64,000 nucleotides of DNA from Bacteroidales bacterium (GTDB lineage: Bacteria; Bacteroidota; Bacteroidia; Bacteroidales; UBA932). Where the stretch lies: the NCBI GenBank assembly GCA_017625535.1, contig JAGAKR010000021.1, positions 62,001 to 126,000 of the forward strand. Direction: 5' to 3'. Positions 1 to 64,000 of the stretch are shown here, in pieces (position 1 is the stretch's first letter; every line of letters begins with the position of its first letter). The notes under the pieces are model-generated. The model had not been told where the DNA came from and ran no database searches. It saw nothing but the letters and a program-made list of their open reading frames with translations. Made by a program: the position numbers and the translations under genes.

Positions 1-404
1 CCCTTGTTTGATAAATCTGCTACAATAGCATTCTTTTCAGCTTTACCAACAAGAGTTGCTGTACAACTTGTAATTCTGTTTCCTGCTTTTATTTCCAATG
101 AATATCCTTCTACACCTGCTCGTCTTATAGATATACTCTCTATTGAACCAAGTAAAAAATTCTTGTTGGAGCCAGAATCCTTTACATTAATGACTCTAAG
201 TTCTTCATCATCCAATTCTATATATGTCTGATTGCTCCTGAGCATTACAGCATAGCTCAAGACTAAACCATATCCTGCAACTGCCTGAACAGGAAAAACT
301 CCCTTATATATCCAGGCAGCCAAAATTGCAATTGTAAGGAATATCAGTATCCCATAAATAACATTATGGAAAACATTACTCTCCTTTTTGTATACTTTAA
401 TCAT
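1..404 (-). CDS. Partial hypothetical membrane protein, PH-like, cut by window edge
   Basis: The reading frame is open from an ATG at 404 to the left edge, giving 134 residues with no stop. The N-terminus begins MIKVYKKESNVFHN, followed by one or two hydrophobic segments (about residues 15-55) and then a soluble part with alternating beta-type residues (YIELDDEELRV, SIRRAGVEGYSLEI). This short-TM plus beta-sandwich layout resembles bacterial PH-like membrane proteins, but I recognise no named family. Its ATG overlaps the stop of the upstream gene in the sequence ATGA (401-404), so the two are almost certainly translationally coupled. The upstream protein has the same layout, suggesting diverged paralogues. 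Confidence 0.7.
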   Translation of the reverse strand, partial: MIKVYKKESNVFHNVIYGILIFLTIAILAAWIYKGVFPVQAVAGYGLVLSYAVMLRSNQTYIELDDEELRVINVKDSGSNKNFLLGSIESISIRRAGVEGYSLEIKAGNRITSCTATLVGKAEKNAIVADLSNK

Positions 405-874
405 AAATCTTTCAAGTCTTTTGTTATTACCGTTACCCCTTTAGATTCCATAAAGGAAACTATCTCTTTCAAATCTTTTGGATCAACAAGGTCAATGCCG
501 TAACAAGGAAAAAATTTATCTATATTATTCTTTCTCATCTTAATGATGTTAACCAAATATCCATTATTATACTCTATTCTGCAATAAGGGTATTGATGAA
601 ATGTGTACGTTTTACACCATGATTTAAAAATACCATTAACAAGGACCACTCTATCTTCGTATAGTTCTATATAAAATAACAAGGAAACAACACTATATAT
701 AGATGGTAGTGCCAATATCACCAATATAAAAAAAATTAAACACTCACGCCCCCCCCATTCCCAAAATGCAAGATTCTCATAATACATTGATAGTATATAT
801 AATAGAAAAATAAGTGGTAAGATTTCCACTTTACATGTTGAACTTTTAAAGAATGATCTTCTATAAGTATTCAT
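401..874 (-). CDS. Hypothetical two-TM protein with PH-like C-terminal domain
   Basis: This is a 157-residue protein with two hydrophobic segments (about residues 17-32 and 45-70). They are followed by a soluble domain containing LYEDRVVLVNGIF and ending in a helix (DPKDLKEIVSFMESKGV). The layout is that of a small inner-membrane protein with a cytoplasmic PH-like domain, but no family is certain. It overlaps the next gene by four bases (ATGA). Immediately upstream lies a degenerate coding remnant (925-1199), so one possibility is an immunity-type protein next to a dead effector. That is context inference only. The region is A+T-rich compared with the housekeeping genes further right. Confidence 0.6.
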   Translation of the reverse strand: MNTYRRSFFKSSTCKVEILPLIFLLYILSMYYENLAFWEWGGRECLIFFILVILALPSIYSVVSLLFYIELYEDRVVLVNGIFKSWCKTYTFHQYPYCRIEYNNGYLVNIIKMRKNNIDKFFPCYGIDLVDPKDLKEIVSFMESKGVTVITKDLKDL

Positions 875-924
875 AATTCTATATGTTATGCTATATATAC
901 TAAGATACCATCGCCATTATTACC

Positions 925-1199
925 TCAATCTCCACCACCTGGGCCTCTGGTAATAATTCTCTCCTTACTCTTTATCTTCATTGGGCCAAGAATACCAAAT
1001 GCTTTCTTTGCATTTTCAAATCAACGTCATACCCCTCAAATACAGGATTCTTTGAATACTCAGCCTCATTCCACTGAGGTGTAAAATCGCCTGTGTAGAA
1101 TAAGTTGCTCTTTTTCTCCTGCACTTTATAACCTTTTGTAGTGAAATTATGATGGCAAAATAGAAAGTGGATAGATTTTGTCTCATAATTGTTTTGTTT
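925..1199 (-). pseudogene. Frameshifted, 5'-truncated coding remnant
   Basis: The minus strand reads as convincing protein in two joined frames. From 1199 it runs KQNNYETKSIHFLF... to VFEGYDVDLK; after a lost A in an A-run near 1014-1018 it continues NAKKAFGILGPMKIKSK and ends GPGGGD at a TGA (925-927). Restoring one A makes the two pieces continuous. The 5' side stops at a TAG (1200-1202), so the start is missing. About 90 residues are recoverable. I do not recognise the family. Its position just upstream of two small membrane proteins would suit the C-terminal tail of an effector or RHS-like protein, but this is unproven. Confidence 0.45.
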
Positions 1200-1322
1200 C
1201 TAAGTTATACATCCCTAAATATAATAATTATTATCAACATAATCATACTTCTTATATGACAGATGTCTCTCATACTCCATTTGCAGAAATATTGGTGCTA
1301 TGTTCAGCCTTCCACCAGGCTG

Positions 1323-1414
1323 GCAATCTATTGCATCTGAGCCTGGCTCAGGAACTCGCCAACTGAAGTTGGCTCAAACAGGCCTGAGCCTGAAGGCTCA
1401 TCTGCAATGATTGC
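1323..1414. other. Cloverleaf-like structured element
   Basis: A closing stem pairs 1323-1335 with 1403-1414: GCAATC and ATTGCA pair with TGCAAT and GATTGC, giving twelve pairs with one bulged T. It encloses three perfect hairpins: TGAGCC-T-GGCTCA at 1338-1350, GCCAAC-TGAA-GTTGGC at 1358-1373, and TGAGCC-TGAA-GGCTCA at 1385-1400. Two share the same TGAA loop. No credible gene covers it. It may be a structured RNA, the end of a small mobile element, or a recombination site. I cannot tell which strand would be functional. Confidence 0.5.
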
Positions 1415-1526
1415 TTACGCCGTTCCAGGATTCACATAGCACCAATTTTCTGCCATTGCATATACCGGATTCATGCTGTGAATCTGAATCCATAATACTT
1501 TAAATACTTGAATCTGACATCTTGAC

Positions 1527-1747
1527 TGCATCCTTGATGTGGGGTATACATTGGCCCGAGGGAATGGATGATGAGGCGGTAAGTGAGGGGATAAAATTCA
1601 TTGTCTTGTGACGGCGTTTGTCTGACGACGTTAGGCCTCTGCAAGAGGACTAAAAGGAGGAGTTCGCCGTCAAGATGAATTTTATCCCTGAGCAGCCTCA
1701 TCACTCCCTGAGCGAGGGTCTATGTTATACCCTGAGTCAAGGATGCA
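1527..1747. repeat. 221-nt imperfect inverted repeat (long hairpin)
   Basis: The left arm (1527-1616) pairs along its length with the right arm (1665-1747). Matched blocks include TGCATCCTTGA with TCAAGGATGCA, GGGATAAAATTCAT with ATGAATTTTATCCC, GATGAGGC with GCCTCATC, and GACGGCG with CGCCGTC. The 48-nt centre contains a smaller hairpin (CCTC-TGCAA-GAGG). Mismatches are spread through the stem, so this is not a recent perfect palindrome. It carries no plausible ORF. A miniature inverted-repeat element or a structured RNA are the main candidates. Another G+C-rich hairpin (CCCGGC 1771-1776 with GCCGGG 1798-1803) follows it. Confidence 0.55.
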
Positions 1748-1825
1748 GGATAAATGTTGGAATAATCTGGCCCGGCGGAGATCTGGTAATACGGAAGGCC
1801 GGGAGCCGCACCCTGCGTGAGCAGT

Positions 1826-1860
1826 AAAAAAAAAGAGGACCCTGGTGAGGATCCTCTTTT
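1826..1860 (-). terminator. Terminator of the mutA-mutB unit
   Basis: AAAAGAGGA pairs with TCCTCTTTT around a short loop, with a T-run on the minus strand. It lies about 25 bases beyond the mutB stop. The A-run on the other side would allow bidirectional use. Confidence 0.75.
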
Positions 1861-1883
1861 GTATGGTAATCTGAGGGTTCAGA

Positions 1884-4031
1884 TTAGAATTTCTGCATAA
1901 GCATCTCAACAATCTTGATTGCTGCATAGGCAACTGGAGTACCAGGGCCGAAGATTGCAGCAGCACCAGCTTTGTAAAGTGCATCGTAATCCTGAGCAGG
2001 GATAACACCACCGGCTACTACGATGATATCCTCTCTGCCAAGTTTCTTAAGCTCGTTTACAATCTGAGGAACAAGAGTCTTGTGACCTGCAGCAAGTGAA
2101 GAAACACCTACAATGTGTACGTCGTTCTCCACAGCCTGTTTTGCAGCCTCCTCCGGAGTCTGGAACAAAGGTCCCATATCTACGTCGAAACCACAGTCTG
2201 CATAACCTGTTGCAACAACTTTAGCACCACGGTCGTGACCGTCCTGACCAAGTTTTGCAATCATGATTCTTGGCTGGCGGCCCTCTTTCTTAGCGAACTC
2301 AGCAACCAACTCTTTTGCTTTCTCAAAGTCTGAGTCATTCTTAACCTCAGAAGAGTAAACACCTGTATTCATACGGATAACTGCTTTATAACGTCCTACA
2401 ACTTTCTCGCAAGCATCAGAGATCTCTCCCAATGAAGCGCGTGCTTTAGCAGCCTCAACTGCCAACTCAAGAAGGTTGCCGGTCTTGTTTGCAACAGCCT
2501 CAGTAATGGCGTCAAGACACTGCTGTACTTTTGCGTTATCGCGGTTAGCCCTAAGCTCTTTAAGTCTTGCAATCTGCTGCTCACGTACTTTAGCGTTGTC
2601 AACATCAAGAATCTCAATTGGATCCTCTTTCTCAAGACGATATTTGTTGATACCTACGATAGTGTCAATGCCTGAGTCAATTCTTGCCTGTTTGCGGGCT
2701 GCAGCCTCCTCAATCCTGAGTTTAGGAATACCTGTCTCAATGGCTTTTGCCATACCGCCAAGTTTCTCAACCTCCTGGATGTGCTCCCAAGCTTTGTCAG
2801 CCAACTCTTTGGTAAGGCTCTCAATGTAGTATGAACCTGCCCATGGGTCGATTGATTTACATACGCTGGTCTCCTCCTGGATGTAGATCTGAGTGTTACG
2901 TGCAATACGTGCAGAGAAGTCTGTAGGAAGTGCGATAGCCTCATCCAATGCATTTGTATGCAATGACTGGGTGTGACCGAGAGCTGCACCCATAGCCTCG
3001 ATACAAGTTCTTGCTACGTTGTTGAATGGATCCTGCTCAGTAAGTGACCAACCTGAAGTCTGACAGTGGGTCCTCAATGACAATGATTTAGGGTTCTGAG
3101 GGTTGAACTGGTTAACCAACTTAGCCCAGATCATACGTGCAGCACGCATCTTTGCAATCTCCATGAAGTGGTTCATACCAATTGCCCAGAAGAATGAAAG
3201 ACGTGGTGCAAATGCATCAACTGAGATACCTGCCTTGATACCTGTCCTCAAGTACTCAAGACCGTCTGCCAATGTGTAAGCCATCTCAATGTCATTGGTT
3301 GCACCTGCCTCCTGCATATGGTAACCTGAAATTGAAATTGAGTTGAACTTAGGCATATATTTAGAAGTGTAAGCGAAGATATCGCCAATGATTCTCATTG
3401 AGAACTCTGGTGGGTAGATGTAGGTGTTACGTACCATGAACTCCTTAAGGATATCGTTCTGGATAGTACCTGCCATCTCCTCAAGTTTTGCACCCTGCTC
3501 AAGACCTGCAACAATGTAGAATGCCATAACTGGAAGAACGGCACCGTTCATAGTCATTGATACAGACATCTTGTTCAAAGGAATCTGGTCGAAAAGGATC
3601 TTCATATCCTCAACTGAACAGATTGACACACCTGCTTTACCAACATCACCAACTACACGTGGGTGGTCAGCATCGTATCCGCGGTGTGTTGCCAAGTCGA
3701 ATGCAACTGAAAGACCTTTCTGACCTGCAGCAAGGTTTCTTCTGTAGAATGCATTTGACTCCTCAGCAGTAGAGAAACCTGCATACTGTCTTACAGTCCA
3801 AGGTTTCTGTACGTACATTGTGCTGTAAGGTCCACGTAGGAAAGGAGCAACACCTGCAGCATAGTTCAAGTGCTCCATTCCCTCTAGATCAGAGGCACTG
3901 TAGTTAGTTTTTACAGCAATCCTCTCTGGTGTCATCCACTCGCTGTTCTGCTGCTGGGTGCAAGCGGCGCCACCGTTATATTTTAGTTCTGAAAAATTCG
4001 GACGCATAATCTTATCTGATTTTAATTTCAT
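1884..4031 (-). CDS. mutB: Methylmalonyl-CoA mutase, large (catalytic) subunit
   Basis: The 715-residue protein is the catalytic subunit that interconverts succinyl-CoA and (R)-methylmalonyl-CoA with adenosylcobalamin, the propionate-forming branch of Bacteroidota metabolism. The N-terminal substrate barrel shows RGPYSTMY, carrying the active-site tyrosine, and [12 protein letters not shown], carrying the conserved histidine. The C-terminal cobalamin-binding domain has the DxHxxG ligand motif in [12 protein letters not shown], followed by [14 protein letters not shown]. Length is normal. It begins six bases after the mutA stop, so the two form one heterodimer operon. An internal ATG at residue 9 (MRPNFSEL) is an alternative start. 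Confidence 0.97.
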
Positions 4032-4037
4032 TATTGC

Positions 4038-5903
4038 TTATTTAATACCCAATTTAGCCTGATAACCTTTAAGAGTCTCAAGAACGTTGCTCTTCACACT
4101 AATAAAGTTCTCAATGCCTTTAGCTGTAAGCTCGTCTTTGCAAGCAGGCTCTCCGGCAACAACCACAATTGCCTTGTCACCAACAAGTGAAGCAATCTGT
4201 GGAACGCCCTCTGCATACTCGTCATCAGATGAACAAGCAACAATAATATCAGCTTTAGCCTCCAAAGCAGCTTTAACGCCTTCCTCTACAGATGAGAATC
4301 TGTTGTTGTCAACAACCTTGAATCCTGCAACAGCAAAGAAGTTGCATGCAAACTGCGCTCTTGCGCGGCACATTGCAAGGTTACCGTAAGTTACCATATA
4401 TGCAACAGGCTCCTTGCCGCTCTGCTCTGTAGCGAAACGCAATGCCTCAAATGGCTGTGCACCCCTGTATTTCTCAAGTGGCTGGCCAAGAACTGTACCG
4501 CAAGCTGCAGGTGCAGGTTTTCTGGTAACAACCTCCAAAGTAACGTCTTTGTCTGCCTTCTCAGTGAAGTTAGGATACTGGTTTGAACCAAGGATAATCT
4601 CCCTTCTGGTCTCAATCTTCTTGTCTCTTGCATCAGCGGTAGCCTTGATTGCATTCTGGATGAAACCAGCCTTGAATGCCTCAACATAACCGCCCATATT
4701 CTCAACCTCTGTGAAAAGTTTCCAAGAAGTCTCTGCAATTGACTGGGTAAGGTTCTCAATGAAGTATGAACCTGCAGCAGGGTCAACAACTTTGTCGAAA
4801 TGAGCCTCCTCTTTAAGGATAGACTGAACGTTTCTTGCAATACGGTTGCTGAACTCACCTGGAGCGCGGAACGGATAATCGAATGGAAGTACCTCCAAAG
4901 AATCAACGCCTGCAATTGATGCACTCATTGCCTCAGTTGTACCTCTCAACATATTTACATATGGATCATATACTGTCATGTTCCACTCGCTTGTCACAGC
5001 GTGTACCTTCATCTTCTGGCAGCACTCTTTCTCAGAACCGTAAGCTTTTACAATGTTAGCCCACAACATTCTTGCTGCACGGAATTTTGCAATCTCCATG
5101 AAGTATGTAGAACCTACAGCAAATGTGAATTTGATGCGTCTTGCAGCGTCATCTGCGCTCAAGCCCATCTCAACAAGTTTGTTGATGTACTCGCTACCCA
5201 TTGCAAGACCGAAACCAAGTTCCTGTGAAATGTTTGAACCGGCATCGTTGAATGAATAAGCCTCAACACCAATAACCCTCACTCTTGGATAATCCTTCAC
5301 AGCCTCAATTACAGCCTTGAGGGTCTCCATAGATTTGTCTGAGCAGAAAGCACCTGTCTGGTTAAGTACGCGTAGCGGATCAAAATCAAATGAAGCTTTC
5401 AGATCCTCTGCACCAACACCCTGAGCCTTTGCAACTGCAAGGAATGAGTTGATGATCTCTACAGATGCACAGCAGCATCCTGTGAAGTTAACCTCAACTT
5501 TTGCAAGATCTATACCTTTGAGAAGGGTATTCATCTCTGCCTCGCTGATGGCTTTTTTGCCGTCGATGCAGAAGCCTACAGACTCAACACCTTTCTTAAG
5601 GCCGTCAACAGCCTGTGCATTGGCTGCCTCAAAACCGCACTGGCAAGCGCAGTAGTCCTGACGTACCAACCAGTTGTTGTTGTCTTTTGTACCTCTTACA
5701 AAAGGGAAAGCACCGGCCTCACCGCCAAGGTGTTTTACACCCTCAAGGTTCTCGGCACGGTAGTAAGGGCGAACTGAAAAACCCTCCTGGGTCTTCCATA
5801 CGAGTTTTTTCTCGTAATCGGCACCTTTCAAATCTTTGATTATCACCTCTTCCCATTGCTCGGTGGAAACAGGTGGAAACTCAGCAAATAGTTTTTCTGC
5901 CAT
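4038..5903 (-). CDS. mutA: Methylmalonyl-CoA mutase, small subunit
   Basis: This 621-residue protein is the non-catalytic partner of MutB. It has the same barrel fold, with recognisable mutase segments such as YFMEIAKFRAARMLW and DPAAGSYFIENLT. The cobalamin-like C-terminal domain lacks the DxHxxG cobalt-ligand motif, as expected for the small subunit. It is the first gene of the mutA-mutB pair. A TAAATTTG box at 5954-5961 could be its promoter. The cofactor may be supplied by the PduO-type adenosyltransferase at 17072-17629. Confidence 0.95.
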   Translation of the reverse strand: MAEKLFAEFPPVSTEQWEEVIIKDLKGADYEKKLVWKTQEGFSVRPYYRAENLEGVKHLGGEAGAFPFVRGTKDNNNWLVRQDYCACQCGFEAANAQAVDGLKKGVESVGFCIDGKKAISEAEMNTLLKGIDLAKVEVNFTGCCCASVEIINSFLAVAKAQGVGAEDLKASFDFDPLRVLNQTGAFCSDKSMETLKAVIEAVKDYPRVRVIGVEAYSFNDAGSNISQELGFGLAMGSEYINKLVEMGLSADDAARRIKFTFAVGSTYFMEIAKFRAARMLWANIVKAYGSEKECCQKMKVHAVTSEWNMTVYDPYVNMLRGTTEAMSASIAGVDSLEVLPFDYPFRAPGEFSNRIARNVQSILKEEAHFDKVVDPAAGSYFIENLTQSIAETSWKLFTEVENMGGYVEAFKAGFIQNAIKATADARDKKIETRREIILGSNQYPNFTEKADKDVTLEVVTRKPAPAACGTVLGQPLEKYRGAQPFEALRFATEQSGKEPVAYMVTYGNLAMCRARAQFACNFFAVAGFKVVDNNRFSSVEEGVKAALEAKADIIVACSSDDEYAEGVPQIASLVGDKAIVVVAGEPACKDELTAKGIENFISVKSNVLETLKGYQAKLGIK

Positions 5904-5953
5904 ATTTTTATTTTTATATATGAATGGATAAATGATTTTTCTAAAAAATCGTA

Positions 5954-5961
5954 CAAATTTA
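5954..5961 (-). promoter_or_regulatory. Putative -7 box for mutA
   Basis: On the minus strand this reads TAAATTTG, matching the Bacteroidota TAnnTTTG -7 element, about 50 bases before the mutA ATG. I could not place a matching -33 TTG at the usual spacing. Confidence 0.4.
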
Positions 5962-5984
5962 ACAATAATAAAATTTAAAACCTA

Positions 5985-8015
5985 TTATTTGAACGCCTTT
6001 TCAACAACCTCATCAGATGCAATTTCCGGGATTGTAACTTTAAGTCCCGGAGTACGCTCCATCTCCCTGCGGATAGCGTCAACCGCCCCCTTGTTCCTTG
6101 CCCAGCTGCGTCTTGCTATTCCGTTGTTCACATCCCAGAGCAGCATATTCCTTATCCTGCGGTCTGCATCATCGGAGCCGTCTATCACCATTCCAAACCC
6201 GCCGTTCATAACCTCACCCCAGCCTACGCCTCCGCCATTGTGGAGAGATACCCAGGTTGCGCCCCTGAAGGCATCCCCTATCACATTCTGCACCGCCATA
6301 TCTGCAGTGAAACTTGAACCGTCATAAATGTTTGAGGTCTCCCTGTAAGGGGAATCGGTACCTGAAACATCGTGATGGTCCCTTCCAAGCACAATAGGGG
6401 CGCTCACCTTACCTTCCCTTATGGCCTTGTTCATTGCAAGTGCAATCTCTGTCCTTCCCTGGGAATCTGCATACAGGATACGTGCCTGCGAACCCACAAC
6501 CAGCCTGTTCCTGCCAGCCTCCTTAATCCAATGGATATTGTCTGCCAGCTGTGGCTTTATGTCATCTGGAGCATCCTTCATCATATCCTCAAGCACCTGA
6601 GCCGCCAACATATCGGTATATGCAAGGTCCTCTTCCTTTGAAGATGTGCAAACCCATCTGAAAGGCCCGAAACCGTAATCAAAGAAGAGCGGTCCCATAA
6701 TGTCCTGCACATATGAAGGATATCTGAACTTCCTGCTCTTTTCAGTATCATTTGAAGAGGCATCCATTCCAGGATTGAAAATGTCCGCACCGGCCCTTGA
6801 AGCCTCAAGCAGGAATGCATTGCCATAATCAAAGAAATACATTCCTCTTCCCGACAATTTGTTGATTGCGGCAACCTGCCTCCTCAAGCTCTCCTGCACA
6901 CACTCCCTGAACCTCTCAGGCTCTGATGCCATCATCTCCTTGCTCTCCTCAAAAGTATATCCTACCGGATAATATCCTCCTGCCCACGGATTGTGCAGTG
7001 ATGTCTGGTCCGAGCCCAGATCCACGTGAACATCCTCTGCAGCAAGTTTCTCCCACAAATCCACAACATTTCCGTGGTAAGCCAGCGACACCGCCTCCTT
7101 GGCAGCCCTGGCCTTCTCTATACGGGCAACCAGAAGGTCAAGATTGTCATACACCTCATCTACCCATCCCTGCGAATATCTTGTCTGTATTGCCTTCTCA
7201 TTAATCTCCGCCACTACACCCACAACACCTGCAATCACTGCTGCCTTTGGCTGTGCACCGCTCATTCCTCCAAGTCCTGAACTTACAAACACCTTGCCTG
7301 CAGGGTCCGGATTTCCGTGCATTCTGGCCGCATTCAATACAGTTATGGTTGTTCCGTGTACAATTCCCTGAGGCCCTATATACATAAACGAACCCGCAGT
7401 CATCTGTCCGTACTGCGAAACTCCCATTGCATTGAACTTCTCCCAATGGTCCTTGCTTGAATAGTTGGGGATAACCATACCGTTGGTGACAACAACCCTT
7501 GGTGCATCCTTATGGGAAGGGAAAAGCCCCAGCGGATGTCCCGAATACAGAACAAGAGTCTGTTCATCCGTCATTTCAGAGAGATACTTCATGGCAAGCC
7601 TGTACTGTGCCCAGTTCTGGAATACCGCACCGTTTCCTCCATATGTTATAAGCTCGTGGGGATGCTGTGCCACCGCATTATCAAGATTGTTGCTTATCAT
7701 AAGCATAATGGCTGCAGCCTGTACACTCTTGTGCGGGAAGTCATTTATACTGCGGGCATATATCTTGTAATCAGGCCTGTACCTGTACATATATATCCTG
7801 CCGTACTCTTCCAGTTCCTTCGCAAACTCAGGAGCCAAGGCAGCATGCTGCTCTGCAGGGAAATACCTGAGGGCATTCTTCAATGCCAGTCTCTTCTCCT
7901 CCAGGGAAAGTATGTCCTTTCTCCGCGGAGCGTGGTTTATTGCCGGATCATAAGCTTTGGCCTGAGGTATAACCGCCGGTATACCCTCGCATACAGTTTC
8001 TCTGAAATTATCCAT
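5985..8015 (-). CDS. hutU: Urocanate hydratase
   Basis: Urocanase converts urocanate to 4-imidazolone-5-propionate in histidine degradation, using tightly bound NAD+. The protein is 676 residues, the longer form similar in size to animal urocanases rather than the roughly 556-residue proteobacterial type. Diagnostic segments are YGGNGAVFQNWAQYRL, the NAD-binding region SSGLGGMSGAQPKAA, and the C-terminal SLHNGGGVGWGEVMNGGFG. No hutH, hutI or formiminotransferase lies in this window. The gene starts only three bases after an ABC permease stop, so it is probably read from the same transcript, an unusual pairing. Confidence 0.97.
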   Translation of the reverse strand: MDNFRETVCEGIPAVIPQAKAYDPAINHAPRRKDILSLEEKRLALKNALRYFPAEQHAALAPEFAKELEEYGRIYMYRYRPDYKIYARSINDFPHKSVQAAAIMLMISNNLDNAVAQHPHELITYGGNGAVFQNWAQYRLAMKYLSEMTDEQTLVLYSGHPLGLFPSHKDAPRVVVTNGMVIPNYSSKDHWEKFNAMGVSQYGQMTAGSFMYIGPQGIVHGTTITVLNAARMHGNPDPAGKVFVSSGLGGMSGAQPKAAVIAGVVGVVAEINEKAIQTRYSQGWVDEVYDNLDLLVARIEKARAAKEAVSLAYHGNVVDLWEKLAAEDVHVDLGSDQTSLHNPWAGGYYPVGYTFEESKEMMASEPERFRECVQESLRRQVAAINKLSGRGMYFFDYGNAFLLEASRAGADIFNPGMDASSNDTEKSRKFRYPSYVQDIMGPLFFDYGFGPFRWVCTSSKEEDLAYTDMLAAQVLEDMMKDAPDDIKPQLADNIHWIKEAGRNRLVVGSQARILYADSQGRTEIALAMNKAIREGKVSAPIVLGRDHHDVSGTDSPYRETSNIYDGSSFTADMAVQNVIGDAFRGATWVSLHNGGGVGWGEVMNGGFGMVIDGSDDADRRIRNMLLWDVNNGIARRSWARNKGAVDAIRREMERTPGLKVTIPEIASDEVVEKAFK

Positions 8016-8018
8016 AAA

Positions 8019-9344
8019 TCAATACTTTAACCATTTATAAATCTCTTTCCAACCCGGTTTCTTGCCATACATGAGAATTCCAACCCTGTATATTTTTCCC
8101 GACAGATATGCCATTGCCACAAATGTGAGCACCAGCACACCTATTGAGAGGGCAAGTTCCCAAGCAGGTACCCCATACGCAATACGGGCCATCATCACCA
8201 TTGGGGATGTGAAAGGTATCACAGAACCCCAGAATGAGAGGGCACTGTCGGGATACTGGAATGTATGCAGCATCATAAAGAGTCCTATAATGAGCGGCAT
8301 TGTAATGGGCAGCACAAGCTGCTGGGTGTCGGCCTCGTTGTCAACTGCCGCACCAACTGCTGCAAACATGCTGGAATAAAGGAGATAGCCCAATACAAAG
8401 TAGATGATGAAGCAGGCAACAATACCCGCATAATTCACATCCTTCAGGGCCTGGATGAATCCATCCCCCTCATCCTGTACCGCAGCGGTTATCTGCTCTA
8501 CAGGAACCTCCGGAGATGCAGCTGCCATTGTCTGGGCAGCCTGGTCCAATCCAAGGAGAGAACCTGCCACTGTAACTATAATGAGCGTGAACACTATCCA
8601 GATGAAGAACTGTACCAGAGCTACCGATGCCACACCCAGAATCTTACCCATCATAATCTGGAAAGGCTTTACAGAAGAGACTATCACCTCTATTATTCTG
8701 GTGGTCTTCTCCTCTATAACGCTCCTCATTACCATACTGCCGAACATAAAGATGAACATATAGATGAGGAAACTGCCAATATATCCTATAATCATGAATA
8801 TCTCCACCTTGGAGGCCTTTTCCTCCCCTTTTTCATCCAATGTGTATGTGCTCATCTTCACATCAGACTCAACATCAGCCATAATCTCCTCAAGTTGCGG
8901 TATGCCATAACCCTTCAGCTTATGCTCTTCCACCGCAGCCTCAACATTCCTTGATATACGGTTCTGAACATCTATGTTCATCTGTTTCCTTGAGTATGTG
9001 ACAACCGATACATTCTTGGAAGAATCCATTGGAGAAATCCCCACAATCGCAAAATAATCCAGATTGTCAAAATTCCCCTTCAGTTCATCAACACTTTTGT
9101 CCGTAACTTCTGTAAAGATATACTCATCATCACTCTCCATATACGGCATAACAATGCCGCTGCCGTCCACTACCGCAATCTTCTGCCCCTCTTCCCCGCC
9201 TGAATACATTGCAATGAGGCTTGGCACAACCATAAGTGCCGCAAAAAGGAGCGGAGTGAGTATTGTTGTAAAGATGAACGATTTCTTCTTTACCCTTATT
9301 GCAAACTCCCTTGCAATAATTATTGATATCTTGCTTTTTCCCAT
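8019..9344 (-). CDS. ABC-2 type transporter permease (NatB-like)
   Basis: This 441-residue membrane protein has one N-terminal TM segment (about 20-42), a large extracytoplasmic domain (about 45-180) and a C-terminal block of five or so TM segments. That is the NatB/YhaP layout of ABC-2 exporters. It contains EEKTTRIIEVIVSSVKPFQ, the loop typical of the family. It follows its ATPase after eleven bases. The substrate is unknown; relatives export sodium ions or peptides. Confidence 0.85.
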   Translation of the reverse strand: MGKSKISIIIAREFAIRVKKKSFIFTTILTPLLFAALMVVPSLIAMYSGGEEGQKIAVVDGSGIVMPYMESDDEYIFTEVTDKSVDELKGNFDNLDYFAIVGISPMDSSKNVSVVTYSRKQMNIDVQNRISRNVEAAVEEHKLKGYGIPQLEEIMADVESDVKMSTYTLDEKGEEKASKVEIFMIIGYIGSFLIYMFIFMFGSMVMRSVIEEKTTRIIEVIVSSVKPFQIMMGKILGVASVALVQFFIWIVFTLIIVTVAGSLLGLDQAAQTMAAASPEVPVEQITAAVQDEGDGFIQALKDVNYAGIVACFIIYFVLGYLLYSSMFAAVGAAVDNEADTQQLVLPITMPLIIGLFMMLHTFQYPDSALSFWGSVIPFTSPMVMMARIAYGVPAWELALSIGVLVLTFVAMAYLSGKIYRVGILMYGKKPGWKEIYKWLKY

Positions 9345-9355
9345 AACAGCACAGT

Positions 9356-10264
9356 TTAATTGTTTGTAACCAGTTTTATGAAGATGTCATTCATCCTTGG
9401 CATAAGTTCCTGATAAGAGACTATATCGTTCCCCTTGATCAGTTCCCCAAGAATCTGTGCACTTGTGGCACCGCCGGAAACATCCAATACAGCCCTTCTG
9501 TTCCCTTTGTAAATGTCATCCGAGACAACCGTTACAGGAGCCCCTGCCAATGCAACAGGATCTGTTCCCCTGTATATTACCTCCACGTGGTTGTTGCCGT
9601 ATTTGCGCCTTATCTCATCAACCCCTCCGGCAACAATGAGGTTCGACTTGTTTATGAGCGCTATGTTGTCGCACAACTCCTCCACACTCTCCATATTGTG
9701 GGTAGAGAGGATTATTGTTGTACCCGCCTCCTTCAGGGCCAGTATCTCCTTCCTTATAAGATTCACATTTACAGGATCAAAACCCGAAAACGGCTCATCC
9801 AATATGAGCAGCTGCGGCTTGTGCATCACTGTTGTAATGAACTGTATCTTCTGGGCCATTCCCTTGGATAGTTCCTCCACTTTCTTGTCCCACCATCCCT
9901 GGATGCTGAACTTCACAAACCACTCCTTCAGCTCCTTTGTAGCCTGTTTTCCGCTCATACCCTTCAGTTTCGCAAGATATATTGCCTGCTCACCAACCTT
10001 CATCTTTTTGTAAAGCCCCCTCTCCTCCGGAAGGTAGCCTATATTCTCCACATCAGATGGCCTTATTGGTGCTCCGTTGAAGAGGAGTTCACCGCTGTCG
10101 GGAAGAGTAATCTGGTTTATTATTCTTATGAGTGTGGTCTTTCCTGCTCCATTGGGGCCAAGAAGACCAAAAATTTTCCCTTTCGGGATATCAAGGCTCA
10201 CAGAGTTCAATGCTGTAAAATTACCGAACTTCTTTGTTATGCCTGAACAAGTTATGATTCCCAT
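9356..10264 (-). CDS. ABC transporter ATP-binding protein (NatA-like)
   Basis: The ATPase partner of the downstream NatB-like permease. Walker A is GLLGPNGAGKTT, the ABC signature is LSKGMAQKIQ, and Walker B is LLILDEPFSGFDP, with STHNME as the switch histidine. A C-terminal extension of about 80 residues follows, as in ABC-2 ATPases. I start it at the ATG giving MGIITCSGITKKFG, which fits the family; the frame is also open to an ATG at 10291 that would add nine residues. Confidence 0.88.
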   Translation of the reverse strand: MGIITCSGITKKFGNFTALNSVSLDIPKGKIFGLLGPNGAGKTTLIRIINQITLPDSGELLFNGAPIRPSDVENIGYLPEERGLYKKMKVGEQAIYLAKLKGMSGKQATKELKEWFVKFSIQGWWDKKVEELSKGMAQKIQFITTVMHKPQLLILDEPFSGFDPVNVNLIRKEILALKEAGTTIILSTHNMESVEELCDNIALINKSNLIVAGGVDEIRRKYGNNHVEVIYRGTDPVALAGAPVTVVSDDIYKGNRRAVLDVSGGATSAQILGELIKGNDIVSYQELMPRMNDIFIKLVTNN

Positions 10265-10304
10265 TACCTGCTGTTTTAAATTATTCTTCAAATTATCTCC
10301 AATA

Positions 10305-11336
10305 TTACAAATGTAATAAATATTCCCTTAACCTGAGCGCATTATTTTCTGTAACAACGTGCTCCTTTACCAGTTCCTCAAGCAGCTGCAGTTCATCTGC
10401 AAAAGCCCCCTTCCCCCTTATCCTTATGTACGTGAGAATGCCTCTGGCTGCATATGGGCCTATATACGGATGTCTCTCCATAGCACGGCGGTCTGCACCA
10501 AGCAATGAGAATCCCTTTACATCCCTGCCATCCACAATCACATACCCTTCAATCCTCTCATAACGCTCCCGGCCGAACCCATCTATCTCCATCAGTTGCC
10601 GCTTGTCCACAAAAGAACCGCCAAGACGCTCCCTGTATTCCAGAATTTTCCGGGCAAAATGTCCCCCTATCCCATACAGTTCCACCAACGCCGCACTGTC
10701 TGCAGTATTCAAATTGCATACATACCTGTTCCTTTCCACCTTGCCTCCATAAATTGCCCCCGTATTCCCCCCTCCATTCATTCCAGCACCATTATTGCCT
10801 TTTTCCTGCACCATTCTCCCGACAATTAGGCTTCCGGTGCCAGGAACGCCCTCTTTTGATACCAATTTCTCCGCAGAAGCATTTCCGGTGCCCGGAGCAC
10901 CCTTTTTCCGCACCGGAGAGTTTTTCCCAGCAACAGAATCTTTATCGGGAATAAAAATATACCCCTCCAGGGAGGCATACATTGCACTGTCTACCGTGTA
11001 CATCCTGGCAAAATCCTCCCTTCGGCGGAATTTCCCCCCTTTGCTCCTGTAATTGAGGATGGTCTGGGCCTGCCTCTGAGTAAAGCCCAGCAACTGCAGG
11101 CTGTCCAATGTTATTGTATTTGGGTTGAACCTGAATCTCTGTGGCGCGGGTTTGGCATCCTCCGCAACATCTGGAGCCCCTGCACCCCTTATCTTCTGAA
11201 ACACAAATGTTGCAACCTGAAACACAAACAGCAGGGCAATGAGGACAACCACCCCCATTGCTCTGCTGTTGGAAATCTCAATTGACCTTCCCTTACTCTT
11301 CCTCTGACTGCTCTCCCCCCTCATATCCTGCTCCAC
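10305..11336 (-). CDS. Membrane-anchored helix-hairpin-helix protein
   Basis: The 343-residue protein has a basic N-terminus, one TM segment (about residues 28-46), and at least two ComEA-like helix-hairpin-helix modules: LLGFTQRQAQTILNYRSKGG (about 80-100) and ELYGIGGHFARKILEYRERL (about 220-240). A third, more divergent one lies near the C-terminus. A low-complexity linker rich in G, V and P separates the first two. Such proteins bind DNA non-specifically; a role in DNA uptake or at the envelope is inference. The start overlaps rsmI by 44 bases; ATGs at residues 5 and 27 are alternatives. Confidence 0.75.
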   Translation of the reverse strand: MEQDMRGESSQRKSKGRSIEISNSRAMGVVVLIALLFVFQVATFVFQKIRGAGAPDVAEDAKPAPQRFRFNPNTITLDSLQLLGFTQRQAQTILNYRSKGGKFRRREDFARMYTVDSAMYASLEGYIFIPDKDSVAGKNSPVRKKGAPGTGNASAEKLVSKEGVPGTGSLIVGRMVQEKGNNGAGMNGGGNTGAIYGGKVERNRYVCNLNTADSAALVELYGIGGHFARKILEYRERLGGSFVDKRQLMEIDGFGRERYERIEGYVIVDGRDVKGFSLLGADRRAMERHPYIGPYAARGILTYIRIRGKGAFADELQLLEELVKEHVVTENNALRLREYLLHL

Positions 11337-11994
11337 TTACAATCATTACAATCTCACCTTTAGGCTCATGCGCAGAATACCACTGCTGCAGTTCCTCCAC
11401 TGTACCGCGCCTGCACTCTTCGTGCATCTTGCTTATCTCCCGGCACACCGCCGCCTTCCTCTGAGGCCCAAAGAACTCAACCATCTGTCCCAGTGTCTTT
11501 ACCAGACGGTACGGTGATTCATATATTATCATTGTCCTCTCTTCCTGTGCCAATTGCCTGAATTTTGTCTGGCGTCCTTTCTTCACAGGGAGAAAACCCT
11601 CAAAACAGAACCTGTCACACGGGAACCCTGATGTTACCAGCGCCGGCACAAATGCTGTTGCTCCCGGCAGTGTCTCCACCTCAACACCAGCCTCAACACA
11701 AGTCCTCACCAGGAGGAAACCCGGATCTGAAATGCCCGGAGTACCGGCATCACTTATAAGGGCCACATTCATACCTGCAAGAATCTTTTCACACACCCCG
11801 GCAGCGGTCTTGTGCTCATTGAACTTGTGGTGGCTCTCCATATGTGTGGATATTTCATACTTCTTCAAAAGCACCGAACTTGTCCTGGTATCCTCCGCCA
11901 GAACAAGATCAACCTCCTTCAGAACCCTCAGCGCCCTTAATGTTATGTCCTCCATATTCCCGATAGGGGTTGGGACAAGATATAACTTAGCCAT
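11293..11994 (-). CDS. rsmI: 16S rRNA (cytidine1402-2'-O)-methyltransferase
   Basis: The 233-residue tetrapyrrole-methylase-fold enzyme uses SAM to 2'-O-methylate C1402 of 16S rRNA. It opens LYLVPTPIGNMEDITLRAL and has the SAM-binding LISDAGTPGISDPGFLL and the FEGFLPVKKGRQ segment, all standard for RsmI. It is somewhat shorter than the E. coli protein, as is usual in Bacteroidota. It lies between an acidic protein two bases upstream and the helix-hairpin-helix gene it overlaps. Confidence 0.95.
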   Translation of the reverse strand: MAKLYLVPTPIGNMEDITLRALRVLKEVDLVLAEDTRTSSVLLKKYEISTHMESHHKFNEHKTAAGVCEKILAGMNVALISDAGTPGISDPGFLLVRTCVEAGVEVETLPGATAFVPALVTSGFPCDRFCFEGFLPVKKGRQTKFRQLAQEERTMIIYESPYRLVKTLGQMVEFFGPQRKAAVCREISKMHEECRRGTVEELQQWYSAHEPKGEIVMIVSGAGYEGGEQSEEE

Positions 11995-11996
11995 CT

Positions 11997-12728
11997 CTAA
12001 CTCTCCTGTATCTGTTTGTTGAACCTTCTTCTCACTGTCATATAGAACCTGTAAACCTCATCGCTCTCCTCATCCCACTGCGGATACCTCTCCCTCATAT
12101 ATTCCACTGCATCCACAAGTTTCTCCATACCGTTGAGTGCAGAGAGTGCCGCGGCAAACCTCTCTTCATCTCCATAAAACAGTTCATTAAGGAACAGTAT
12201 CCTGTCATTGAGGCCTATCCCGTCACGTATATCCTCTATATACGGACCAGGGATATCAACCTCCCAGTCGTACCAGTCGGGGCGGGCCTTGTCCACAACC
12301 AGAACAGGCTCATCTTCCGGTTCCGGTGCAGGCTCAAGCACTTCAAAATCCTGATCCTCCGGTTCCAGCACCTCCGGTTCCTCTTCAAACTCAAATTCTA
12401 TCTCTATTTCGGGCTGCTCTTCAACTGCAACCTCAGGCTCTTCATACATCACCTCATCAACAACCTCCTCCATCATCTCTTCTGCAGACTCCTCTTCCTC
12501 CACTGCAAATACCTCTGCACTCTCCTCAAATGCCTCTGCAACCTCTGCCGGCTCCGCTACCATCTCTTCCTGCATCATACCCCTCATCTCCGCTTCCCTT
12601 ATCTTCTCCTCAAGTCCGGCCACTCTGGCCTCCAGCAGCGCAATTCTTTTCACCAGCGCATCCTCCCTATCCTGGAGCATCTGCGCCATTGATGAAAACA
12701 TCCCTGCCAAATTCTTCATCTCATCCAT
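11997..12728 (-). CDS. Acidic coiled-coil hypothetical protein
   Basis: I choose the ATG at 12728 (MDEMKNLAGMF) because an AAGGAGGAG sequence sits just upstream on the minus strand and the longer frame would run back into folE. The 243-residue protein has a short coiled coil (about 15-50), a long Glu/Pro/Val-rich acidic linker (about 55-155), and a conserved-looking C-terminal domain (GIGLNDRILFLNELFYGDEE). The last part resembles a domain found in Bacteroidota hypothetical proteins. Function is unknown. It sits between folE and rsmI in a tight cluster. Confidence 0.75.
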   Translation of the reverse strand: MDEMKNLAGMFSSMAQMLQDREDALVKRIALLEARVAGLEEKIREAEMRGMMQEEMVAEPAEVAEAFEESAEVFAVEEEESAEEMMEEVVDEVMYEEPEVAVEEQPEIEIEFEFEEEPEVLEPEDQDFEVLEPAPEPEDEPVLVVDKARPDWYDWEVDIPGPYIEDIRDGIGLNDRILFLNELFYGDEERFAAALSALNGMEKLVDAVEYMRERYPQWDEESDEVYRFYMTVRRRFNKQIQES

Positions 12729-12742
12729 ATCTCCTCCTTTAT
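12729..12742 (-). promoter_or_regulatory. Strong Shine-Dalgarno before the acidic protein
   Basis: The minus strand reads AAAGGAGGAGAT directly before the ATG at 12728. A perfect AGGAGG is unusual here, because most genes in this window have none. It decides the start of the downstream gene. Confidence 0.7.
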
Positions 12743-12751
12743 GCATCAATA

Positions 12752-13351
12752 CTAATGGAGACTTACACCTATAAGCCTCATGAATTCCTCCCTGGTTCTG
12801 ATGTCCCTGAGGAACGCACCTGTAAATGCAGATGTAGTGGTAACGGAATTCTGTTTCTGCACACCCCTTATCTGCATGCACATATGTGCAGCCTCAATAA
12901 CAACCGCAACACCCAGAGGATTGAGTGTCTCCTGTATGCAGTCCCTTATCTGCACCGTAAGCCTCTCCTGTACCTGCAGACGGCGGGCAAAAGCATCCAC
13001 AACGCGCGGAATCTTGCTCAGTCCGGTAATAACTCCATTGGGGATATATGCAATGTGCGCCTTGCCATAGAAAGGAAGCATATGGTGCTCGCACATTGAA
13101 TATATCTCAATATCCTTCACAAGCACTATCTGCTGGTAATCCTCCTTGAATCTTGCAGAATTGAGGATTGCCACAGGGTCCATATTGTATCCCTGTGTAA
13201 GGAACTGCATTGCCTTTGCAACACGCTCCGGGGTCTTGAGCAGACCCTCCCTCTGCGGATCTTCGCCCAACAGAGACAAAATTGCCTCATAATGCTCTGC
13301 AAGTTTCTGTGTGGTCTCAGTGTCAAACTGTTCTATCTTTGTGTATGCCAT
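12752..13351 (-). CDS. folE: GTP cyclohydrolase I
   Basis: The 199-residue enzyme converts GTP to 7,8-dihydroneopterin triphosphate, the first step of folate synthesis. The zinc ligands are visible as MCEHH (Cys87, His90) and Cys158 in HMCMQIRG. The signature [14 protein letters not shown] and the C-terminal [14 protein letters not shown] are standard. A TACCTTTG box at 13389-13396 lies about 40 bases before the start. It is divergent from the two-component pair. Confidence 0.97.
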
Positions 13352-13388
13352 AGGTTTTCAAGAATCAATTCATAGGGTTATCGGGAAA

Positions 13389-13418
13389 CAAAGGTATGTA
13401 AAAAAATTGCTATATTTG
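13389..13418. promoter_or_regulatory. Divergent -7 boxes, folE and response regulator
   Basis: On the minus strand 13389-13396 reads TACCTTTG (toward folE). On the plus strand 13411-13418 reads TATATTTG (toward the response regulator at 13455). Both fit TAnnTTTG; -33 elements are not clear. The two promoters sit within 30 bases of each other. Confidence 0.5.
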
Positions 13419-13454
13419 TAACTTAGGTTACACTTAACTTCACTTTATGACCTT

Positions 13455-14192
13455 ATGGAGAACAAATTGGACAAATACAGGATCCTTGTGGTTGATGACG
13501 AAGAAGACATCCGCGACATCCTGCAATACAATCTTCAGAATGCGGGCTATATTGCCGATACCGCATCCAGTTCCGAAGAGGCCCTTTTCAAATTGAAGAA
13601 TACTTATCATCTTCTGCTGCTGGACATTATGATGGACGGCATAAGCGGACTCAAGATGGCCCAACTGCTCAGGGAAGAGTACGGCAACAACGTGCCCATA
13701 ATTTTCATATCAGCACTGGACAGTGAGAATGATGTGGTATCAGGATTCAGTAAAGGTGGGGATGACTACATACCCAAACCTTTCTCCATAAAGGAGGTTT
13801 TGGCCAGGGTAAAGGCCGTACTGGCAAGAAGTTACAACAATACTGTTCCCGACGGCAACCCGTATGCCTCACAGCCGAAGAAGGAAGATTCCGCTCCCGA
13901 CGACAAATTCATCCACAAGAACCTGATGATAGATTACGAAAAGAAACTGGTTTTTGTAGACGGGCAGGAGGTTACCCTCACCAAAAAGGAGAATGAGATT
14001 CTTACCCTTATGTCCAGAAACCCGAACAAGTTATTCTCCAGGGATGACATACTCCAACTTGTATGGAAAGAGGAGAGTTATGTGCTTGAAAGGACCATTG
14101 ATGTACACATTGCCAGACTGAGGAAAAAATTGGGCAGTTGCGGTGAGTGGATAATCAACAGATCCGGTTACGGGTATTGTATGCACATATAG
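13455..14192 (+). CDS. OmpR/PhoB-family response regulator
   Basis: The 245-residue protein has a receiver domain with acidic pocket VVDDEED (about 12-18), phospho-acceptor Asp57 in LLLLDIMMD, and Lys108 in IPKPF. A winged-helix DNA-binding domain follows (about 150-245), including RTIDVHIARLRKKLG. It resembles Bacteroidota RprY-type regulators, but the orthology is not proven. The cognate kinase follows twelve bases downstream. Confidence 0.93.
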   Translation: MENKLDKYRILVVDDEEDIRDILQYNLQNAGYIADTASSSEEALFKLKNTYHLLLLDIMMDGISGLKMAQLLREEYGNNVPIIFISALDSENDVVSGFSKGGDDYIPKPFSIKEVLARVKAVLARSYNNTVPDGNPYASQPKKEDSAPDDKFIHKNLMIDYEKKLVFVDGQEVTLTKKENEILTLMSRNPNKLFSRDDILQLVWKEESYVLERTIDVHIARLRKKLGSCGEWIINRSGYGYCMHI

Positions 14193-14203
14193 ATTTTCCG
14201 GTT

Positions 14204-15574
14204 ATGATGCTTAGATTCAAATACCAGTTGATATTCTATTACTTTGTGGTAATTGCAATATTGATTTGTGCGTTTCTGGTGTATGTAATGCAGCAGAACA
14301 GGGATTTCAGCATCAAGACGGAGAGGGATGAACTCATAAAGTACAACGGTATAATCTACCAGTCATACAAGATGGGCATTCCATTTGAGGACGTTGAAAT
14401 TCCGGAAGGGATGAAAGTGACGGTAATTGACACTACCTACCGTATAATCTTCCATAGCATAGACCTGCCCATTATGGAAAGCAGTGATATGAGAGATGAG
14501 ATTCTGGAGGCCGAAGCGACAGGTGACGGCACATCACTAAGATTCTCTCCCGCAATGAAAGGGCAATATCTGTTCTATGCCAAGAAGTATCCGGAATTCT
14601 ACCTGAGGACAGCCATCCCATACGAATATGAGAAAGTTATCCTTGATACCCCCCGTACGGGATACCAATATGCAATTGGTATTCTCATTTTGGCGCTGTT
14701 CGGGACACTCTTCTACATATCCAACCGCCTTACCCGTCCTCTGAAGGCATTCCACTCATTTTTCAATATGCTGAGGTCAAGCAAAAAAGACTTTTCATCC
14801 ATTGAGTTCCCCAACAACGAGTATGGAGACATAGGGAGAAAAATTGTAAATACCTACGAGCAGCTGGAACAGGTAAAACAGTTCAAGCAGGAGGTTACCC
14901 ACAATATTGCCCATGAGTTGAAGACCCCACTTACAGGAATAAGGGCATATCTGGAGACTATAATCTCCGATGAACAGATGCCGTCTGAAATGATGAGGAA
15001 ATTTGCTGACAGGGCATACAAACAGACACTGAGGCTTTCATCCCTTGTAAATGATGTTTCTGTGCTCAACAAACTTGACGAGCAGTCTGAATATTACAAA
15101 ATTGAGGAGGTAAACATCTCCAACTGCCTCAAGGAGATTGAAGAGGAACTTTCATACAAGCTGAAGGCAAACAACACGGTGTTCAATCCGCTGATTAGCA
15201 GCGAACTCTCCATAAGGAGCAGCCACGACATCATATACTCCCTCTTCAAGAACCTTATGGACAACACTCTGGAACATGCGGGACCGGATACTACAATAAC
15301 CATAATGGCAGGAATATCCCAACGCTCCGGAGACCCCAACTACAGGATAAACTTCACATACAAGGATAATGGCAAAGGTATTCCCGATGATGCCATTGAC
15401 AAATTGTTTGACCGGTTCTACCGTATAGAGGAGGGGCGCGCCAGAAAATCTGGAGGAAGCGGCCTGGGACTGGCAATTGTAAAGAACTCTGTACTCTTCC
15501 ATAAAGGTGAAATTACAGTAGACAATGATCCTGAAGGTGGAATAATATTCAAATTCGACCTCATGTCATTGTAA
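14204..15574 (+). CDS. Sensor histidine kinase
   Basis: I start at the ATG-ATG pair at 14204, just after the regulator stop; the frame is open further upstream but would overlap it. The 456-residue protein has TM1 (about 9-29), an extracytoplasmic sensor (about 30-150), TM2 (about 154-172) and a HisKA domain with His237 in HNIAHELKTPLTG. The HATPase domain shows the N box NLMDNTLEHA, DNGKGIP and GGSGLGLAIV. It partners the adjacent response regulator. The pair resembles RprXY; the signal is unknown. Confidence 0.92.
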   Translation: MMLRFKYQLIFYYFVVIAILICAFLVYVMQQNRDFSIKTERDELIKYNGIIYQSYKMGIPFEDVEIPEGMKVTVIDTTYRIIFHSIDLPIMESSDMRDEILEAEATGDGTSLRFSPAMKGQYLFYAKKYPEFYLRTAIPYEYEKVILDTPRTGYQYAIGILILALFGTLFYISNRLTRPLKAFHSFFNMLRSSKKDFSSIEFPNNEYGDIGRKIVNTYEQLEQVKQFKQEVTHNIAHELKTPLTGIRAYLETIISDEQMPSEMMRKFADRAYKQTLRLSSLVNDVSVLNKLDEQSEYYKIEEVNISNCLKEIEEELSYKLKANNTVFNPLISSELSIRSSHDIIYSLFKNLMDNTLEHAGPDTTITIMAGISQRSGDPNYRINFTYKDNGKGIPDDAIDKLFDRFYRIEEGRARKSGGSGLGLAIVKNSVLFHKGEITVDNDPEGGIIFKFDLMSL

Positions 15575-15606
15575 TGGGGTACATTTATTGCTTGGAAATA
15601 CCATAA

Positions 15607-16377
15607 ATGAAAAGATCTGCAATGAACATACTTTTTACAGCAGCGGAACAGGAAGAACTGGATTGCGCATTGAAGGCTTACAGAGAGATGATTGAAGGAT
15701 CTGTGGCGGATGGTACAAATTGTGGCAATGTCCCAAAGGTTTCATTCCATCTTACCGGAATTGGGTCCACACAGGCGTGCCATAAGGTGACAAGTGAAAT
15801 CTTAAGGGGTTTGATGCGTGGAGAGCCTTATGACCTTGTCATAAATATAGGAATAGCTGGAAGTTATGATATGGAGAGGTTCCCTATGGGGTCTGCTGCA
15901 GTAATTTGCAGGGAGCATTTTGGCGACCTGGGGTTTGAAACAGCAGATGGATTCAGAGACCTTTTCCAGAGCGGCATACTGGAGGAGGACGGTTTCCCGT
16001 ATACAGGCGGGGCTCTTGTACGCCCTTTGCTCCCTTTCGGGGAGATAGAGAAAGTCCTGGACAAATATGACAATGGAGTTGGGGTTACAGTCCAGACAGT
16101 TACCGGCGACCCTGTTAAAGTGGAGGCTCTTTGCAACAGATACTCTCCACAAATAGAGAGTATGGAGGGGGCTGCCGTATATTATGCCGCTCTGCAGGAG
16201 AATGTGCCGTTTTTTGAACTGAGAACCGTTTCCAACGCCGTTGGTGAGAGGAACAGGAAGAATTGGGACATTCCCGCAGCCCTTGCCACACTGGAAGTGT
16301 GCTGCAGGGAAATTATGGAAGGAATACTAAAACAGTGCAGTTATGGAGAAAGTGAGAAAGGAGATAATAAGAATTGA
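15607..16377 (+). CDS. mqnB: Futalosine hydrolase
   Basis: The 256-residue nucleosidase-fold protein cleaves the base from futalosine in the alternative menaquinone pathway. The family signature is the C-terminal [14 protein letters not shown], with the catalytic acidic residue, and [17 protein letters not shown], which distinguishes MqnB from MTA/SAH nucleosidase. INIGIAGSY provides the ribose-binding segment. No other mqn gene lies in the window. Its 3' end overlaps the next gene by 35 bases. Confidence 0.85.
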
Positions 16378-17059
16378 GGGGCTGAAGAAGTTCTACAATC
16401 TTGGCACCCAACAGGTAAAGGCGTTGAATGGAGTTGATCTCTCCATCTGTGGGAATGAATATGTGGCAATAATGGGGCCGTCGGGTTCCGGAAAATCCAC
16501 CCTTATGAACATCCTTGGATGCCTTGACACTCCGTCGGGAGGAAAATACATCCTCAACGGCACGGATGTGAGCCAGATGGGGGATGGGGAACTTGCCCAG
16601 GTGAGGAACAGTGAGATTGGGTTTGTGTTCCAGTCTTTCAACCTGTTGCCAAGGTATACATCTTTGGAGAATGTTGCACTTCCCCTCATTTATTCGGGGG
16701 TACCCCGCAATATAAGGGAGAAAAAGGCCCGGGAGGCTCTGGAATCTGTGGGGCTTGGGGAGAGGATGGAACACAAGCCTGCAGAGTTGTCGGGAGGACA
16801 AAGGCAGAGGGTTGCTGTAGCCAGGGCCCTTATAAACAACCCTTCAATAATTCTGGCAGATGAACCTACCGGAAACCTGGATACAAAAACCTCAATTGAG
16901 ATAATGAGACTTTTTGAGGAGATTTACAAAAAGGGGAATACAGTAATTCTGGTTACCCACGAAGAGGATATAGCACAGCACGCAAGAAGAATAATAAGAT
17001 TAAGGGACGGGGTTATTGAGAGTGACACCACAAATCCTGCCCCTGCAATGGAAATATAA
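16343..17059 (+). CDS. LolD/MacB-type ABC ATPase without adjacent permease
   Basis: The 238-residue ATPase belongs to the LolD/MacB/FtsE class: Walker [12 protein letters not shown]-loop [17 protein letters not shown], signature [15 protein letters not shown], and Walker [12 protein letters not shown]. Relatives power lipoprotein release or tripartite export with a separate four-TM permease. No permease is encoded nearby, so it works with an unlinked partner. The first in-frame ATG overlaps mqnB by 35 bases; no other good start is seen. Confidence 0.9.
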
Positions 17060-17071
17060 TTTTTAAAGGAT

Positions 17072-17629
17072 ATGAAAATTTATACTAAAGGGGGGGATAA
17101 GGGGACCACATCCCTCGTAGGCGGAAAAAGGGTTCCGAAGAATCATCCCAGAGTGGAGGCATATGGAGATCTTGATGAACTCATTTCATTTTTGGGCATC
17201 ATCATCTCTGATACAGGTCTGGAAGATGTAAAGAAAGATTTGAGGAAAATACAGGAGGACCTTATGCTCATCTCCGCACATTTTGCTTCAGACGGCTCAA
17301 GCAAGAGCCTCAAGGAGGTTGGTGAGGATGCAATTGCATTTCTGGAGAACGGGATTGATGCAATGACAGCCCAACTCCCGCCACAGACAGCATTCATTCT
17401 GCCGGGTACTCCAAGGGTATCTTCTGAGTGCCACGTTGCCAGAACAATCTGCAGACGTGCCGAAAGACACGCCATTGCCATAGGAACAGGGGGTGAAGCA
17501 AACACCCAAGTGACTGGACAAGTGGAGGTTGGCATGAGGTATCTGAACAGGCTCTCAGACTGGCTTTTCACCCTTGCAAGATTTTTATGTATAAAAAGTG
17601 AAGAAAAAGAGGTGTTCTGGTTGCCGTAA
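17072..17629 (+). CDS. Cob(I)alamin adenosyltransferase, PduO type
   Basis: The 185-residue enzyme transfers the adenosyl group of ATP to cob(I)alamin, forming the cofactor used by MutAB. The N-terminal ATP-binding motif is MKIYTKGGDKGTTSLVGG; the later segment RTICRRAERHAIA and the C-terminal LNRLSDWLFTLARF are the cobalamin-side signature. It lies twelve bases after the ABC ATPase gene, probably cotranscribed with mqnB. Confidence 0.94.
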   Translation: MKIYTKGGDKGTTSLVGGKRVPKNHPRVEAYGDLDELISFLGIIISDTGLEDVKKDLRKIQEDLMLISAHFASDGSSKSLKEVGEDAIAFLENGIDAMTAQLPPQTAFILPGTPRVSSECHVARTICRRAERHAIAIGTGGEANTQVTGQVEVGMRYLNRLSDWLFTLARFLCIKSEEKEVFWLP

Positions 17630-17649
17630 CAAATTTTTTGCTATATTTG
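17621..17649 (+). promoter_or_regulatory. Promoter for the DUF2795 gene
   Basis: TTG at 17621-17623, an 18-base spacer, then TATATTTG at 17642-17649: a full Bacteroidota -33/-7 match. The leader to the ATG at 17702 is about 45 bases and A+T-rich. Confidence 0.65.
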
Positions 17650-17701
17650 CGCCCCGTTGTAAGACAGGGGATTAATTTGTTAAAAATTAAATTTTTATAC
17701 T

Positions 17702-17923
17702 ATGTATTGGACACTAGAACTTGCATCCAAACTTGAGGATGCACCATGGCCTGCCACCAAAGATGAGCTTATTGATTATGCAACACGCTCAGGAGCTCCT
17801 CTGGAGGTGATTGAGAACCTTAATGACCTTGAGGACGATGGTGAGGTTTACGAGAGCATTGAGGAAATCTGGCCAGACTATCCAAGCAAAGAAGACTTCT
17901 TCTTCAACGAGGACGAGTATTAA
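17702..17923 (+). CDS. DUF2795-like small acidic protein
   Basis: The 73-residue acidic protein starts MYWTLELASKLEDAPWPATK and contains DELIDYATRSGAPLEVIENL, typical of the DUF2795 family common in Bacteroidota. Molecular function is unknown. It has its own promoter and a strong terminator, so it is a monocistronic unit, probably well expressed. Confidence 0.85.
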   Translation: MYWTLELASKLEDAPWPATKDELIDYATRSGAPLEVIENLNDLEDDGEVYESIEEIWPDYPSKEDFFFNEDEY

Positions 17924-17968
17924 AATTGCTCCTGAAGTTGAAGTTACAGAAATTTAAGAATCACAGCA

Positions 17969-17999
17969 GGGACAAGGGGAATTACCTTGTCCCTTTTTT
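17969..17999 (+). terminator. Rho-independent terminator after the DUF2795 gene
   Basis: GGGACAAGG pairs with CCTTGTCCC across a seven-base loop, followed by TTTTTT. Confidence 0.85.
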
Positions 18000-18002
18000 A
18001 TG

Positions 18003-18010
18003 TATATTTG
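18003..18010 (+). promoter_or_regulatory. -7 box for trkA
   Basis: TATATTTG lies 24 bases before the trkA ATG at 18035, overlapping the end of the previous terminator region. No -33 TTG is found at standard spacing. Confidence 0.45.
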
Positions 18011-18034
18011 CGTTGGTACAGAAATTTTCCGGAT

Positions 18035-19387
18035 ATGAGAATCATTATAGCAGGTGCAGGGGAGGTTGGAAGCCATCTTGCCAAGATGCTCAGCAATGAG
18101 TCAAACAACCTAACCATTATAGACAGCAACGAAAGCAGACTCAACAAACTGCGTGAGGTTGCAGATGTGATTACGATACTTGGAGACCCCACATCCATTG
18201 AAACCCTCAGACAGGCCGGAGCAGAAAAGGCAGACCTGTTCATTGCCGTGAGCCCGGCACAGGACCAGGATGTGAATATCATAAGCGCCCTCCTTGCCAA
18301 GAAAATGGGGAGCCAGAAGGTTACTGCCCGCATAAATAATGATGAGTATATGCATCACGAGAACAAGCTGCTGTTTACCGAACTTGGAATAGACCTGCTG
18401 TTCTACCCGGAAAAGATTGCATCATATGAAATTGTGGATCTGCTGAAACAGACCGGAACCACAGAGTTCATGGAGTTTGCAAGGGGAATGCTTCAGATGG
18501 TTGCCTTCAGACTGGAGGAGGGTGCCCCACTGATAGACAAACAGGTTTCGGATATGCTCTCATACACCGGAAAAAGCCAGTACAAGGTTGTTGCAATTGC
18601 CCGTAATGAAGATACCATCATACCGGGGCCTGATACCAGATTCCTTGAGAATGACCACGTTTTTGTGATATGCACAAGGGATGGCGTGCAGGATGCAATG
18701 AGTTTCTCCGGCAAAAAGGAGATTGAGATAAAGAACCTTATGATTGTTGGCGGCGGCAGGATTGGAGAGATGCTGGCCAAGAAGATGAGCAAAGTCTCCG
18801 ATCATATAAAAATAATTGAGTCCAAACCTGACAGATGCGAATATCTTGCAGAGACACTCAGCAGCAAGGTTCTGGTAATCAATGGAGACGGCCGAAACTC
18901 TGATCTCCTTATGGAAGAAGATGTTACAAAATATGATGCCTTTGTTGCAGTTACAGGCAATTCCGAAACCAATATCCTTTCTTGCGTAGCCGCAAAGAAA
19001 ATGGGTGTGGCCAAAACAATTGCCGAAGTTGAGAACATAGAGTACATAAAACTGGCCGAAGGTATGGGCGTTGATGCTGTAATAAACAAGAAACTCTCCA
19101 CAGCCGGACGTATATTCCGTTTTACCCTCAGCAACAAGGTGCGTTCAATCAAATGTCTCAACGGTTCGGATGCAGAGGTGCTGGAGTTCATTGTAAACCC
19201 AAGCAGTGCCATTACAAAAGGGCCTGTAAAGGACCTTCACTTCCCTAAAGAGGCCATCATTGGCGGAATCATAAGGGGTAATGAGATATTTGTGGCTACA
19301 GACGACACCATAATAAAACCATACGACAGGGTTGCTGTTTTTGCCCTGCCGCAGGTATTGGCCAAAGTGAACAAGTTCTTTATCTGA
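18035..19387 (+). CDS. trkA: Trk potassium uptake regulatory protein TrkA
   Basis: The 450-residue peripheral subunit binds NAD(H) and gates a TrkH-type potassium channel. It has two RCK modules: the first Rossmann motif is IIIAGAGEVGSHLAK at the N-terminus and the second is MIVGGGRIGEMLAKKM (about residue 232), each followed by a TrkA-C domain. The start is the ATG giving MRIIIAGAG; an upstream in-frame ATG lies inside the preceding terminator. No trkH is in the window. Confidence 0.93.
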   Translation: MRIIIAGAGEVGSHLAKMLSNESNNLTIIDSNESRLNKLREVADVITILGDPTSIETLRQAGAEKADLFIAVSPAQDQDVNIISALLAKKMGSQKVTARINNDEYMHHENKLLFTELGIDLLFYPEKIASYEIVDLLKQTGTTEFMEFARGMLQMVAFRLEEGAPLIDKQVSDMLSYTGKSQYKVVAIARNEDTIIPGPDTRFLENDHVFVICTRDGVQDAMSFSGKKEIEIKNLMIVGGGRIGEMLAKKMSKVSDHIKIIESKPDRCEYLAETLSSKVLVINGDGRNSDLLMEEDVTKYDAFVAVTGNSETNILSCVAAKKMGVAKTIAEVENIEYIKLAEGMGVDAVINKKLSTAGRIFRFTLSNKVRSIKCLNGSDAEVLEFIVNPSSAITKGPVKDLHFPKEAIIGGIIRGNEIFVATDDTIIKPYDRVAVFALPQVLAKVNKFFI

Positions 19388-19390
19388 TTG

Positions 19391-20533
19391 CTACAGAAGA
19401 TTCACCAGCACAAAGAGCCAGTGTGCAATAATTCCTGCAGCCAGACCTCCAATGGTATGGGCAATTATCGCCTTTGATGTAAGTTCCCTGTATCCAAGAG
19501 AATCCAGCATTGCAGTATGTGTGCTCAGATAACCGCTCCAGCACATTCCCATTGCTGTAAATACTGCAATGGCATTGCCGTCTATAAGTCCGCTCTCCTG
19601 GAATGTAGGTACAAGGCCCAAAGCGGCACCAACTGCACCAAGGGCAGTCATAGGGAATGCCACAAGTTCAGGACTTGTAAACCCGAACAGCCACTCAAAG
19701 ACAAAACCAATCTTCTCTGCAAGGGCAGGGAGCAATGCAATTCCTTCATATGCTGCACCGGTATAGCCATTCTCCCCCGGTCCGAATGTGAACATCATTA
19801 CAAATGTAGAAATGATAAGTACACCAGGGATAATTGCAAGTCCAAGATCTACACCTGATTTGCCGCCGTCCAGAAGTGAATTGAGTATTCTTAGGAACAG
19901 TCCCTCATCCTTTACAGCCTCGGTTTCCTCCTGGGGCTTGTCCTCTGCAACAGCACCATCAACAACAGGAGAATCAAAATCAGGCTTTGCCTTAAGGATA
20001 AGCCTCTGCACAATTCTGGTTGAAATGACACTTCCTATGAATGCCCCCACAAGACCTACAAGTGCCGCAGATGCAAAACCTCTTCCGGCCATAAAGACAA
20101 TCACAACAAGGCCCATTCCAAACGCTGTTCCAAAGTTGGTGATTGAAATCAACTGATATTTCTTGAAATACTTGCTGAAGTTCTTGTCATTTGCCAGAGT
20201 TATGATTGCAGGATTGTCTGAGAGGAAAGTAAGCACACCGCCCAAAGCCGCAACTCCCGGAAGATTCCACAGAGGTTTCATCAATGGCCTCAGGATTTTT
20301 TCCAGTACCCCCACTACTCCAAACTCCACAAGGATTTTTCCCAATGCTCCCGACAGCACTGTAATTCCCATAATATAGAAAACAGTCTCCAGAAGAAGCT
20401 GGTACGATGTATTCATAAGGGTATTCAACATATTGGGGACACCCATTTTTGAACCAAGTGCACCAAAAATAATAAAGAAGACTATCAGGAAGAACAGAGG
20501 TTCAAACTTCTTTAAAGCAAGATTCTTTTTCAT
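19391..20533 (-). CDS. Nucleoside-recognition (Gate) domain membrane protein
   Basis: The 380-residue integral membrane protein has about ten hydrophobic segments and two Gate-like halves (about 50-190 and 225-380), separated by an acidic cytoplasmic loop (about 195-215). The segment FLSDNPAIITLANDKNFSKYF resembles YjiH/spore-maturation-like proteins. Substrate is unknown; nucleosides are only a family-name guess. It converges on trkA with three bases between the stops and forms a pair with the upstream porin gene. Confidence 0.75.
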   Translation of the reverse strand: MKKNLALKKFEPLFFLIVFFIIFGALGSKMGVPNMLNTLMNTSYQLLLETVFYIMGITVLSGALGKILVEFGVVGVLEKILRPLMKPLWNLPGVAALGGVLTFLSDNPAIITLANDKNFSKYFKKYQLISITNFGTAFGMGLVVIVFMAGRGFASAALVGLVGAFIGSVISTRIVQRLILKAKPDFDSPVVDGAVAEDKPQEETEAVKDEGLFLRILNSLLDGGKSGVDLGLAIIPGVLIISTFVMMFTFGPGENGYTGAAYEGIALLPALAEKIGFVFEWLFGFTSPELVAFPMTALGAVGAALGLVPTFQESGLIDGNAIAVFTAMGMCWSGYLSTHTAMLDSLGYRELTSKAIIAHTIGGLAAGIIAHWLFVLVNLL

Positions 20534-20546
20534 ATCAGTAATTCAT

Positions 20547-21593
20547 TTATCTTTCCAAAATTTTCATCTGCCACCTTACACCCACATTGAACGTCTGGGG
20601 CATCGGATCTGCTGTTGAAGAGCACCAGAAAGCATGCACCCTCAACGACTTCTTGGCATCCTTTACAGGGAAATACTCAACGCCTGCACCATAAAATCCC
20701 AGTTCAACACCAGGAAGCACATATCTGTCATACACAAAAGGTGCACCCTGTTCCTGTGCACGGTTCACATCATATCCCCCTTTGGCAAAGATGTTCACAT
20801 TATCAGATACAGCGCACGACACTTTTCCATGCAAAGAGAAATCCTCAAAAAATGCAGTCCCTTTACCGGCATATCTGTTCATATAATCCAGATCCACAAC
20901 AGCCTTGCCCAGATTTATCTTGTTTCCCAATGCCAGGTAATTGATGTAATGACCCTGCTCATATTCAATCATATTCACAGACCAGATTGTAGATACAGCC
21001 GGTGCAAGACGCCCGTACCAGATTACATTATATGCAAAAAGATTCTCCAGAGCCTTTTGTGAAAACGGTGAATTTGTAACCTGGGCATAAAACTGATGCC
21101 CCTCTGCCGGTGAATACCCCACATTTACACCTATCTGGAACGGGCTCACGTGGTTCCAGAAATCAGAAGCAAAATATACATCAATAGGGGCATAATCATA
21201 CTCTATGGTACCAATGCAGATCATCTGCTTTCCTGCAGTAACCGAGAAACGGCTGTTCGGCCTGTATGTCACATTTGCCCAATCAGTGGAATTGAAGAAC
21301 GATTTGGTATCGCCATTATCTATATACAGACGGTGCCTGAAACTGTAACTGAACTTGTCATTTATCTTTCCGTCCGCCAGAATCTTCAGATACCTCCCCA
21401 CGAATCCTGCGTCCGAAGAAGGCCTCTCCCCTGTAATGTCATCCTTGCCGTATCCTGTAAACTCACCGTCAAATCTCACATCCATCCTTATGGCAATGGA
21501 AGGATCGCCCCCTTCAGCACCGCTCTGGGCCTGCACTGGGAGTGCAACTGACAAAAAGGAACAAAGAATTACAAAAACATATAGAATTCTCAT
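20547..21593 (-). CDS. OprO/OprP-like outer-membrane porin
   Basis: The 348-residue protein has a signal peptide (about 1-22, cleaved after VQAQ or nearby) and then regular amphipathic beta-strand pattern to the end. Segments such as YLKILADGKINDKFSYSFRH and TYRPNSRFSVTAGKQ are typical of phosphate-selective porin O/P relatives in Bacteroidota. Selectivity cannot be read from sequence. It lies thirteen bases upstream of the Gate-domain gene, suggesting the two move the same solute across both membranes. Confidence 0.75.
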   Translation of the reverse strand: MRILYVFVILCSFLSVALPVQAQSGAEGGDPSIAIRMDVRFDGEFTGYGKDDITGERPSSDAGFVGRYLKILADGKINDKFSYSFRHRLYIDNGDTKSFFNSTDWANVTYRPNSRFSVTAGKQMICIGTIEYDYAPIDVYFASDFWNHVSPFQIGVNVGYSPAEGHQFYAQVTNSPFSQKALENLFAYNVIWYGRLAPAVSTIWSVNMIEYEQGHYINYLALGNKINLGKAVVDLDYMNRYAGKGTAFFEDFSLHGKVSCAVSDNVNIFAKGGYDVNRAQEQGAPFVYDRYVLPGVELGFYGAGVEYFPVKDAKKSLRVHAFWCSSTADPMPQTFNVGVRWQMKILER

Positions 21594-21636
21594 AAAAAAG
21601 CCAGGTTAAGTAAAAAATTCAAACGCCAAAGGTAAA

Positions 21637-23421
21637 TCAATTATCATTCAATTCCAACCATCTCAACTCTTTCTCATCCAACAAATTCATCACCTCTCCA
21701 ATCCTTACCGACGCCTCGCCCAACTCTTTGGAAGAAATCTCTCCTCCCGACAGTTTTCCCTCCAATATTTTCTTCTCCTCCTCCAAAGCAGCAATATCAT
21801 TCTCCAACTGCTCCAGTTCCCTCTGCTCCTTATAACTCAACTTTTTCTTTTTGGGTGCAGCATTCAGATTCTCCTGGCTCTTCTTTTTTGCCTCCTTCTG
21901 CGCCAGCTCCCTCTCCGCCGCCCTCTTCTGTTTCTCTTTCTCCTTTATATACTCCCTGTAATCGGAATAACTGCCCACAAAATCCTTCACCTGTCCCTCA
22001 CCTTCAAAGACAAAAAGATGGTCCGCTATCTTATCAAGGAAAAACCTGTCGTGCGACACTATAATTACAGAACCTGCAAAGCCCTTCAGATACTCCTCCA
22101 GCACATTGAGTGTAAGGATATCCAGATCATTGGTAGGCTCATCCAGAATAAGTACATTCGGATTCTGCATGAGCACTGTAAGAAGATACAGCCTCCTCTT
22201 CTCCCCTCCACTCAATTTTTCAATCTTATTGTAATGCATATTTGGGGGAAAAAGAAAATAGTTCAGGAAAGTGGATATAGGAACATTCTTACCGTCACCA
22301 AGAGTTACAACCTCTGCAATCTCCCTTACAGCATCTATTACTGTATCATTGGGATTGAACTCTATCCCCTTTTGCCTGTAATAGCCGAATCTTACAGTCT
22401 CTCCCCTCTCTATGCTTCCCGATGTAGGTGAGAGTTCACCTGTAATCAGGTTCAGGAAAGTTGACTTCCCCACACCGTTTTTCCCCACAATACCTATTTT
22501 CTCACCGGGAGCAAAATTATATGTAAAATCCTCCAGACCGGTCCAGGTATCATATCTGTACCCCATATGGGAACAGTTCACAATCTTCTTTCCCAGCCTT
22601 GCAGACTGCACATTGATGTTAAGATTCCTCTCTTCCTCCCTCCATTGGGCCTTTTCCTTTAGTTCGTAAAACGCATCAATCCTGTATTTGGCCTTTGTCC
22701 CCCTTGCACAAGGCATCCTCCTCATCCAGTCCAGTTCTGTTCGGAACAGGTTTCTTGCCCTGTCGGCATCCCTCCTGAGGTTCTGCATCCTCTCCTCCCT
22801 CTTTTGCAGATAATATGAATAATTCCCGTCATAATGATAAAGGGTGCCGTCTGCCATCTCAATTATATGGTTGCATACCCTGTCAAGGAAATATCGGTCG
22901 TGTGTAACCATAAGCAGTGTACACCTCTGTCTCGTAAAGTACTCCTCAAGATACTCTATTGTCTCAAGATCCAGATGGTTTGTAGGCTCATCCATCACAA
23001 GAAAATCAGGTTTCTTTACAAACATACACGCCAAAGCAACCCTCTTTATCTCCCCTCCGCTCAATTCCCTTATATGTTGCTGCGGATCTGTAAGTTTCAG
23101 GGAATAGAGTATCTCCTCCACTTCGTGCTTTGCACTATCAGAAGACTCAGATGAAACCACATCCCATATTGTAAGGTTGCCATCATACACATTGTCCTGG
23201 GCAAGGAAAGCAATCCTTATATCCTTCAGAAATTTGATTTTTCCGTCACCGTCAGAACTTTCCACACCGGCAAGAATTCTCAGCAAAGATGTTTTGCCTG
23301 TACCGTTAGGGGCAATGAGAGCCATCTTGTCACCCTCATTAATGTTCATATTTATATTCTGGAAAAGGACCTTGGGACCGTATGATTTAGAAACGTTCTC
23401 TACTTGTAGGAATGATGCCAT
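21637..23421 (-). CDS. ABC-F family ATPase (Uup-like)
   Basis: Two ABC domains without TM segments. The first has APNGTGKTS, LSGGEIKRVALA and FLVMDEPTNHLD; the second has GKNGVGKST, LSGGEKRRLYLL and LILDEPTNDLD. A charged C-terminal coiled coil (about the last 90 residues) places it with Uup-like translation or ribosome-associated ABC-F factors. I start at MASFLQVENVSKSYG; a further in-frame ATG at 23442 would add seven residues. Confidence 0.92.
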   Translation of the reverse strand: MASFLQVENVSKSYGPKVLFQNINMNINEGDKMALIAPNGTGKTSLLRILAGVESSDGDGKIKFLKDIRIAFLAQDNVYDGNLTIWDVVSSESSDSAKHEVEEILYSLKLTDPQQHIRELSGGEIKRVALACMFVKKPDFLVMDEPTNHLDLETIEYLEEYFTRQRCTLLMVTHDRYFLDRVCNHIIEMADGTLYHYDGNYSYYLQKREERMQNLRRDADRARNLFRTELDWMRRMPCARGTKAKYRIDAFYELKEKAQWREEERNLNINVQSARLGKKIVNCSHMGYRYDTWTGLEDFTYNFAPGEKIGIVGKNGVGKSTFLNLITGELSPTSGSIERGETVRFGYYRQKGIEFNPNDTVIDAVREIAEVVTLGDGKNVPISTFLNYFLFPPNMHYNKIEKLSGGEKRRLYLLTVLMQNPNVLILDEPTNDLDILTLNVLEEYLKGFAGSVIIVSHDRFFLDKIADHLFVFEGEGQVKDFVGSYSDYREYIKEKEKQKRAAERELAQKEAKKKSQENLNAAPKKKKLSYKEQRELEQLENDIAALEEEKKILEGKLSGGEISSKELGEASVRIGEVMNLLDEKELRWLELNDN

Positions 23422-23452
23422 AAAATGTTCTTTAAAACACAAAAATAATCAA

Positions 23453-23484
23453 AAAAAGGACTGCCTTAACAGACAGCCCTTTTT
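23453..23484 (-). terminator. Terminator of the OmpA envelope cluster
   Basis: On the minus strand AGGGCTG pairs with CAGTCCT (one G-U pair), followed by a run of seven T. It lies about 20 bases past the ompA-like stop. Confidence 0.8.
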
Positions 23485-23503
23485 CATTTATGATATTGCA
23501 CAA

Positions 23504-24649
23504 TTATTTTGCAACCTCAATAACAACAACTCTTGTAAGAGCGTCGCTGTTCTCCCACAAGTTATCCTGGCCACCCATAGCCTTGTAAGAGATCTGGTCA
23601 GCGCTCACGCCGTTTGCGATAAGTGCATCGTAAACAGCTTTAGCACGTTTCTCAGAAAGTTTCATGTTACCTGCAGCAGAACCTGTTGCTTTGTCAGCAT
23701 AACCAACAACAACATATTTAACAGCAGTATTCTCTTTCATTACTTTTGCAGCCATTTCAAGGTTAACCTTACCTTTTGAATCAATCTTGGCGCTACCGAT
23801 AGTGAAGAAGATTGCTCTAGGTGCAGCATAAGGAACCTCAACCTCTTTAACAATAGTCTCAGCAGGTTTAGCTTTAGCCTTAGCCAACTCATCCTTAGTT
23901 ACATTATGGTCAGCCTGCTCCTGAGCCAACAACTCTTTGTATTTCTTGATGTCGCCGTTAAGAGCGTTGTAAAGGTCCATATTGTTAACCTTAACAAACT
24001 TCTTGCCGCCGAAGAAATAAGTTGCACCTACAGTTGCACCAACTGCACCATCAGCTACAGCAGAACTGTAATCTCCAAATGGAGACTGTCCTACCTCACC
24101 TCTAACCTCAACGTTGATTGCCCAGAACTGGTTGATGTTGAAAGCACCACCCAAACCAAGTGTACCACCAACAAGAGCTTTGGTCTTGTCATTGCCGCCA
24201 ATCTCAGCTTTTGCAAACTGAACCTGTGGACCAAGGAATGCATAACCCTCAAATACGCGGTCAGGATTGTAACCTGCTATAGCGTTAGAGATGTTGAACA
24301 TACCATCAGCACGAAGAGTGAAATAACTGTTGTCAACTTTGTCATAAACGCCGTTGTCACCATTGATGAAATCTGAATTCAATTTTGTGTTGAAACCTGC
24401 AACCTGAGCTCTTACACCCCATACAGGATTAATCAATTTACCAACTGAAAGGTTGAACAATGGAGTCATGGCTTTACCCATGCCATAATCCGAGTTGTCT
24501 GGGTTTACGCATACCTGCGCACCAACACCTATACTGATGAAGTAGTTATCCTTTGCACTCTCAGCATAGTATCTGTCCTTTGTCTGAGCAGTTGCAACTG
24601 TTGCAAGACCAGCCAACACCAAAGAAAGTATTACTAATTTGCTTTTCAT
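23504..24649 (-). CDS. OmpA-family outer-membrane protein
   Basis: The 381-residue protein has a signal peptide (about 1-21), an eight-strand-type beta-barrel region (about 25-215), a short helical linker rich in K, A and E, and a C-terminal OmpA peptidoglycan-binding domain (about 275-381). The last contains VVVGYADKATGS and LSEKRAKAVYDALIANGV. It tethers the outer membrane to peptidoglycan. Last gene of the four-gene envelope cluster; such genes are usually abundantly expressed. Confidence 0.93.
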   Translation of the reverse strand: MKSKLVILSLVLAGLATVATAQTKDRYYAESAKDNYFISIGVGAQVCVNPDNSDYGMGKAMTPLFNLSVGKLINPVWGVRAQVAGFNTKLNSDFINGDNGVYDKVDNSYFTLRADGMFNISNAIAGYNPDRVFEGYAFLGPQVQFAKAEIGGNDKTKALVGGTLGLGGAFNINQFWAINVEVRGEVGQSPFGDYSSAVADGAVGATVGATYFFGGKKFVKVNNMDLYNALNGDIKKYKELLAQEQADHNVTKDELAKAKAKPAETIVKEVEVPYAAPRAIFFTIGSAKIDSKGKVNLEMAAKVMKENTAVKYVVVGYADKATGSAAGNMKLSEKRAKAVYDALIANGVSADQISYKAMGGQDNLWENSDALTRVVVIEVAK

Positions 24650-24686
24650 TATTTAAACTTTTTTATTTCAATTTAACCGTAGAGGC

Positions 24687-25436
24687 CTACTTCAAATGAA
24701 CTTTATAAGCCAAGCCTCCTGTAAAGTATTTGAAACCCTGGAACTCAAACTGTGCATGTATCTGGTTGAACAATTCGTAGGTTGCGCCAATAGCAAAATC
24801 CTTTGTATCGTGCTCCAGAATTATCCTCAAGTCAGGAACAAAAGAGGGATTGTATGTGATACCTGCAGCTATACCGTTAAGTTTATAACTCCTCCTGTTG
24901 TTGTACAGATATGAGATGTGCAATCCCAATCTTTCTGAACCAACAAGAAAATGCTTTGTTGCGGCAACATAAAACCTGCAGAAATATCCGTTTCCATCTG
25001 TTGAACTTATCTGTCCGTCTCCGCTCTCGGTATATGGATCAGAAGTTCCAACCACAATGGCCGGCATATGTTTCCAGAACTTTCCCTCCTTTATCAACCT
25101 TATCCTGGCAGAAAAATATCTGTCCTGGTTTGTGAACTTTTCACCGTCAACCTTCCAATCAATTCCTATCGTCTTTGCCTTGAACATCGTAGCGGTATAG
25201 GCCACCTCAAAAAACGGCAATATTGTAGCATTGAGGAAATAGTTGTAAGTTCCATAAGTCCATGGGTTTGGAGTAATATGTTCATTCAGGTAATTTCCCC
25301 CTACGATGAACGTCTTGTCATCCTGCATCTCTGCCGAAGGCATATGCAGAAGCCCTGTTACACCGTAGGTAAATTGAGCTGAGAGCGTAAAACTTACGCA
25401 CAACAAAGAGAATATCAATATTATCTTCCTATACAT
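24687..25436 (-). CDS. YjbH N-terminal-like outer-membrane protein
   Basis: The 249-residue protein has a signal peptide (about 1-20) and then YGVTGLLHMPSAEMQDDKTF, which matches the start of YjbH domains of exopolysaccharide-associated outer-membrane proteins. The rest alternates as beta-strands. E. coli YjbH is about 700 residues; this protein covers only its first part, and a gene two positions upstream (26487-27737) resembles the second part. Secreted polymer and exact role are unknown. Confidence 0.7.
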   Translation of the reverse strand: MYRKIILIFSLLCVSFTLSAQFTYGVTGLLHMPSAEMQDDKTFIVGGNYLNEHITPNPWTYGTYNYFLNATILPFFEVAYTATMFKAKTIGIDWKVDGEKFTNQDRYFSARIRLIKEGKFWKHMPAIVVGTSDPYTESGDGQISSTDGNGYFCRFYVAATKHFLVGSERLGLHISYLYNNRRSYKLNGIAAGITYNPSFVPDLRIILEHDTKDFAIGATYELFNQIHAQFEFQGFKYFTGGLAYKVHLK

Positions 25437-25485
25437 AACTATACTTGTCTCCCAGTCAATTTATAAACGAACGTGTTTTCACCAA

Positions 25486-26460
25486 TTACTCAGGGTCAAC
25501 AACTCCACCACCAGCGTTTGTACCGCCATGGCCATTGTGACCGTCATGACCGTCGTGACTGTCGTTACCACCGTGATTGTCGTGGCTGTCGTGGCTGTCA
25601 TGAGTATCGTAATTAGGAACTACTGTTGTAGACTCAGCTTTTACACAGTTAGCAGTGTAAACAACTCCGTCAAATACGTAAGTAAGGATCCACTGGCTGA
25701 AGTCGTGGCAAACTGTAACGTTAAGAAGACAGTTACCCTCTTTGTTCACAGTCTCTTTAAGCTCTTTTGTACCGAAGTCTGCAAACTCTGCACCTGCAAG
25801 ACCAGAGTTGAGGTAACCATTACCAGCGATAACCATAATCTGATTTACAACTGGATCGTTTGATTTGAAGTCTGAAATATAACCCTCAAAGTAAACATCC
25901 TTAACCTCATAAGGAAGTTTTGTGTGTGACATCACATGACCGTCATGTGTCTCAATATCCAAAACATGGGCAACGTGGATAAGGCCATCCTCATCAACCT
26001 CAGTTCCCTCAGGGAAACCAAAATTATTGATCAACTCCTCAGCTGTCATATTTGCAGGAACAACACCTGCCTCAGGAAGCTCAACGCCCTCTGGAACCAT
26101 TGCAATATCAGCTGTAGTAACACTTATCTGGTTGTAATCAGCAGGAACAACCTGTACAGTTCTTGAAACTGAAATGTAACCCTCTGCCTCAGCAGTAACA
26201 GTTACAGCACCTGCACCGTTAACTTTAGTGATGAATGATCCGCCTGATACTGTTACAGCATTGCTGTTTACAGTTACAGTTGCACTGATTGCCTCTGAAG
26301 TAGTTGCATCATAAACTGTACCGACTACATAATAAACAGGATCAGCCTTTGGACTTGGTGCCTGTTTCTCATAGCAGCTTGTAAGAACAAAAGAACAAAC
26401 TGCCAATACGGCCATCGCAACTTTTGCGCTTAGGCCGAACAATGATTTTTTCATTTGCAT
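25486..26460 (-). CDS. DUF3869-like lipoprotein with His-rich tail
   Basis: The 324-residue protein has a lipoprotein signal (FVLTSCYEK, lipid Cys about 29). A carboxypeptidase-regulatory-like beta domain (about 40-120) contains YVVGTVYDATTSEAISATV, followed by a second globular domain (about 140-275). The C-terminus is a repetitive HD-rich tail (about 283-315) with units such as SHDSHDNHG and GHDGHNGHGG. Overall it resembles DUF3869 proteins of Bacteroidales. The tail could bind metal ions, which is inference. An ATG two codons in is an equal start candidate. Confidence 0.7.
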   Translation of the reverse strand: MQMKKSLFGLSAKVAMAVLAVCSFVLTSCYEKQAPSPKADPVYYVVGTVYDATTSEAISATVTVNSNAVTVSGGSFITKVNGAGAVTVTAEAEGYISVSRTVQVVPADYNQISVTTADIAMVPEGVELPEAGVVPANMTAEELINNFGFPEGTEVDEDGLIHVAHVLDIETHDGHVMSHTKLPYEVKDVYFEGYISDFKSNDPVVNQIMVIAGNGYLNSGLAGAEFADFGTKELKETVNKEGNCLLNVTVCHDFSQWILTYVFDGVVYTANCVKAESTTVVPNYDTHDSHDSHDNHGGNDSHDGHDGHNGHGGTNAGGGVVDPE

Positions 26461-26486
26461 CTTAATTTAAATTAAATTATTATTAG

Positions 26487-27737
26487 TTAAAATTTTAGTA
26501 ATTCCGACTTTATAAAATACGGGTTAAACCTGCTTGCCTCACTCATGTTGTCTGAAGCCTGGGCCTTGAAACCCTTTCCGTAGACAAACTCGTTACCGGC
26601 GTTATAGGACACTCCCATATTCCGGCTCATCTGAACCCTCGGCACATAACCCCTTCTTTTGTATTTATATGGCGGCAAGTTCACCTGAAACCTGAAACCT
26701 CCATTAATACCATCATTTCCAGCATCCTCAACCTTCATTCCATACAATCCTATGGAGCAATACCTGAAATGCCTTATCATATCAAACCTCACTCCATACT
26801 CTCCCAAAAGATACCTTTCACCGTGGAGTGAAAACTGCATATTGTATTTTGGCATATAATAGGAACCTCCTATAGAACCTGTAAATACCATACTGTTCTT
26901 GTCATATCCGAACTTGAACGGACGGACATTTTCTCCGAGCATCCACTCACCCCATCTGCCCCAACCGGTATAGCTGAATCTGCCATCAACTGAGAACCGC
27001 TCATTCTTGAAAAAGTATTCAGTCTTCAGGTCAACTCCCCATCTGTCATTATTGAATATTCCCACAGTACCTGTCAGGAAAATGTTATATGGCAGCCTCA
27101 CCTTCTGTGATAAAGTGACCATTCCGGGCCTCACATCATCATAAAGATAACCGTACTGGTTGAATACAGGGACAATAAGCTGCGCAGACAACTTGCTGCC
27201 CTTCCACAATGAAACCTCAACCGCAGGTGAAAGGTTTATCAGGAATTCATACATCACCGACAACCTCACATTCTTGAATCCCACACTCGGATAGACCAAC
27301 ACATCAACTTTATACAAAGAACTGTTCTCCCTCTTCACACCTTTTACAAGGTCCCAACTGTCTCCCAAATCATAACTCACATTCCAATCATGTCTGGTAA
27401 TCTCCTTTCCCCCTCCTGCACTGCAGCACAAGGAAATCATGGGGACATTATTGTTGAGGATTATGAGCCTGCAGGCCTTGTCCTCTGGAAGACCATATTC
27501 CTGTATAAGGTCTATTGCCTTTCCAATTCCTATACCGTCAATCCTGTATGCCGTATTCTCCAACACATATACCCTCTCCTCTTCATTCTCAGCCCAACAC
27601 ACATTTTCAAACCCCATACGTACCAGTTCATCCACCGTACCATCCCCACTTTGGGCTACTGCCAATAATGGTAAAAACAACGCATAAATAGCCAAAAATA
27701 TGCGTCCCATACCCTTCTGAGAGTGTTTTTCTTCCAT
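26487..27737 (-). CDS. YjbH C-terminal-like outer-membrane protein
   Basis: The start is the ATG at 27737 (MEEKHSQKGMGRIFLAIY); the upstream part of the open frame lies across the promoter. A signal peptide ends near LLAVAQ. A small domain (about 30-140) is followed by a beta-rich region with VTLSQKVRLPYNIFLTGTVG and YNMQFSLHGERYLLGEYG, the pattern of the second half of YjbH proteins. It opens the four-gene envelope cluster. Confidence 0.65.
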   Translation of the reverse strand: MEEKHSQKGMGRIFLAIYALFLPLLAVAQSGDGTVDELVRMGFENVCWAENEEERVYVLENTAYRIDGIGIGKAIDLIQEYGLPEDKACRLIILNNNVPMISLCCSAGGGKEITRHDWNVSYDLGDSWDLVKGVKRENSSLYKVDVLVYPSVGFKNVRLSVMYEFLINLSPAVEVSLWKGSKLSAQLIVPVFNQYGYLYDDVRPGMVTLSQKVRLPYNIFLTGTVGIFNNDRWGVDLKTEYFFKNERFSVDGRFSYTGWGRWGEWMLGENVRPFKFGYDKNSMVFTGSIGGSYYMPKYNMQFSLHGERYLLGEYGVRFDMIRHFRYCSIGLYGMKVEDAGNDGINGGFRFQVNLPPYKYKRRGYVPRVQMSRNMGVSYNAGNEFVYGKGFKAQASDNMSEASRFNPYFIKSELLKF

Positions 27738-27768
27738 TAAACAACAGTTTATCAAATTATCCGAGTGA

Positions 27769-27797
27769 CAAAGATACGTATTTTCCCAAAACCTCAA
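27769..27797 (-). promoter_or_regulatory. Promoter of the YjbH/OmpA envelope cluster
   Basis: On the minus strand, TTG (27795-27797), 18-base spacer, TATCTTTG (27769-27776). This is a full Bacteroidota-type promoter placing the transcript start about 25 bases before the ATG at 27737. Confidence 0.65.
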
Positions 27798-27857
27798 AAA
27801 AAAATCAGTGTTTTTCTCAATGTTTTACACACTTCACTCAATATCACAATAAAGGCT

Positions 27858-27888
27858 ATGGGGAACATCACCAAAGCAACGTTCCCCA
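27858..27888 (-). terminator. Hairpin after fumarase gene
   Basis: ATGGGGAAC pairs perfectly with GTTCCCCAT across a thirteen-base loop. The following T content is modest, so termination is plausible but not assured. Confidence 0.5.
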
Positions 27889-27913
27889 TTAAAATTCACT
27901 CAGATATCTTCAA

Positions 27914-29545
27914 TCAGTCTTTGCAGCAGATTGGTCTTATCTGTGAAAAGAAATCGTTGCCTTTGTCATCCACAAGGATGAATGCAGGGAAGTTCTCTAC
28001 CTCAATCTTCCAGATGGCCTCCATTCCAAGTTCAGGATACTCAACACACTCTACGCTCTTGATGTTCTCCTTTGCAAGGATTGCTGCAGGTCCGCCTATA
28101 CTTCCAAGATAGAAACCACCGTGTTTATGACACGCATCTGTTACCTGCTGGCTTCTGTTACCTTTTGCAATCATTATCATACTTCCGCCGTTCTCCTGGA
28201 AAAGGTCAACATAGCTGTCCATACGGCCGGCAGTTGTAGGTCCGAACGAACCGCTTGCCATTCCCTTAGGAGTCTTTGCAGGACCTGCATAATAAATAGG
28301 ATGGTTCTTTATGTACTCAGGAAGTCCCTCGCCCTTGTCAATCCTCTCTTTTAGTTTTGCGTGTGCAATGTCCCTTCCTACTATAATAGTACCGTTCAAA
28401 AGAAGGAATGTGGAAACAGGATACTGGCTCAACTGCTCAAGTATCTCCTTCATAGGGCGGTTCAAGTCAACTTTAATGCCTTTTGCCAATGCTGAACCTG
28501 AAAGATACTGCTCAGGGATAAGGCGTGCAGGATTTGCATCCAGAGTCTCAAGCCATATACCGTCTTTGTTTATCTTTGCCTTCACGTTCCTGTCGGCGCT
28601 GCAGCTTACACCCATACCTACAGGGCAGGAAGCACCGTGGCGAGGAAGACGGATAACCCTTATGTCGTGTGCGAAATATTTTCCGCCGAACTGTGCACCA
28701 ATTCCAAGACAGTGGGCAGCCTTGAGAAGGCGTTTCTCCATCTCAACATCCCTGAATGCATATCCCTCCTCGCTTGCAGAGGTTGGAAGTGAATCATAAT
28801 ATTTTGTTGAAGCAAGTTTTACAGTCTTAAGGTTAAGTTCTGCAGAAGTTCCTCCAATTACAAATGCAATGTGGTAAGGAGGGCAGGCTGCTGTACCCAA
28901 AGTCTTCATCTTCTCTATCAAATATGGCTCAAGCTTGTCGGGAGTGATGAGGGCTTTTGTCTCCTGGAACAGGTATGTCTTGTTTGCAGATCCGCCGCCT
29001 TTTGCAACAAACAGGAATTTGTACTCATTGCCGTCTGTAGCAAAAATGTCTATCTGTGCAGGAAGGTTGCATCCTGTATTCTTCTCATTGTACATATCCA
29101 ACGGAACATTCTGCGAATAACGCAGGTTGTCATTTGTATATGTATCAAACACGCCGTGTGAAAGTGCCTCCTCATCGCCGCCGCCTGTAAATACAAACTG
29201 GCCTTTTTTTGCAACGATTGTTGCAGTACCTGTATCCTGACAGAAAGGAAGCTGGCCTTTTGCAGATACATCTGCATTCATAAGCATCTGGATGGCAACA
29301 GCCTTGTCATTGTCGCTGCTCTCAGGATCCGACAATATCTTTGCAACCATCTCATTGTGCTCCGGACGCAACATGAATGAAACATCATGCATAGCCTGTC
29401 TGGCAAGAAGCCTCAAGCCTTCAGGATCTACCTTAAGGAACTCCTTGTCACCGAATTTCTCCACAGAAACGTACTCTTTTGTAAGCAAGTGATACTCTGT
29501 GGTATCTTTCCCCATAGGGAACATCTCTTTATAAACAAATTCCAT
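27914..29545 (-). CDS. fumA: Fumarate hydratase, class I (Fe-S)
   Basis: The 543-residue oxygen-sensitive fumarase hydrates fumarate to malate with a [4Fe-4S] cluster. Cluster-ligand cysteines are seen in [10 protein letters not shown] and in [10 protein letters not shown]. The C-terminal beta domain carries [13 protein letters not shown] and [10 protein letters not shown]. Both alpha and beta parts are in one chain, as in FumA/FumB. It follows prfB after 22 bases and may be cotranscribed. Confidence 0.96.
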
Positions 29546-29567
29546 AATTACAGTATTTTAAGCATTC

Positions 29568-30627
29568 TTATTGTTTTGTATTCTCCATCAAGTAACTCTT
29601 CATGAACTCATTCAGATCACCGTCAAGCACCGCTGCCGTATCCGATGTCTCATAACCTGTCCGAAGATCCTTCACCATTTTGTAAGGGTGCAGCACATAA
29701 CTCCTTATCTGCGAGCCCCACTCAATCCTCTTCTTCTGCCCCTCAAGTTCAGCCTGCTTTGCCCTCTTCTTGGCAAGCTCTATCTCATACAGATGTGATT
29801 TCAGTATCCTCAACGCATTCTGGCGGTTGTCCAGCTGAGAGCGTGTCTCGGTATTCTCAACCACAATGCCGCTTGGAATATGCCTTACCCTCACACCTGT
29901 CTCCACCTTGTTCACATTCTGTCCGCCGGCACCGCTTGAACGGAAAGTGTCCCACTCAAGATCTGCAGGATTGATCACAATCTCTATTGAATCGTCAACC
30001 AGCGGGTACACAAACACAGATGAGAAAGTTGTCTGCCTCTTCCCCTGCGCATTGAAAGGTGAAATCCTCACCATCCTGTGCACACCGTTCTCCGATTTAA
30101 GATATCCGTATGCAAAATCCCCCTCAAATTCAATTGTTGCAGACTTGATGCCTGCCTCATCCCCCTCCAGCACATCATACACGGTAACCTTGTAGCCGTT
30201 CCTCTCCCCCCATCTTGTATACATCCTCAGCAGCATGCTGCTCCAGTCATTGCTCTCTGTACCGCCCGCACCTGAATTTATCTTCAGCAATGCTCCAAGA
30301 TTGTCACCCTCCTCACCGAGCATGCTCTTGAACTCAAGTTCACCCAGCATCTGCTCCACTTTTGCCTCCTCTGCAGAAATCTCAGCCTCATCGGCACCCA
30401 TCTCCTGCAGCAGTTCCATCTCCTCAATGGCAACGGCAACAGCATCAAGGGCATTCACCCAATATTTTACTCCCGACAGTTTCTTCAAAAACTCCTCTGC
30501 AGCCTTGGGATCATCCCAAAACCCCTCTGCAGCACTCACCTTCTCCTTTTCCTCTACATCAGCCCTCTTTGCAGCATAGTCAAAGAGACCTCCTCAGCGC
30601 ATCCAGGCGCCCTTTAAAATCACTCAT
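29568..30627 (-). CDS. prfB: Peptide chain release factor 2, programmed +1 frameshift
   Basis: RF2 recognises UGA and UAA stop codons. The frame starts at an ATG at 30627 (MSDFKGRLDALRRSL) and meets an in-frame TGA at 30580-30582. The site reads AGGAGG, three bases, CTT TGA C, the classical autoregulatory frameshift: skipping one T gives LDYAAKRADVEEKEK and joins the long frame. The product would be 352 residues, with the GGQ motif in RSSGAGGQNVNKVE. The frame starting later at a GTG is therefore only the second part. Confidence 0.95.
30577..30594 (-). promoter_or_regulatory. RF2 frameshift site (internal Shine-Dalgarno plus CTTTGAC)
   Basis: AGGAGG (minus strand) lies three bases before CTT TGA C, the spacing known from E. 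coli prfB. The slip occurs at CTT, and low RF2 levels favour frameshifting, giving self-regulation. Confidence 0.93.
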
Positions 30628-30667
30628 ACCAAAAAAATTATCCGATAATCTGCAAATATACTATTTT

Positions 30668-31153
30668 TTAACTGAATTCCTTAATGGCACGCATAATACG
30701 GTCATACTCAAAACCGCGGCCCAAAGCAAAACGCAACAGTTTCTCCCTCCTCTTCTCCAACGGTTCCCCAACCTTCATCTGCCTCCACTTCTTCTCAAGC
30801 AGTTCCTCAAGCATACCGTCATCAAACAGATGTGAATTCCCATCCAGAGCCTCTTTAATTATAGTATCACCAACTCCAAGATTTCTGAGATTATACATTA
30901 CCTTCAACTTGCCCCACTTTGCAAAACGCGCCTTGTCCCTCACATATGCATCCGCAAACCTGGCATCATCCACAAACCTCTCTTTAACCAGCAGCTCCAC
31001 AATCTCCTCCATCTGCCCGTTTGAAAAAGGCTCCTTGCCGGAAAGCCTGTTCCTGCCGCTCCACAAAAGAAGTTTCCTCCTTATCTGCCCGGTACAATGC
31101 TCCGCCCTGCTGCACTGCGCCTGCAATCTCTCCAAAGCCTGCTGTGGTGTCAT
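30668..31153 (-). CDS. recX: Regulatory protein RecX
   Basis: The 161-residue, helix-rich protein modulates RecA filaments. It shows three tandem three-helix repeats, with LLLWSGRNRLSGKEPF early and VDDARFADAYVRDKARF in the middle, the family hallmark. It lies six bases after the patatin gene and not next to recA, which is about 3.5 kb to the right on the other strand. Confidence 0.88.
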   Translation of the reverse strand: MTPQQALERLQAQCSRAEHCTGQIRRKLLLWSGRNRLSGKEPFSNGQMEEIVELLVKERFVDDARFADAYVRDKARFAKWGKLKVMYNLRNLGVGDTIIKEALDGNSHLFDDGMLEELLEKKWRQMKVGEPLEKRREKLLRFALGRGFEYDRIMRAIKEFS

Positions 31154-31159
31154 ATGCCC

Positions 31160-33430
31160 CTAAAAATAATGTCCCAAATTTACATACACTCCAACTTTAT
31201 GGTCAAAATCAGACCAATGGACATTCAGGGAGAGAGGTCCTATAGGACTGTCATAGGAATACTTCACTCCAGCCCCCCATCTTCCCATACCGCTTTTTGT
31301 AAACAATCCGTCAAACAGATGTGAAGTGCGGAGATAATTGGCCATACCATATATATAGTGCTTCTTACCAATTCTCTGCCTTATATCTGCCCTCCCTATA
31401 ACAGTTGAGTTATACACCACATTTGCATGATTCACCCCTATGAACGGGAGTTGCTGTTCCATATACCTGCCCGGCTCCGTTCCACCCACATAATTCAGAT
31501 ATGGAACCTCAAGGCAGTCCCCCATTATTATCCTTCCGTGCAGGGAAGGAATGAGCACTAGCCCCTCTGCAATCCCTACAACTCCTCCAAGATTGAGTTC
31601 TACCGCACCAAAATTATTGAATCCACTCTTGAAGTCTGTCTGGAAGAATGAAGCCTCAGCATCAAAAGTCATTCCTCTTGTTGCAAAATAAGATGCATCC
31701 CTGGAATCCATCACTCCCCTCAAATAATAACTCAGGTAACTTTTGTCGTGGAGTGCATACCCCTGGTATTCGTCGGGAAGATTATATTTCTGATATTCAT
31801 TGAAGTCATAATGCTCCCATCTTACTCCCCCTTCAAAATTGAAGTTCCTCAGGTACACATTTGAAAGTTTCACCTGCCCCTTCTGGTACATGAAAGAAAG
31901 GTTGTTCTGGTTTGCCGTAGACCTGTAGATATTCATATCCACTCCACCTACCCTGTAAGAAGCCCCTATTTTGGGAAAATCCTTTGACGTATAAGAATAA
32001 TCCAGTTCCCCATAAGGGTTGTAGCTCAGACGTCCGGTAACACCCACCTTTGACCCCAGCAGATCATACTCCCTTATACCAAGGTGCACAAGCAATGCCG
32101 CAGCCTCTTCTGAATCATACCTTGCCCCAACTGCCAGAATATTGGTTGGGCCCTTTCTCAGATTTACAACAAGTTCCTCATCTTCAGAACCTTTGTTCAA
32201 TACAACATAATTTGCAGATATGAATGCCTTGGTTCCCATAAGAATGGAGATACCCCTGTTTATGTCGCTTCCCGACAATTTCAAGCCCGGTTTCAAACCC
32301 GACATCCTCCTGAGCCAATGCTCGTTCTCCTTGTTTATACCGTTGATTGTAACAGCCTTGAAACAGAAAGTGTCCCTCACTACTTCTGTAGCCTTTGGCC
32401 CCTTGAACTCCTTCTCACCTAAAGCCAGAGTATTCAGTTTCCTGGCAAGGTCCTGGAGCTGCGGGAACTTCTCCTTTGCCGCAGCATATCCGTTAACCAC
32501 CAGTTGTGCTATTGCAGCCTTGTTGAAACTGTATGTGCCATATTTTGAGACATCCGGCTTTATAAGGATATCCACATCCTTCACATTCCTCAGATATGAC
32601 TCATTTCCCATAAGACCTATCATCTGTGAGAGCACCTGCGGGATTGACTTGAGATTCTCCGGCGAAGGGGAATCATTCTGGATGTCCACACCTATTACAA
32701 TATCTGCCCCCATCTCCCTTGCCACATCCACAGGAAAATTGTTTATGATGCCGCCATCTACCAGCACTTTCCCGTCCAGTTCTACCGGAGCAAAAACACC
32801 TGGAATGGCCATAGTGGCCCTCATTGCAACAGGAAGCACCCCGCTCTTGAGGACAACCGCCTCCCCCTTTGAAAGGTCTGCAGCCACACAGGCAAACGGA
32901 ATGGGCAGATTGGAGAAGTCCATGGCCTGCTGGTACCCCATTGAGAGCCCGTTGAGGAAATTGAGCACATTCTGTCCGCTTATGAGTCCGGCCGGGAGCC
33001 TCGATATTGGGGAATCCTCCTTTGCGCTGTTCTTGTCTGCATTTATATTGTAGAACGGCACCTTAAGAAGATATTTTGCATCAATTGACTTCTGTGTGAA
33101 TGAAGCATCCCTTCTGGCGGTGTTGTCGCTCAGGAGGTATTTCCAGTCACATTCCTGCACTATTGCATCTATCTCATCCGCACTGTATCCCATTGCATAT
33201 ATACCGCCCACAAGTCCTCCTATACTGGTTCCTACAACCATATCCACTTGAACACCTGCCTCTTCCAGCACCTTCAGCACCCCTATATGGGCAGCACCTT
33301 TGGCACCTCCGCCACACAGCACCAGAGCAACCTTCGGACGTCCGGGCACATCTGCGGCAAATGCCATATTGCAGCACAGCACAAGCATAAGCAGTTGCCT
33401 CAAAACCATATGTATATACCTTTTCATCAT
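31160..33430 (-). CDS. Patatin-like phospholipase fused to BamA-type barrel (type Vd)
   Basis: The 756-residue protein has a signal peptide (about 1-26) and a patatin domain with oxyanion motif CGGGAKGAAH (about 39-48), nucleophile Ser69 in GTSIGG and Asp225 in DGGIINNFP. A POTRA-like domain follows (about 350-430), then a 16-strand-type Omp85 barrel ending in Tyr-Phe (LGHYF). This is the architecture of PlpD/FplA type Vd autotransporters, which display or release the lipase. It forms a tight pair with recX. Confidence 0.9.
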   Translation of the reverse strand: MMKRYIHMVLRQLLMLVLCCNMAFAADVPGRPKVALVLCGGGAKGAAHIGVLKVLEEAGVQVDMVVGTSIGGLVGGIYAMGYSADEIDAIVQECDWKYLLSDNTARRDASFTQKSIDAKYLLKVPFYNINADKNSAKEDSPISRLPAGLISGQNVLNFLNGLSMGYQQAMDFSNLPIPFACVAADLSKGEAVVLKSGVLPVAMRATMAIPGVFAPVELDGKVLVDGGIINNFPVDVAREMGADIVIGVDIQNDSPSPENLKSIPQVLSQMIGLMGNESYLRNVKDVDILIKPDVSKYGTYSFNKAAIAQLVVNGYAAAKEKFPQLQDLARKLNTLALGEKEFKGPKATEVVRDTFCFKAVTINGINKENEHWLRRMSGLKPGLKLSGSDINRGISILMGTKAFISANYVVLNKGSEDEELVVNLRKGPTNILAVGARYDSEEAAALLVHLGIREYDLLGSKVGVTGRLSYNPYGELDYSYTSKDFPKIGASYRVGGVDMNIYRSTANQNNLSFMYQKGQVKLSNVYLRNFNFEGGVRWEHYDFNEYQKYNLPDEYQGYALHDKSYLSYYLRGVMDSRDASYFATRGMTFDAEASFFQTDFKSGFNNFGAVELNLGGVVGIAEGLVLIPSLHGRIIMGDCLEVPYLNYVGGTEPGRYMEQQLPFIGVNHANVVYNSTVIGRADIRQRIGKKHYIYGMANYLRTSHLFDGLFTKSGMGRWGAGVKYSYDSPIGPLSLNVHWSDFDHKVGVYVNLGHYF

Positions 33431-33506
33431 AATTGTCTGCCTGACGGGATAATGTATATTGGGGACGACTCAGTCTCCAACCGTCAGGCTTTATACCGCT
33501 CATTAT

Positions 33507-34589
33507 TTACTTCTTTCCTGCAAGCATACCGCAAGCGGCGTAAATATCCTCCCCACGGCTTGCGCGCAGGGTTGTCATCAGTCCGGCCCCGTTGAGCCTC
33601 TCCTTGAATGACTCAATCACCGGCATAGGCGAAGGAGCAAGAGGTGAATCCGGTATGGCATGGAACCTTATGAGGTTCATCCTGCACTCCAGCCCCTTGA
33701 GCATCCTCACCAGAGCATCTGCGTGTTTCTTTGTGTCATTCACCCTGTCGAACATAATATACTCAAAACTCACCCTTCTCTGCCCTGTAAAATCATATTC
33801 CCTTATAAGGTCCAATGTATCCTCAAGTGGGAACCCCTTCTCCATAGGCATCAGTTCCACCCTCTCCCCAGGGAAAGGGTTATGCAAACTTATTGCCAGA
33901 TGGCATTTGGTAAGATCAAGAAAAGCCTTAAGAGGATTCACAGCCCTGTACACCCCTCTGTTCTTCTCCTCTTCCCGATAGTCCGGTACCTCTATTAGCT
34001 GCGGTGACATTGTAACTCCAATGCTGCTCAAGGTTATCCTCTTGGGACTCCATGCAAAACCCCACTCCGCAGTAAGTATCTCAATTGTCTTCAGCACATT
34101 GGCCAGATTGTCCAAAGGCTCGCCCATCCCCATAAAAACAGCATTGGTGAGTTCCTCTGCCTCATCAATTCCCATAAACTGGGAGATTATCTCGTTCACC
34201 TGCAGGTTGCCGCTGAAACCTTGCCTCCCTGTCATACAGAATTTGCACCCCATCTTGCACCCCGCCTGTGATGAAACACATATTGTGGCACGTGGTTCAT
34301 CGGGAATCATAACAGCCTCTACCGCTGTATTGGTATGGCAAGGGAAAAGATACTTCTTTGTGCCGTCAGTTGATGCCTGCACCTGGGTGTACTGTATACG
34401 CCCCACCTCCCACTCCCGGGAAAGGGTTTCCCTTGCAGATTTGGAAAGGTTCGTCATCTGCTCTATGGATGTGACACGCTTCTTGTAGAGCCAGTCGGCC
34501 ATCTGTTTTCCTGTAAATGCAGGCAGTTTATGATCTATGGCAATCTGCTTCAATTCGTGCAGGGATTTGCCCAATAAAATTTTCTTCAT
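33507..34589 (-). CDS. rlmN: Dual-specificity 23S rRNA/tRNA methyltransferase RlmN
   Basis: The 360-residue radical-SAM enzyme makes 2-methyladenosine at 23S rRNA A2503 and tRNA A37. The cluster motif CKMGCKFC is at residues 111-118; methyl-relay cysteines are expected in the C-terminal DIYAACGML and nearby. The FMGMGEPLDN and SSIGVTMSP segments are standard. An inserted stretch near residues 210-230 (PDYREEEKNRG) is longer than in E. coli. It is divergent from recA. Confidence 0.95.
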   Translation of the reverse strand: MKKILLGKSLHELKQIAIDHKLPAFTGKQMADWLYKKRVTSIEQMTNLSKSARETLSREWEVGRIQYTQVQASTDGTKKYLFPCHTNTAVEAVMIPDEPRATICVSSQAGCKMGCKFCMTGRQGFSGNLQVNEIISQFMGIDEAEELTNAVFMGMGEPLDNLANVLKTIEILTAEWGFAWSPKRITLSSIGVTMSPQLIEVPDYREEEKNRGVYRAVNPLKAFLDLTKCHLAISLHNPFPGERVELMPMEKGFPLEDTLDLIREYDFTGQRRVSFEYIMFDRVNDTKKHADALVRMLKGLECRMNLIRFHAIPDSPLAPSPMPVIESFKERLNGAGLMTTLRASRGEDIYAACGMLAGKK

Positions 34590-34596
34590 ACCAAGG

Positions 34597-34624
34597 CAAA
34601 GTTAAGATTTTTTAAGTATCTTTG
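34597..34624. promoter_or_regulatory. Divergent -7 boxes, rlmN and recA
   Basis: The minus strand at 34597-34604 reads TAACTTTG (toward rlmN); the plus strand at 34617-34624 reads TATCTTTG (toward recA, ATG at 34661). No clear -33 match is seen for either, and no LexA-type palindrome is obvious. Confidence 0.45.
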
Positions 34625-34660
34625 TTAGGTTAACAATTAACAATTTAATTCTAAAAAAAT

Positions 34661-35700
34661 ATGGCTAAAGAAAGTGTAGAGACTCCAAATGCAGCCGAGG
34701 TGAATGCAGCAAAACTGAAGGCATTGCAGGCTACTTTGGACAAGATTGAGAAGGATTTTGGAAAGGGGACAATAATGAAGCTGGGGATCAGCCAAAATGG
34801 GATGTTTCCGTTGTTCCAAGCGGTTCCATAGCATTGGACTGCGCACTTGGAATAGGAGGATATCCAAAAGGAAGGGTAATTGAGATTTACGGACCTGAGA
34901 GCAGCGGTAAAACCACTCTTGCAATACACGCAATAGCAGAGGCACAGAAGACAGGCGGCATAGCGGCCATTATTGATGCGGAGCACGCATTCGACCGCAC
35001 ATACGCAAAGAAACTTGGCGTTAATGTGGACACATTGCTCATATCTCAGCCCGACAACGGAGAGCAGGCCCTTGAAATTGCCGACAGCCTTATCCGTTCA
35101 GGTGCAATAGACATAATTGTTATAGACTCAGTTGCAGCCCTTACCCCTAAAGCGGAGATTGAGGGTGAGATGGGAGACTCAAAGATGGGTCTTCAGGCAC
35201 GACTTATGAGCCAGGCCCTGAGGAAACTTACAGGAAACATAAGCAAGACAAACACCTGCTGCATATTCATAAACCAGTTGCGTGAGAAGATTGGTGTGAT
35301 GTTCGGAAACCCTGAAACCACTACCGGTGGAAATGCCCTCAAATTCTATGCATCAGTAAGGCTTGACGTAAGAAGGACCACCCAATTGAAGGATGGCGAG
35401 GATGCTACCGGAAACCGCACCCGAGTGAAAGTTGTGAAGAACAAGATGGCACCTCCTTTCAAGAAAGCCGAGTTTGACATCCTTTATGGAGAGGGTATCT
35501 CCAAAGTTGGTGAGATACTGGACCTTGGAGTTGAGTTCGACATCATAAAGAAGAGCGGAAGCTGGTTCAGTTATGGTGACAGCAAGATAGGCCAGGGCCG
35601 TGAGGCTGTAAGGCAGCTGCTGCTGGATAATCCTGAATTTGCAGAAGAGGTTGAGGCAAAAGTACGCGAAGCCCTTGCTGCAGGCGGAGACCAGGAGTAA
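34661..35700 (+). CDS. recA: RecA recombinase, frameshifted near codon 42
   Basis: The true start at 34661 gives [18 protein letters not shown] and runs to GTIMKLG, then the frame hits a TAG at 34829. In the frame shifted by one, reading GAT from 34786, the expected [18 protein letters not shown] follows without a break. The sequence has GGGG at 34783-34786 where GGGGG would restore a 346-residue RecA. The downstream part is normal: Walker [41 protein letters not shown] homopolymer error in the assembly is the simplest explanation; a true mutation is less likely. Confidence 0.92.
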
Positions 35701-35729
35701 CCCCTTGGGAAACCACTTTCCAGAAAAAG

Positions 35730-35757
35730 AAAGAGACATCAATATGATGTCTCTTTT
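35730..35757 (+). terminator. Terminator between recA and metG
   Basis: A perfect 12-base stem, AAAGAGACATCA with TGATGTCTCTTT, around a three-base loop. Its A/T flanks allow use in both directions by the convergent genes. Confidence 0.8.
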
Positions 35758-35779
35758 CATTTATATGCATTTCTGCAGT

Positions 35780-37840
35780 TTATCCTACACACGCACCGTT
35801 GTCTACAGCCTCTGCAGGGGTTACGAACTTCATCCTGCCGCTCTCATCTTTGGCCATAAGTATCATACCCTTGCTCTCTATCCCTTTTATCTTTCTTGGG
35901 GCAAGGTTTGCCAGAATACATATCTGTTTGCCCACCATCTCCTCTGGAGTATAGTGCTCCGCTATACCAGAAACAATTGTACGGGTATCAATGCCGGTAT
36001 CAATTGTAAGTTTGAGGAGTTTGTCTGTCTTAGGTACTTTTACAGCCTCAAGGACAGTTGCAGTACGGATGTCCATTTTCATAAAATCATCAAATGTACA
36101 CTCCTCTTTCTGCGGAAGCGGTGCAGGCACACCTGCAGCAGCTGCGGCAGCAGCCTCATTTGCCTCTTTGGTGGCGTTGAGCTTGTCTATCTGGGCCTGA
36201 ATCTCGGCATCCTCAATCTTTGCAAACAAAAGTTCTGCAGGGTTCAGCTGGTGGCCTGCAGCAAGAATCTCACTGCCGCCGAACTCGTCCCAGCCAATCT
36301 TCTGGAGATTGAGCATATTTACAAGTTTTGCAGAAGAGAATGGCAGGAACGGCTCAAATGCAATTGCAAGGTTTGCACACAACTGCAATGAGATGTTCAG
36401 GATTGTTGCAACCCTCTCCATATCGGTCTTGGCAAGTTTCCAAGGCTCAGTCTCTGTAAGGTATTTGTTGCCAAGGCGTGCAAGATTCATTGCATCCTTA
36501 AGGGCCTCGCGGAATTTGTATGTGCTCAGATTGTGCTCCAGTGAAGCCTTGATCTGAGGAATCTCTGCAAGCACCTCCTTGTCTGTATCTGTAAGTGTTC
36601 CCAATGCCGGAACCTTGCCCTCAAAGTATTTGTGGGTAAGCACTACAGCTCGGTTCACAAAGTTTCCGTAAATGGCTACAAGTTCGCTGTTGTTGCGGGT
36701 CTGGAAGTCTTTCCAGGTAAAGTCATTATCCTTTGTTTCAGGGGCATTTGCACAAAGCACATATCTGAGTACATCCTGTTTGCCAGGGAAATCCACAAGA
36801 TACTCGTGGAGCCATACAGCCCAGTTGCGTGAGGTTGAAATCTTGTCACCCTCAAGGTTCAGGAACTCGTTAGCAGGAACATTCTCAGGAAGAATGAATC
36901 CGTCTCCGTATGCCTTGAGCATAGAAGGGAATACTATACAGTGGAATACAATATTGTCTTTACCAATAAAGTGCACCATCTTGGTATCCTCGCTCTTCCA
37001 CCATTTCTCCCACTCATCTGGAAGGAGCTCTATAGTGTTTGAAATGTAGCCGATAGGGGCATCGAACCATACATACAGCACCTTGCCCTCTGCACCCTCT
37101 ACCGGTACAGGCACACCCCAGTCAAGGTCGCGGCTCACCGCCCTTGGCTGCAGGCCTCCGTCAATCCAGCTCTTGCACTGGCCGTAGACATTGGTCTTCC
37201 ACTCTTTGTGTCCCTCAAGGATCCACTCCTTAAGCCACCCCTCGTATTGGTCCAAAGGCAAGTACCAGTGTTTGGTAGGCTTCTTCACAAGCTCTCCGCC
37301 ACTGATTACAGATTTTGGGTTTATAAGCTCGTCCGGGCTCAAAGTACTTCCGCATTTCTCGCACTGGTCTCCATAAGCACCCTCTGCACCACACTTAGGA
37401 CAGGTTCCGGTAATGTAGCGGTCTGCAAGGAAAGTATTTGTCTCTGTATCATAATACTGCTCGCTCTCCTTCTCCACAAACTTGCCCTCATCATAAAGTT
37501 TCTTGAAGAAAGCCGCAGCAGTCTTGTGGTGTGTAGCGGAACTTGTACGTGAATATACATCAAAACTGATTCCCAGCTCCTGGAAAGAATCCTTAATTAT
37601 CTTGTGGTACTTGTCAACCACATCCTGTGGGGTACAACCCTCCTTTTTTGCCTTTATGGTAATTGGAACTCCGTGCTCATCGGATCCGCCGATAAAGAGT
37701 ACATCCTCCCCTTTAAGCCTGAGGAATCTGGCATAAATGTCTGCAGGAACATATACTCCTGCAAGATGCCCTATATGCACAGGACCGTTCGCATACGGAA
37801 GGGCCGATGTAATAAGGTGTCTTTTAAATTCTTTTCCCAT
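35780..37840 (-). CDS. metG: Methionyl-tRNA synthetase
   Basis: The 686-residue class I synthetase has the HIGH motif in PVHIGHLAG, zinc-binding pairs CPKC and CEKC in the connective peptide, and the second signature KISTS in [11 protein letters not shown]-terminal tRNA-binding domain (about 580-686, [18 protein letters not shown]) serves dimerisation. An Ala-rich linker precedes it. It follows dnaG by 49 bases on the same strand. Confidence 0.97.
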
Positions 37841-37889
37841 CTTTATATCTCTTTTAATTTGTTTTTTCTTCCTGATAAATATCGCAGGA

Positions 37890-39893
37890 CTAAAAAATTA
37901 TCCTGTTAAGTTCTTTGGCAAAAAAGTTCCTCACCTGCATAAGGGTTGCCAATTGCCCCATAAGTTCGTTCTGCAGTTCCACATCCTTCTCCTTCTGCGC
38001 CCTGCCCAATTCCTCTGTAAGGTTCATTGCCGCCTGGGCCGTAACTTTGGCCTTGTATATGAGGATGGATTTCGGCACCACCCTGCCAAGGACATTCCTC
38101 TCCGGAACCAGAGACTTGCTGAACTGCTGTATTGTAAGTGTATAAGGCTGTATGAACAGGTCGGCCACAATCTTTGAGACCTCCCCATTGGGGTGGTTCA
38201 TGAAGTACCTGAGCACTTTGTCGCTCTCGTGTTCCTTAAGCCTGTAATATTCATCAAAAATCTCCTTGTACTGCAGGTTCTGCAGTTCCAGATCATCATT
38301 CTGCAATTGGGCAAGGATATATTGGGCTACAGTCTGTTCTTCATCCTGCTGCATACCGTATGCAAACTCCTCATCCACGTGGATTGGGAGATTCCCGAAT
38401 TTCAAAAGATAATAGAGTATCTCCTTCTCCGCCTCACTGCAGTATGTATTTACCACAAATCCGGGGATATTCTTCCCGCCTTGCGGCTCTTTCACAGCAT
38501 ATGTCTGGTTATCCGCAGCCTGTATCCCCTGCAGCCTCTCAATCCTCTCCTGCTCCCTTTTCTGCTGGTAAAAATTCTCACTCTGCTTCTTGTGGCGCAG
38601 TTTGGCCACCTCCTGCTGCAGCAACTCCTCCTTTATATTCAGTTTGGAGGCTGTCTGCTCTATATACACAGCCCTTACTATGGCGTCCGGTATTACGGCA
38701 ATGCTGTTTACAACTTCACCTATCAGCCTGGCCCTCTGCAACGGATCTTTGCTCAACTCCTGCTGCAACAGCCTCTGTTTGAAGCTGATGAAGTCCTCCT
38801 CATTGTTTGCAAGAAAATCCAGCAGCTGCTCCCTGGTATGCTTCCTTGCAAATGAATCCGGGTCTTCTCCGTCGGGAAAAAGGGCCACCTTTATCTCAAG
38901 CCCCTCTTCCAGAAGCATGTCTATTCCCCTGAGGGATGCCTTTATTCCCGCCCAGTCCCCGTCATACAGCACTGTAACCTTGTTGGTAAACCTCTTTATA
39001 AGTTGTATCTGGCCTGTGGTGAGAGATGTCCCGCTGCTGGCAACAACATTCTCCACTCCGGCCTGATGGAATGAAATCACATCTGTATACCCCTCAACAA
39101 GGTAACATTTCTGCTCTCTGGCAATGGCCTGCTTTGCCTCATAAATGCCGTAGAGGACCTTGTTCTTTACATAAACCTCACTCTCCGGCGAGTTTATATA
39201 TTTTGCAACCTCCTTGTCTTTCCTTAAAGTACGGCCTCCAAAGGCTATCACCTTTCCGCTTATGCTCCTTATTGGGAACATCACCCTCTCGTAGAAGCGG
39301 TCCAGCAGTTCCCCGGTCCCATCCCTCTCTATTGTAAGGCCAACCTCAACAAGGTGCTCCTTCTTGTACCCTTTCCTCTGGGCATTGTGGGTGAACTCCC
39401 TCCTTTTGTTTGGGGCGTAGCCAAGCAGGAACTTCTCTATTGTGGCATCTGTAAAGCCGCGCTCTTTAAAATAACTGAGCCCTATTGCAATCCCTTCATC
39501 ACTCTTGAGCAGCTGTTCAGTATAGAATTTCTGGGCAAAGTCATTCACTATAAGGAGCGATTCGTGATGCAGCCTCTGCTGTATATCCTCCTGCGTCTCC
39601 TCTTTCTCCTTTACCTCAATTCCGTATTTGTGGCCAAGATACTTCAGGGCCTCAACATAACTCATCTGCTCGTGCTCCATCACAAAACTCACCACGCTGC
39701 CGGCCTTGCCGCAGCCAAAGCACTTGTAGATTCCCTTGCTTGGGGATACCGAGAAACTCGGGGTTTTCTCGTGATGGAACGGACAACACGCAATGTAGTT
39801 TGCCCCCCTCCTCTTCAGGGAGACAAAATCACTTACCACCTCCTCTATTCGGGCGGTGTCAAGGATGCGGTCTACAGTTGCGCGGTCTATCAT
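37890..39893 (-). CDS. dnaG: DNA primase
   Basis: The 667-residue primase synthesises RNA primers at the replication fork. The N-terminal zinc domain has [11 protein letters not shown] and KCFGCGKAG (CHC2 type). The catalytic TOPRIM core has [15 protein letters not shown] and [13 protein letters not shown] with its acidic metal ligands. A helical C-terminal domain (about 440-667) would bind the DnaB helicase. Confidence 0.97.
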
Positions 39894-39936
39894 AAACCAA
39901 AACTTTACGTTTTGTAATATATTGCGTTATATCCCT

Positions 39937-41049
39937 CTACTTCTGTTTGTAAGCCTGAGCCTGTGCATTTATAAGCTCCTGGTCCTCAAAGTAGTTGATC
40001 TTCATTGCAGCCTTAACCTCCTCAAGTGTCTGGGCTGCTTTAGCCCTGGCCTCCTGTGAACCTTTGCGCAATATCTCATATACTTTAGGGATGTCCTGCT
40101 CATATTGTTTCCTTCTCTCGCGGATAGGGGCAAGGAACTCCTCCATAATGTTGAACAGGAATTTCTTGCAGGTACCGTCTCCAAGGCCGCCACGACGGTA
40201 ATGGTCCTTCATCTCATCCAGATTTGCATACTCAGGAAGATATTTTGCAAAATGCTCGGGAGTACTGAAAGCATCAAGGTATGTGAACACCACGTTGCCC
40301 TCAACGTGTCCCGGATCGGTAATCTGAAGATGCTCAGGATCTGTAAACATACTGTTCACCTTCTTCTTTATCTCTTTTGAAGTATCTGAAAGATAAATGC
40401 AGTTGCCAAGGGATTTGCTCATCTTGGCCTTTCCGTCTGTACCAGGGAGACGGCAGCAGATGGAATTTTCTGGAAGCATCATCTCCGGAAGCACAAGTGT
40501 TTCACCGTAAGTGGTGTTGAACTTATGCACAATCTCGCGTGTCTGCTCAATCATAGGGGCCTGGTCAACGCCAACAGGGACAACCGTTGCCTTGAAAGCT
40601 GTAATGTCAGATGCCTGGCTTATAGGATATGTGAAGAATCCTACAGGGGTACCCTTCTTGTTTGAGTTCTCATCATCCTCCGAAAATCCCCTCAACTGTA
40701 TCTCCTGTTTTACGGTAGGGTTCCTCTGCAGACGCTGCACTGTTACAAGGTTCATATAATAGAATGCCAACTCACAGAGTTCAGGCACCTGCGACTGTAT
40801 GAAGATTGTACATTTTTCAGGGTCAAGACCTGCCGAAAGGTAATCCAATGCCACCTCAATAATGTTCTGGCGCACCTTCTCCGGATTATCTGCATTGTCA
40901 GTAAGAGCCTGAGCATCAGCTATCATAATGAATATCTTGTCAAATCCACCGCTGTTCTGCAGCTCAACCCTCCTCTTGAGTGAGCCCACATAGTGCCCAA
41001 GATGCAGTCTGCCTGTAGGGCGGTCTCCTGTAAGAATAATCTTTTCCAT
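39937..41049 (-). CDS. trpS: Tryptophanyl-tRNA synthetase
   Basis: The 370-residue class I synthetase has [16 protein letters not shown] with the HIGH-equivalent HLGH, and KMSKSLGN as second signature. It is slightly longer than the E. coli enzyme. A TACCTTTG box at 41099-41106 is its likely promoter element. It heads the same-strand run trpS, dnaG, metG. Confidence 0.96.
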
Positions 41050-41098
41050 ATATGTTTATATTATATTATTGCCTGTATGTAATGCATTAAACAAACTA

Positions 41099-41106
41099 CA
41101 AAGGTA
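41099..41106 (-). promoter_or_regulatory. -7 box for trpS
   Basis: The minus strand reads TACCTTTG, 50 bases before the trpS ATG. No clear -33 at normal spacing. Confidence 0.4.
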
Positions 41107-41138
41107 ATCAAAAACTTTTTATATAAGTAAATAAGAAA

Positions 41139-41165
41139 CCCGCAGCCTCAGGTTGAGATTGCGGG
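41139..41165 (-). terminator. Terminator after M48 peptidase gene
   Basis: CCCGCA pairs with TGCGGG, with an inner CTCA/TGAG stem; on the minus strand TTTCTTATTT follows. Confidence 0.7.
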
Positions 41166-41187
41166 CAAATCCTACAGGTGCAGATGC

Positions 41188-41994
41188 CTACAGTTCAGGC
41201 TTTGTCCTTATAGCCTCCTTAAGGGCCGCTATCCTTTTCTCATCGCTTGGATGAGTGCTTAAGAAATCACTCTTTCCGGCAGTTTTACCATCCATCATCT
41301 TCTCCCAGAAAGCAGGAGCGGCATTCACATCATAACCGGCAATATCCATAATGTACATTCCAATCTTGTCCGCCTCATACTCATGCTTCCTTGAATAAGG
41401 GAGCAACACACCTGCCTGCGAGCCTACTGCAAAACCTATATTGAACAGATTCTGTGCCACCGCACCTTTCTTCTCCCCTATTATCTCACCTGCAGCACTT
41501 CCAATCAGATTCATTACAGACTGCTGGCTCATCCTCTCATTTCCGTGCTTTGCAATTGCGTGGGCCATCTCGTGCCCCATAACAACAGCAATATAATCCG
41601 GAGTATCTGCATACTTCATAATCCCCTCATAAAACACAATTTTTCCCGACGGCATACAGAAGGCATTCACCTGGTCAGAATTCACCAGTTTGAACTCCCA
41701 ATTCAGACCCTTCAGGGCACCGCTCTGCCCATTCTTATTCAAATAAGACTCCAGAGCCGCCACCATCTTTGTACCAACCTCCCTAACCATTTTTGTTGCA
41801 GCAGCATCTTTTGAAACCGTTGCCGTACTCATAAACTCCGCATAAGACTGGTCAGACAACGCCATAATCTCACTGTCGGAAAACAGGAGCATCTGCTTTC
41901 TCCCTGTAAACGAAACAACGCCACAAGAAACCGCCATAAAGGCCACGGCAGCAAATGCCGCCACTATCTTCAAAGATTTTCCCATAAAATTCAA
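41188..41994 (-). CDS. M48-family metallopeptidase lipoprotein
   Basis: The 268-residue protein has a lipoprotein signal with lipid Cys in FMAVSCG and the zinc motif HEMAH in VVMGHEMAHAIAKHG, with the third ligand Glu in HEYEADKIG. This resembles periplasmic BepA/LoiP-type quality-control peptidases rather than membrane-embedded HtpX. The ATG three codons in (MGKSLKIV) may be the real start. Single-gene unit with its own terminator. Confidence 0.9.
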   Translation of the reverse strand: MNFMGKSLKIVAAFAAVAFMAVSCGVVSFTGRKQMLLFSDSEIMALSDQSYAEFMSTATVSKDAAATKMVREVGTKMVAALESYLNKNGQSGALKGLNWEFKLVNSDQVNAFCMPSGKIVFYEGIMKYADTPDYIAVVMGHEMAHAIAKHGNERMSQQSVMNLIGSAAGEIIGEKKGAVAQNLFNIGFAVGSQAGVLLPYSRKHEYEADKIGMYIMDIAGYDVNAAPAFWEKMMDGKTAGKSDFLSTHPSDEKRIAALKEAIRTKPEL

Positions 41995-42052
41995 TTATTT
42001 GTTCTTTTCTGTAAAGATAAACATAGCAACTGACATTTCATCCCAACAAAAC

Positions 42053-42083
42053 AAAAAAAGCACCCAATTTCTTGAGTGCTTTT
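42053..42083 (-). terminator. Terminator after tRNA-Asn
   Basis: AAAAGCACTC pairs with GGGTGCTTTT on the minus strand, followed by a T-run. Confidence 0.8.
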
Positions 42084-42086
42084 CTG

Positions 42087-42160
42087 CTCCTGAACCAGGA
42101 CTTGAACCTGGGACCCTCTGATTAACAGTCAGATGCTCTAACCAACTGAGCTATTCAGGA
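42087..42160 (-). tRNA. trnN: tRNA-Asn (GTT)
   Basis: The minus strand folds as a 74-nt tRNA: acceptor stem TCCTGAA/TTCAGGA, D arm GCTC...GAGC, anticodon arm TCTGA-CTGTTAA-TCAGA with anticodon GTT, T arm CCAGG-TTCAAGT-CCTGG, and discriminator G. No encoded CCA. A terminator follows directly. Confidence 0.97.
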
Positions 42161-42257
42161 ATTTATGTCCGCTAACGTTCGTTTCGTTTAGCGGGTACAA
42201 AAGTATGACAAATTTTCTTACGCTCCAAATTTTTTAGCAAAAAAATGTTAAAAATTT

Positions 42258-42265
42258 TATCTTTG
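42258..42265 (+). promoter_or_regulatory. -7 box for the HU-like membrane gene
   Basis: TATCTTTG lies 25 bases before the ATG at 42291. A -33 TTG is not evident. Confidence 0.45.
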
Positions 42266-42290
42266 TCTTAATTAAGCAACGGAGAATTTT

Positions 42291-43007
42291 ATGGACTTTA
42301 ACCTTATTTGCGCCCAGATTCAGGAGTTACTGATTAAGAATGAGAGAGTTGTGCTTCCAGGTACCGGAGAATTTGTTGTGGAGAGTTTTCCTGCCGCATT
42401 TTTGGAGGATGGGAAGACAATTGTCCCCCCAAGCAAAAAACTCCGCTTTATCCCTGTAACAGGGGAAGAAACAGGGAAGGCTGCATCAGGAGATCAGGAT
42501 GCGGTACTGGTGGAACTGTCGGGAAGAATAAGGGAGGCATTGGTACAGAATGGAGAGTTTGAGGTGCCCGGATTCGGCATTTTTGCAGACAATGGGGCCG
42601 GGGAGGTTAAATTCACCCTTGCTGAGGGGTTTGATTTTGCTCCCGACAACTTTGCCCTTGAATCCATCTCCCTTGAGGAGAATGAGCCTGTAGAGGAAAC
42701 AGTTGCCCCACAGGAAACAGTTGCAGAAGAACCAACCGCAGAAGAACCTTTGCAGGAGCCTGAAGCACCTGGAAAAATTGCAGAGCCGCTGAAGACAACT
42801 CCAGCAAAAGAACAGGAAGTCCACGATGTGGCAGCCAAAAAGGAGGCCAAGCGCAAATGGATGATGTGGGCAATTACAGCAGCGGTATTCCTGGCCGTAG
42901 TGGTATTGTTTATGATCCTGTTCAAGGAAGATATGAAAGGAATACTTCAGAACCTGCTCTATACAAAAGAAGAACTTGAGATAATGCAGAAATGGGCTGC
43001 ACAATAG
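42291..43007 (+). CDS. Membrane-anchored HU-like domain protein
   Basis: The 238-residue protein has an N-terminal HU/CCDC81-like region (about 1-125) with LIKNERVVLPGTGEFVVE and then a second similar unit around NGEFEVPGFGIFADN. A Glu/Pro/Val-rich linker (about 130-175), one TM segment (about 190-210, WAITAAVFLAVVVLFMIL) and a short tail follow. Bacteroidota proteins of this type often end in a SPOR domain, which is absent here. Whether it binds DNA or envelope partners is unknown. HU itself is encoded convergently next door. Confidence 0.75.
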   Translation: MDFNLICAQIQELLIKNERVVLPGTGEFVVESFPAAFLEDGKTIVPPSKKLRFIPVTGEETGKAASGDQDAVLVELSGRIREALVQNGEFEVPGFGIFADNGAGEVKFTLAEGFDFAPDNFALESISLEENEPVEETVAPQETVAEEPTAEEPLQEPEAPGKIAEPLKTTPAKEQEVHDVAAKKEAKRKWMMWAITAAVFLAVVVLFMILFKEDMKGILQNLLYTKEELEIMQKWAAQ

Positions 43008-43033
43008 TGCACCAACTTACGTGAAGAAAATGC

Positions 43034-43063
43034 ATTCAGGCGGTCCAAAAGGGCCGCCTGAAT
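43034..43063. terminator. Hairpin between convergent genes
   Basis: ATTCAGGCGG-T-CC pairs with GG-G-CCGCCTGAAT around AAAA. It is symmetrical, lies between two stops, and probably ends both transcripts, although the T-runs are weak. Confidence 0.6.
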
Positions 43064-43067
43064 TGAC

Positions 43068-43325
43068 TTAATCAAGCATCTGGGTTCTGAATTTCACCAC
43101 CTTTTTGCCGGGAATAGTAATCATCTCCCTTGTGTTCAGGCTCATTGTGCGCCTCTCTTTACGGTCCTTTATCATAAAGGAGCCGAATCCGCGCAGAAAT
43201 ACATCCTCCTTCTTCTTTAAAGTGTCTGAAACAATACCCAATACAGAGTTCAAAAAGTCATTGCTTTGCGCTAATGTAAGTCCGGTTTCCTGTGAAAGTC
43301 TCTTCACCAGCTGTTTCTTGTTCAT
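43068..43325 (-). CDS. HU/IHF-family DNA-binding protein
   Basis: The 85-residue nucleoid protein starts at MNKKQLVKRLSQETGLT. The typical GFGSFMIKDRKERRTMSLNT leads into the DNA-binding arm, which here is ITIPGKKVVKF; a Pro intercalates in HU and IHF. The frame is open nine codons further upstream, but the chosen ATG fits the family. It is divergent from the mechanosensitive channel gene. Confidence 0.93.
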   Translation of the reverse strand: MNKKQLVKRLSQETGLTLAQSNDFLNSVLGIVSDTLKKKEDVFLRGFGSFMIKDRKERRTMSLNTREMITIPGKKVVKFRTQMLD

Positions 43326-43392
43326 AGCAACCAGATTTTTCCTCAATAACAATTTCCAATATGCATTGTTTAATGAATAGACGGAAAATACA

Positions 43393-44394
43393 ATGCAACA
43401 AATGGAAAAGAAGAAAGCAGAAAAAAGCTGGACAAGGTACTACTTCCAGAAACTCTGGTGGAAAGTGCTGGTTACAGCACTCCTTTTGGGTACAATAATA
43501 GCTGTGCCGCTAATATGGGACAAAGAGCACAAACTGGTTTCCCTGTTCCTGAGGTTCAATGCAATAGCCATAACTGGAATGTTTATGGCAATACTCAATG
43601 TAATCCTGAAGGCAACTTATGAATTGCTCTATAGCAAGGTGAAGTACCGGAAAACCTCCCTCAAAGGGGGATTCCAGATAATGCAGATAATAATGTTCTT
43701 CATTGGAGGGATTATAATTGTTGCAATCCTTATGGACAAGTCACCTGCCAAACTGCTCACCGGCCTGGGTGCTTTTGCAGCAGTGCTCTCATTCATATTC
43801 AAGGATACCATCCTGGGATTTGTATCGGGAATACAGCTCAGTTCCAATGATATGGTCCGCCCCGGTGACTGGATTGTGGTCCCGGGCACACTTGCCAACG
43901 GTGTTGTTACAGACATCTCCCTCATTACCGTAAAGGTGCAGAACTTCGACAACACTATTGTTACTGTGCCAACCTACTCCCTTGTAACAACATCTTTCCA
44001 GAACTGGAGGGGAATGGATGAGAGCGGAGGGAGGAGGATGACAGTAAACCTTAACATAGATATGGACTATGTCCATTTCTGTACTCCCGACGAATTGGTG
44101 CAGTTGAAAGACACAGTGCAGATACCTGCCAATGCGGATAAGATTACCAACCTGGAACTCTACAGGATATACCTGGCCACATACATACACCGCCATCCCG
44201 GGATAAACAACAGCATACTTACAATGGTCAGGTATATGGACCCAACCTCCACCGGTTTGCCTGTGCAGATATACTGCTTTACCCGCAACAAGAGCTGGGT
44301 AATTTATGAGGGGGTGAAATCCCAGATTACAGAGCACGCAATAGCGGTGGCACCACAGTTCGGACTCAAGATCTTCAACTGGGGGGAGGGATGA
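43393..44394 (+). CDS. MscS-family mechanosensitive channel (YbdG-like)
   Basis: The 333-residue protein has four or so TM segments (about 25-42, 55-78, 95-112, 120-140). Its pore-lining helix region is LLTGLGAFAAVLSFIFKD, followed by the MscS beta domain with VRPGDWIVVPGTLANGVVTD. A C-terminal soluble domain follows. The layout fits YbdG-like channels that release solutes on hypo-osmotic shock. A second ATG three codons in is possible. Confidence 0.88.
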   Translation: MQQMEKKKAEKSWTRYYFQKLWWKVLVTALLLGTIIAVPLIWDKEHKLVSLFLRFNAIAITGMFMAILNVILKATYELLYSKVKYRKTSLKGGFQIMQIIMFFIGGIIIVAILMDKSPAKLLTGLGAFAAVLSFIFKDTILGFVSGIQLSSNDMVRPGDWIVVPGTLANGVVTDISLITVKVQNFDNTIVTVPTYSLVTTSFQNWRGMDESGGRRMTVNLNIDMDYVHFCTPDELVQLKDTVQIPANADKITNLELYRIYLATYIHRHPGINNSILTMVRYMDPTSTGLPVQIYCFTRNKSWVIYEGVKSQITEHAIAVAPQFGLKIFNWGEG

Positions 44395-44418
44395 TTTGGA
44401 CATTTGTACAAAGAATCC

Positions 44419-44426
44419 TAAATTTG
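44419..44426 (+). promoter_or_regulatory. -7 box close to the cutC start
   Basis: TAAATTTG with a TTG at 44396-44398 (20-base spacer). It is only four bases before the ATG at 44431, so if used, the transcript would have almost no leader. Confidence 0.35.
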
Positions 44427-44430
44427 GGAT

Positions 44431-45180
44431 ATGGATTCAAAATACACATTTGAGATTTGCAGCGGCTCACTGGAGAGTGCGCTCAATGCACAGCAGGCAG
44501 GGGCACAAAGGGTTGAACTCTGCTCTGCACTTTCCCTTGGGGGAATAACCCCATCATACGGCCTTATAGAGCAGGCACGCAGGAGGTTGAAAATAGACAT
44601 CAATGTACTTATCCGCCCAAGGCACGGAGATTTCCTATATGAATCAGAAGAGGTAGCGGTGATGATATCAGACATACAGACCTGTGCAAAGATTGGTGTA
44701 AACGGAGTTGTAATAGGGGCCTTGGACCCTTATGGCAATGTGGATATGGACAGTTGCAGGGCAATGGTTGCAGTAGCAAAGCATCTGGGGCTCTCCGTTA
44801 CATTCCACAGGGCAATTGACAGGGCCAGGGACATTTTCTCCGCTCTGGAAGATGTAATTTCACTGGGTGTTGACAGAGTCCTTACGTCGGGAGGAAAGCC
44901 ATCTGCCCTTGAAGGGCTGGAAAACCTTGCCCGGATGAACTCCATTGCTGCCGGGAGGACAATAATAATGCCCGGGGCAGGGGTAAATGCCGGCAATATA
45001 AAGGAGATACTTACTGTTTCTGGTGCCGGGGAGATACACTTTTCCGGATCCGAAAATTATGACTCCCCAATGATCTACAGAGAAGGAGTCTCATTTACAC
45101 CGGAGATACTTGGCGGAGACTTTACCCGCACAGAAAGTTCTGTAGAGAAAATTAAGGCCGCCATTGCGGCTGCAGGGTAG
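44431..45180 (+). CDS. cutC: CutC family protein
   Basis: The 249-residue TIM-barrel protein starts YTFEICSGSLESALNAQQAG and has LIRPRHGDFLYE and VTFHRAIDRARD, the family signatures. CutC was linked to copper tolerance in E. coli, but a direct copper role is disputed. It lies 36 bases after the mechanosensitive channel gene and could be cotranscribed with it or driven by a promoter just before the ATG. Confidence 0.92.
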   Translation: MDSKYTFEICSGSLESALNAQQAGAQRVELCSALSLGGITPSYGLIEQARRRLKIDINVLIRPRHGDFLYESEEVAVMISDIQTCAKIGVNGVVIGALDPYGNVDMDSCRAMVAVAKHLGLSVTFHRAIDRARDIFSALEDVISLGVDRVLTSGGKPSALEGLENLARMNSIAAGRTIIMPGAGVNAGNIKEILTVSGAGEIHFSGSENYDSPMIYREGVSFTPEILGGDFTRTESSVEKIKAAIAAAG

Positions 45181-45193
45181 GTGTGTCCATCAT

Positions 45194-45496
45194 TTACTCC
45201 CAATAATCGCACACTACCCTGCTCTCCCTGCATTTCTTGCAGAAATTGCTTATCTCCACGTGGGCAGGATATACTTTATAGGCAGCCAGATCCTCTTCGC
45301 TGCGGAACTTGCTTATGAGCACTGCATCATAGCTCATTTCAGTATGTTTGAAATCAATTCCAACCTCTGCAGAGACCAGTTGGGGAACAACGCCTACCAG
45401 GCCTTCAAGCCTCTGTTTCATCTGTTTGAGGTTTTCTTCTTTTGAGGCGCCTTCTGCAAAATCCTTGAAGCGCCACATAACTATGTGTACAAGCAT
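45194..45496 (-). CDS. Dabb (stress-responsive alpha-beta barrel) domain protein
   Basis: The 100-residue protein starts MLVHIVMWRFKD and has YDAVLISKFRSEEDLAAY and a final HVEISNF segment, typical of the dimeric ferredoxin-like Dabb fold. Substrate is unknown. It faces the M81 peptidase gene across a shared promoter region and converges on cutC. Confidence 0.85.
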   Translation of the reverse strand: MLVHIVMWRFKDFAEGASKEENLKQMKQRLEGLVGVVPQLVSAEVGIDFKHTEMSYDAVLISKFRSEEDLAAYKVYPAHVEISNFCKKCRESRVVCDYWE

Positions 45497-45515
45497 ATAA
45501 TTATAAATATTTTAA

Positions 45516-45538
45516 TATATTTGTTTTATACAAATATA
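45516..45538. promoter_or_regulatory. Face-to-face divergent -7 boxes
   Basis: The plus strand reads TATATTTG at 45516-45523 (toward the M81 gene), and the minus strand reads TATATTTG at 45531-45538 (toward the Dabb gene). The identical boxes point across each other, seven bases apart, so the two promoters should compete. Confidence 0.5.
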
Positions 45539-45544
45539 CACATT

Positions 45545-47089
45545 ATGAGGAACATTTTAGCCAAATCATTTCTATTGCCGCTAATGGTGGCCGTATTGTT
45601 TTCCTGCACACAGGAAAACAAGCTTCCCAAGATTGCAATTGCAGGAATAAAAATTGAATCCAGCACTTTCTCCCCTGCAAGGAGTACAGAGGAGTCGTTC
45701 AATGTTGCAATAGGGGATGAGATTTTTGATATGATCCCTTACCTTAACGAAGGGCAGCCACTGAGGGAGAGGGCTGAGTGGGTACCTGCTCTGGTTGCAC
45801 GAGCAACTCCGGGTGGTGCCGTAACAAGGGAGACATATGAGAAGTTTGTAAACATAATTTTGGATTCCCTCAAGGCAAACCTCCCTTTGGATGGCCTTGT
45901 GTATGATATCCATGGTGCAATGAGTGTTGTGGGACTTGATGATCCCGAGGGTGATATGATAAAGAGGATAAGGGAAGTTATAGGGAATGATGTGGTTGTA
46001 ACCACACCTATGGACCTCCACGGAAATGTATCCTGGACATTGGCAGAGAATTCTGATATGATCTGCTGTTACCGTATGGCTCCCCACGAGGATGCCTGGC
46101 AGACAAGGGAGAGGGCAGCCAGAATACTTATAGAGCGTCTGGAGAGCGGAAAAGGGAAACCGGAATTCAAAGCATATGTTCCGGTACCGATCCTGTTGCC
46201 GGGAGAGCAGACATCAACCCGTGTGGAACCTGCAAAATCGCTCTACGATCTTACATATCCCGAGCGTGAAGGGGTGATTGACGCTTCAATCTGGATAGGC
46301 TATGCCTGGGCTGATGAGCCGCGCAACCACGCAGTTGTAATGGCTACCGGAGATGACAGGGAGGCTGTTGTAAAAGCGGCAGAAGAGATTGCACAATACT
46401 TCTGGAGCGTACGCCACCAGTTTGATTTTGTGGCCCCTACAACTACTCTTGAGGAGTGTCTTGCAAATGCCCTTAAGAAGGATGCAAAAAGGCCTTACTA
46501 CATAAGTGATACAGGAGACAACCCAACAGCCGGAGGTGCAGGAGATGTAACCTGGACACTCACCCAACTGCTTGCACGCAAGGAATTCCGCAATGCAGAC
46601 GGGCCTGAACTCATATATGCTTCTCTTCCCGACAAAGATTTTGTGGCAAAAGCCAAGGAAGTTGGGATTGGCGGTAAAATTGATATGGTTGCTGGAGCGG
46701 AAGTTGATGACCGCTATGCACCCTCTGTGCGCCTGAAAGGTACCGTTACTGCAATATATGACCACCCTGTAAATTCAGAGGTGGCAGTAAAGGTGGGCAG
46801 CATTGATGTTATTGTAACGGAAATAAGGAAAGGATTCCACAAGGAGCACGAGTTTACAAAACTTGGACTCAATCCGCGCACTGCAGATATTGTTATGGTA
46901 AAAATAGGATATCTTGAACCTGAACTTTTCAATATGCAGGCAGACTGGATGATGGCCCTTACCCTTGGAGGCGTTAACCAGGATCTTGCAGGATTGCCAT
47001 ATCAGAGGATAAACCGTCCTATGTATCCTATAGACAAGGATATGCCTGATCCTGACCTTTCAGCCAAGATGGTTCCTTTTGTAGATTAA
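45545..47089 (+). CDS. M81 (MlrC-like) metallopeptidase lipoprotein
   Basis: The start is the ATG giving MRNILAKSFLLP; the longer frame begins upstream of the promoter. Of 514 residues, the first 18 or so form a lipoprotein signal (AVLFSCTQ). The MlrC N-domain shows KIAIAGIKIESSTFSP, TPMDLHGNVSW and MAPHEDAW with candidate zinc ligands; the C-domain has ISDTGDNPTAGGAGDVTW. MlrC cleaves linearised microcystin; family members here more likely hydrolyse other peptides or amides. A paralogue is at 57926-59506. Confidence 0.9.
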   Translation: MRNILAKSFLLPLMVAVLFSCTQENKLPKIAIAGIKIESSTFSPARSTEESFNVAIGDEIFDMIPYLNEGQPLRERAEWVPALVARATPGGAVTRETYEKFVNIILDSLKANLPLDGLVYDIHGAMSVVGLDDPEGDMIKRIREVIGNDVVVTTPMDLHGNVSWTLAENSDMICCYRMAPHEDAWQTRERAARILIERLESGKGKPEFKAYVPVPILLPGEQTSTRVEPAKSLYDLTYPEREGVIDASIWIGYAWADEPRNHAVVMATGDDREAVVKAAEEIAQYFWSVRHQFDFVAPTTTLEECLANALKKDAKRPYYISDTGDNPTAGGAGDVTWTLTQLLARKEFRNADGPELIYASLPDKDFVAKAKEVGIGGKIDMVAGAEVDDRYAPSVRLKGTVTAIYDHPVNSEVAVKVGSIDVIVTEIRKGFHKEHEFTKLGLNPRTADIVMVKIGYLEPELFNMQADWMMALTLGGVNQDLAGLPYQRINRPMYPIDKDMPDPDLSAKMVPFVD

Positions 47090-47110
47090 TTTTCAGGAAG
47101 TTGACATTAC

Positions 47111-47154
47111 AAGAAAACCGGATCAATTATATAAAAGATTGACCCGGTTTTCTT
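47111..47154. terminator. Bidirectional terminator
   Basis: AAGAAAACCGG-A-TCAAT pairs with ATTGA-C-CCGGTTTTCTT between the convergent M81 and oxidoreductase genes. Confidence 0.8.
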
Positions 47155-47157
47155 TTC

Positions 47158-48141
47158 TTACATTATGTCTGCAGGATACTCTACCCCAACCTGCCTACGT
47201 ATTTCATCCATTATTTCCAGGGTAATGATTGAGTTTTCAAAAGAATTGATTTCATGCTCAATCTGCTTTTTCTCAATCATATCCATAAAATCCCTTGCTT
47301 CATAAAAATAGTCGTTTCCACAATGGGCAGGAGAGACATCAATTGGATTTCCACCCCTTTGTCTCAGAGTAAGAGTTCTTGGTATATTGATCTTCTCCAT
47401 ATATAAAGTCCCCTCCTCACCCTGCACTTCTGTAGGCAAATAGGAATCCGCAACTTTGGAGTAAACCACCGTAGCCTCCATACCATTGCCATATTCAAAA
47501 ACAACTGTACCTTGTGCATCCACACCTGTTTCCAATTTTGTCCCCACCGCCTTTATTGAAACCGGCCTGCCAAACAAAACAACCATAGGATAAATCGTAT
47601 ATATCCCTATATCTACCAAAGCCCCGTTGGAAAGCTCTCTCTTGAAGGCATTCTCTATAATTCCACTCTTATACTTGTCGTATCTGCTTGAATATTGGCA
47701 ATAACTTGAAAAATACTTTCTTATCCTTCCAATTTGAGGAAGTCTCTCTCTAAGTTCAAGAAAATTTGGATTCAGCGTAGATATCATGGCCTCCATAAAT
47801 GGCACCCCATATTTCTTTGCCTGCTCAATAACCATCCGTCCCTCCCTGGCATTTGAGCACAGAGGTTTTTCACACAACACAGCTTTCCCGTTTCTTAGGA
47901 AAAAGAGAGATTGTTCTGCATGAATATAATTTGGAGTTGCAATATACACAGCATCAATATGCTCAAGCATCTGTTCAAAAGTGGTAAATACTTTTTCAAC
48001 ACCATATTTTGCAGCAAAAGCAGTCCCTTTCTCACGTGTTCTGGAATATACGCACGAAATAGTGAATCTCGGATCCATCTTTGCTCCTGCTATAAACCAG
48101 TCAGAGATATTGTTTGTACCTATTATTCCAAATCTTACCAT
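47158..48141 (-). CDS. Gfo/Idh/MocA family oxidoreductase
   Basis: The 327-residue NAD(P)-dependent oxidoreductase starts MVRFGIIGTNNISDWF with its Rossmann motif and has AVLCEKPLCSNAREG, carrying the conserved EKP. The C-terminal half is the substrate alpha/beta domain. Substrates of the family are sugars or cyclitols; the one here is unknown. Longer upstream reading passes through a strong hairpin and is rejected. It is the last gene of the SusCD-peptidase locus, and it uses many A/T-ending codons. Confidence 0.9.
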   Translation of the reverse strand: MVRFGIIGTNNISDWFIAGAKMDPRFTISCVYSRTREKGTAFAAKYGVEKVFTTFEQMLEHIDAVYIATPNYIHAEQSLFFLRNGKAVLCEKPLCSNAREGRMVIEQAKKYGVPFMEAMISTLNPNFLELRERLPQIGRIRKYFSSYCQYSSRYDKYKSGIIENAFKRELSNGALVDIGIYTIYPMVVLFGRPVSIKAVGTKLETGVDAQGTVVFEYGNGMEATVVYSKVADSYLPTEVQGEEGTLYMEKINIPRTLTLRQRGGNPIDVSPAHCGNDYFYEARDFMDMIEKKQIEHEINSFENSIITLEIMDEIRRQVGVEYPADIM

Positions 48142-48160
48142 ATTATCTGTTTTTAAAACA

Positions 48161-48205
48161 GAGGGTAACCCAAAAGGATAAATTCTTATCTTTTGAGTTA
48201 CCCTC
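48161..48205 (-). terminator. Strong hairpin between transglutaminase and oxidoreductase genes
   Basis: GAGGGTAAC pairs with GTTACCCTC, and CAAAAGGATAA with TTATC.TTTTG, giving about 20 stem pairs. A moderate T-run follows on the minus strand. It may terminate or attenuate transcription before the oxidoreductase. Confidence 0.7.
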
Positions 48206-48228
48206 ACCGTAACCTTTAACCTAAAATT

Positions 48229-51012
48229 TTATTTATGTATAGGCAGATTCAATTTTGAGATTGTCTCAGGCACACCTATGTTATAGCCCACAGACTGATA
48301 ATAAATATTCCCAAATGAATCTGCAACTACCACTACAGGTAATCTGGCCTGCAAATCTGTTGTTGCCAGTGATCTCTCCAATCCTTTAAGCACTACATTC
48401 TGTGAATCAAAACCATAGTTGATCTTGTCATTCAGGCCATAATTCTGTTTAAAGAAAAAGTCTGTTTTCTCTTTATCATTGAACATAATGAGGATTGGAA
48501 TTGCTATATCATCATCCTTGGATGTAAGTTCCCTTATAAAATGCTGGGAAGGCTCCTTTGTAGGCTCAATAAATGCCAATACGAAGAAATTCCTGCCAAC
48601 AGTATTAAGGATAGATGTCACTTCATCTGATGGATTGCTGTCCTTATCAGAATACCTCCATTCAGCATCCATACTTCCTATTACAACCAGCTCATCCTTC
48701 TCTACAGGATACCATTCAACTGTAATATCGGTTGTAGTATTAGGCTCTACAGTAAAAGTCATCGTCCTTGCCAACATAGAGCCGTCAGCAGCACGTATAC
48801 TTGTGAGAATCCTATAGTATCCCGGTTCTACATTCATTACGGAAACATCGGAATCACCTTGTCTCTGAGTGCCTCTACCCATGCCAAAACCACCTGCAAA
48901 TCCATAAGAATCACCTTGCCACTTCTGCAACAGATATCTTCTGCCGGCAGCTTTGCCCTCAGGGTCACTGATTCTCAAAACTGCATTTGCTTCACTTTGG
49001 GAAGCAGGCAAAGGTTTGGATATCTTCAAAGGGAAAATCTCCCATTTTCCTACCGACAAATACTGGATTTCCTGAGTCTGGTTATTCATTCTTGCCGGAA
49101 TACCTGCCGTATTGAACAAAGCCCTTGCATACACAACATAATTACGGCTGTCCGCCATTCCGAATTCAGCTATTGAAGCTGGCGTCATATAGAAATTCCT
49201 TGGATTGAACCTGGAGTCATCAACAATTACCACCTTATCCAAAGCCTTGTTTATGGCATCCAATGTCTGTACGTTTGCACCCGGCTCACTCATGCCGCAC
49301 GCAACCAGCTCATTCCATAGCTTCTCCTTGAATGCAACCGGCAACTCATTTGAAAATCTAGGGTTCAGTACAGTCTGCACAAACATAGGATTATCAGCAT
49401 CATATACACTGCCCAGTTTGAGCACGCCATTGAGATAATCCTGGAATCCGGCAGTAGTAATCTCCTGTATATCCTTAACTCTAATCACCTTCAACAGTTG
49501 TACTGCAAGATTGAGGTTGGAGCCATCCACTGAAAGCAGGAAATTCTCTACATTCTCACCACCGCTGAGTGTCTGCATCATCAGATTTGTCAAATCCTTC
49601 TCAAACTTACTGCTCATACCTTTGTCAACCATACTCTTGCTGAATGCCGAAGCTTTCTCCTCAGAATTGAATTTGAAGGTTGCAGTATGTGCCAATCTGA
49701 TGGAATCATCTTCAGCACACTTGGCATCATGCTCTTTCTGCATCTCCTCACTGAGCGCCTTAGGGAATCTGGTTTCGGCAGGAGGGGTAACCCTGTAATC
49801 TGCAATCGCAAACTTATCCTTTCCATTACCTTTTCTCTGATCTCCATCCAATACTACAACAAGTTCATCTGTATCTGGAACTCTAAGCTCCTCAGCTTTG
49901 TAGAACTCATTGCCATTGGCATCTTTGAAATACACCTCAATTATAAAGGTTCCTAATCCAGTTGTAAGGTAAGCAATACCCTTTTCATCTGTAATTCTCT
50001 CAACCATAGGGCTTAAAGAATTACCATTAATGATATTGAATGAAACGGCTGCCCCCTCAACAGGTTTGCTGCCGGTATCCACAACTTTAACAACAGCTTT
50101 CTTCACCGGTGCATACGTTGCAGTACTGCTTATTTCAGTAAACAGATCGCTCTGAGAAATAATCTCTCCCTTTATTTGGGTATCTTCAGACGGCACCACA
50201 GGACCATAAGCATAAGTATTCACCAACATAGCTCTGGATGCAGACGCGGTAAACCAGCCTCTATCCAAAAGTGGTTCAGGCTCACATGCCCCTAAATAGT
50301 ACCATGTTCCATCAACCCATACTTCAACCCATGCATGATTTGAATTGGTATGTGCCCAACGCGGAACATAAACCTGACGGGCCGGAATACCCATACTCCT
50401 CAAAGCTGCGACAGCCACAGTAGACTCCTCACCACATCTTCCATATGCCCTCAGTGCAGTTTGGGCAGGAGGGGTTGTCCTTCCGTCTGTAGGTGTGTAG
50501 ACAATTTTCTCCCTACACCAGTGATTTATCTCAATCACTGCATCATACATGGACAAATCCTTAACTCTTGGATACAGTTCATTGTAGAAGATCTCACGTG
50601 CATTGTCCAATGTCTCATTATTCACCCTTGGAGGAAGTACAAAATGTCTGAACAAATCATCACTGACACTTTCACCCCAAGGCATATCCTTTGTCTTGTG
50701 CGCATAACGGACAATATTCACAAAGTACTCAAATGAGTTCTCTGCCATATCATTCACCGGCATATATGCATACAAGAACTTGAGACTCTCAATTTCGTCG
50801 GAAGTAAGATTATACTTATTTGTTCTTCCTGACAGTTCATTCTGCAGTTCCTCCGCCAATGCAAACGCTCCAGATAATGGCTCCCCACCTTTGAGCACCT
50901 CAATCTTATTATCCAAATCTGATTGTACCTGAACTGTATAATCCGAACCTCCTGTACATGCCGACAACATCAGCAACAATACAGGAAATATCCACAAAAA
51001 TCTATTCTTCAT
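48229..51012 (-). CDS. Transglutaminase-like lipoprotein, multidomain
   Basis: The 927-residue protein has a lipoprotein signal (LMLSACTGG, Cys19). The transglutaminase-like core (about 155-260) has Cys193 in GRCGEEST and His226 in NHAWVEV; the third position is near GACEPE, where most relatives have Asp-Pro. A carboxypeptidase-regulatory beta domain (about 300-390), a second Tgase-like stretch without the cysteine (about 640-690, ARALFNTAGIPARM), and a thioredoxin-like C-terminal domain without CxxC follow. It could cut or rearrange amide bonds at the cell surface. It follows the peptidase gene by four bases. Confidence 0.85.
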   Translation of the reverse strand: MKNRFLWIFPVLLLMLSACTGGSDYTVQVQSDLDNKIEVLKGGEPLSGAFALAEELQNELSGRTNKYNLTSDEIESLKFLYAYMPVNDMAENSFEYFVNIVRYAHKTKDMPWGESVSDDLFRHFVLPPRVNNETLDNAREIFYNELYPRVKDLSMYDAVIEINHWCREKIVYTPTDGRTTPPAQTALRAYGRCGEESTVAVAALRSMGIPARQVYVPRWAHTNSNHAWVEVWVDGTWYYLGACEPEPLLDRGWFTASASRAMLVNTYAYGPVVPSEDTQIKGEIISQSDLFTEISSTATYAPVKKAVVKVVDTGSKPVEGAAVSFNIINGNSLSPMVERITDEKGIAYLTTGLGTFIIEVYFKDANGNEFYKAEELRVPDTDELVVVLDGDQRKGNGKDKFAIADYRVTPPAETRFPKALSEEMQKEHDAKCAEDDSIRLAHTATFKFNSEEKASAFSKSMVDKGMSSKFEKDLTNLMMQTLSGGENVENFLLSVDGSNLNLAVQLLKVIRVKDIQEITTAGFQDYLNGVLKLGSVYDADNPMFVQTVLNPRFSNELPVAFKEKLWNELVACGMSEPGANVQTLDAINKALDKVVIVDDSRFNPRNFYMTPASIAEFGMADSRNYVVYARALFNTAGIPARMNNQTQEIQYLSVGKWEIFPLKISKPLPASQSEANAVLRISDPEGKAAGRRYLLQKWQGDSYGFAGGFGMGRGTQRQGDSDVSVMNVEPGYYRILTSIRAADGSMLARTMTFTVEPNTTTDITVEWYPVEKDELVVIGSMDAEWRYSDKDSNPSDEVTSILNTVGRNFFVLAFIEPTKEPSQHFIRELTSKDDDIAIPILIMFNDKEKTDFFFKQNYGLNDKINYGFDSQNVVLKGLERSLATTDLQARLPVVVVADSFGNIYYQSVGYNIGVPETISKLNLPIHK

Positions 51013-51016
51013 AATA

Positions 51017-52522
51017 CTAATCTATATCCAAAACTATTGTATAAGTATTATTAGGACGTAACCTGTTACCATATATTAAGATAAAGTTCTCATCCAAAGC
51101 CACTTTCCAGCGCTGCCCTTCTGCAAGTCTAGGATTGTTCAACCTCTCCTTAAAGAAATGACTGAATGGGATATCCAATACGTGAACCTGCTTGAACCTG
51201 TCACCGGCTATCTTATCCGGACTGAAATATACGCCAGTCTTAATGGTAATTGTACACTTCTTGCCCTCAATCTTTGTATCTACAGTAAAATCATTCTCCT
51301 CCTCTATTGTATCAAGTCTCACATTCCATTTAGGGTCACCATAGAAAGCCACAACATCCCTGTCGTGCCAGAAACCGAGCTGATCCATTGTAGGCTTACC
51401 TTTTATCTCTTTCTCTATCCTGGCCATTGCATTCTTGCGTCCTTCTCTCTCCCCATGAGGATATGGTTCGTCAACAAGAGCAGGATACCACTCATTCATC
51501 TGATACAGCATATCCTGTACATTCATGTAGAATGCCTCTGCAACAGTATATCTGCCCGGAGTTGTTACAAGATATTTCAATCCGCCCCAACCATTTCTTC
51601 CATGCCATGTAGTTACAACATATCCAACATAAGTTGCGACATTGGCACTGTTCATCCATGCTATTGCCATACTGTTCTTTGTACTGTCTATATTACCTAT
51701 CAGACAATTGCCTATAGGCAAATATACTCTCCTCTTTCCAGACTCCACCAAGAACTTGTCTCCCTCAGGGAATTGTGCATACAATTTACCCTCTTTTGCC
51801 CTGATAAATCCGGCAGAAAAAGGCATCTCCAATGCTGTTTCCGAACCATGCGATGCTGTAATCACAACATCGGGGTCAATTTTTGCATAAGCATCGTAGA
51901 ACAAAGGGAGCAGGTTAGGCACCTTGCCGTCTCTACGGAATCTGGTTGCCTCTATCTGCTGAGGATTAAGCGAATATTTGGTTGTCTTGTTTTCCCACGG
52001 CATCTTGTAACCATAAATTCCCTTATTCTGATCATCCATATAGAAGTAAGAATCAAACCACTTTCCATCATCTGTCTCCATTATGGTAGAGACACAGCTC
52101 TTCATCAAAAGAGGCTCTGTACTGTTCTTAACCATTCGCATGGCATTCTCATGATCATAGCCGGTAATTATACCCCACAAGAAATCTGCATAAATATCAT
52201 CATCTATGGTTCTTGAGAACAGATTCAAATCTATAATGTACTGTCTGAAGAGGTTTTCGGGTTTTTCAACTATACCTACATACCTCGGATTATATTTCTG
52301 AATCTCTTTCAACAGTTCATTCGGGTGGTTCTTGTAATATATTACAGGAGCATCCCCGTGTTTCCTGGAAAGTTCAAGGGCTACCTTGTTCCAGAGTGTA
52401 TCCTGCTGCACAGAAGTTCCGGCAATTACCAGATACTCATTGGCTTTCGCTTCCTGTGCATAAGAAAGCCGGCTGCAGCATATAGCTGCAGCTAGCAATA
52501 TGAATAATTTAAATTTTCTCAT
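51017..52522 (-). CDS. Secreted clan CD (caspase/gingipain-like) peptidase candidate
   Basis: The 501-residue protein has a signal peptide (about 1-22, ending SYAQ). A caspase-like dyad is suggested by a hydrophobic strand ending in His-Gly (VVITASHGSE, His about 225) and another ending in Cys (VYLPIGNCLIG, Cys about 273), the order found in clan CD. A C-terminal beta domain follows. No named family is certain. The ATG overlaps the susD stop (TAATG), implying coupling; an ATG two codons earlier is also possible. Confidence 0.7.
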   Translation of the reverse strand: MRKFKLFILLAAAICCSRLSYAQEAKANEYLVIAGTSVQQDTLWNKVALELSRKHGDAPVIYYKNHPNELLKEIQKYNPRYVGIVEKPENLFRQYIIDLNLFSRTIDDDIYADFLWGIITGYDHENAMRMVKNSTEPLLMKSCVSTIMETDDGKWFDSYFYMDDQNKGIYGYKMPWENKTTKYSLNPQQIEATRFRRDGKVPNLLPLFYDAYAKIDPDVVITASHGSETALEMPFSAGFIRAKEGKLYAQFPEGDKFLVESGKRRVYLPIGNCLIGNIDSTKNSMAIAWMNSANVATYVGYVVTTWHGRNGWGGLKYLVTTPGRYTVAEAFYMNVQDMLYQMNEWYPALVDEPYPHGEREGRKNAMARIEKEIKGKPTMDQLGFWHDRDVVAFYGDPKWNVRLDTIEEENDFTVDTKIEGKKCTITIKTGVYFSPDKIAGDRFKQVHVLDIPFSHFFKERLNNPRLAEGQRWKVALDENFILIYGNRLRPNNTYTIVLDID

Positions 52523-54279
52523 TACCATCCAGCATTTTGAGTAAGATCAATACCTTTGTCTTTGTACAGTATTATCTCATCCTGAGGAATTGGATCCAGA
52601 TAATATTTATCCTCAAACTTTCTTGAATACTGAGAATGTGTATTAATATAATTATCTGCATTCAGGTTCTTCTCATAACCTGCAGGAGCCTTCTCCATCC
52701 AGGCACCCAACATTACATCAGGATTAAGCTCTGTATCCATATACTCACCTTTTGCCCAACGGTCAATATCAAGATGTCTCAAATACACCCAACCTAAAAG
52801 CTCAGCTCTTCTTTCTCTTCTGATTTCCCAAAGGATAGGAGACACTATACCTCCTTTAGTTGCAGACTCCAATGAAGAAGTTCTCTTTGGATCATTAATC
52901 TCAACTCCGCTTGCCATAGCACCATCTGTACCGGAAAGTTCCAATTTAGCCACACCTGCCCTTTCCCTGAGTTTGTTTATGGTATTGTCCAAATCTGTCT
53001 GGGTAAGTGTTCCCAACTCAGCTTTGGCCTCTGCCAAAATCAAATATATCTCAGAAATTGTGTATATAGGTGCATCAGTATGGTTTCTGTTCTCTGTTGT
53101 TACATCAGGATGTTTCTTATCTACTGCAGGATTATCATAGAATGATGATACATAACCTGTAGAAGAAACAAGGATGTCATAAATTGGCTGTCCGTAGTAA
53201 CCTATCTCATCAAATATCATATCCACAAGTCTGATATCCCTATTGGCCTTTACGTTGGCAATACCTTTGTCACCCATGTACAAAGGGGACTGTGAAATTG
53301 GAAGACCATCTGAACATACGAAACTCTCCACAGTATATTTGGTAGGTCCGCAAATCTCAGGAGCCGAACAGTGGGTATGAGCCTGAAGATAGTGGCACAT
53401 AATATTTGGCTCGTAACGTTTGTAAAGTATCATTTCAGGATTACCTGCCAAATCATCAGATATCCATTTTGATTTATAGTTATCTGCAAGGCTGAATTTA
53501 CCGCTTGAGATCAATGCCTCTGCAGCGGTTACCGCCTGCTGGAGGTAAGTATTATAATCACCCAGAGAATGATACTTTCTGAAAGTTCCCTCAAACAAAG
53601 CCACACGGGCCAAAAGTGCGTACGCACTATACTTGTTGATAGCATCAGCTCCGTCACTTGCTTTCATTGATGTTGCAGCCTCATTGAGGTCCTTAATAAT
53701 CTGATCCGCTACAGTCTTCCTGTCAGATCTAGGAAGATAAATTTCCTCCGCTGCATCAGGGCTTGTATACGACAAAGGCATAGGAACACCACCCCAAGAG
53801 CTCAACAATGAAAAATAGTTCATGGCACGGAAAAATTTACCAACTCCAAGCCAATGGTTTCTTGCATCTTCTGTAAGGCTTTCCATCTCTGAAACCCTTG
53901 TTATCATAAGATTTGCCCTTCTGATATTGCTATAATAAGACTCCCACATACTATTAGAAGTATACACTCCAGAAGGGAAACCCAAGAATGTGTAATGCAG
54001 CAAATCCTCAGAGAACTTCATTTCATAACTGTTGTTCCCAAGAGTCTGCCAATAGAACTCTCCATATGTACCACGTCCGTAGCCGTAGAACATATTATAG
54101 AAGTTCCATGAGAATGCTCTCACATTTGCTTCAGATGTCCAGTAATTGTTATCTGTAAAATCTGTCAATGGCGGTTTTGTCAGAAAATCGCTGCAACTGG
54201 TAGCAACTATAGAGACAAACAGCAGAGCAAAAACCGCCTTCCTTATTGTATTGTTTATAATTGTTTTCATAATCTGCAT
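52522..54279 (-). CDS. SusD-like nutrient-binding lipoprotein
   Basis: The 585-residue protein has a lipoprotein signal (IVATSCSDF), the SusD N-terminal TPR region with LTDFTDNNYWTSEANVRAF, and the RagB/SusD C-terminal motif with LAEAKAELG and RRERRAELLGWVYLRHLDI. SusD proteins cap the SusC barrel and capture ligands at the surface. It follows susC by 41 bases. The ATG three codons in (MKTIINNT) is a possible start. Confidence 0.96.
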   Translation of the reverse strand: MQIMKTIINNTIRKAVFALLFVSIVATSCSDFLTKPPLTDFTDNNYWTSEANVRAFSWNFYNMFYGYGRGTYGEFYWQTLGNNSYEMKFSEDLLHYTFLGFPSGVYTSNSMWESYYSNIRRANLMITRVSEMESLTEDARNHWLGVGKFFRAMNYFSLLSSWGGVPMPLSYTSPDAAEEIYLPRSDRKTVADQIIKDLNEAATSMKASDGADAINKYSAYALLARVALFEGTFRKYHSLGDYNTYLQQAVTAAEALISSGKFSLADNYKSKWISDDLAGNPEMILYKRYEPNIMCHYLQAHTHCSAPEICGPTKYTVESFVCSDGLPISQSPLYMGDKGIANVKANRDIRLVDMIFDEIGYYGQPIYDILVSSTGYVSSFYDNPAVDKKHPDVTTENRNHTDAPIYTISEIYLILAEAKAELGTLTQTDLDNTINKLRERAGVAKLELSGTDGAMASGVEINDPKRTSSLESATKGGIVSPILWEIRRERRAELLGWVYLRHLDIDRWAKGEYMDTELNPDVMLGAWMEKAPAGYEKNLNADNYINTHSQYSRKFEDKYYLDPIPQDEIILYKDKGIDLTQNAGW

Positions 54280-54320
54280 CTAATTAAATTAAAATCTTCA
54301 GTAAGCTCATATAATACAGC

Positions 54321-57300
54321 CTAGAAAGTAGCCTGCACGCCAAATGACAATGTCCTGAGTAATGGGAAACTCCTACCGAGCATATGCTCTGTCTGTGTAA
54401 CCTCAGGGTCCACTGGGAGATGCTTGTCCTTGAATGTAAGCAAGTTCTCACCGCTGAAGTATACCCTTATCCTTTCCACATTAATCTTGCTTGTAACCTT
54501 CTTAGGAATAGTATATCCTACAGTTAAGTTCTTCAACCTCAAATATGCCATATTAATGAGATATCTTGTCTGTGTAATGGAGTTGTTTGAGCCATATACT
54601 CCTGTTAGAGCTGTACTTCCTGAATATCTCCACAAACGAGGGTAATATGCATCTGTATTTTTTGGTGTCCAATAATCATCCTGATGAGCATACAGCAAAT
54701 CATAATAACCACGCTGGAACGGCATAAACACGTCAGAACTTGTTCCTGCAATATCTCTTCTGCCTACACCCTGGAAGAACAGATTTACATCAAATCCGTA
54801 GAAATTTCCTCCCAATCTGAAATTATACTCATATCTTGGTCTGCTATATCCAATAATACTCAAATCTCCATGATCCTCCTTGGTTCCTTTACCACCTGTA
54901 ATTTTGCCGTCACCATCAAGATCTTTGTACAATACATCTCCTGCACCAAATTTAAATGTTGATTTAACCAATAGGGACTGGTCTGGAAGAGAAGGATTCA
55001 ATTGTCCGTTTACTATATCTGATTCCTGAATCAGCCTGTCTGTTGTAAGACCCCAAATCTCGCCAACTGTCATACCCTCATACATCGAACCAAGCACGCC
55101 TGCACTATTCCACTTGGTAACTACAGATTTTGAGTCAGAAAATCCTACACTCGCATTTACAGAAATATTCTCATTGATAACCTTGTTGAATGACAAGTCT
55201 ATCTCATAACCCCTTGTCCTGAGGTCTCCGGCATTTGTAAGAGGAGCATCTGCACCAAATACTTCAGGAAGAGCCTCTCCAGCTGCCAACATACCACTGG
55301 TATTCCTCTGGTACCAGTCTGCAGTAATATTTATCATTCTCCACAAGCCAACATCAATACCAACATCAAATGTGGTTACTTTCTCCCATGTAAGTGATTC
55401 ACTTGTTGTAGAAGGGAGTCCGTAAGAAGTATTTCTAACTGAAGAACCGTTGCCCAACCAGTAAGCCTGAGAACTTGACATAATAGGCTCAAATGCATTA
55501 TCCCTGATTCTCTGGTTACCTATAGTACCTGCAGAAGCACGGAGTTTAAGGTTGTTCAACACTTTCTTCGCACTCTTCATGAAAGGCTCCTCTGACACTC
55601 TCCATCCTATTGATCCTGATGGAAATACACCCCACTGAGAATGGGTAGGGAACTTAGATGAGCCATCATATCTCAAATTGAACTCAACCAAATATTTGCC
55701 TTTATAATCATAATTCAATCTTCCAAACACACCTGCAATTGAATATTCAGTATGGGCAGGTCTGAAAGAACCCGATGTAGAAACCGAGTACTCAGTACCT
55801 GTAGCCAATACAAACTCCGGTTTTGTAGGGTCCAACAAATTTCTTCTTTCACTGTATGTCCTCTTGAATGTCTCCCACTCTGTATTTATACCAACTTGTG
55901 CAGTAACATTATGGACATCCTTAAATTTCTTGTTGAACCTTGCATATGCATTGAATACGTTAGTTGTCTCATTTGAATTTACAACCCTTACGGCATCATA
56001 GGCACTTCCTACAGACTGAATGGCAGTTGGTGTTCCGTTAGGATCCACCATGGCACCCTGATATCTCCACAAATTCAATATTCCACCATTCATAGTCCAG
56101 TTCATATATTGCTGACCTACACTATACTCGGCGTTAAGAGTAATCTCCTTTGTAACCTGGGCCTTCAACCCCAATGAAAGTCTGAGATAATCTGTCCTTC
56201 TCAGGTTTGTATTTGCCTCCCTCAACATAATTGCAGGGAAACCAAATGATATACCCTTATATGTTCCATAAGGTGCATAAGCTCCATATCTATAAATGTG
56301 TCCGAAGTATCCATTGTTACCACCACCTGAGAATCCGCCGGATGCATTATAGTTGAACGGCTCCTGATAATCCTGACGTGAAGCCATCATTCTGATATCA
56401 GCTGTAAGCCATTTTGAAAGCTTGGTATTGATATTTATTGAAGCATTGTACCTCTGCATCTCCTCAGGATTCATTTTCATCAAACCTTTTCTGTAATTGT
56501 ATCCGAGTGAGGCCATAAGGCTGGTGTTATTTCCAATCTTACCGTTTACATTAAACGAATGGTTTGTTGTAGGGGCTGCGTTATCATACATAAGTTTGTT
56601 TACATCCCATACTCTATAGAAATAGGTGGTACCATTTACATTCTCCCAGTCCTCTCCATAAACCATCTCAAGATCGTTCCACTTTCTCTTGCTTGCATAA
56701 TTGTCATACCACTTCTGCACACCTTTGATTGTTACAGTATGGTAAGCTCCCCAAGACTCCGACACATCTCCTCTTGCCGCCGCAGTTTCAATGATCGCAT
56801 TAAGTTCCTTCAAAGGTTCCATATGCTCCAGATACTCTGTACCGCGGCTGAATCCCATGCTTCCTGTATAACTGAATTTAAGCTTGTCAAACTTTTCACC
56901 CTTCTTGGTAGTTATGAGAACAACTCCAAATGCTGCACGGGCACCATATATTGATGCTGAAGCAGCATCCTTAAGCACCGATATACTCTCAACATCATCC
57001 GGATTCACAAATTCAAGACTTGTAGGAATTCCATCCACAAGAACAAGCGGGCTACCACTTGCAGCTCCATCAATAATTGTACCTGTACCACGCACATTAA
57101 TTGTAGGGGCACCACCCAACTGACCTGAAGAATACATAATCGTAAGACCCGGGCTCACACCCTGCAATCCCTGGTTCAAGTCTGTGATAGGACGTGTTTC
57201 CATATCCTTGGTATCAACAGTAGCCACCGCGCCGGTAAGATTCGCTTTTGTCTGTGTACCAAATCCTACTACAACAACATCATCCAACATTTCCGAATCT

Positions 57301-57608
57301 TCCTGCATCACAACATTTATGACTGTTCTGCCATTAACGGGTATTGACTGCGATTTATACCCCACATAAGTGTATTCCAGGATTGCATTTGCAGGAACCT
57401 CAATAGAATACTTTCCTTCAATATCTGTTGTAGCTCCGTTATTGGTATTTTTAACAAAGACATAAGCCCCTATAATAGGGCCATATTGGTCTGAAACCGT
57501 ACCTGTTACAACTATCGACTGTGCACTTGCCTGAATGGCAAATAACATTGTAACCAACAGAAAAGCAAACCTTTTCACTTTCCTGCCAAAAAAGTTTTGA
57601 TAATACAT
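54321..57608 (-). CDS. SusC/RagA-type TonB-dependent transporter
   Basis: The 1095-residue outer-membrane transporter has a signal peptide (about 1-29), a carboxypeptidase-regulatory domain (about 34-105, VTGTVSDQYGPIIGAYVFV), a TonB-box-like DDVVVVGFG, a plug domain with VRGTGTI and YGARAAFGVVLITTKKG, and a 22-strand-type barrel ending in Phe. It imports oligomers bound by SusD. There is no sigma/anti-sigma pair or hybrid sensor beside it, so regulation is not apparent. Confidence 0.97.
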   Translation of the reverse strand: MYYQNFFGRKVKRFAFLLVTMLFAIQASAQSIVVTGTVSDQYGPIIGAYVFVKNTNNGATTDIEGKYSIEVPANAILEYTYVGYKSQSIPVNGRTVINVVMQEDSEMLDDVVVVGFGTQTKANLTGAVATVDTKDMETRPITDLNQGLQGVSPGLTIMYSSGQLGGAPTINVRGTGTIIDGAASGSPLVLVDGIPTSLEFVNPDDVESISVLKDAASASIYGARAAFGVVLITTKKGEKFDKLKFSYTGSMGFSRGTEYLEHMEPLKELNAIIETAAARGDVSESWGAYHTVTIKGVQKWYDNYASKRKWNDLEMVYGEDWENVNGTTYFYRVWDVNKLMYDNAAPTTNHSFNVNGKIGNNTSLMASLGYNYRKGLMKMNPEEMQRYNASININTKLSKWLTADIRMMASRQDYQEPFNYNASGGFSGGGNNGYFGHIYRYGAYAPYGTYKGISFGFPAIMLREANTNLRRTDYLRLSLGLKAQVTKEITLNAEYSVGQQYMNWTMNGGILNLWRYQGAMVDPNGTPTAIQSVGSAYDAVRVVNSNETTNVFNAYARFNKKFKDVHNVTAQVGINTEWETFKRTYSERRNLLDPTKPEFVLATGTEYSVSTSGSFRPAHTEYSIAGVFGRLNYDYKGKYLVEFNLRYDGSSKFPTHSQWGVFPSGSIGWRVSEEPFMKSAKKVLNNLKLRASAGTIGNQRIRDNAFEPIMSSSQAYWLGNGSSVRNTSYGLPSTTSESLTWEKVTTFDVGIDVGLWRMINITADWYQRNTSGMLAAGEALPEVFGADAPLTNAGDLRTRGYEIDLSFNKVINENISVNASVGFSDSKSVVTKWNSAGVLGSMYEGMTVGEIWGLTTDRLIQESDIVNGQLNPSLPDQSLLVKSTFKFGAGDVLYKDLDGDGKITGGKGTKEDHGDLSIIGYSRPRYEYNFRLGGNFYGFDVNLFFQGVGRRDIAGTSSDVFMPFQRGYYDLLYAHQDDYWTPKNTDAYYPRLWRYSGSTALTGVYGSNNSITQTRYLINMAYLRLKNLTVGYTIPKKVTSKINVERIRVYFSGENLLTFKDKHLPVDPEVTQTEHMLGRSFPLLRTLSFGVQATF

Positions 57609-57925
57609 AGCGTATAGTTTTAAGTTAATATGAGGTAATTATCTTCTAATATCAACATGAGCTATATAGCTAAGGGGGTATTGTAAAAATAATAAAGATT
57701 TCCCTATTTTCAGCCCCATTCTCCAATAATTCATTATATTTATCCCATAAACACTAAAATTTATTCCCTTTTTACCATTTTTTACAACCATTTTGTTACA
57801 AAAAAGAATAAATCACTACGAATTCTCTTATTTTCTATAGAATAGACAAAAAGAAATAAGGCTTAAACTAATACTTCTATTTTATAACAAACTTGTATAA
57901 TTATTCACTTTAAATATCACCTCTT
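57609..57925. promoter_or_regulatory. A+T-rich divergent intergenic region, susC and M81
   Basis: About 317 bases, very A+T-rich, between the divergent susC and M81 genes. A short palindrome (AGCTATATAGCT, 57660-57671) lies near susC. I see no perfect TAnnTTTG box for either gene and no ORF. It probably holds both promoters and regulator sites. Confidence 0.45.
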
Positions 57926-59506
57926 ATGAAAAAGTTATTATTTACCCTTTTAATCAGTGCTATCTCAGCTATTTGCTGTCATAATGCTTCTGCTCAAGAG
58001 AAAACAAAACCTCGTATAGGTATTGCAGGAATTCAAATTGAGAATAGTGTCTTTATTCCTAACAGACAAGAAATGATCGCCAGAGACCTTAGGCTCCCGG
58101 ATTATTTACACGGTGATTCTCTTTTAGGAAAAGCTGCAGAATGGTTTCCAACTTATATTGGTGGAGGTAGTGGAAGAGGCCCTGTTACAAAAGAATCTTA
58201 TGATGCATTTGTAGAGAAAACTATTAAAAAAATTGAAGAAAATATGCCATATGATGCATTTTGGTTTTATATGCATGGAGCGTGCAGCGTAGAAGGAGTG
58301 GAAGACCCTGAGGGATACTTTATGGAGAAAGTACGTAGAGTTATTGGCAACGATTGTCTTACAACAACAACCATGGACCTTCATGGCAATCCTTCACTCA
58401 AGGTTGCCCTCTACTCAGATTTAATAACCACATTCCGCATGGCGCCTCACGATGATTCAAAGATTTCTCATCGTAGAGGTGTTGAAAACCTTATAGAGCG
58501 TATAGAATCAGGAAAAGGTCGTCCGGCATATAAAGCATGGGTAGCTGTTCCTATCCTCGTTTCTGGAGAGTGGTCAAGTACACGAGTTGAACCGGCCAAA
58601 TCACTTTACGCTATGGTACCTGAGGTAGAGGCCATGCCTGGAGTTGTGGATGCAGGTATCTGGATTGCATATGCATGGGGAGATGATGTTCGCAACCAAG
58701 GTGTTGTAATGGTGTATGGAGATGACAAGGATAATGTTATTACAGGTGCAAAGATGCTTGCTCAAAAATATTGGGATGTACGCAAGGAGTTCACCCTTGA
58801 GGCGCCAGGATATGAACTTGACAAATGTCTTGATTTAGCTATTGCCAGCGATAAGAAACCTTTCTTTATAAGTGATACAGGTGACAATCCTGGCGGTGGT
58901 GGATCCGGTGAGGTAACCTGGACACTGGAACGTTTGTTAAAACGACCAGAGTTCAAGGATCCTAATGCCAAGAAACTTCTTTACTGCTCTATTCCTGGAG
59001 AAGAACTTGTTAACAAAGCACGTAAAGCCGGTGTAGGTAAAACAGTAAAAGGTTATGTAGGTGCCATGACAGATAAAACATTTGGAAATCCTGTTTTACT
59101 GGAAGGAGAAGTTATCTATGTCAGCCCAGATCCTAAAAAGGATATTGCATCATCGTCACAAGATTCACAAAGAAGAAGATTCCGAAGTAATATTGCAATT
59201 ATCAGGACCGGAAGCATATATATTGTAGTAGGAACATCTTCACCTACACCTCCACTTAAAGATACAGGTATTGAACCTAAAGAGATGGATATTGTGATGG
59301 TTAAACAAGGTTATCTTGTACCTCAATGGTATAATATAAAAGCAGATTGGGTTATGGCTTTGACAAGAGGCGGAGTAGACCAAGATCTTGCAAAGATTCC
59401 ATACAAACGTGTCATGAGACCTATATTCCCTGTAGATTATGATATGCCTGATCCGGAATTGAATGTTATTCTGGTTCCATCTGCCAAATATGTTTTTGGA
59501 AGATAA
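57926..59506 (+). CDS. M81 (MlrC-like) metallopeptidase, second paralogue
   Basis: The 526-residue protein has a signal peptide (about 1-23, ending NASAQ). It parallels the gene at 45545: RIGIAGIQIENSVFIP, TTMDLHGNPS, MAPHDDSK and ISDTGDNPGGGGSGEVTW. The two differ at the N-terminus (secreted versus lipoprotein) and in a basic insert near SQRRRFRSN. Codon choice is more A/T-ending (many CAA, AAA, TTA) than in the first paralogue, hinting at separate origin. Divergent from susC. Confidence 0.9.
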   Translation: MKKLLFTLLISAISAICCHNASAQEKTKPRIGIAGIQIENSVFIPNRQEMIARDLRLPDYLHGDSLLGKAAEWFPTYIGGGSGRGPVTKESYDAFVEKTIKKIEENMPYDAFWFYMHGACSVEGVEDPEGYFMEKVRRVIGNDCLTTTTMDLHGNPSLKVALYSDLITTFRMAPHDDSKISHRRGVENLIERIESGKGRPAYKAWVAVPILVSGEWSSTRVEPAKSLYAMVPEVEAMPGVVDAGIWIAYAWGDDVRNQGVVMVYGDDKDNVITGAKMLAQKYWDVRKEFTLEAPGYELDKCLDLAIASDKKPFFISDTGDNPGGGGSGEVTWTLERLLKRPEFKDPNAKKLLYCSIPGEELVNKARKAGVGKTVKGYVGAMTDKTFGNPVLLEGEVIYVSPDPKKDIASSSQDSQRRRFRSNIAIIRTGSIYIVVGTSSPTPPLKDTGIEPKEMDIVMVKQGYLVPQWYNIKADWVMALTRGGVDQDLAKIPYKRVMRPIFPVDYDMPDPELNVILVPSAKYVFGR

Positions 59507-59513
59507 AATATGT

Positions 59514-59538
59514 AAAAGGGGCCCTAAAGGCCCCTTTT
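59514..59538. terminator. Bidirectional terminator, M81 and ettA
   Basis: AAAAGGGGCC pairs with GGCCCCTTTT around CTAAA, two bases from the ettA stop. T-runs follow on both strands. Confidence 0.8.
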
Positions 59539-59540
59539 CT

Positions 59541-61217
59541 TTACTCCATAAGTTTCTTGTACTTGAATTTTTTAGGCTCCACATTTCCAAGCCTCATCTT
59601 CTTGTTCTCCTCATACTCAGAATAGGTACCCTCATAGAAATACACTTTTGAATCACCTTCAAAGGCAAGGATGTGGGTACATATACGGTCAAGGAACCAG
59701 CGGTCGTGGGAAATTACAACAGCACAGCCCGCAAAGTTCTCCAAGCCCTCCTCCAGAGCACGGATAGTGTTCACATCCACATCATTGGTAGGCTCATCCA
59801 ACAAAAGCACATTGGCACCCTCCTTAAGGGTGAGGGCCAGATGCAGACGGTTCCTCTCACCGCCGCTCAACACTCCGCATTTCTTCTCCTGGTCTGCACC
59901 GCTGAAGTTGAAACGCGACACATAAGCCCTGGCATTCACCTCCTTGTTGCCCAGTTTCACGTACTCAGAATTCTCTGCAATTGTCTCATATACGGTTTTA
60001 TCGGGGTCTATGCTCTTGTGCTGCTGGTCTATATAGGCAACCTTCACAGTCTCGCCCACCTTGAACTCACCTTTGTTTGGAGAATCATATCCCATAATGA
60101 GACGGAACAGTGTTGTTTTTCCTGCACCGTTAGGTCCAATCACACCCACAATGCCTGCAGGCGGCAACTTGAAGTTCAGCCCCTCATACAACACTTTGTC
60201 TCCAAAGGCTTTGGTAACATCAATCGCCTCTATTACGTTTGTACCAAGACGAGGTCCGTTAGGTATGAAAATCTCCAGTTTCTCCTCTTTCTGTTTTCCA
60301 TCCTCATTCAACATCTTCTCATATGCGCCCAAACGTGCCTTTGATTTTGCGTGGCGGGCCTTAGGAGCCATCCTTACCCACTCAAGTTCCCTCTCAAGAG
60401 TCTTGCGGCGTTTGCTTTCCTGCTTCTCCTCCATCTTCAGACGGTTCGATTTCTGGTCCAGCCAAGAAGAGTAGTTTCCTTTCCAAGGAATTCCCTCACC
60501 CCTGTCAAGTTCAAGAATCCATCCGGCAACATTATCAAGAAAGTAACGGTCGTGGGTTACCGCAATTACGGTACCCTTATACTGCTGCAGGTGTGCCTCA
60601 AGCCACTGGATACTCTCTGTGTCAAGGTGGTTGGTAGGCTCATCCAGGAGAAGCACATCAGGCTCCTGCAGAAGAAGCCTGCACAATGCAACCCTTCTCC
60701 TCTCACCGCCGCTCAAGTTTTTCACCAAAGCATCAGGCTCGGGACACATAAGGGCATCCATTGCCCTCTCCAGTTTGGAATCAATCTCCCATCCCCCCAT
60801 CTGCTCTATCTTCTCTGTAAGTTCACCTTGTCTCTCTATAAGTTTGGCCATCTGGTCATCATCCATAGGCTCCATAAACTTGGCGTTTATCTCTTCATAC
60901 TCCTTAAGGACATCAACAACCTCCTGCACACCCTCTTCAACCACTTCCTTTACGGTCTTGCTGTCATCCAATTGAGGTTCCTGCTCCAGATAGCCTACAG
61001 AATATCCAGGAGCCCAGACAACCTCTCCCTGGTAAGATTTCTCTATACCTGCAATAATCTTCATCAGGGTTGATTTACCGGAACCGTTCAGACCTATGAT
61101 TCCTATCTTTGCCCCATAGAAGAAAGAAAGGTAAATGTCCTTTAGAATTGTCTTGTTGCTGGCAGGCAAAACCTTGCCTACGCCATTCATTGAGAAAATA
61201 ATCTTTTCGTCTGCCAT
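59541..61217 (-). CDS. ettA: Energy-dependent translational throttle protein EttA-type ABC-F
   Basis: The ATG at 61217 gives MADEKIIFSMNGVGK and a 558-residue protein, the normal EttA length. Two ABC domains are seen: GLNGSGKST, LSGGERRRVALCRLL, LLLDEPTNHLD, and GPNGAGKTT, LSGGERNRLHLAL, LLLDEPTNDVD. The short arm region and the P-site linker (RELEWVRMAPKARHAKSKAR) are typical. EttA gates ribosomes by ADP/ATP. The reading frame continues upstream without a stop into an AraC-type domain, which I treat as a separate remnant. A TATATTTG box lies 20 bases upstream. Confidence 0.93.
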   Translation of the reverse strand: MADEKIIFSMNGVGKVLPASNKTILKDIYLSFFYGAKIGIIGLNGSGKSTLMKIIAGIEKSYQGEVVWAPGYSVGYLEQEPQLDDSKTVKEVVEEGVQEVVDVLKEYEEINAKFMEPMDDDQMAKLIERQGELTEKIEQMGGWEIDSKLERAMDALMCPEPDALVKNLSGGERRRVALCRLLLQEPDVLLLDEPTNHLDTESIQWLEAHLQQYKGTVIAVTHDRYFLDNVAGWILELDRGEGIPWKGNYSSWLDQKSNRLKMEEKQESKRRKTLERELEWVRMAPKARHAKSKARLGAYEKMLNEDGKQKEEKLEIFIPNGPRLGTNVIEAIDVTKAFGDKVLYEGLNFKLPPAGIVGVIGPNGAGKTTLFRLIMGYDSPNKGEFKVGETVKVAYIDQQHKSIDPDKTVYETIAENSEYVKLGNKEVNARAYVSRFNFSGADQEKKCGVLSGGERNRLHLALTLKEGANVLLLDEPTNDVDVNTIRALEEGLENFAGCAVVISHDRWFLDRICTHILAFEGDSKVYFYEGTYSEYEENKKMRLGNVEPKKFKYKKLME

Positions 61218-61658
61218 ATCACTGAATAAATTTAGGCAAATATACTTCTTTTTAAGCAAATTGCATCGCCCGTTCCCCGCTTCCATAACAGACTTGTAAA
61301 AAGCCTTTTCTGAGTGGAATCCGCACTCCTCCACCAGAGTATGCACATCATAGTCCCCGCTGTCTGCCAACTCCGATGCATAATTGAGCCTCAGGGTGTT
61401 TATATAAACCAGAAAAGGGACTTTCTTCTTCTGGTTGAACACCCTTGAAAGATATGTCCTGTTTGTCCCCACCTCAGTGGCGAGTGAATCAAGCGTAAGA
61501 TCTTTGTCAAGATAGAGTTTCCTGGCATACATTGCCGCATCCACCTTGTATGAAATCTCCTCAAGGCGGTCAAGGAACCGTTGCTGTTCAACAATGCACT
61601 CACACCCATAATCCATTTGGGAAAGTGTGCTGTCATACTCAAGCCCCATAACAGTCAT
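61218..61658 (-). pseudogene. AraC-type DNA-binding domain, no stop, runs into ettA
   Basis: From an ATG at 61658 (MTVMGLEYD) about 147 residues precede the ettA ATG in the same frame. They contain a good AraC helix-turn-helix: LTLDSLATEVGTNRTYLSRV, then ECGFHSEKAFYKSV. The usual end of the second HTH is replaced by GNGRCNLLKKKYICLNLF, which overlaps the ettA promoter region. The gene has no stop of its own. Either it is a truncated regulator or, less likely, a real fusion with EttA. The frame is open upstream to 61727, overlapping the intact AraC gene. Confidence 0.6.
61237..61244 (-). promoter_or_regulatory. -7 box for ettA
   Basis: The minus strand reads TATATTTG 20 bases before the ettA ATG, inside the last codons of the AraC-like remnant. 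It supports independent expression of ettA. Confidence 0.5.
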
Positions 61659-61686
61659 CTTCTCCCCCAGCCTCCTCAAAAGGCCC

Positions 61687-62799
61687 CTAACCCAAGTAAT
61701 CATCCACCGAAACAGTTTCATGTCCATCCAGTTTCATTTTAATCATCCTGCTCCAGTCGCCCGGAGTGAATCCTGTTATATACTTGAACACTATTGAAAA
61801 ATTGCTGCTGGAATTGAATCCGCACTGTTCGGCAAGTTCCTTCATATCCATATGGGGATTTTCAACAAACAGGCTGCACACCTCCCTTACCCTGTAATAA
61901 TTCACAAACTGGCAGAAGTTCTTGGAAAGGCGTGTGTTCAGAGCCCTGGAGAGATATGTCTTGTTGGTCCCTATCATAAGGGCAACATTGGCAATCTTTA
62001 TATCCACATTCATAAAGAGTTTCTCCCTCTCAAACAACACCATAAGTGCGTGTATGATCCTTGCATCCTCCACAATCCCCTCATCAGCAGCAGTTCCCCC
62101 TTCATCCTCAAGCATCTGCCCTCCCATCTGCACCCTGCCTGCAACATACCCCCTCTTTCTTGCCGCATTCACCGCATCCTGCACCTTTGGATCCATAAAC
62201 AGCGGCCTTTCATGGAACATATACCACAAATGAAGCAGCAGCGATGCATATATGTAGATATGTGCTGCAACATAAGGCCTCCCGCCTGATGCAAAAAATG
62301 ACATTGCTCCTCCCGACAGCACTACGAATGGTGCCACCACAGCAACCTTTTCCAGCAGTTTGTTTATGCTTATTGAACTTTTCATCCCCTTGTGCCTCTC
62401 TTTAAGGAGGTATGAATATATGAAGAAGACGCCCCACAATACTGTGCACAGATATACATACCCATTGCAAAATATCTCCATACCCGCACCTGCCAGAAAC
62501 ATTGCGGCATCGTAAAGGAGCACTGCTGCAGCAGAATATACAAACAGCGGCACTTCAGGCCTCCTCCCCTTCTTGAGCATAGTGTTCCAGAATACATATG
62601 CCCCAAACAGGGAGGAGTTCACCGCCACTCTTAGGGCCTGAATCACCGGTGGCCCCGGCAACAGTACAAAACAGGAGAGCAATATGGGGAACAGCATCTG
62701 TTCATTCCCTGAAAAAGATGTCCCGCTTCTCCACCACCTTACCAGACAGTACACAGATACGGAAAGAGAGAGGGCTGTAAAAATGATTTTGAGATCCAT
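61687..62799 (-). CDS. Membrane-anchored AraC-family regulator
   Basis: The start is the ATG giving MDLKIIFTALSLSVSVYC. The 370-residue protein has about six N-terminal TM segments (about 1-205) and a C-terminal AraC domain with KIANVALMIGTNKTYLSRAL and ELAEQCGFNSSSNFSIVF. Integral-membrane AraC regulators are known in Bacteroidota; they would sense a membrane or external cue. Targets are unknown. The adjacent AraC remnant suggests a local duplication. Confidence 0.85.
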   Translation of the reverse strand: MDLKIIFTALSLSVSVYCLVRWWRSGTSFSGNEQMLFPILLSCFVLLPGPPVIQALRVAVNSSLFGAYVFWNTMLKKGRRPEVPLFVYSAAAVLLYDAAMFLAGAGMEIFCNGYVYLCTVLWGVFFIYSYLLKERHKGMKSSISINKLLEKVAVVAPFVVLSGGAMSFFASGGRPYVAAHIYIYASLLLHLWYMFHERPLFMDPKVQDAVNAARKRGYVAGRVQMGGQMLEDEGGTAADEGIVEDARIIHALMVLFEREKLFMNVDIKIANVALMIGTNKTYLSRALNTRLSKNFCQFVNYYRVREVCSLFVENPHMDMKELAEQCGFNSSSNFSIVFKYITGFTPGDWSRMIKMKLDGHETVSVDDYLG

Positions 62800-62826
62800 A
62801 ACACGTAAGTTTAGTTGATACCTCTG

Positions 62827-62834
62827 CAAAAGTA
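62827..62834 (-). promoter_or_regulatory. -7 box for the AraC gene
   Basis: The minus strand reads TACTTTTG, 28 bases before the ATG at 62799. It also argues against the ATG at 62829. Confidence 0.4.
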
Positions 62835-62857
62835 CTCAGCCACACCCCCATACATAG

Positions 62858-62887
62858 AAAAAAGGGACCTTACAGGCCCCTTTTTTT
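62858..62887 (-). terminator. Terminator after the YitT gene
   Basis: AAAAAAGGG-A-CC pairs with GG-C-CCCTTTTTT around five bases, with long T-runs. Confidence 0.85.
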
Positions 62888-62913
62888 CTTTTTTTAAAGA
62901 ACACTTTTTTAAA

Positions 62914-63852
62914 TCATTTCTTTATTTCATCAAAACCTTTGCCATAAACACCGGAAACACTTGCCACTGAAAGGAATGCATCTTTGTCTATCTCCCTTAT
63001 CATACGGTAAAGGAAACTCATGTCATCCTTTCTCATAATCACCATCACCACCTTGCTCTTCTGTTTTGTATACCACCCTTCACCATCAATCAGGGTAACG
63101 CCCCTTCCGGTCTGGGAAGTGATTGCATCTGCAAGTTCAGCATATTTCTTGGAGAATATAAATATCTGCAAAGACTGTTTTGTTCCAGAAATGAACATAT
63201 CCACGGAATAACTGCAGGCACCTATAAGGATATAGCCATACAGGATGGTTGCAAACCTCTCACCCCAGCTTTCAACTCCAACAACTGCCCCGGAAGCATC
63301 CACAACCTCATTCGGAGGGAGCAGCAGGGACGATGCAATGATGAAGATATCCAGAAGCAGTATAACCCTGCCGGCAGACACATTCCTGTACTTCACAATC
63401 ATAAGTGCCACAATGTCTGTACCTCCGGTACTTCCTCCCTGGGAGAAACTTATGCCTATTCCCAATCCGGCACATACACCTCCAAATATTGCACAAAGCA
63501 GTTTTCCGTTTGAAATTGCTATCTCCTGAATGAAGACATCCGGAATCAGCGGCGGCACAACCTCATAGAATATTGATGCTATGATTATGGCATAAACCGT
63601 CTTGACTCCAAACGCCTTTCCAAGTACCTTAAGTGCTATAAGGAGCAGCACAAGGTTGATTACAAAAAACGATGCACTCACAGGTATATTGAATGCATAC
63701 AGCAGAATTGCCGAAATACCGGTAACTCCACCACCCACCATATTGTTCGGGATAAGGAACACTATCCACCCCAATGTATAGAGGAGAAGGCCGAATGTTA
63801 TTATCACATATGCCTTTACCTCTGCCAAAACATTTCCAAGCCTGTTGTTCAT
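62914..63852 (-). CDS. YitT family membrane protein (DUF2179 C-terminus)
   Basis: The 312-residue protein has five or six TM segments (about 14-215), with IPNNMVGGGVTGIS and FSQGGSTGGTDIVALM, then a soluble DUF2179 domain (about 230-312) with SQTGRGVTLIDGEGWYT. Function is not established for the family. It lies 30 bases downstream of leuS and is probably cotranscribed. Confidence 0.9.
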   Translation of the reverse strand: MNNRLGNVLAEVKAYVIITFGLLLYTLGWIVFLIPNNMVGGGVTGISAILLYAFNIPVSASFFVINLVLLLIALKVLGKAFGVKTVYAIIIASIFYEVVPPLIPDVFIQEIAISNGKLLCAIFGGVCAGLGIGISFSQGGSTGGTDIVALMIVKYRNVSAGRVILLLDIFIIASSLLLPPNEVVDASGAVVGVESWGERFATILYGYILIGACSYSVDMFISGTKQSLQIFIFSKKYAELADAITSQTGRGVTLIDGEGWYTKQKSKVVMVIMRKDDMSFLYRMIREIDKDAFLSVASVSGVYGKGFDEIKK

Positions 63853-63882
63853 TTTCTGTCCTTTATTATTTCTACTCTTCTG

Positions 63883-64000
63883 TTAGCAAACCACATTGAT
63901 GATCTTGCCCGGAACAACTATAACCTTCTTTATTCCGTTCTCACCAACATATTTTGCAGTATTCTCATTGGCACGTACAGCCTCCTCAACCTCTTTAGGA
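63883..64000 (-). CDS. leuS: Leucyl-tRNA synthetase, 3' end only
   Basis: The last 38 codons and TAA of a gene that begins outside the window. The C-terminus reads KEVEEAVRANENTAKY and KKVIVVPGKIINVVC, matching the C-terminal domain of bacterial LeuRS. Confidence 0.85.
   Translation of the reverse strand, partial: PKEVEEAVRANENTAKYVGENGIKKVIVVPGKIINVVC

What the first reader, a model, noticed from the sequence alone, without database searches (positions are those of the whole stretch)
45545..59506. SusCD locus with peptidases and no glycosidases, flanked by two M81 paralogues
SusC, SusD, a clan CD-like peptidase, a transglutaminase-like lipoprotein and an oxidoreductase, bracketed by MlrC-like metallopeptidases. 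This points to import and breakdown of a peptide, cyclic peptide or other amide polymer, a locus type little described.
Basis: partly seen in the sequence, partly recalled or inferred. Interest (0 to 1): 0.75.

Follow-up and report, generated by a model that had tools for sequence, protein, structure and literature searches.

The report
Acquired SusCD operon for peptide import
A bacterium, probably of the Bacteroidota, appears to have gained a six-gene cluster that probably takes up and trims small peptides, perhaps from bacterial cell walls, rather than sugars; the kind of machinery is known, but this gene combination and one of its enzyme families seem undescribed.

Summary
New here: the block GFO-TGL-CD-SusD-SusC-M81B (47158-59506) looks laterally acquired. 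Its genes have 39.0-42.5% G+C against 46.3 +/- 2.2% in 34 other window ORFs; five same-genus genomes have M81-A near the HTH-EttA gene without the block, two of them in the window's orientation. M81-A is thus a resident gene and M81-B came separately: 44% identical, different tree branches. The SusC/SusD pair is sister to one near an Xaa-Pro aminopeptidase; the next kin lie in peptidoglycan-salvage clusters. This favours peptides or cell-wall peptides, unproven. Against: kin of M81-B, and one M81-CD pair, sit beside glycosidases; none of 24 SusCD-kin regions holds CD, TGL, M81 or GFO; the full set recurs in 0 of 15 other CD loci.

The parts
45545..47089 (+). M81-A, MlrC-like metallopeptidase, probable lipoprotein (Cys21, by eye); resident gene, not part of the acquired block
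   Evidence: PF07364/PF07171; 89-92% identical orthologues near HTH-EttA in 5 same-genus genomes without the block; immediately next to CutC in 3 of these 5
47113..47152 (.). inverted repeat between the convergent stops of M81-A and the oxidoreductase, probable shared terminator and left border of the block
   Evidence: read by eye from sequence
47158..48207 (-). Gfo/Idh/MocA oxidoreductase, no export signal seen (start perhaps at MVRFGIIG)
   Evidence: PF01408, PF22725; PDB relatives 4iq0, 2ho5 and dimeric dihydrodiol dehydrogenase; in 0 of 38 other same-genus genomes at E<=1e-30
48229..51012 (-). TGL, 927-aa probable lipoprotein with transglutaminase-core domain; Cys193 and His226 invariant, LGACEPEP motif
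   Evidence: weak PDB hit to peptide N-glycanase 2f4m, E=0.084
51017..52528 (-). CD, 503-aa probably exported orphan protein with invariant His226 and Cys274, putative clan-CD-like cysteine peptidase
52522..54279 (-). SusD-like surface lipoprotein
   Evidence: PF07980, PF14322; trees
54321..57608 (-). SusC-like TonB-dependent transporter
   Evidence: TIGR04056; trees
57609..57925 (.). divergent intergenic region between SusC and M81-B; only loose matches to a Bacteroidetes promoter consensus (consensus recalled)
57926..59506 (+). M81-B, MlrC-like metallopeptidase with probable signal peptide (by eye), part of the acquired block
   Evidence: PF07364/PF07171; zinc ligands conserved; sister of the M81 of L156, 100/100
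47158..59506 (.). whole low-G+C block between M81-A and HTH-EttA
   Evidence: 40.6% G+C against 46.9% for window 30000-47000; gene by gene; block-free arrangements in L108-L112

Best explanation
A laterally acquired import locus for peptides or another short amide substrate. SusD and SusC (shown by family) form the outer-membrane lid and channel. CD and the lipoprotein TGL, from the same operon-like array, would cut or trim amide bonds at the surface or in the periplasm (inferred from motifs and apparent export signals), and the divergently placed exported M81-B would hydrolyse imported oligopeptides in the periplasm (inferred from MlrC and conserved zinc ligands). The oxidoreductase would act on a product in the cytoplasm (the weakest step). 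The source of the peptides is open: SusCD kinship points about equally to protein-derived peptides (aminopeptidase neighbours of the nearest kin) and to peptidoglycan-derived ones (salvage-cluster neighbours of the next kin); I lean slightly to cell wall because MlrC, the studied M81 enzyme, acts on linearised microcystin and its tetrapeptide, which are rich in D- and gamma-linked residues (that chemistry recalled). The block landed beside a resident M81 gene, so the two M81 genes have separate origins. The figure below covers both peptide sources and overlaps with the first rival.
For: Families and spacing. Foreign composition: block genes 39.0-42.5% G+C against mean 46.3, sd 2.2, range 41.2-49.9 in 34 other ORFs. 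Block-free M81-A/HTH-EttA neighbourhoods in 5 of 5 same-genus M81 genomes, 2 of them (G022, G009) convergent with a gap of about 70 nt as in the window; CD in 0 of 36 and GFO in 0 of 38 other same-genus genomes. M81-A and M81-B 44% identical, different branches. SusC and SusD group with G002 (100/100; 100/98), then with G706 and G707 (100/100; 99/99). Aminopeptidase P (M24 plus AMP_N) is in 5 of 11 other same-family SusCD-kin neighbourhoods read, G002 among them, and in 1 of 50 control regions. NamZ is near the SusCD pair in 4 of 10 non-genus genomes read (G706, G707, G298, G290), and a fifth (G777) has the kinase and the golvesin protein; none of these in 50 control regions. G707 also has MurQ. 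CD recurs with SusCD and TGL in L005, with SusCD in L101, with M81 in L009. E38, D157, H159, H181 of M81-A are conserved in M81-B, matching MlrC E39, D167, H169, H191 (passages of PMC9982164, which once prints H196).
Against: No activity, expression or ligand data. None of the 24 SusCD-kin regions read holds TGL, CD, M81 or GFO, and none of the CD or M81 regions holds peptidoglycan-salvage genes, so kin of the transporter and kin of the enzymes are not linked elsewhere. M81-B's nearest kin is near a glycosidase PUL, and the M81-CD pair of L009 is followed by a GH43 protein. Two SusCD relatives lie beside GH9 genes (L194, L195). Block G+C overlaps the low tail of native ORFs (one at 41.2%). In 3 of the 5 block-free genomes M81-A is inverted relative to HTH-EttA (in G007 a 333-aa ORF lies between), so the site is rearranged. 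The 50 controls are CD, M81 and same-genus regions, not random SusCD loci.
Confidence: 0.5

Rival explanations
1. Strictly protein-derived oligopeptide importer, RagAB-like: CD, TGL and M81-B are general peptidases and cell wall is not involved.
For: Nearest SusCD kin (G002) and four other same-family SusCD neighbourhoods hold an aminopeptidase P gene; RagAB takes up peptides (passages of PMC11817032).
Against: The next SusCD kin out lie in peptidoglycan-salvage clusters; no ligand evidence; aminopeptidase P is near 5 of 11, not all, and absent from the window.
Confidence: 0.3
2. A glycan or glycoconjugate locus whose glycan-cleaving enzymes are unrecognised or elsewhere; the peptidases strip the protein part and the oxidoreductase works on a released sugar.
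For: M81-B's sister gene is near a propeller/AraC regulator, SusCD, GH97, GH43, GH28 and arabinofuranosidase genes; the M81-CD pair of L009 is followed by a GH43 protein; two SusCD relatives lie by GH9 genes; Gfo/Idh/MocA enzymes often act on sugars and polyols (recalled; PDB names).
Against: No CAZyme family among the ten proteins of 44431-62829; the L156 SusCD pair is only about 25-30% identical and distant in the trees.
Confidence: 0.15
3. No common function: unrelated genes gathered beside M81-A.
For: Whole set found once; CD is often without these partners (L007, L008, L096-L099) and TGL usually stands apart from them.
Against: Small gaps in one direction, uniformly low G+C, and recurrence of CD with SusCD, TGL or M81 in other loci.
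Confidence: 0.05

Closest known systems
CAZyme-free susCD loci with peptidases (PULDB survey, PMC6499787)
   Same: Adjacent susC-susD pair, peptidase genes, no CAZyme
   Different: The passages read give classes only; M81, the orphan CD family and a TGL lipoprotein together are not mentioned in them
RagAB of Porphyromonas gingivalis; BT2263/BT2264 of B. thetaiotaomicron
   Same: SusCD-type transporters reported to take up or hold peptides (passages of PMC11817032)
   Different: Not compared by sequence here; in the window putative peptidases are encoded in the same array
Peptidoglycan-recycling cluster of Tannerella forsythia (PMC7670621 passages) and salvage clusters of G706/G707
   Same: SusC/SusD of G706/G707 are 44-51% identical kin of the window pair
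   Different: None of the salvage genes tested is in the window; the genome has three NamZ genes and an AmpG-like gene elsewhere
MlrC, microcystinase C (peptidase family M81; PDB 7ylq)
   Same: Domain pair and four zinc ligands
   Different: Far below NCBIfam's cut-off for MlrC itself (108.5 and 84.4 of 999 bits); apparent export signals and SusCD context
Gingipain family C25 (clan CD)
   Same: His-Gly and Asn-Cys sites in hydrophobic context (clan motif recalled); several remote kin carry T9SS tails, as gingipains do (recalled)
   Different: No profile similarity to 11 C25 domains

Membership tests
Canonical polysaccharide utilisation locus | adjacent susC-susD pair | tested here: met
Canonical polysaccharide utilisation locus | linked CAZyme gene | tested here: not met
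   no CAZyme family among ten proteins of 44431-62829
Peptide-importing SusCD (RagAB-like) | peptide bound or transported | not testable with these tools
   needs ligand binding or structure
Peptidoglycan-salvage cluster | NamZ, AmpG, MurQ or MurK in the cluster | tested here: not met
   no match in the window at E<=1e-10
Peptidoglycan-salvage cluster | SusC/SusD related to those of such clusters | tested here: met
   four-row clade with G002, G706 and G707, 100/100 and 99/99; the nearest row, G002, is not in such a cluster
Peptidase family M81 | DUF1485 and MlrC_C domains | tested here: met
   both proteins
Peptidase family M81 | zinc ligands Glu, Asp, His, His | tested here: met
   E38, D157, H159, H181 invariant in 6 proteins; Asp and both His line up with MlrC, the Glu assigned by position
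Peptidase family M81 | amide hydrolysis | not testable with these tools
   needs assay
Clan CD cysteine peptidase | His then Cys in conserved hydrophobic blocks (motif recalled) | tested here: met
   H226 and C274 invariant in 14 full-length members and in L102, L103, L105; not aligned in L106, L107
Clan CD cysteine peptidase | profile or fold similarity to a known member | tested here: inconclusive
   no profile hit; fold prediction switched off
Transglutaminase-like superfamily | PF01841 domain with Cys and His | tested here: met
   C193 and H226 invariant in 5 proteins
Transglutaminase-like superfamily | third catalytic acid | tested here: inconclusive
   the usual Asp region (recalled) reads LGACEPEP in all 5

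The most novel reading that the evidence does not exclude
A dedicated outer-membrane uptake locus for peptidoglycan stem peptides: SusCD kin of cell-wall-salvage transporters now serve a peptide branch, with an M81 enzyme cleaving bonds next to D-isoglutamate (as MlrC is recalled to do beside Adda), an undescribed clan-CD-like cysteine-peptidase family, and a transglutaminase-fold lipoprotein with faint likeness to peptide N-glycanase.
Probability: 0.2. Interest if true: 0.72.

Novelty: new variant of a known kind. Interest (0 to 1): 0.42.

Why it matters
If right, it would show a SusCD system turned to peptide foraging by gene-cluster acquisition, suggest a role for M81 enzymes beyond microcystin, and point to an unnamed putative cysteine-peptidase family for structural work. 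It also corrects a tempting reading: the two flanking M81 genes have different origins.

Tried and rejected
Rejected: in-place duplication of M81 (44% identity, separate branches, different G+C). Rejected: peptidoglycan salvage as the only SusCD context. The first trees put the window pair next to G706/G707; a later genus search found a closer pair in G002, near an aminopeptidase P gene, and the trees were rebuilt. Rejected: C25 membership of CD by profile. Led nowhere: PDB profile searches with A1, A4 and A5 (A4 found only the T9SS tail); plasmid searches (CD none, GFO only short matches in Priestia plasmids); viral scan with M81-B (none); border repeats (none telling); strict Bacteroidetes promoter in 57609-57925 (none). 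Paper searches for NamZ with SusC, SusCD with muropeptide, M81 with SusD, SusD with N-acetylmuramic acid, and mlrD with peptidoglycan listed nothing that I judged directly relevant; the library lacks most subscription papers.

Limits and rows left out: searches scored at most three candidates per genome, so their lists may be incomplete. The frameshifted CD of L011 and the cut CD of L100 were not aligned. G561 and G622 (of 12 non-own genomes) and G730 were not fetched. L005, L156 and L190_own_b were left out of the trees as long branches, and L225 was not entered. I also corrected the description of the five block-free genomes and of the control set.
Full report
Observation. SusC, SusD, CD, TGL and GFO run in one direction with gaps of 41, -7, 4 and 21 nt. 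M81-B is divergent from SusC across 317 nt; M81-A faces the end of GFO. No Pfam or NCBIfam CAZyme is among the ten proteins scanned from 44431-62829. CD has no family or PDB sequence relative.

An acquired block. Of 36 other same-genus genomes, 5 have an M81 gene. In all five the M81-A orthologue (89-92% identical) is near the HTH-EttA gene with no block between. In G022 and G009 the two genes are convergent with a gap of about 70 nt, as the window would be without the block. In G006, G024 and G007 M81-A is inverted relative to HTH-EttA, with a gap of roughly 400-500 nt in the first two (starts) and a 333-aa ORF between in G007. CutC is immediately next to M81-A in G024, G007 and G009, a few kb away in G022, and off the contig in G006. 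In the window the block 47158-59506 lies between M81-A and HTH-EttA. Its six genes have 39.0-42.5% G+C; 34 other ORFs of the window have mean 46.3, sd 2.2, range 41.2-49.9. CD is absent from 36 of 36 other same-genus genomes and GFO from 38 of 38 at E<=1e-30. Loss in the relatives is not strictly excluded, but composition argues for gain. No telling border repeats were seen. Why the block landed beside a resident M81 gene is unexplained.

Two different M81 genes. M81-A and M81-B are 44% identical. In a 19-row tree M81-A groups with the two same-genus orthologues entered (99/100) and M81-B with the M81 of L156 (100/100), 70% identical. Both keep the four zinc ligands reported for MlrC (passages of PMC9982164; Asp and both His by the alignment, Glu by position). 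L156 carries near its M81 a propeller/AraC regulator and SusCD and, further on, GH97, GH28, GH43 and arabinofuranosidase genes. Of 30 M81 regions read outside the genus (29, L113; 4 to 19.5 kb each), only this one shows both SusC and SusD by BLAST to the window proteins; L113 ends inside a SusC-like gene, and L144 and L167 have partial SusC-like matches.

The CD family. One scan of genome contigs (84,980 species by its description) gave 8 loci. A profile search of 393 order genomes, own included, matched 24, with 7 further full-length or nearly full-length places. The full-length members aligned are 46-63% identical to the window protein and keep His226 and Cys274. Of 5 remote kin scanned (582-949 aa), 4 carry a T9SS sorting domain above cut-off and one below it. 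Comparison with 11 C25 domains found nothing. So 'clan CD-like' is a motif-level claim. Of the 15 other CD loci, 2 lie in SusCD arrays (L005; L101, whose SusD is confirmed by Pfam), 3 have TGL within the fetched flank (adjacent only in L005), 1 has M81 next door (L009), and none has the whole set. Two contigs (L095, L100) are too short to judge and L011 is frameshifted.

The SusC/SusD lineage. Searches of 384 order genomes (at most three candidates per genome scored) and 39 genus genomes gave relatives; neighbourhoods of 10 non-genus genomes, 9 genus genomes and the own genome were read. In 23-row trees the window pair is sister to G002 (same genus; SusC 56%, SusD 53%) with support 100/100 and 100/98, and these join G706 and G707 with 100/100 and 99/99. 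G002's pair follows an aminopeptidase P gene and a histidine kinase. Aminopeptidase P (M24 plus AMP_N) was found in 5 of the 11 other same-family genomes read (G731, G651, G002, G007, G009), in none of the other SusCD-kin regions, and in 1 of 50 control regions (L145). The G706 and G707 pairs lie beside peptidoglycan-salvage genes: NamZ, SpoIID, DUF4922, an AmpG-like MFS (below NCBIfam's cut-off in G707), and in G707 MurQ (well above cut-off), a NagK-like kinase (far below cut-off) and a Golvesin protein with a weak Amidase_3 match. Over the 10 non-genus genomes, NamZ is near the SusCD pair in 4 (G706, G707, G298, G290); G777 has the kinase and the golvesin protein; G501 only the metallophosphatase; the rest nothing. 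The same gene set was found in 0 of 50 control regions: 14 around CD, 30 around M81 outside the genus, 6 same-genus, and in 0 of 10 same-genus SusCD-kin regions. The controls are not random SusCD loci. No SusCD-kin region (0 of 24) holds TGL, CD, M81 or GFO, and two lie by GH9 genes. T. forsythia has a published nine-gene peptidoglycan-recycling unit with AmpG, MurT, MurK and MurQ (passage of PMC7670621).

Mechanism, with grades. Shown: gene content, operon-like spacing, foreign composition, kinship of SusCD. Inferred: co-transcription; that CD and TGL hydrolyse amide bonds outside the cell or in the periplasm; that M81-B works on peptides in the periplasm; that the substrate is peptidic. I hold about 0.5 for a peptide or cell-wall-peptide importer, the cell-wall version (0.2) being a little under half of that. 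Rivals are a strictly protein-peptide importer and a glycan or glycoconjugate locus; the latter is kept alive by the glycosidases beside kin of M81-B, CD and SusCD.

Known context. 52% of surveyed susCD loci lack CAZymes, and 11% of those have sulfatases and peptidases (passage of PMC6499787); RagAB takes up peptides (passages of PMC11817032). So the kind is known; this gene set is a new variant, and CD is an unnamed family in the libraries searched. MlrC is reported to act on linearised microcystin and its tetrapeptide, releasing Adda (passages of PMC9982164). That microcystin-degrading genes might derive from peptidoglycan cycling, and the D-residue content of microcystin, are recalled and come from no call (one search listed no paper).

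Noticed in passing
59541-61727 (-); also L108-L112: EttA is in one open frame with an N-terminal AraC-type HTH region of about 170 residues; the frame (728-733 aa) is kept in 6 of 6 same-genus genomes read, own included. The linker codons may hide a promoter, so the fusion may be apparent only.
   Followed up: partly
L013, L014, L020, L024-L027, L030, L031, L036; also L006, L011: TGL homologues are often next to a CutC gene: 10 of the 29 TGL loci (27 genomes, short flanks). In the window CutC is near M81-A instead.
   Followed up: partly
L190-L191 (own genome, contig C29): The genome carries several SusCD pairs in a row, one of them a resident relative (SusD 43%) of the window pair.
   Followed up: partly
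L059-L071: A second family of about 620-aa proteins with an NGACH motif, T9SS-tailed in the two scanned, matches the first 130 or so residues of CD; no Pfam catalytic family in those two.
   Followed up: partly
L202, L203, L204 (own genome): Three NamZ genes, one in an AmpG-like/SpoIID/GT2 cluster near a contig end.
   Followed up: no
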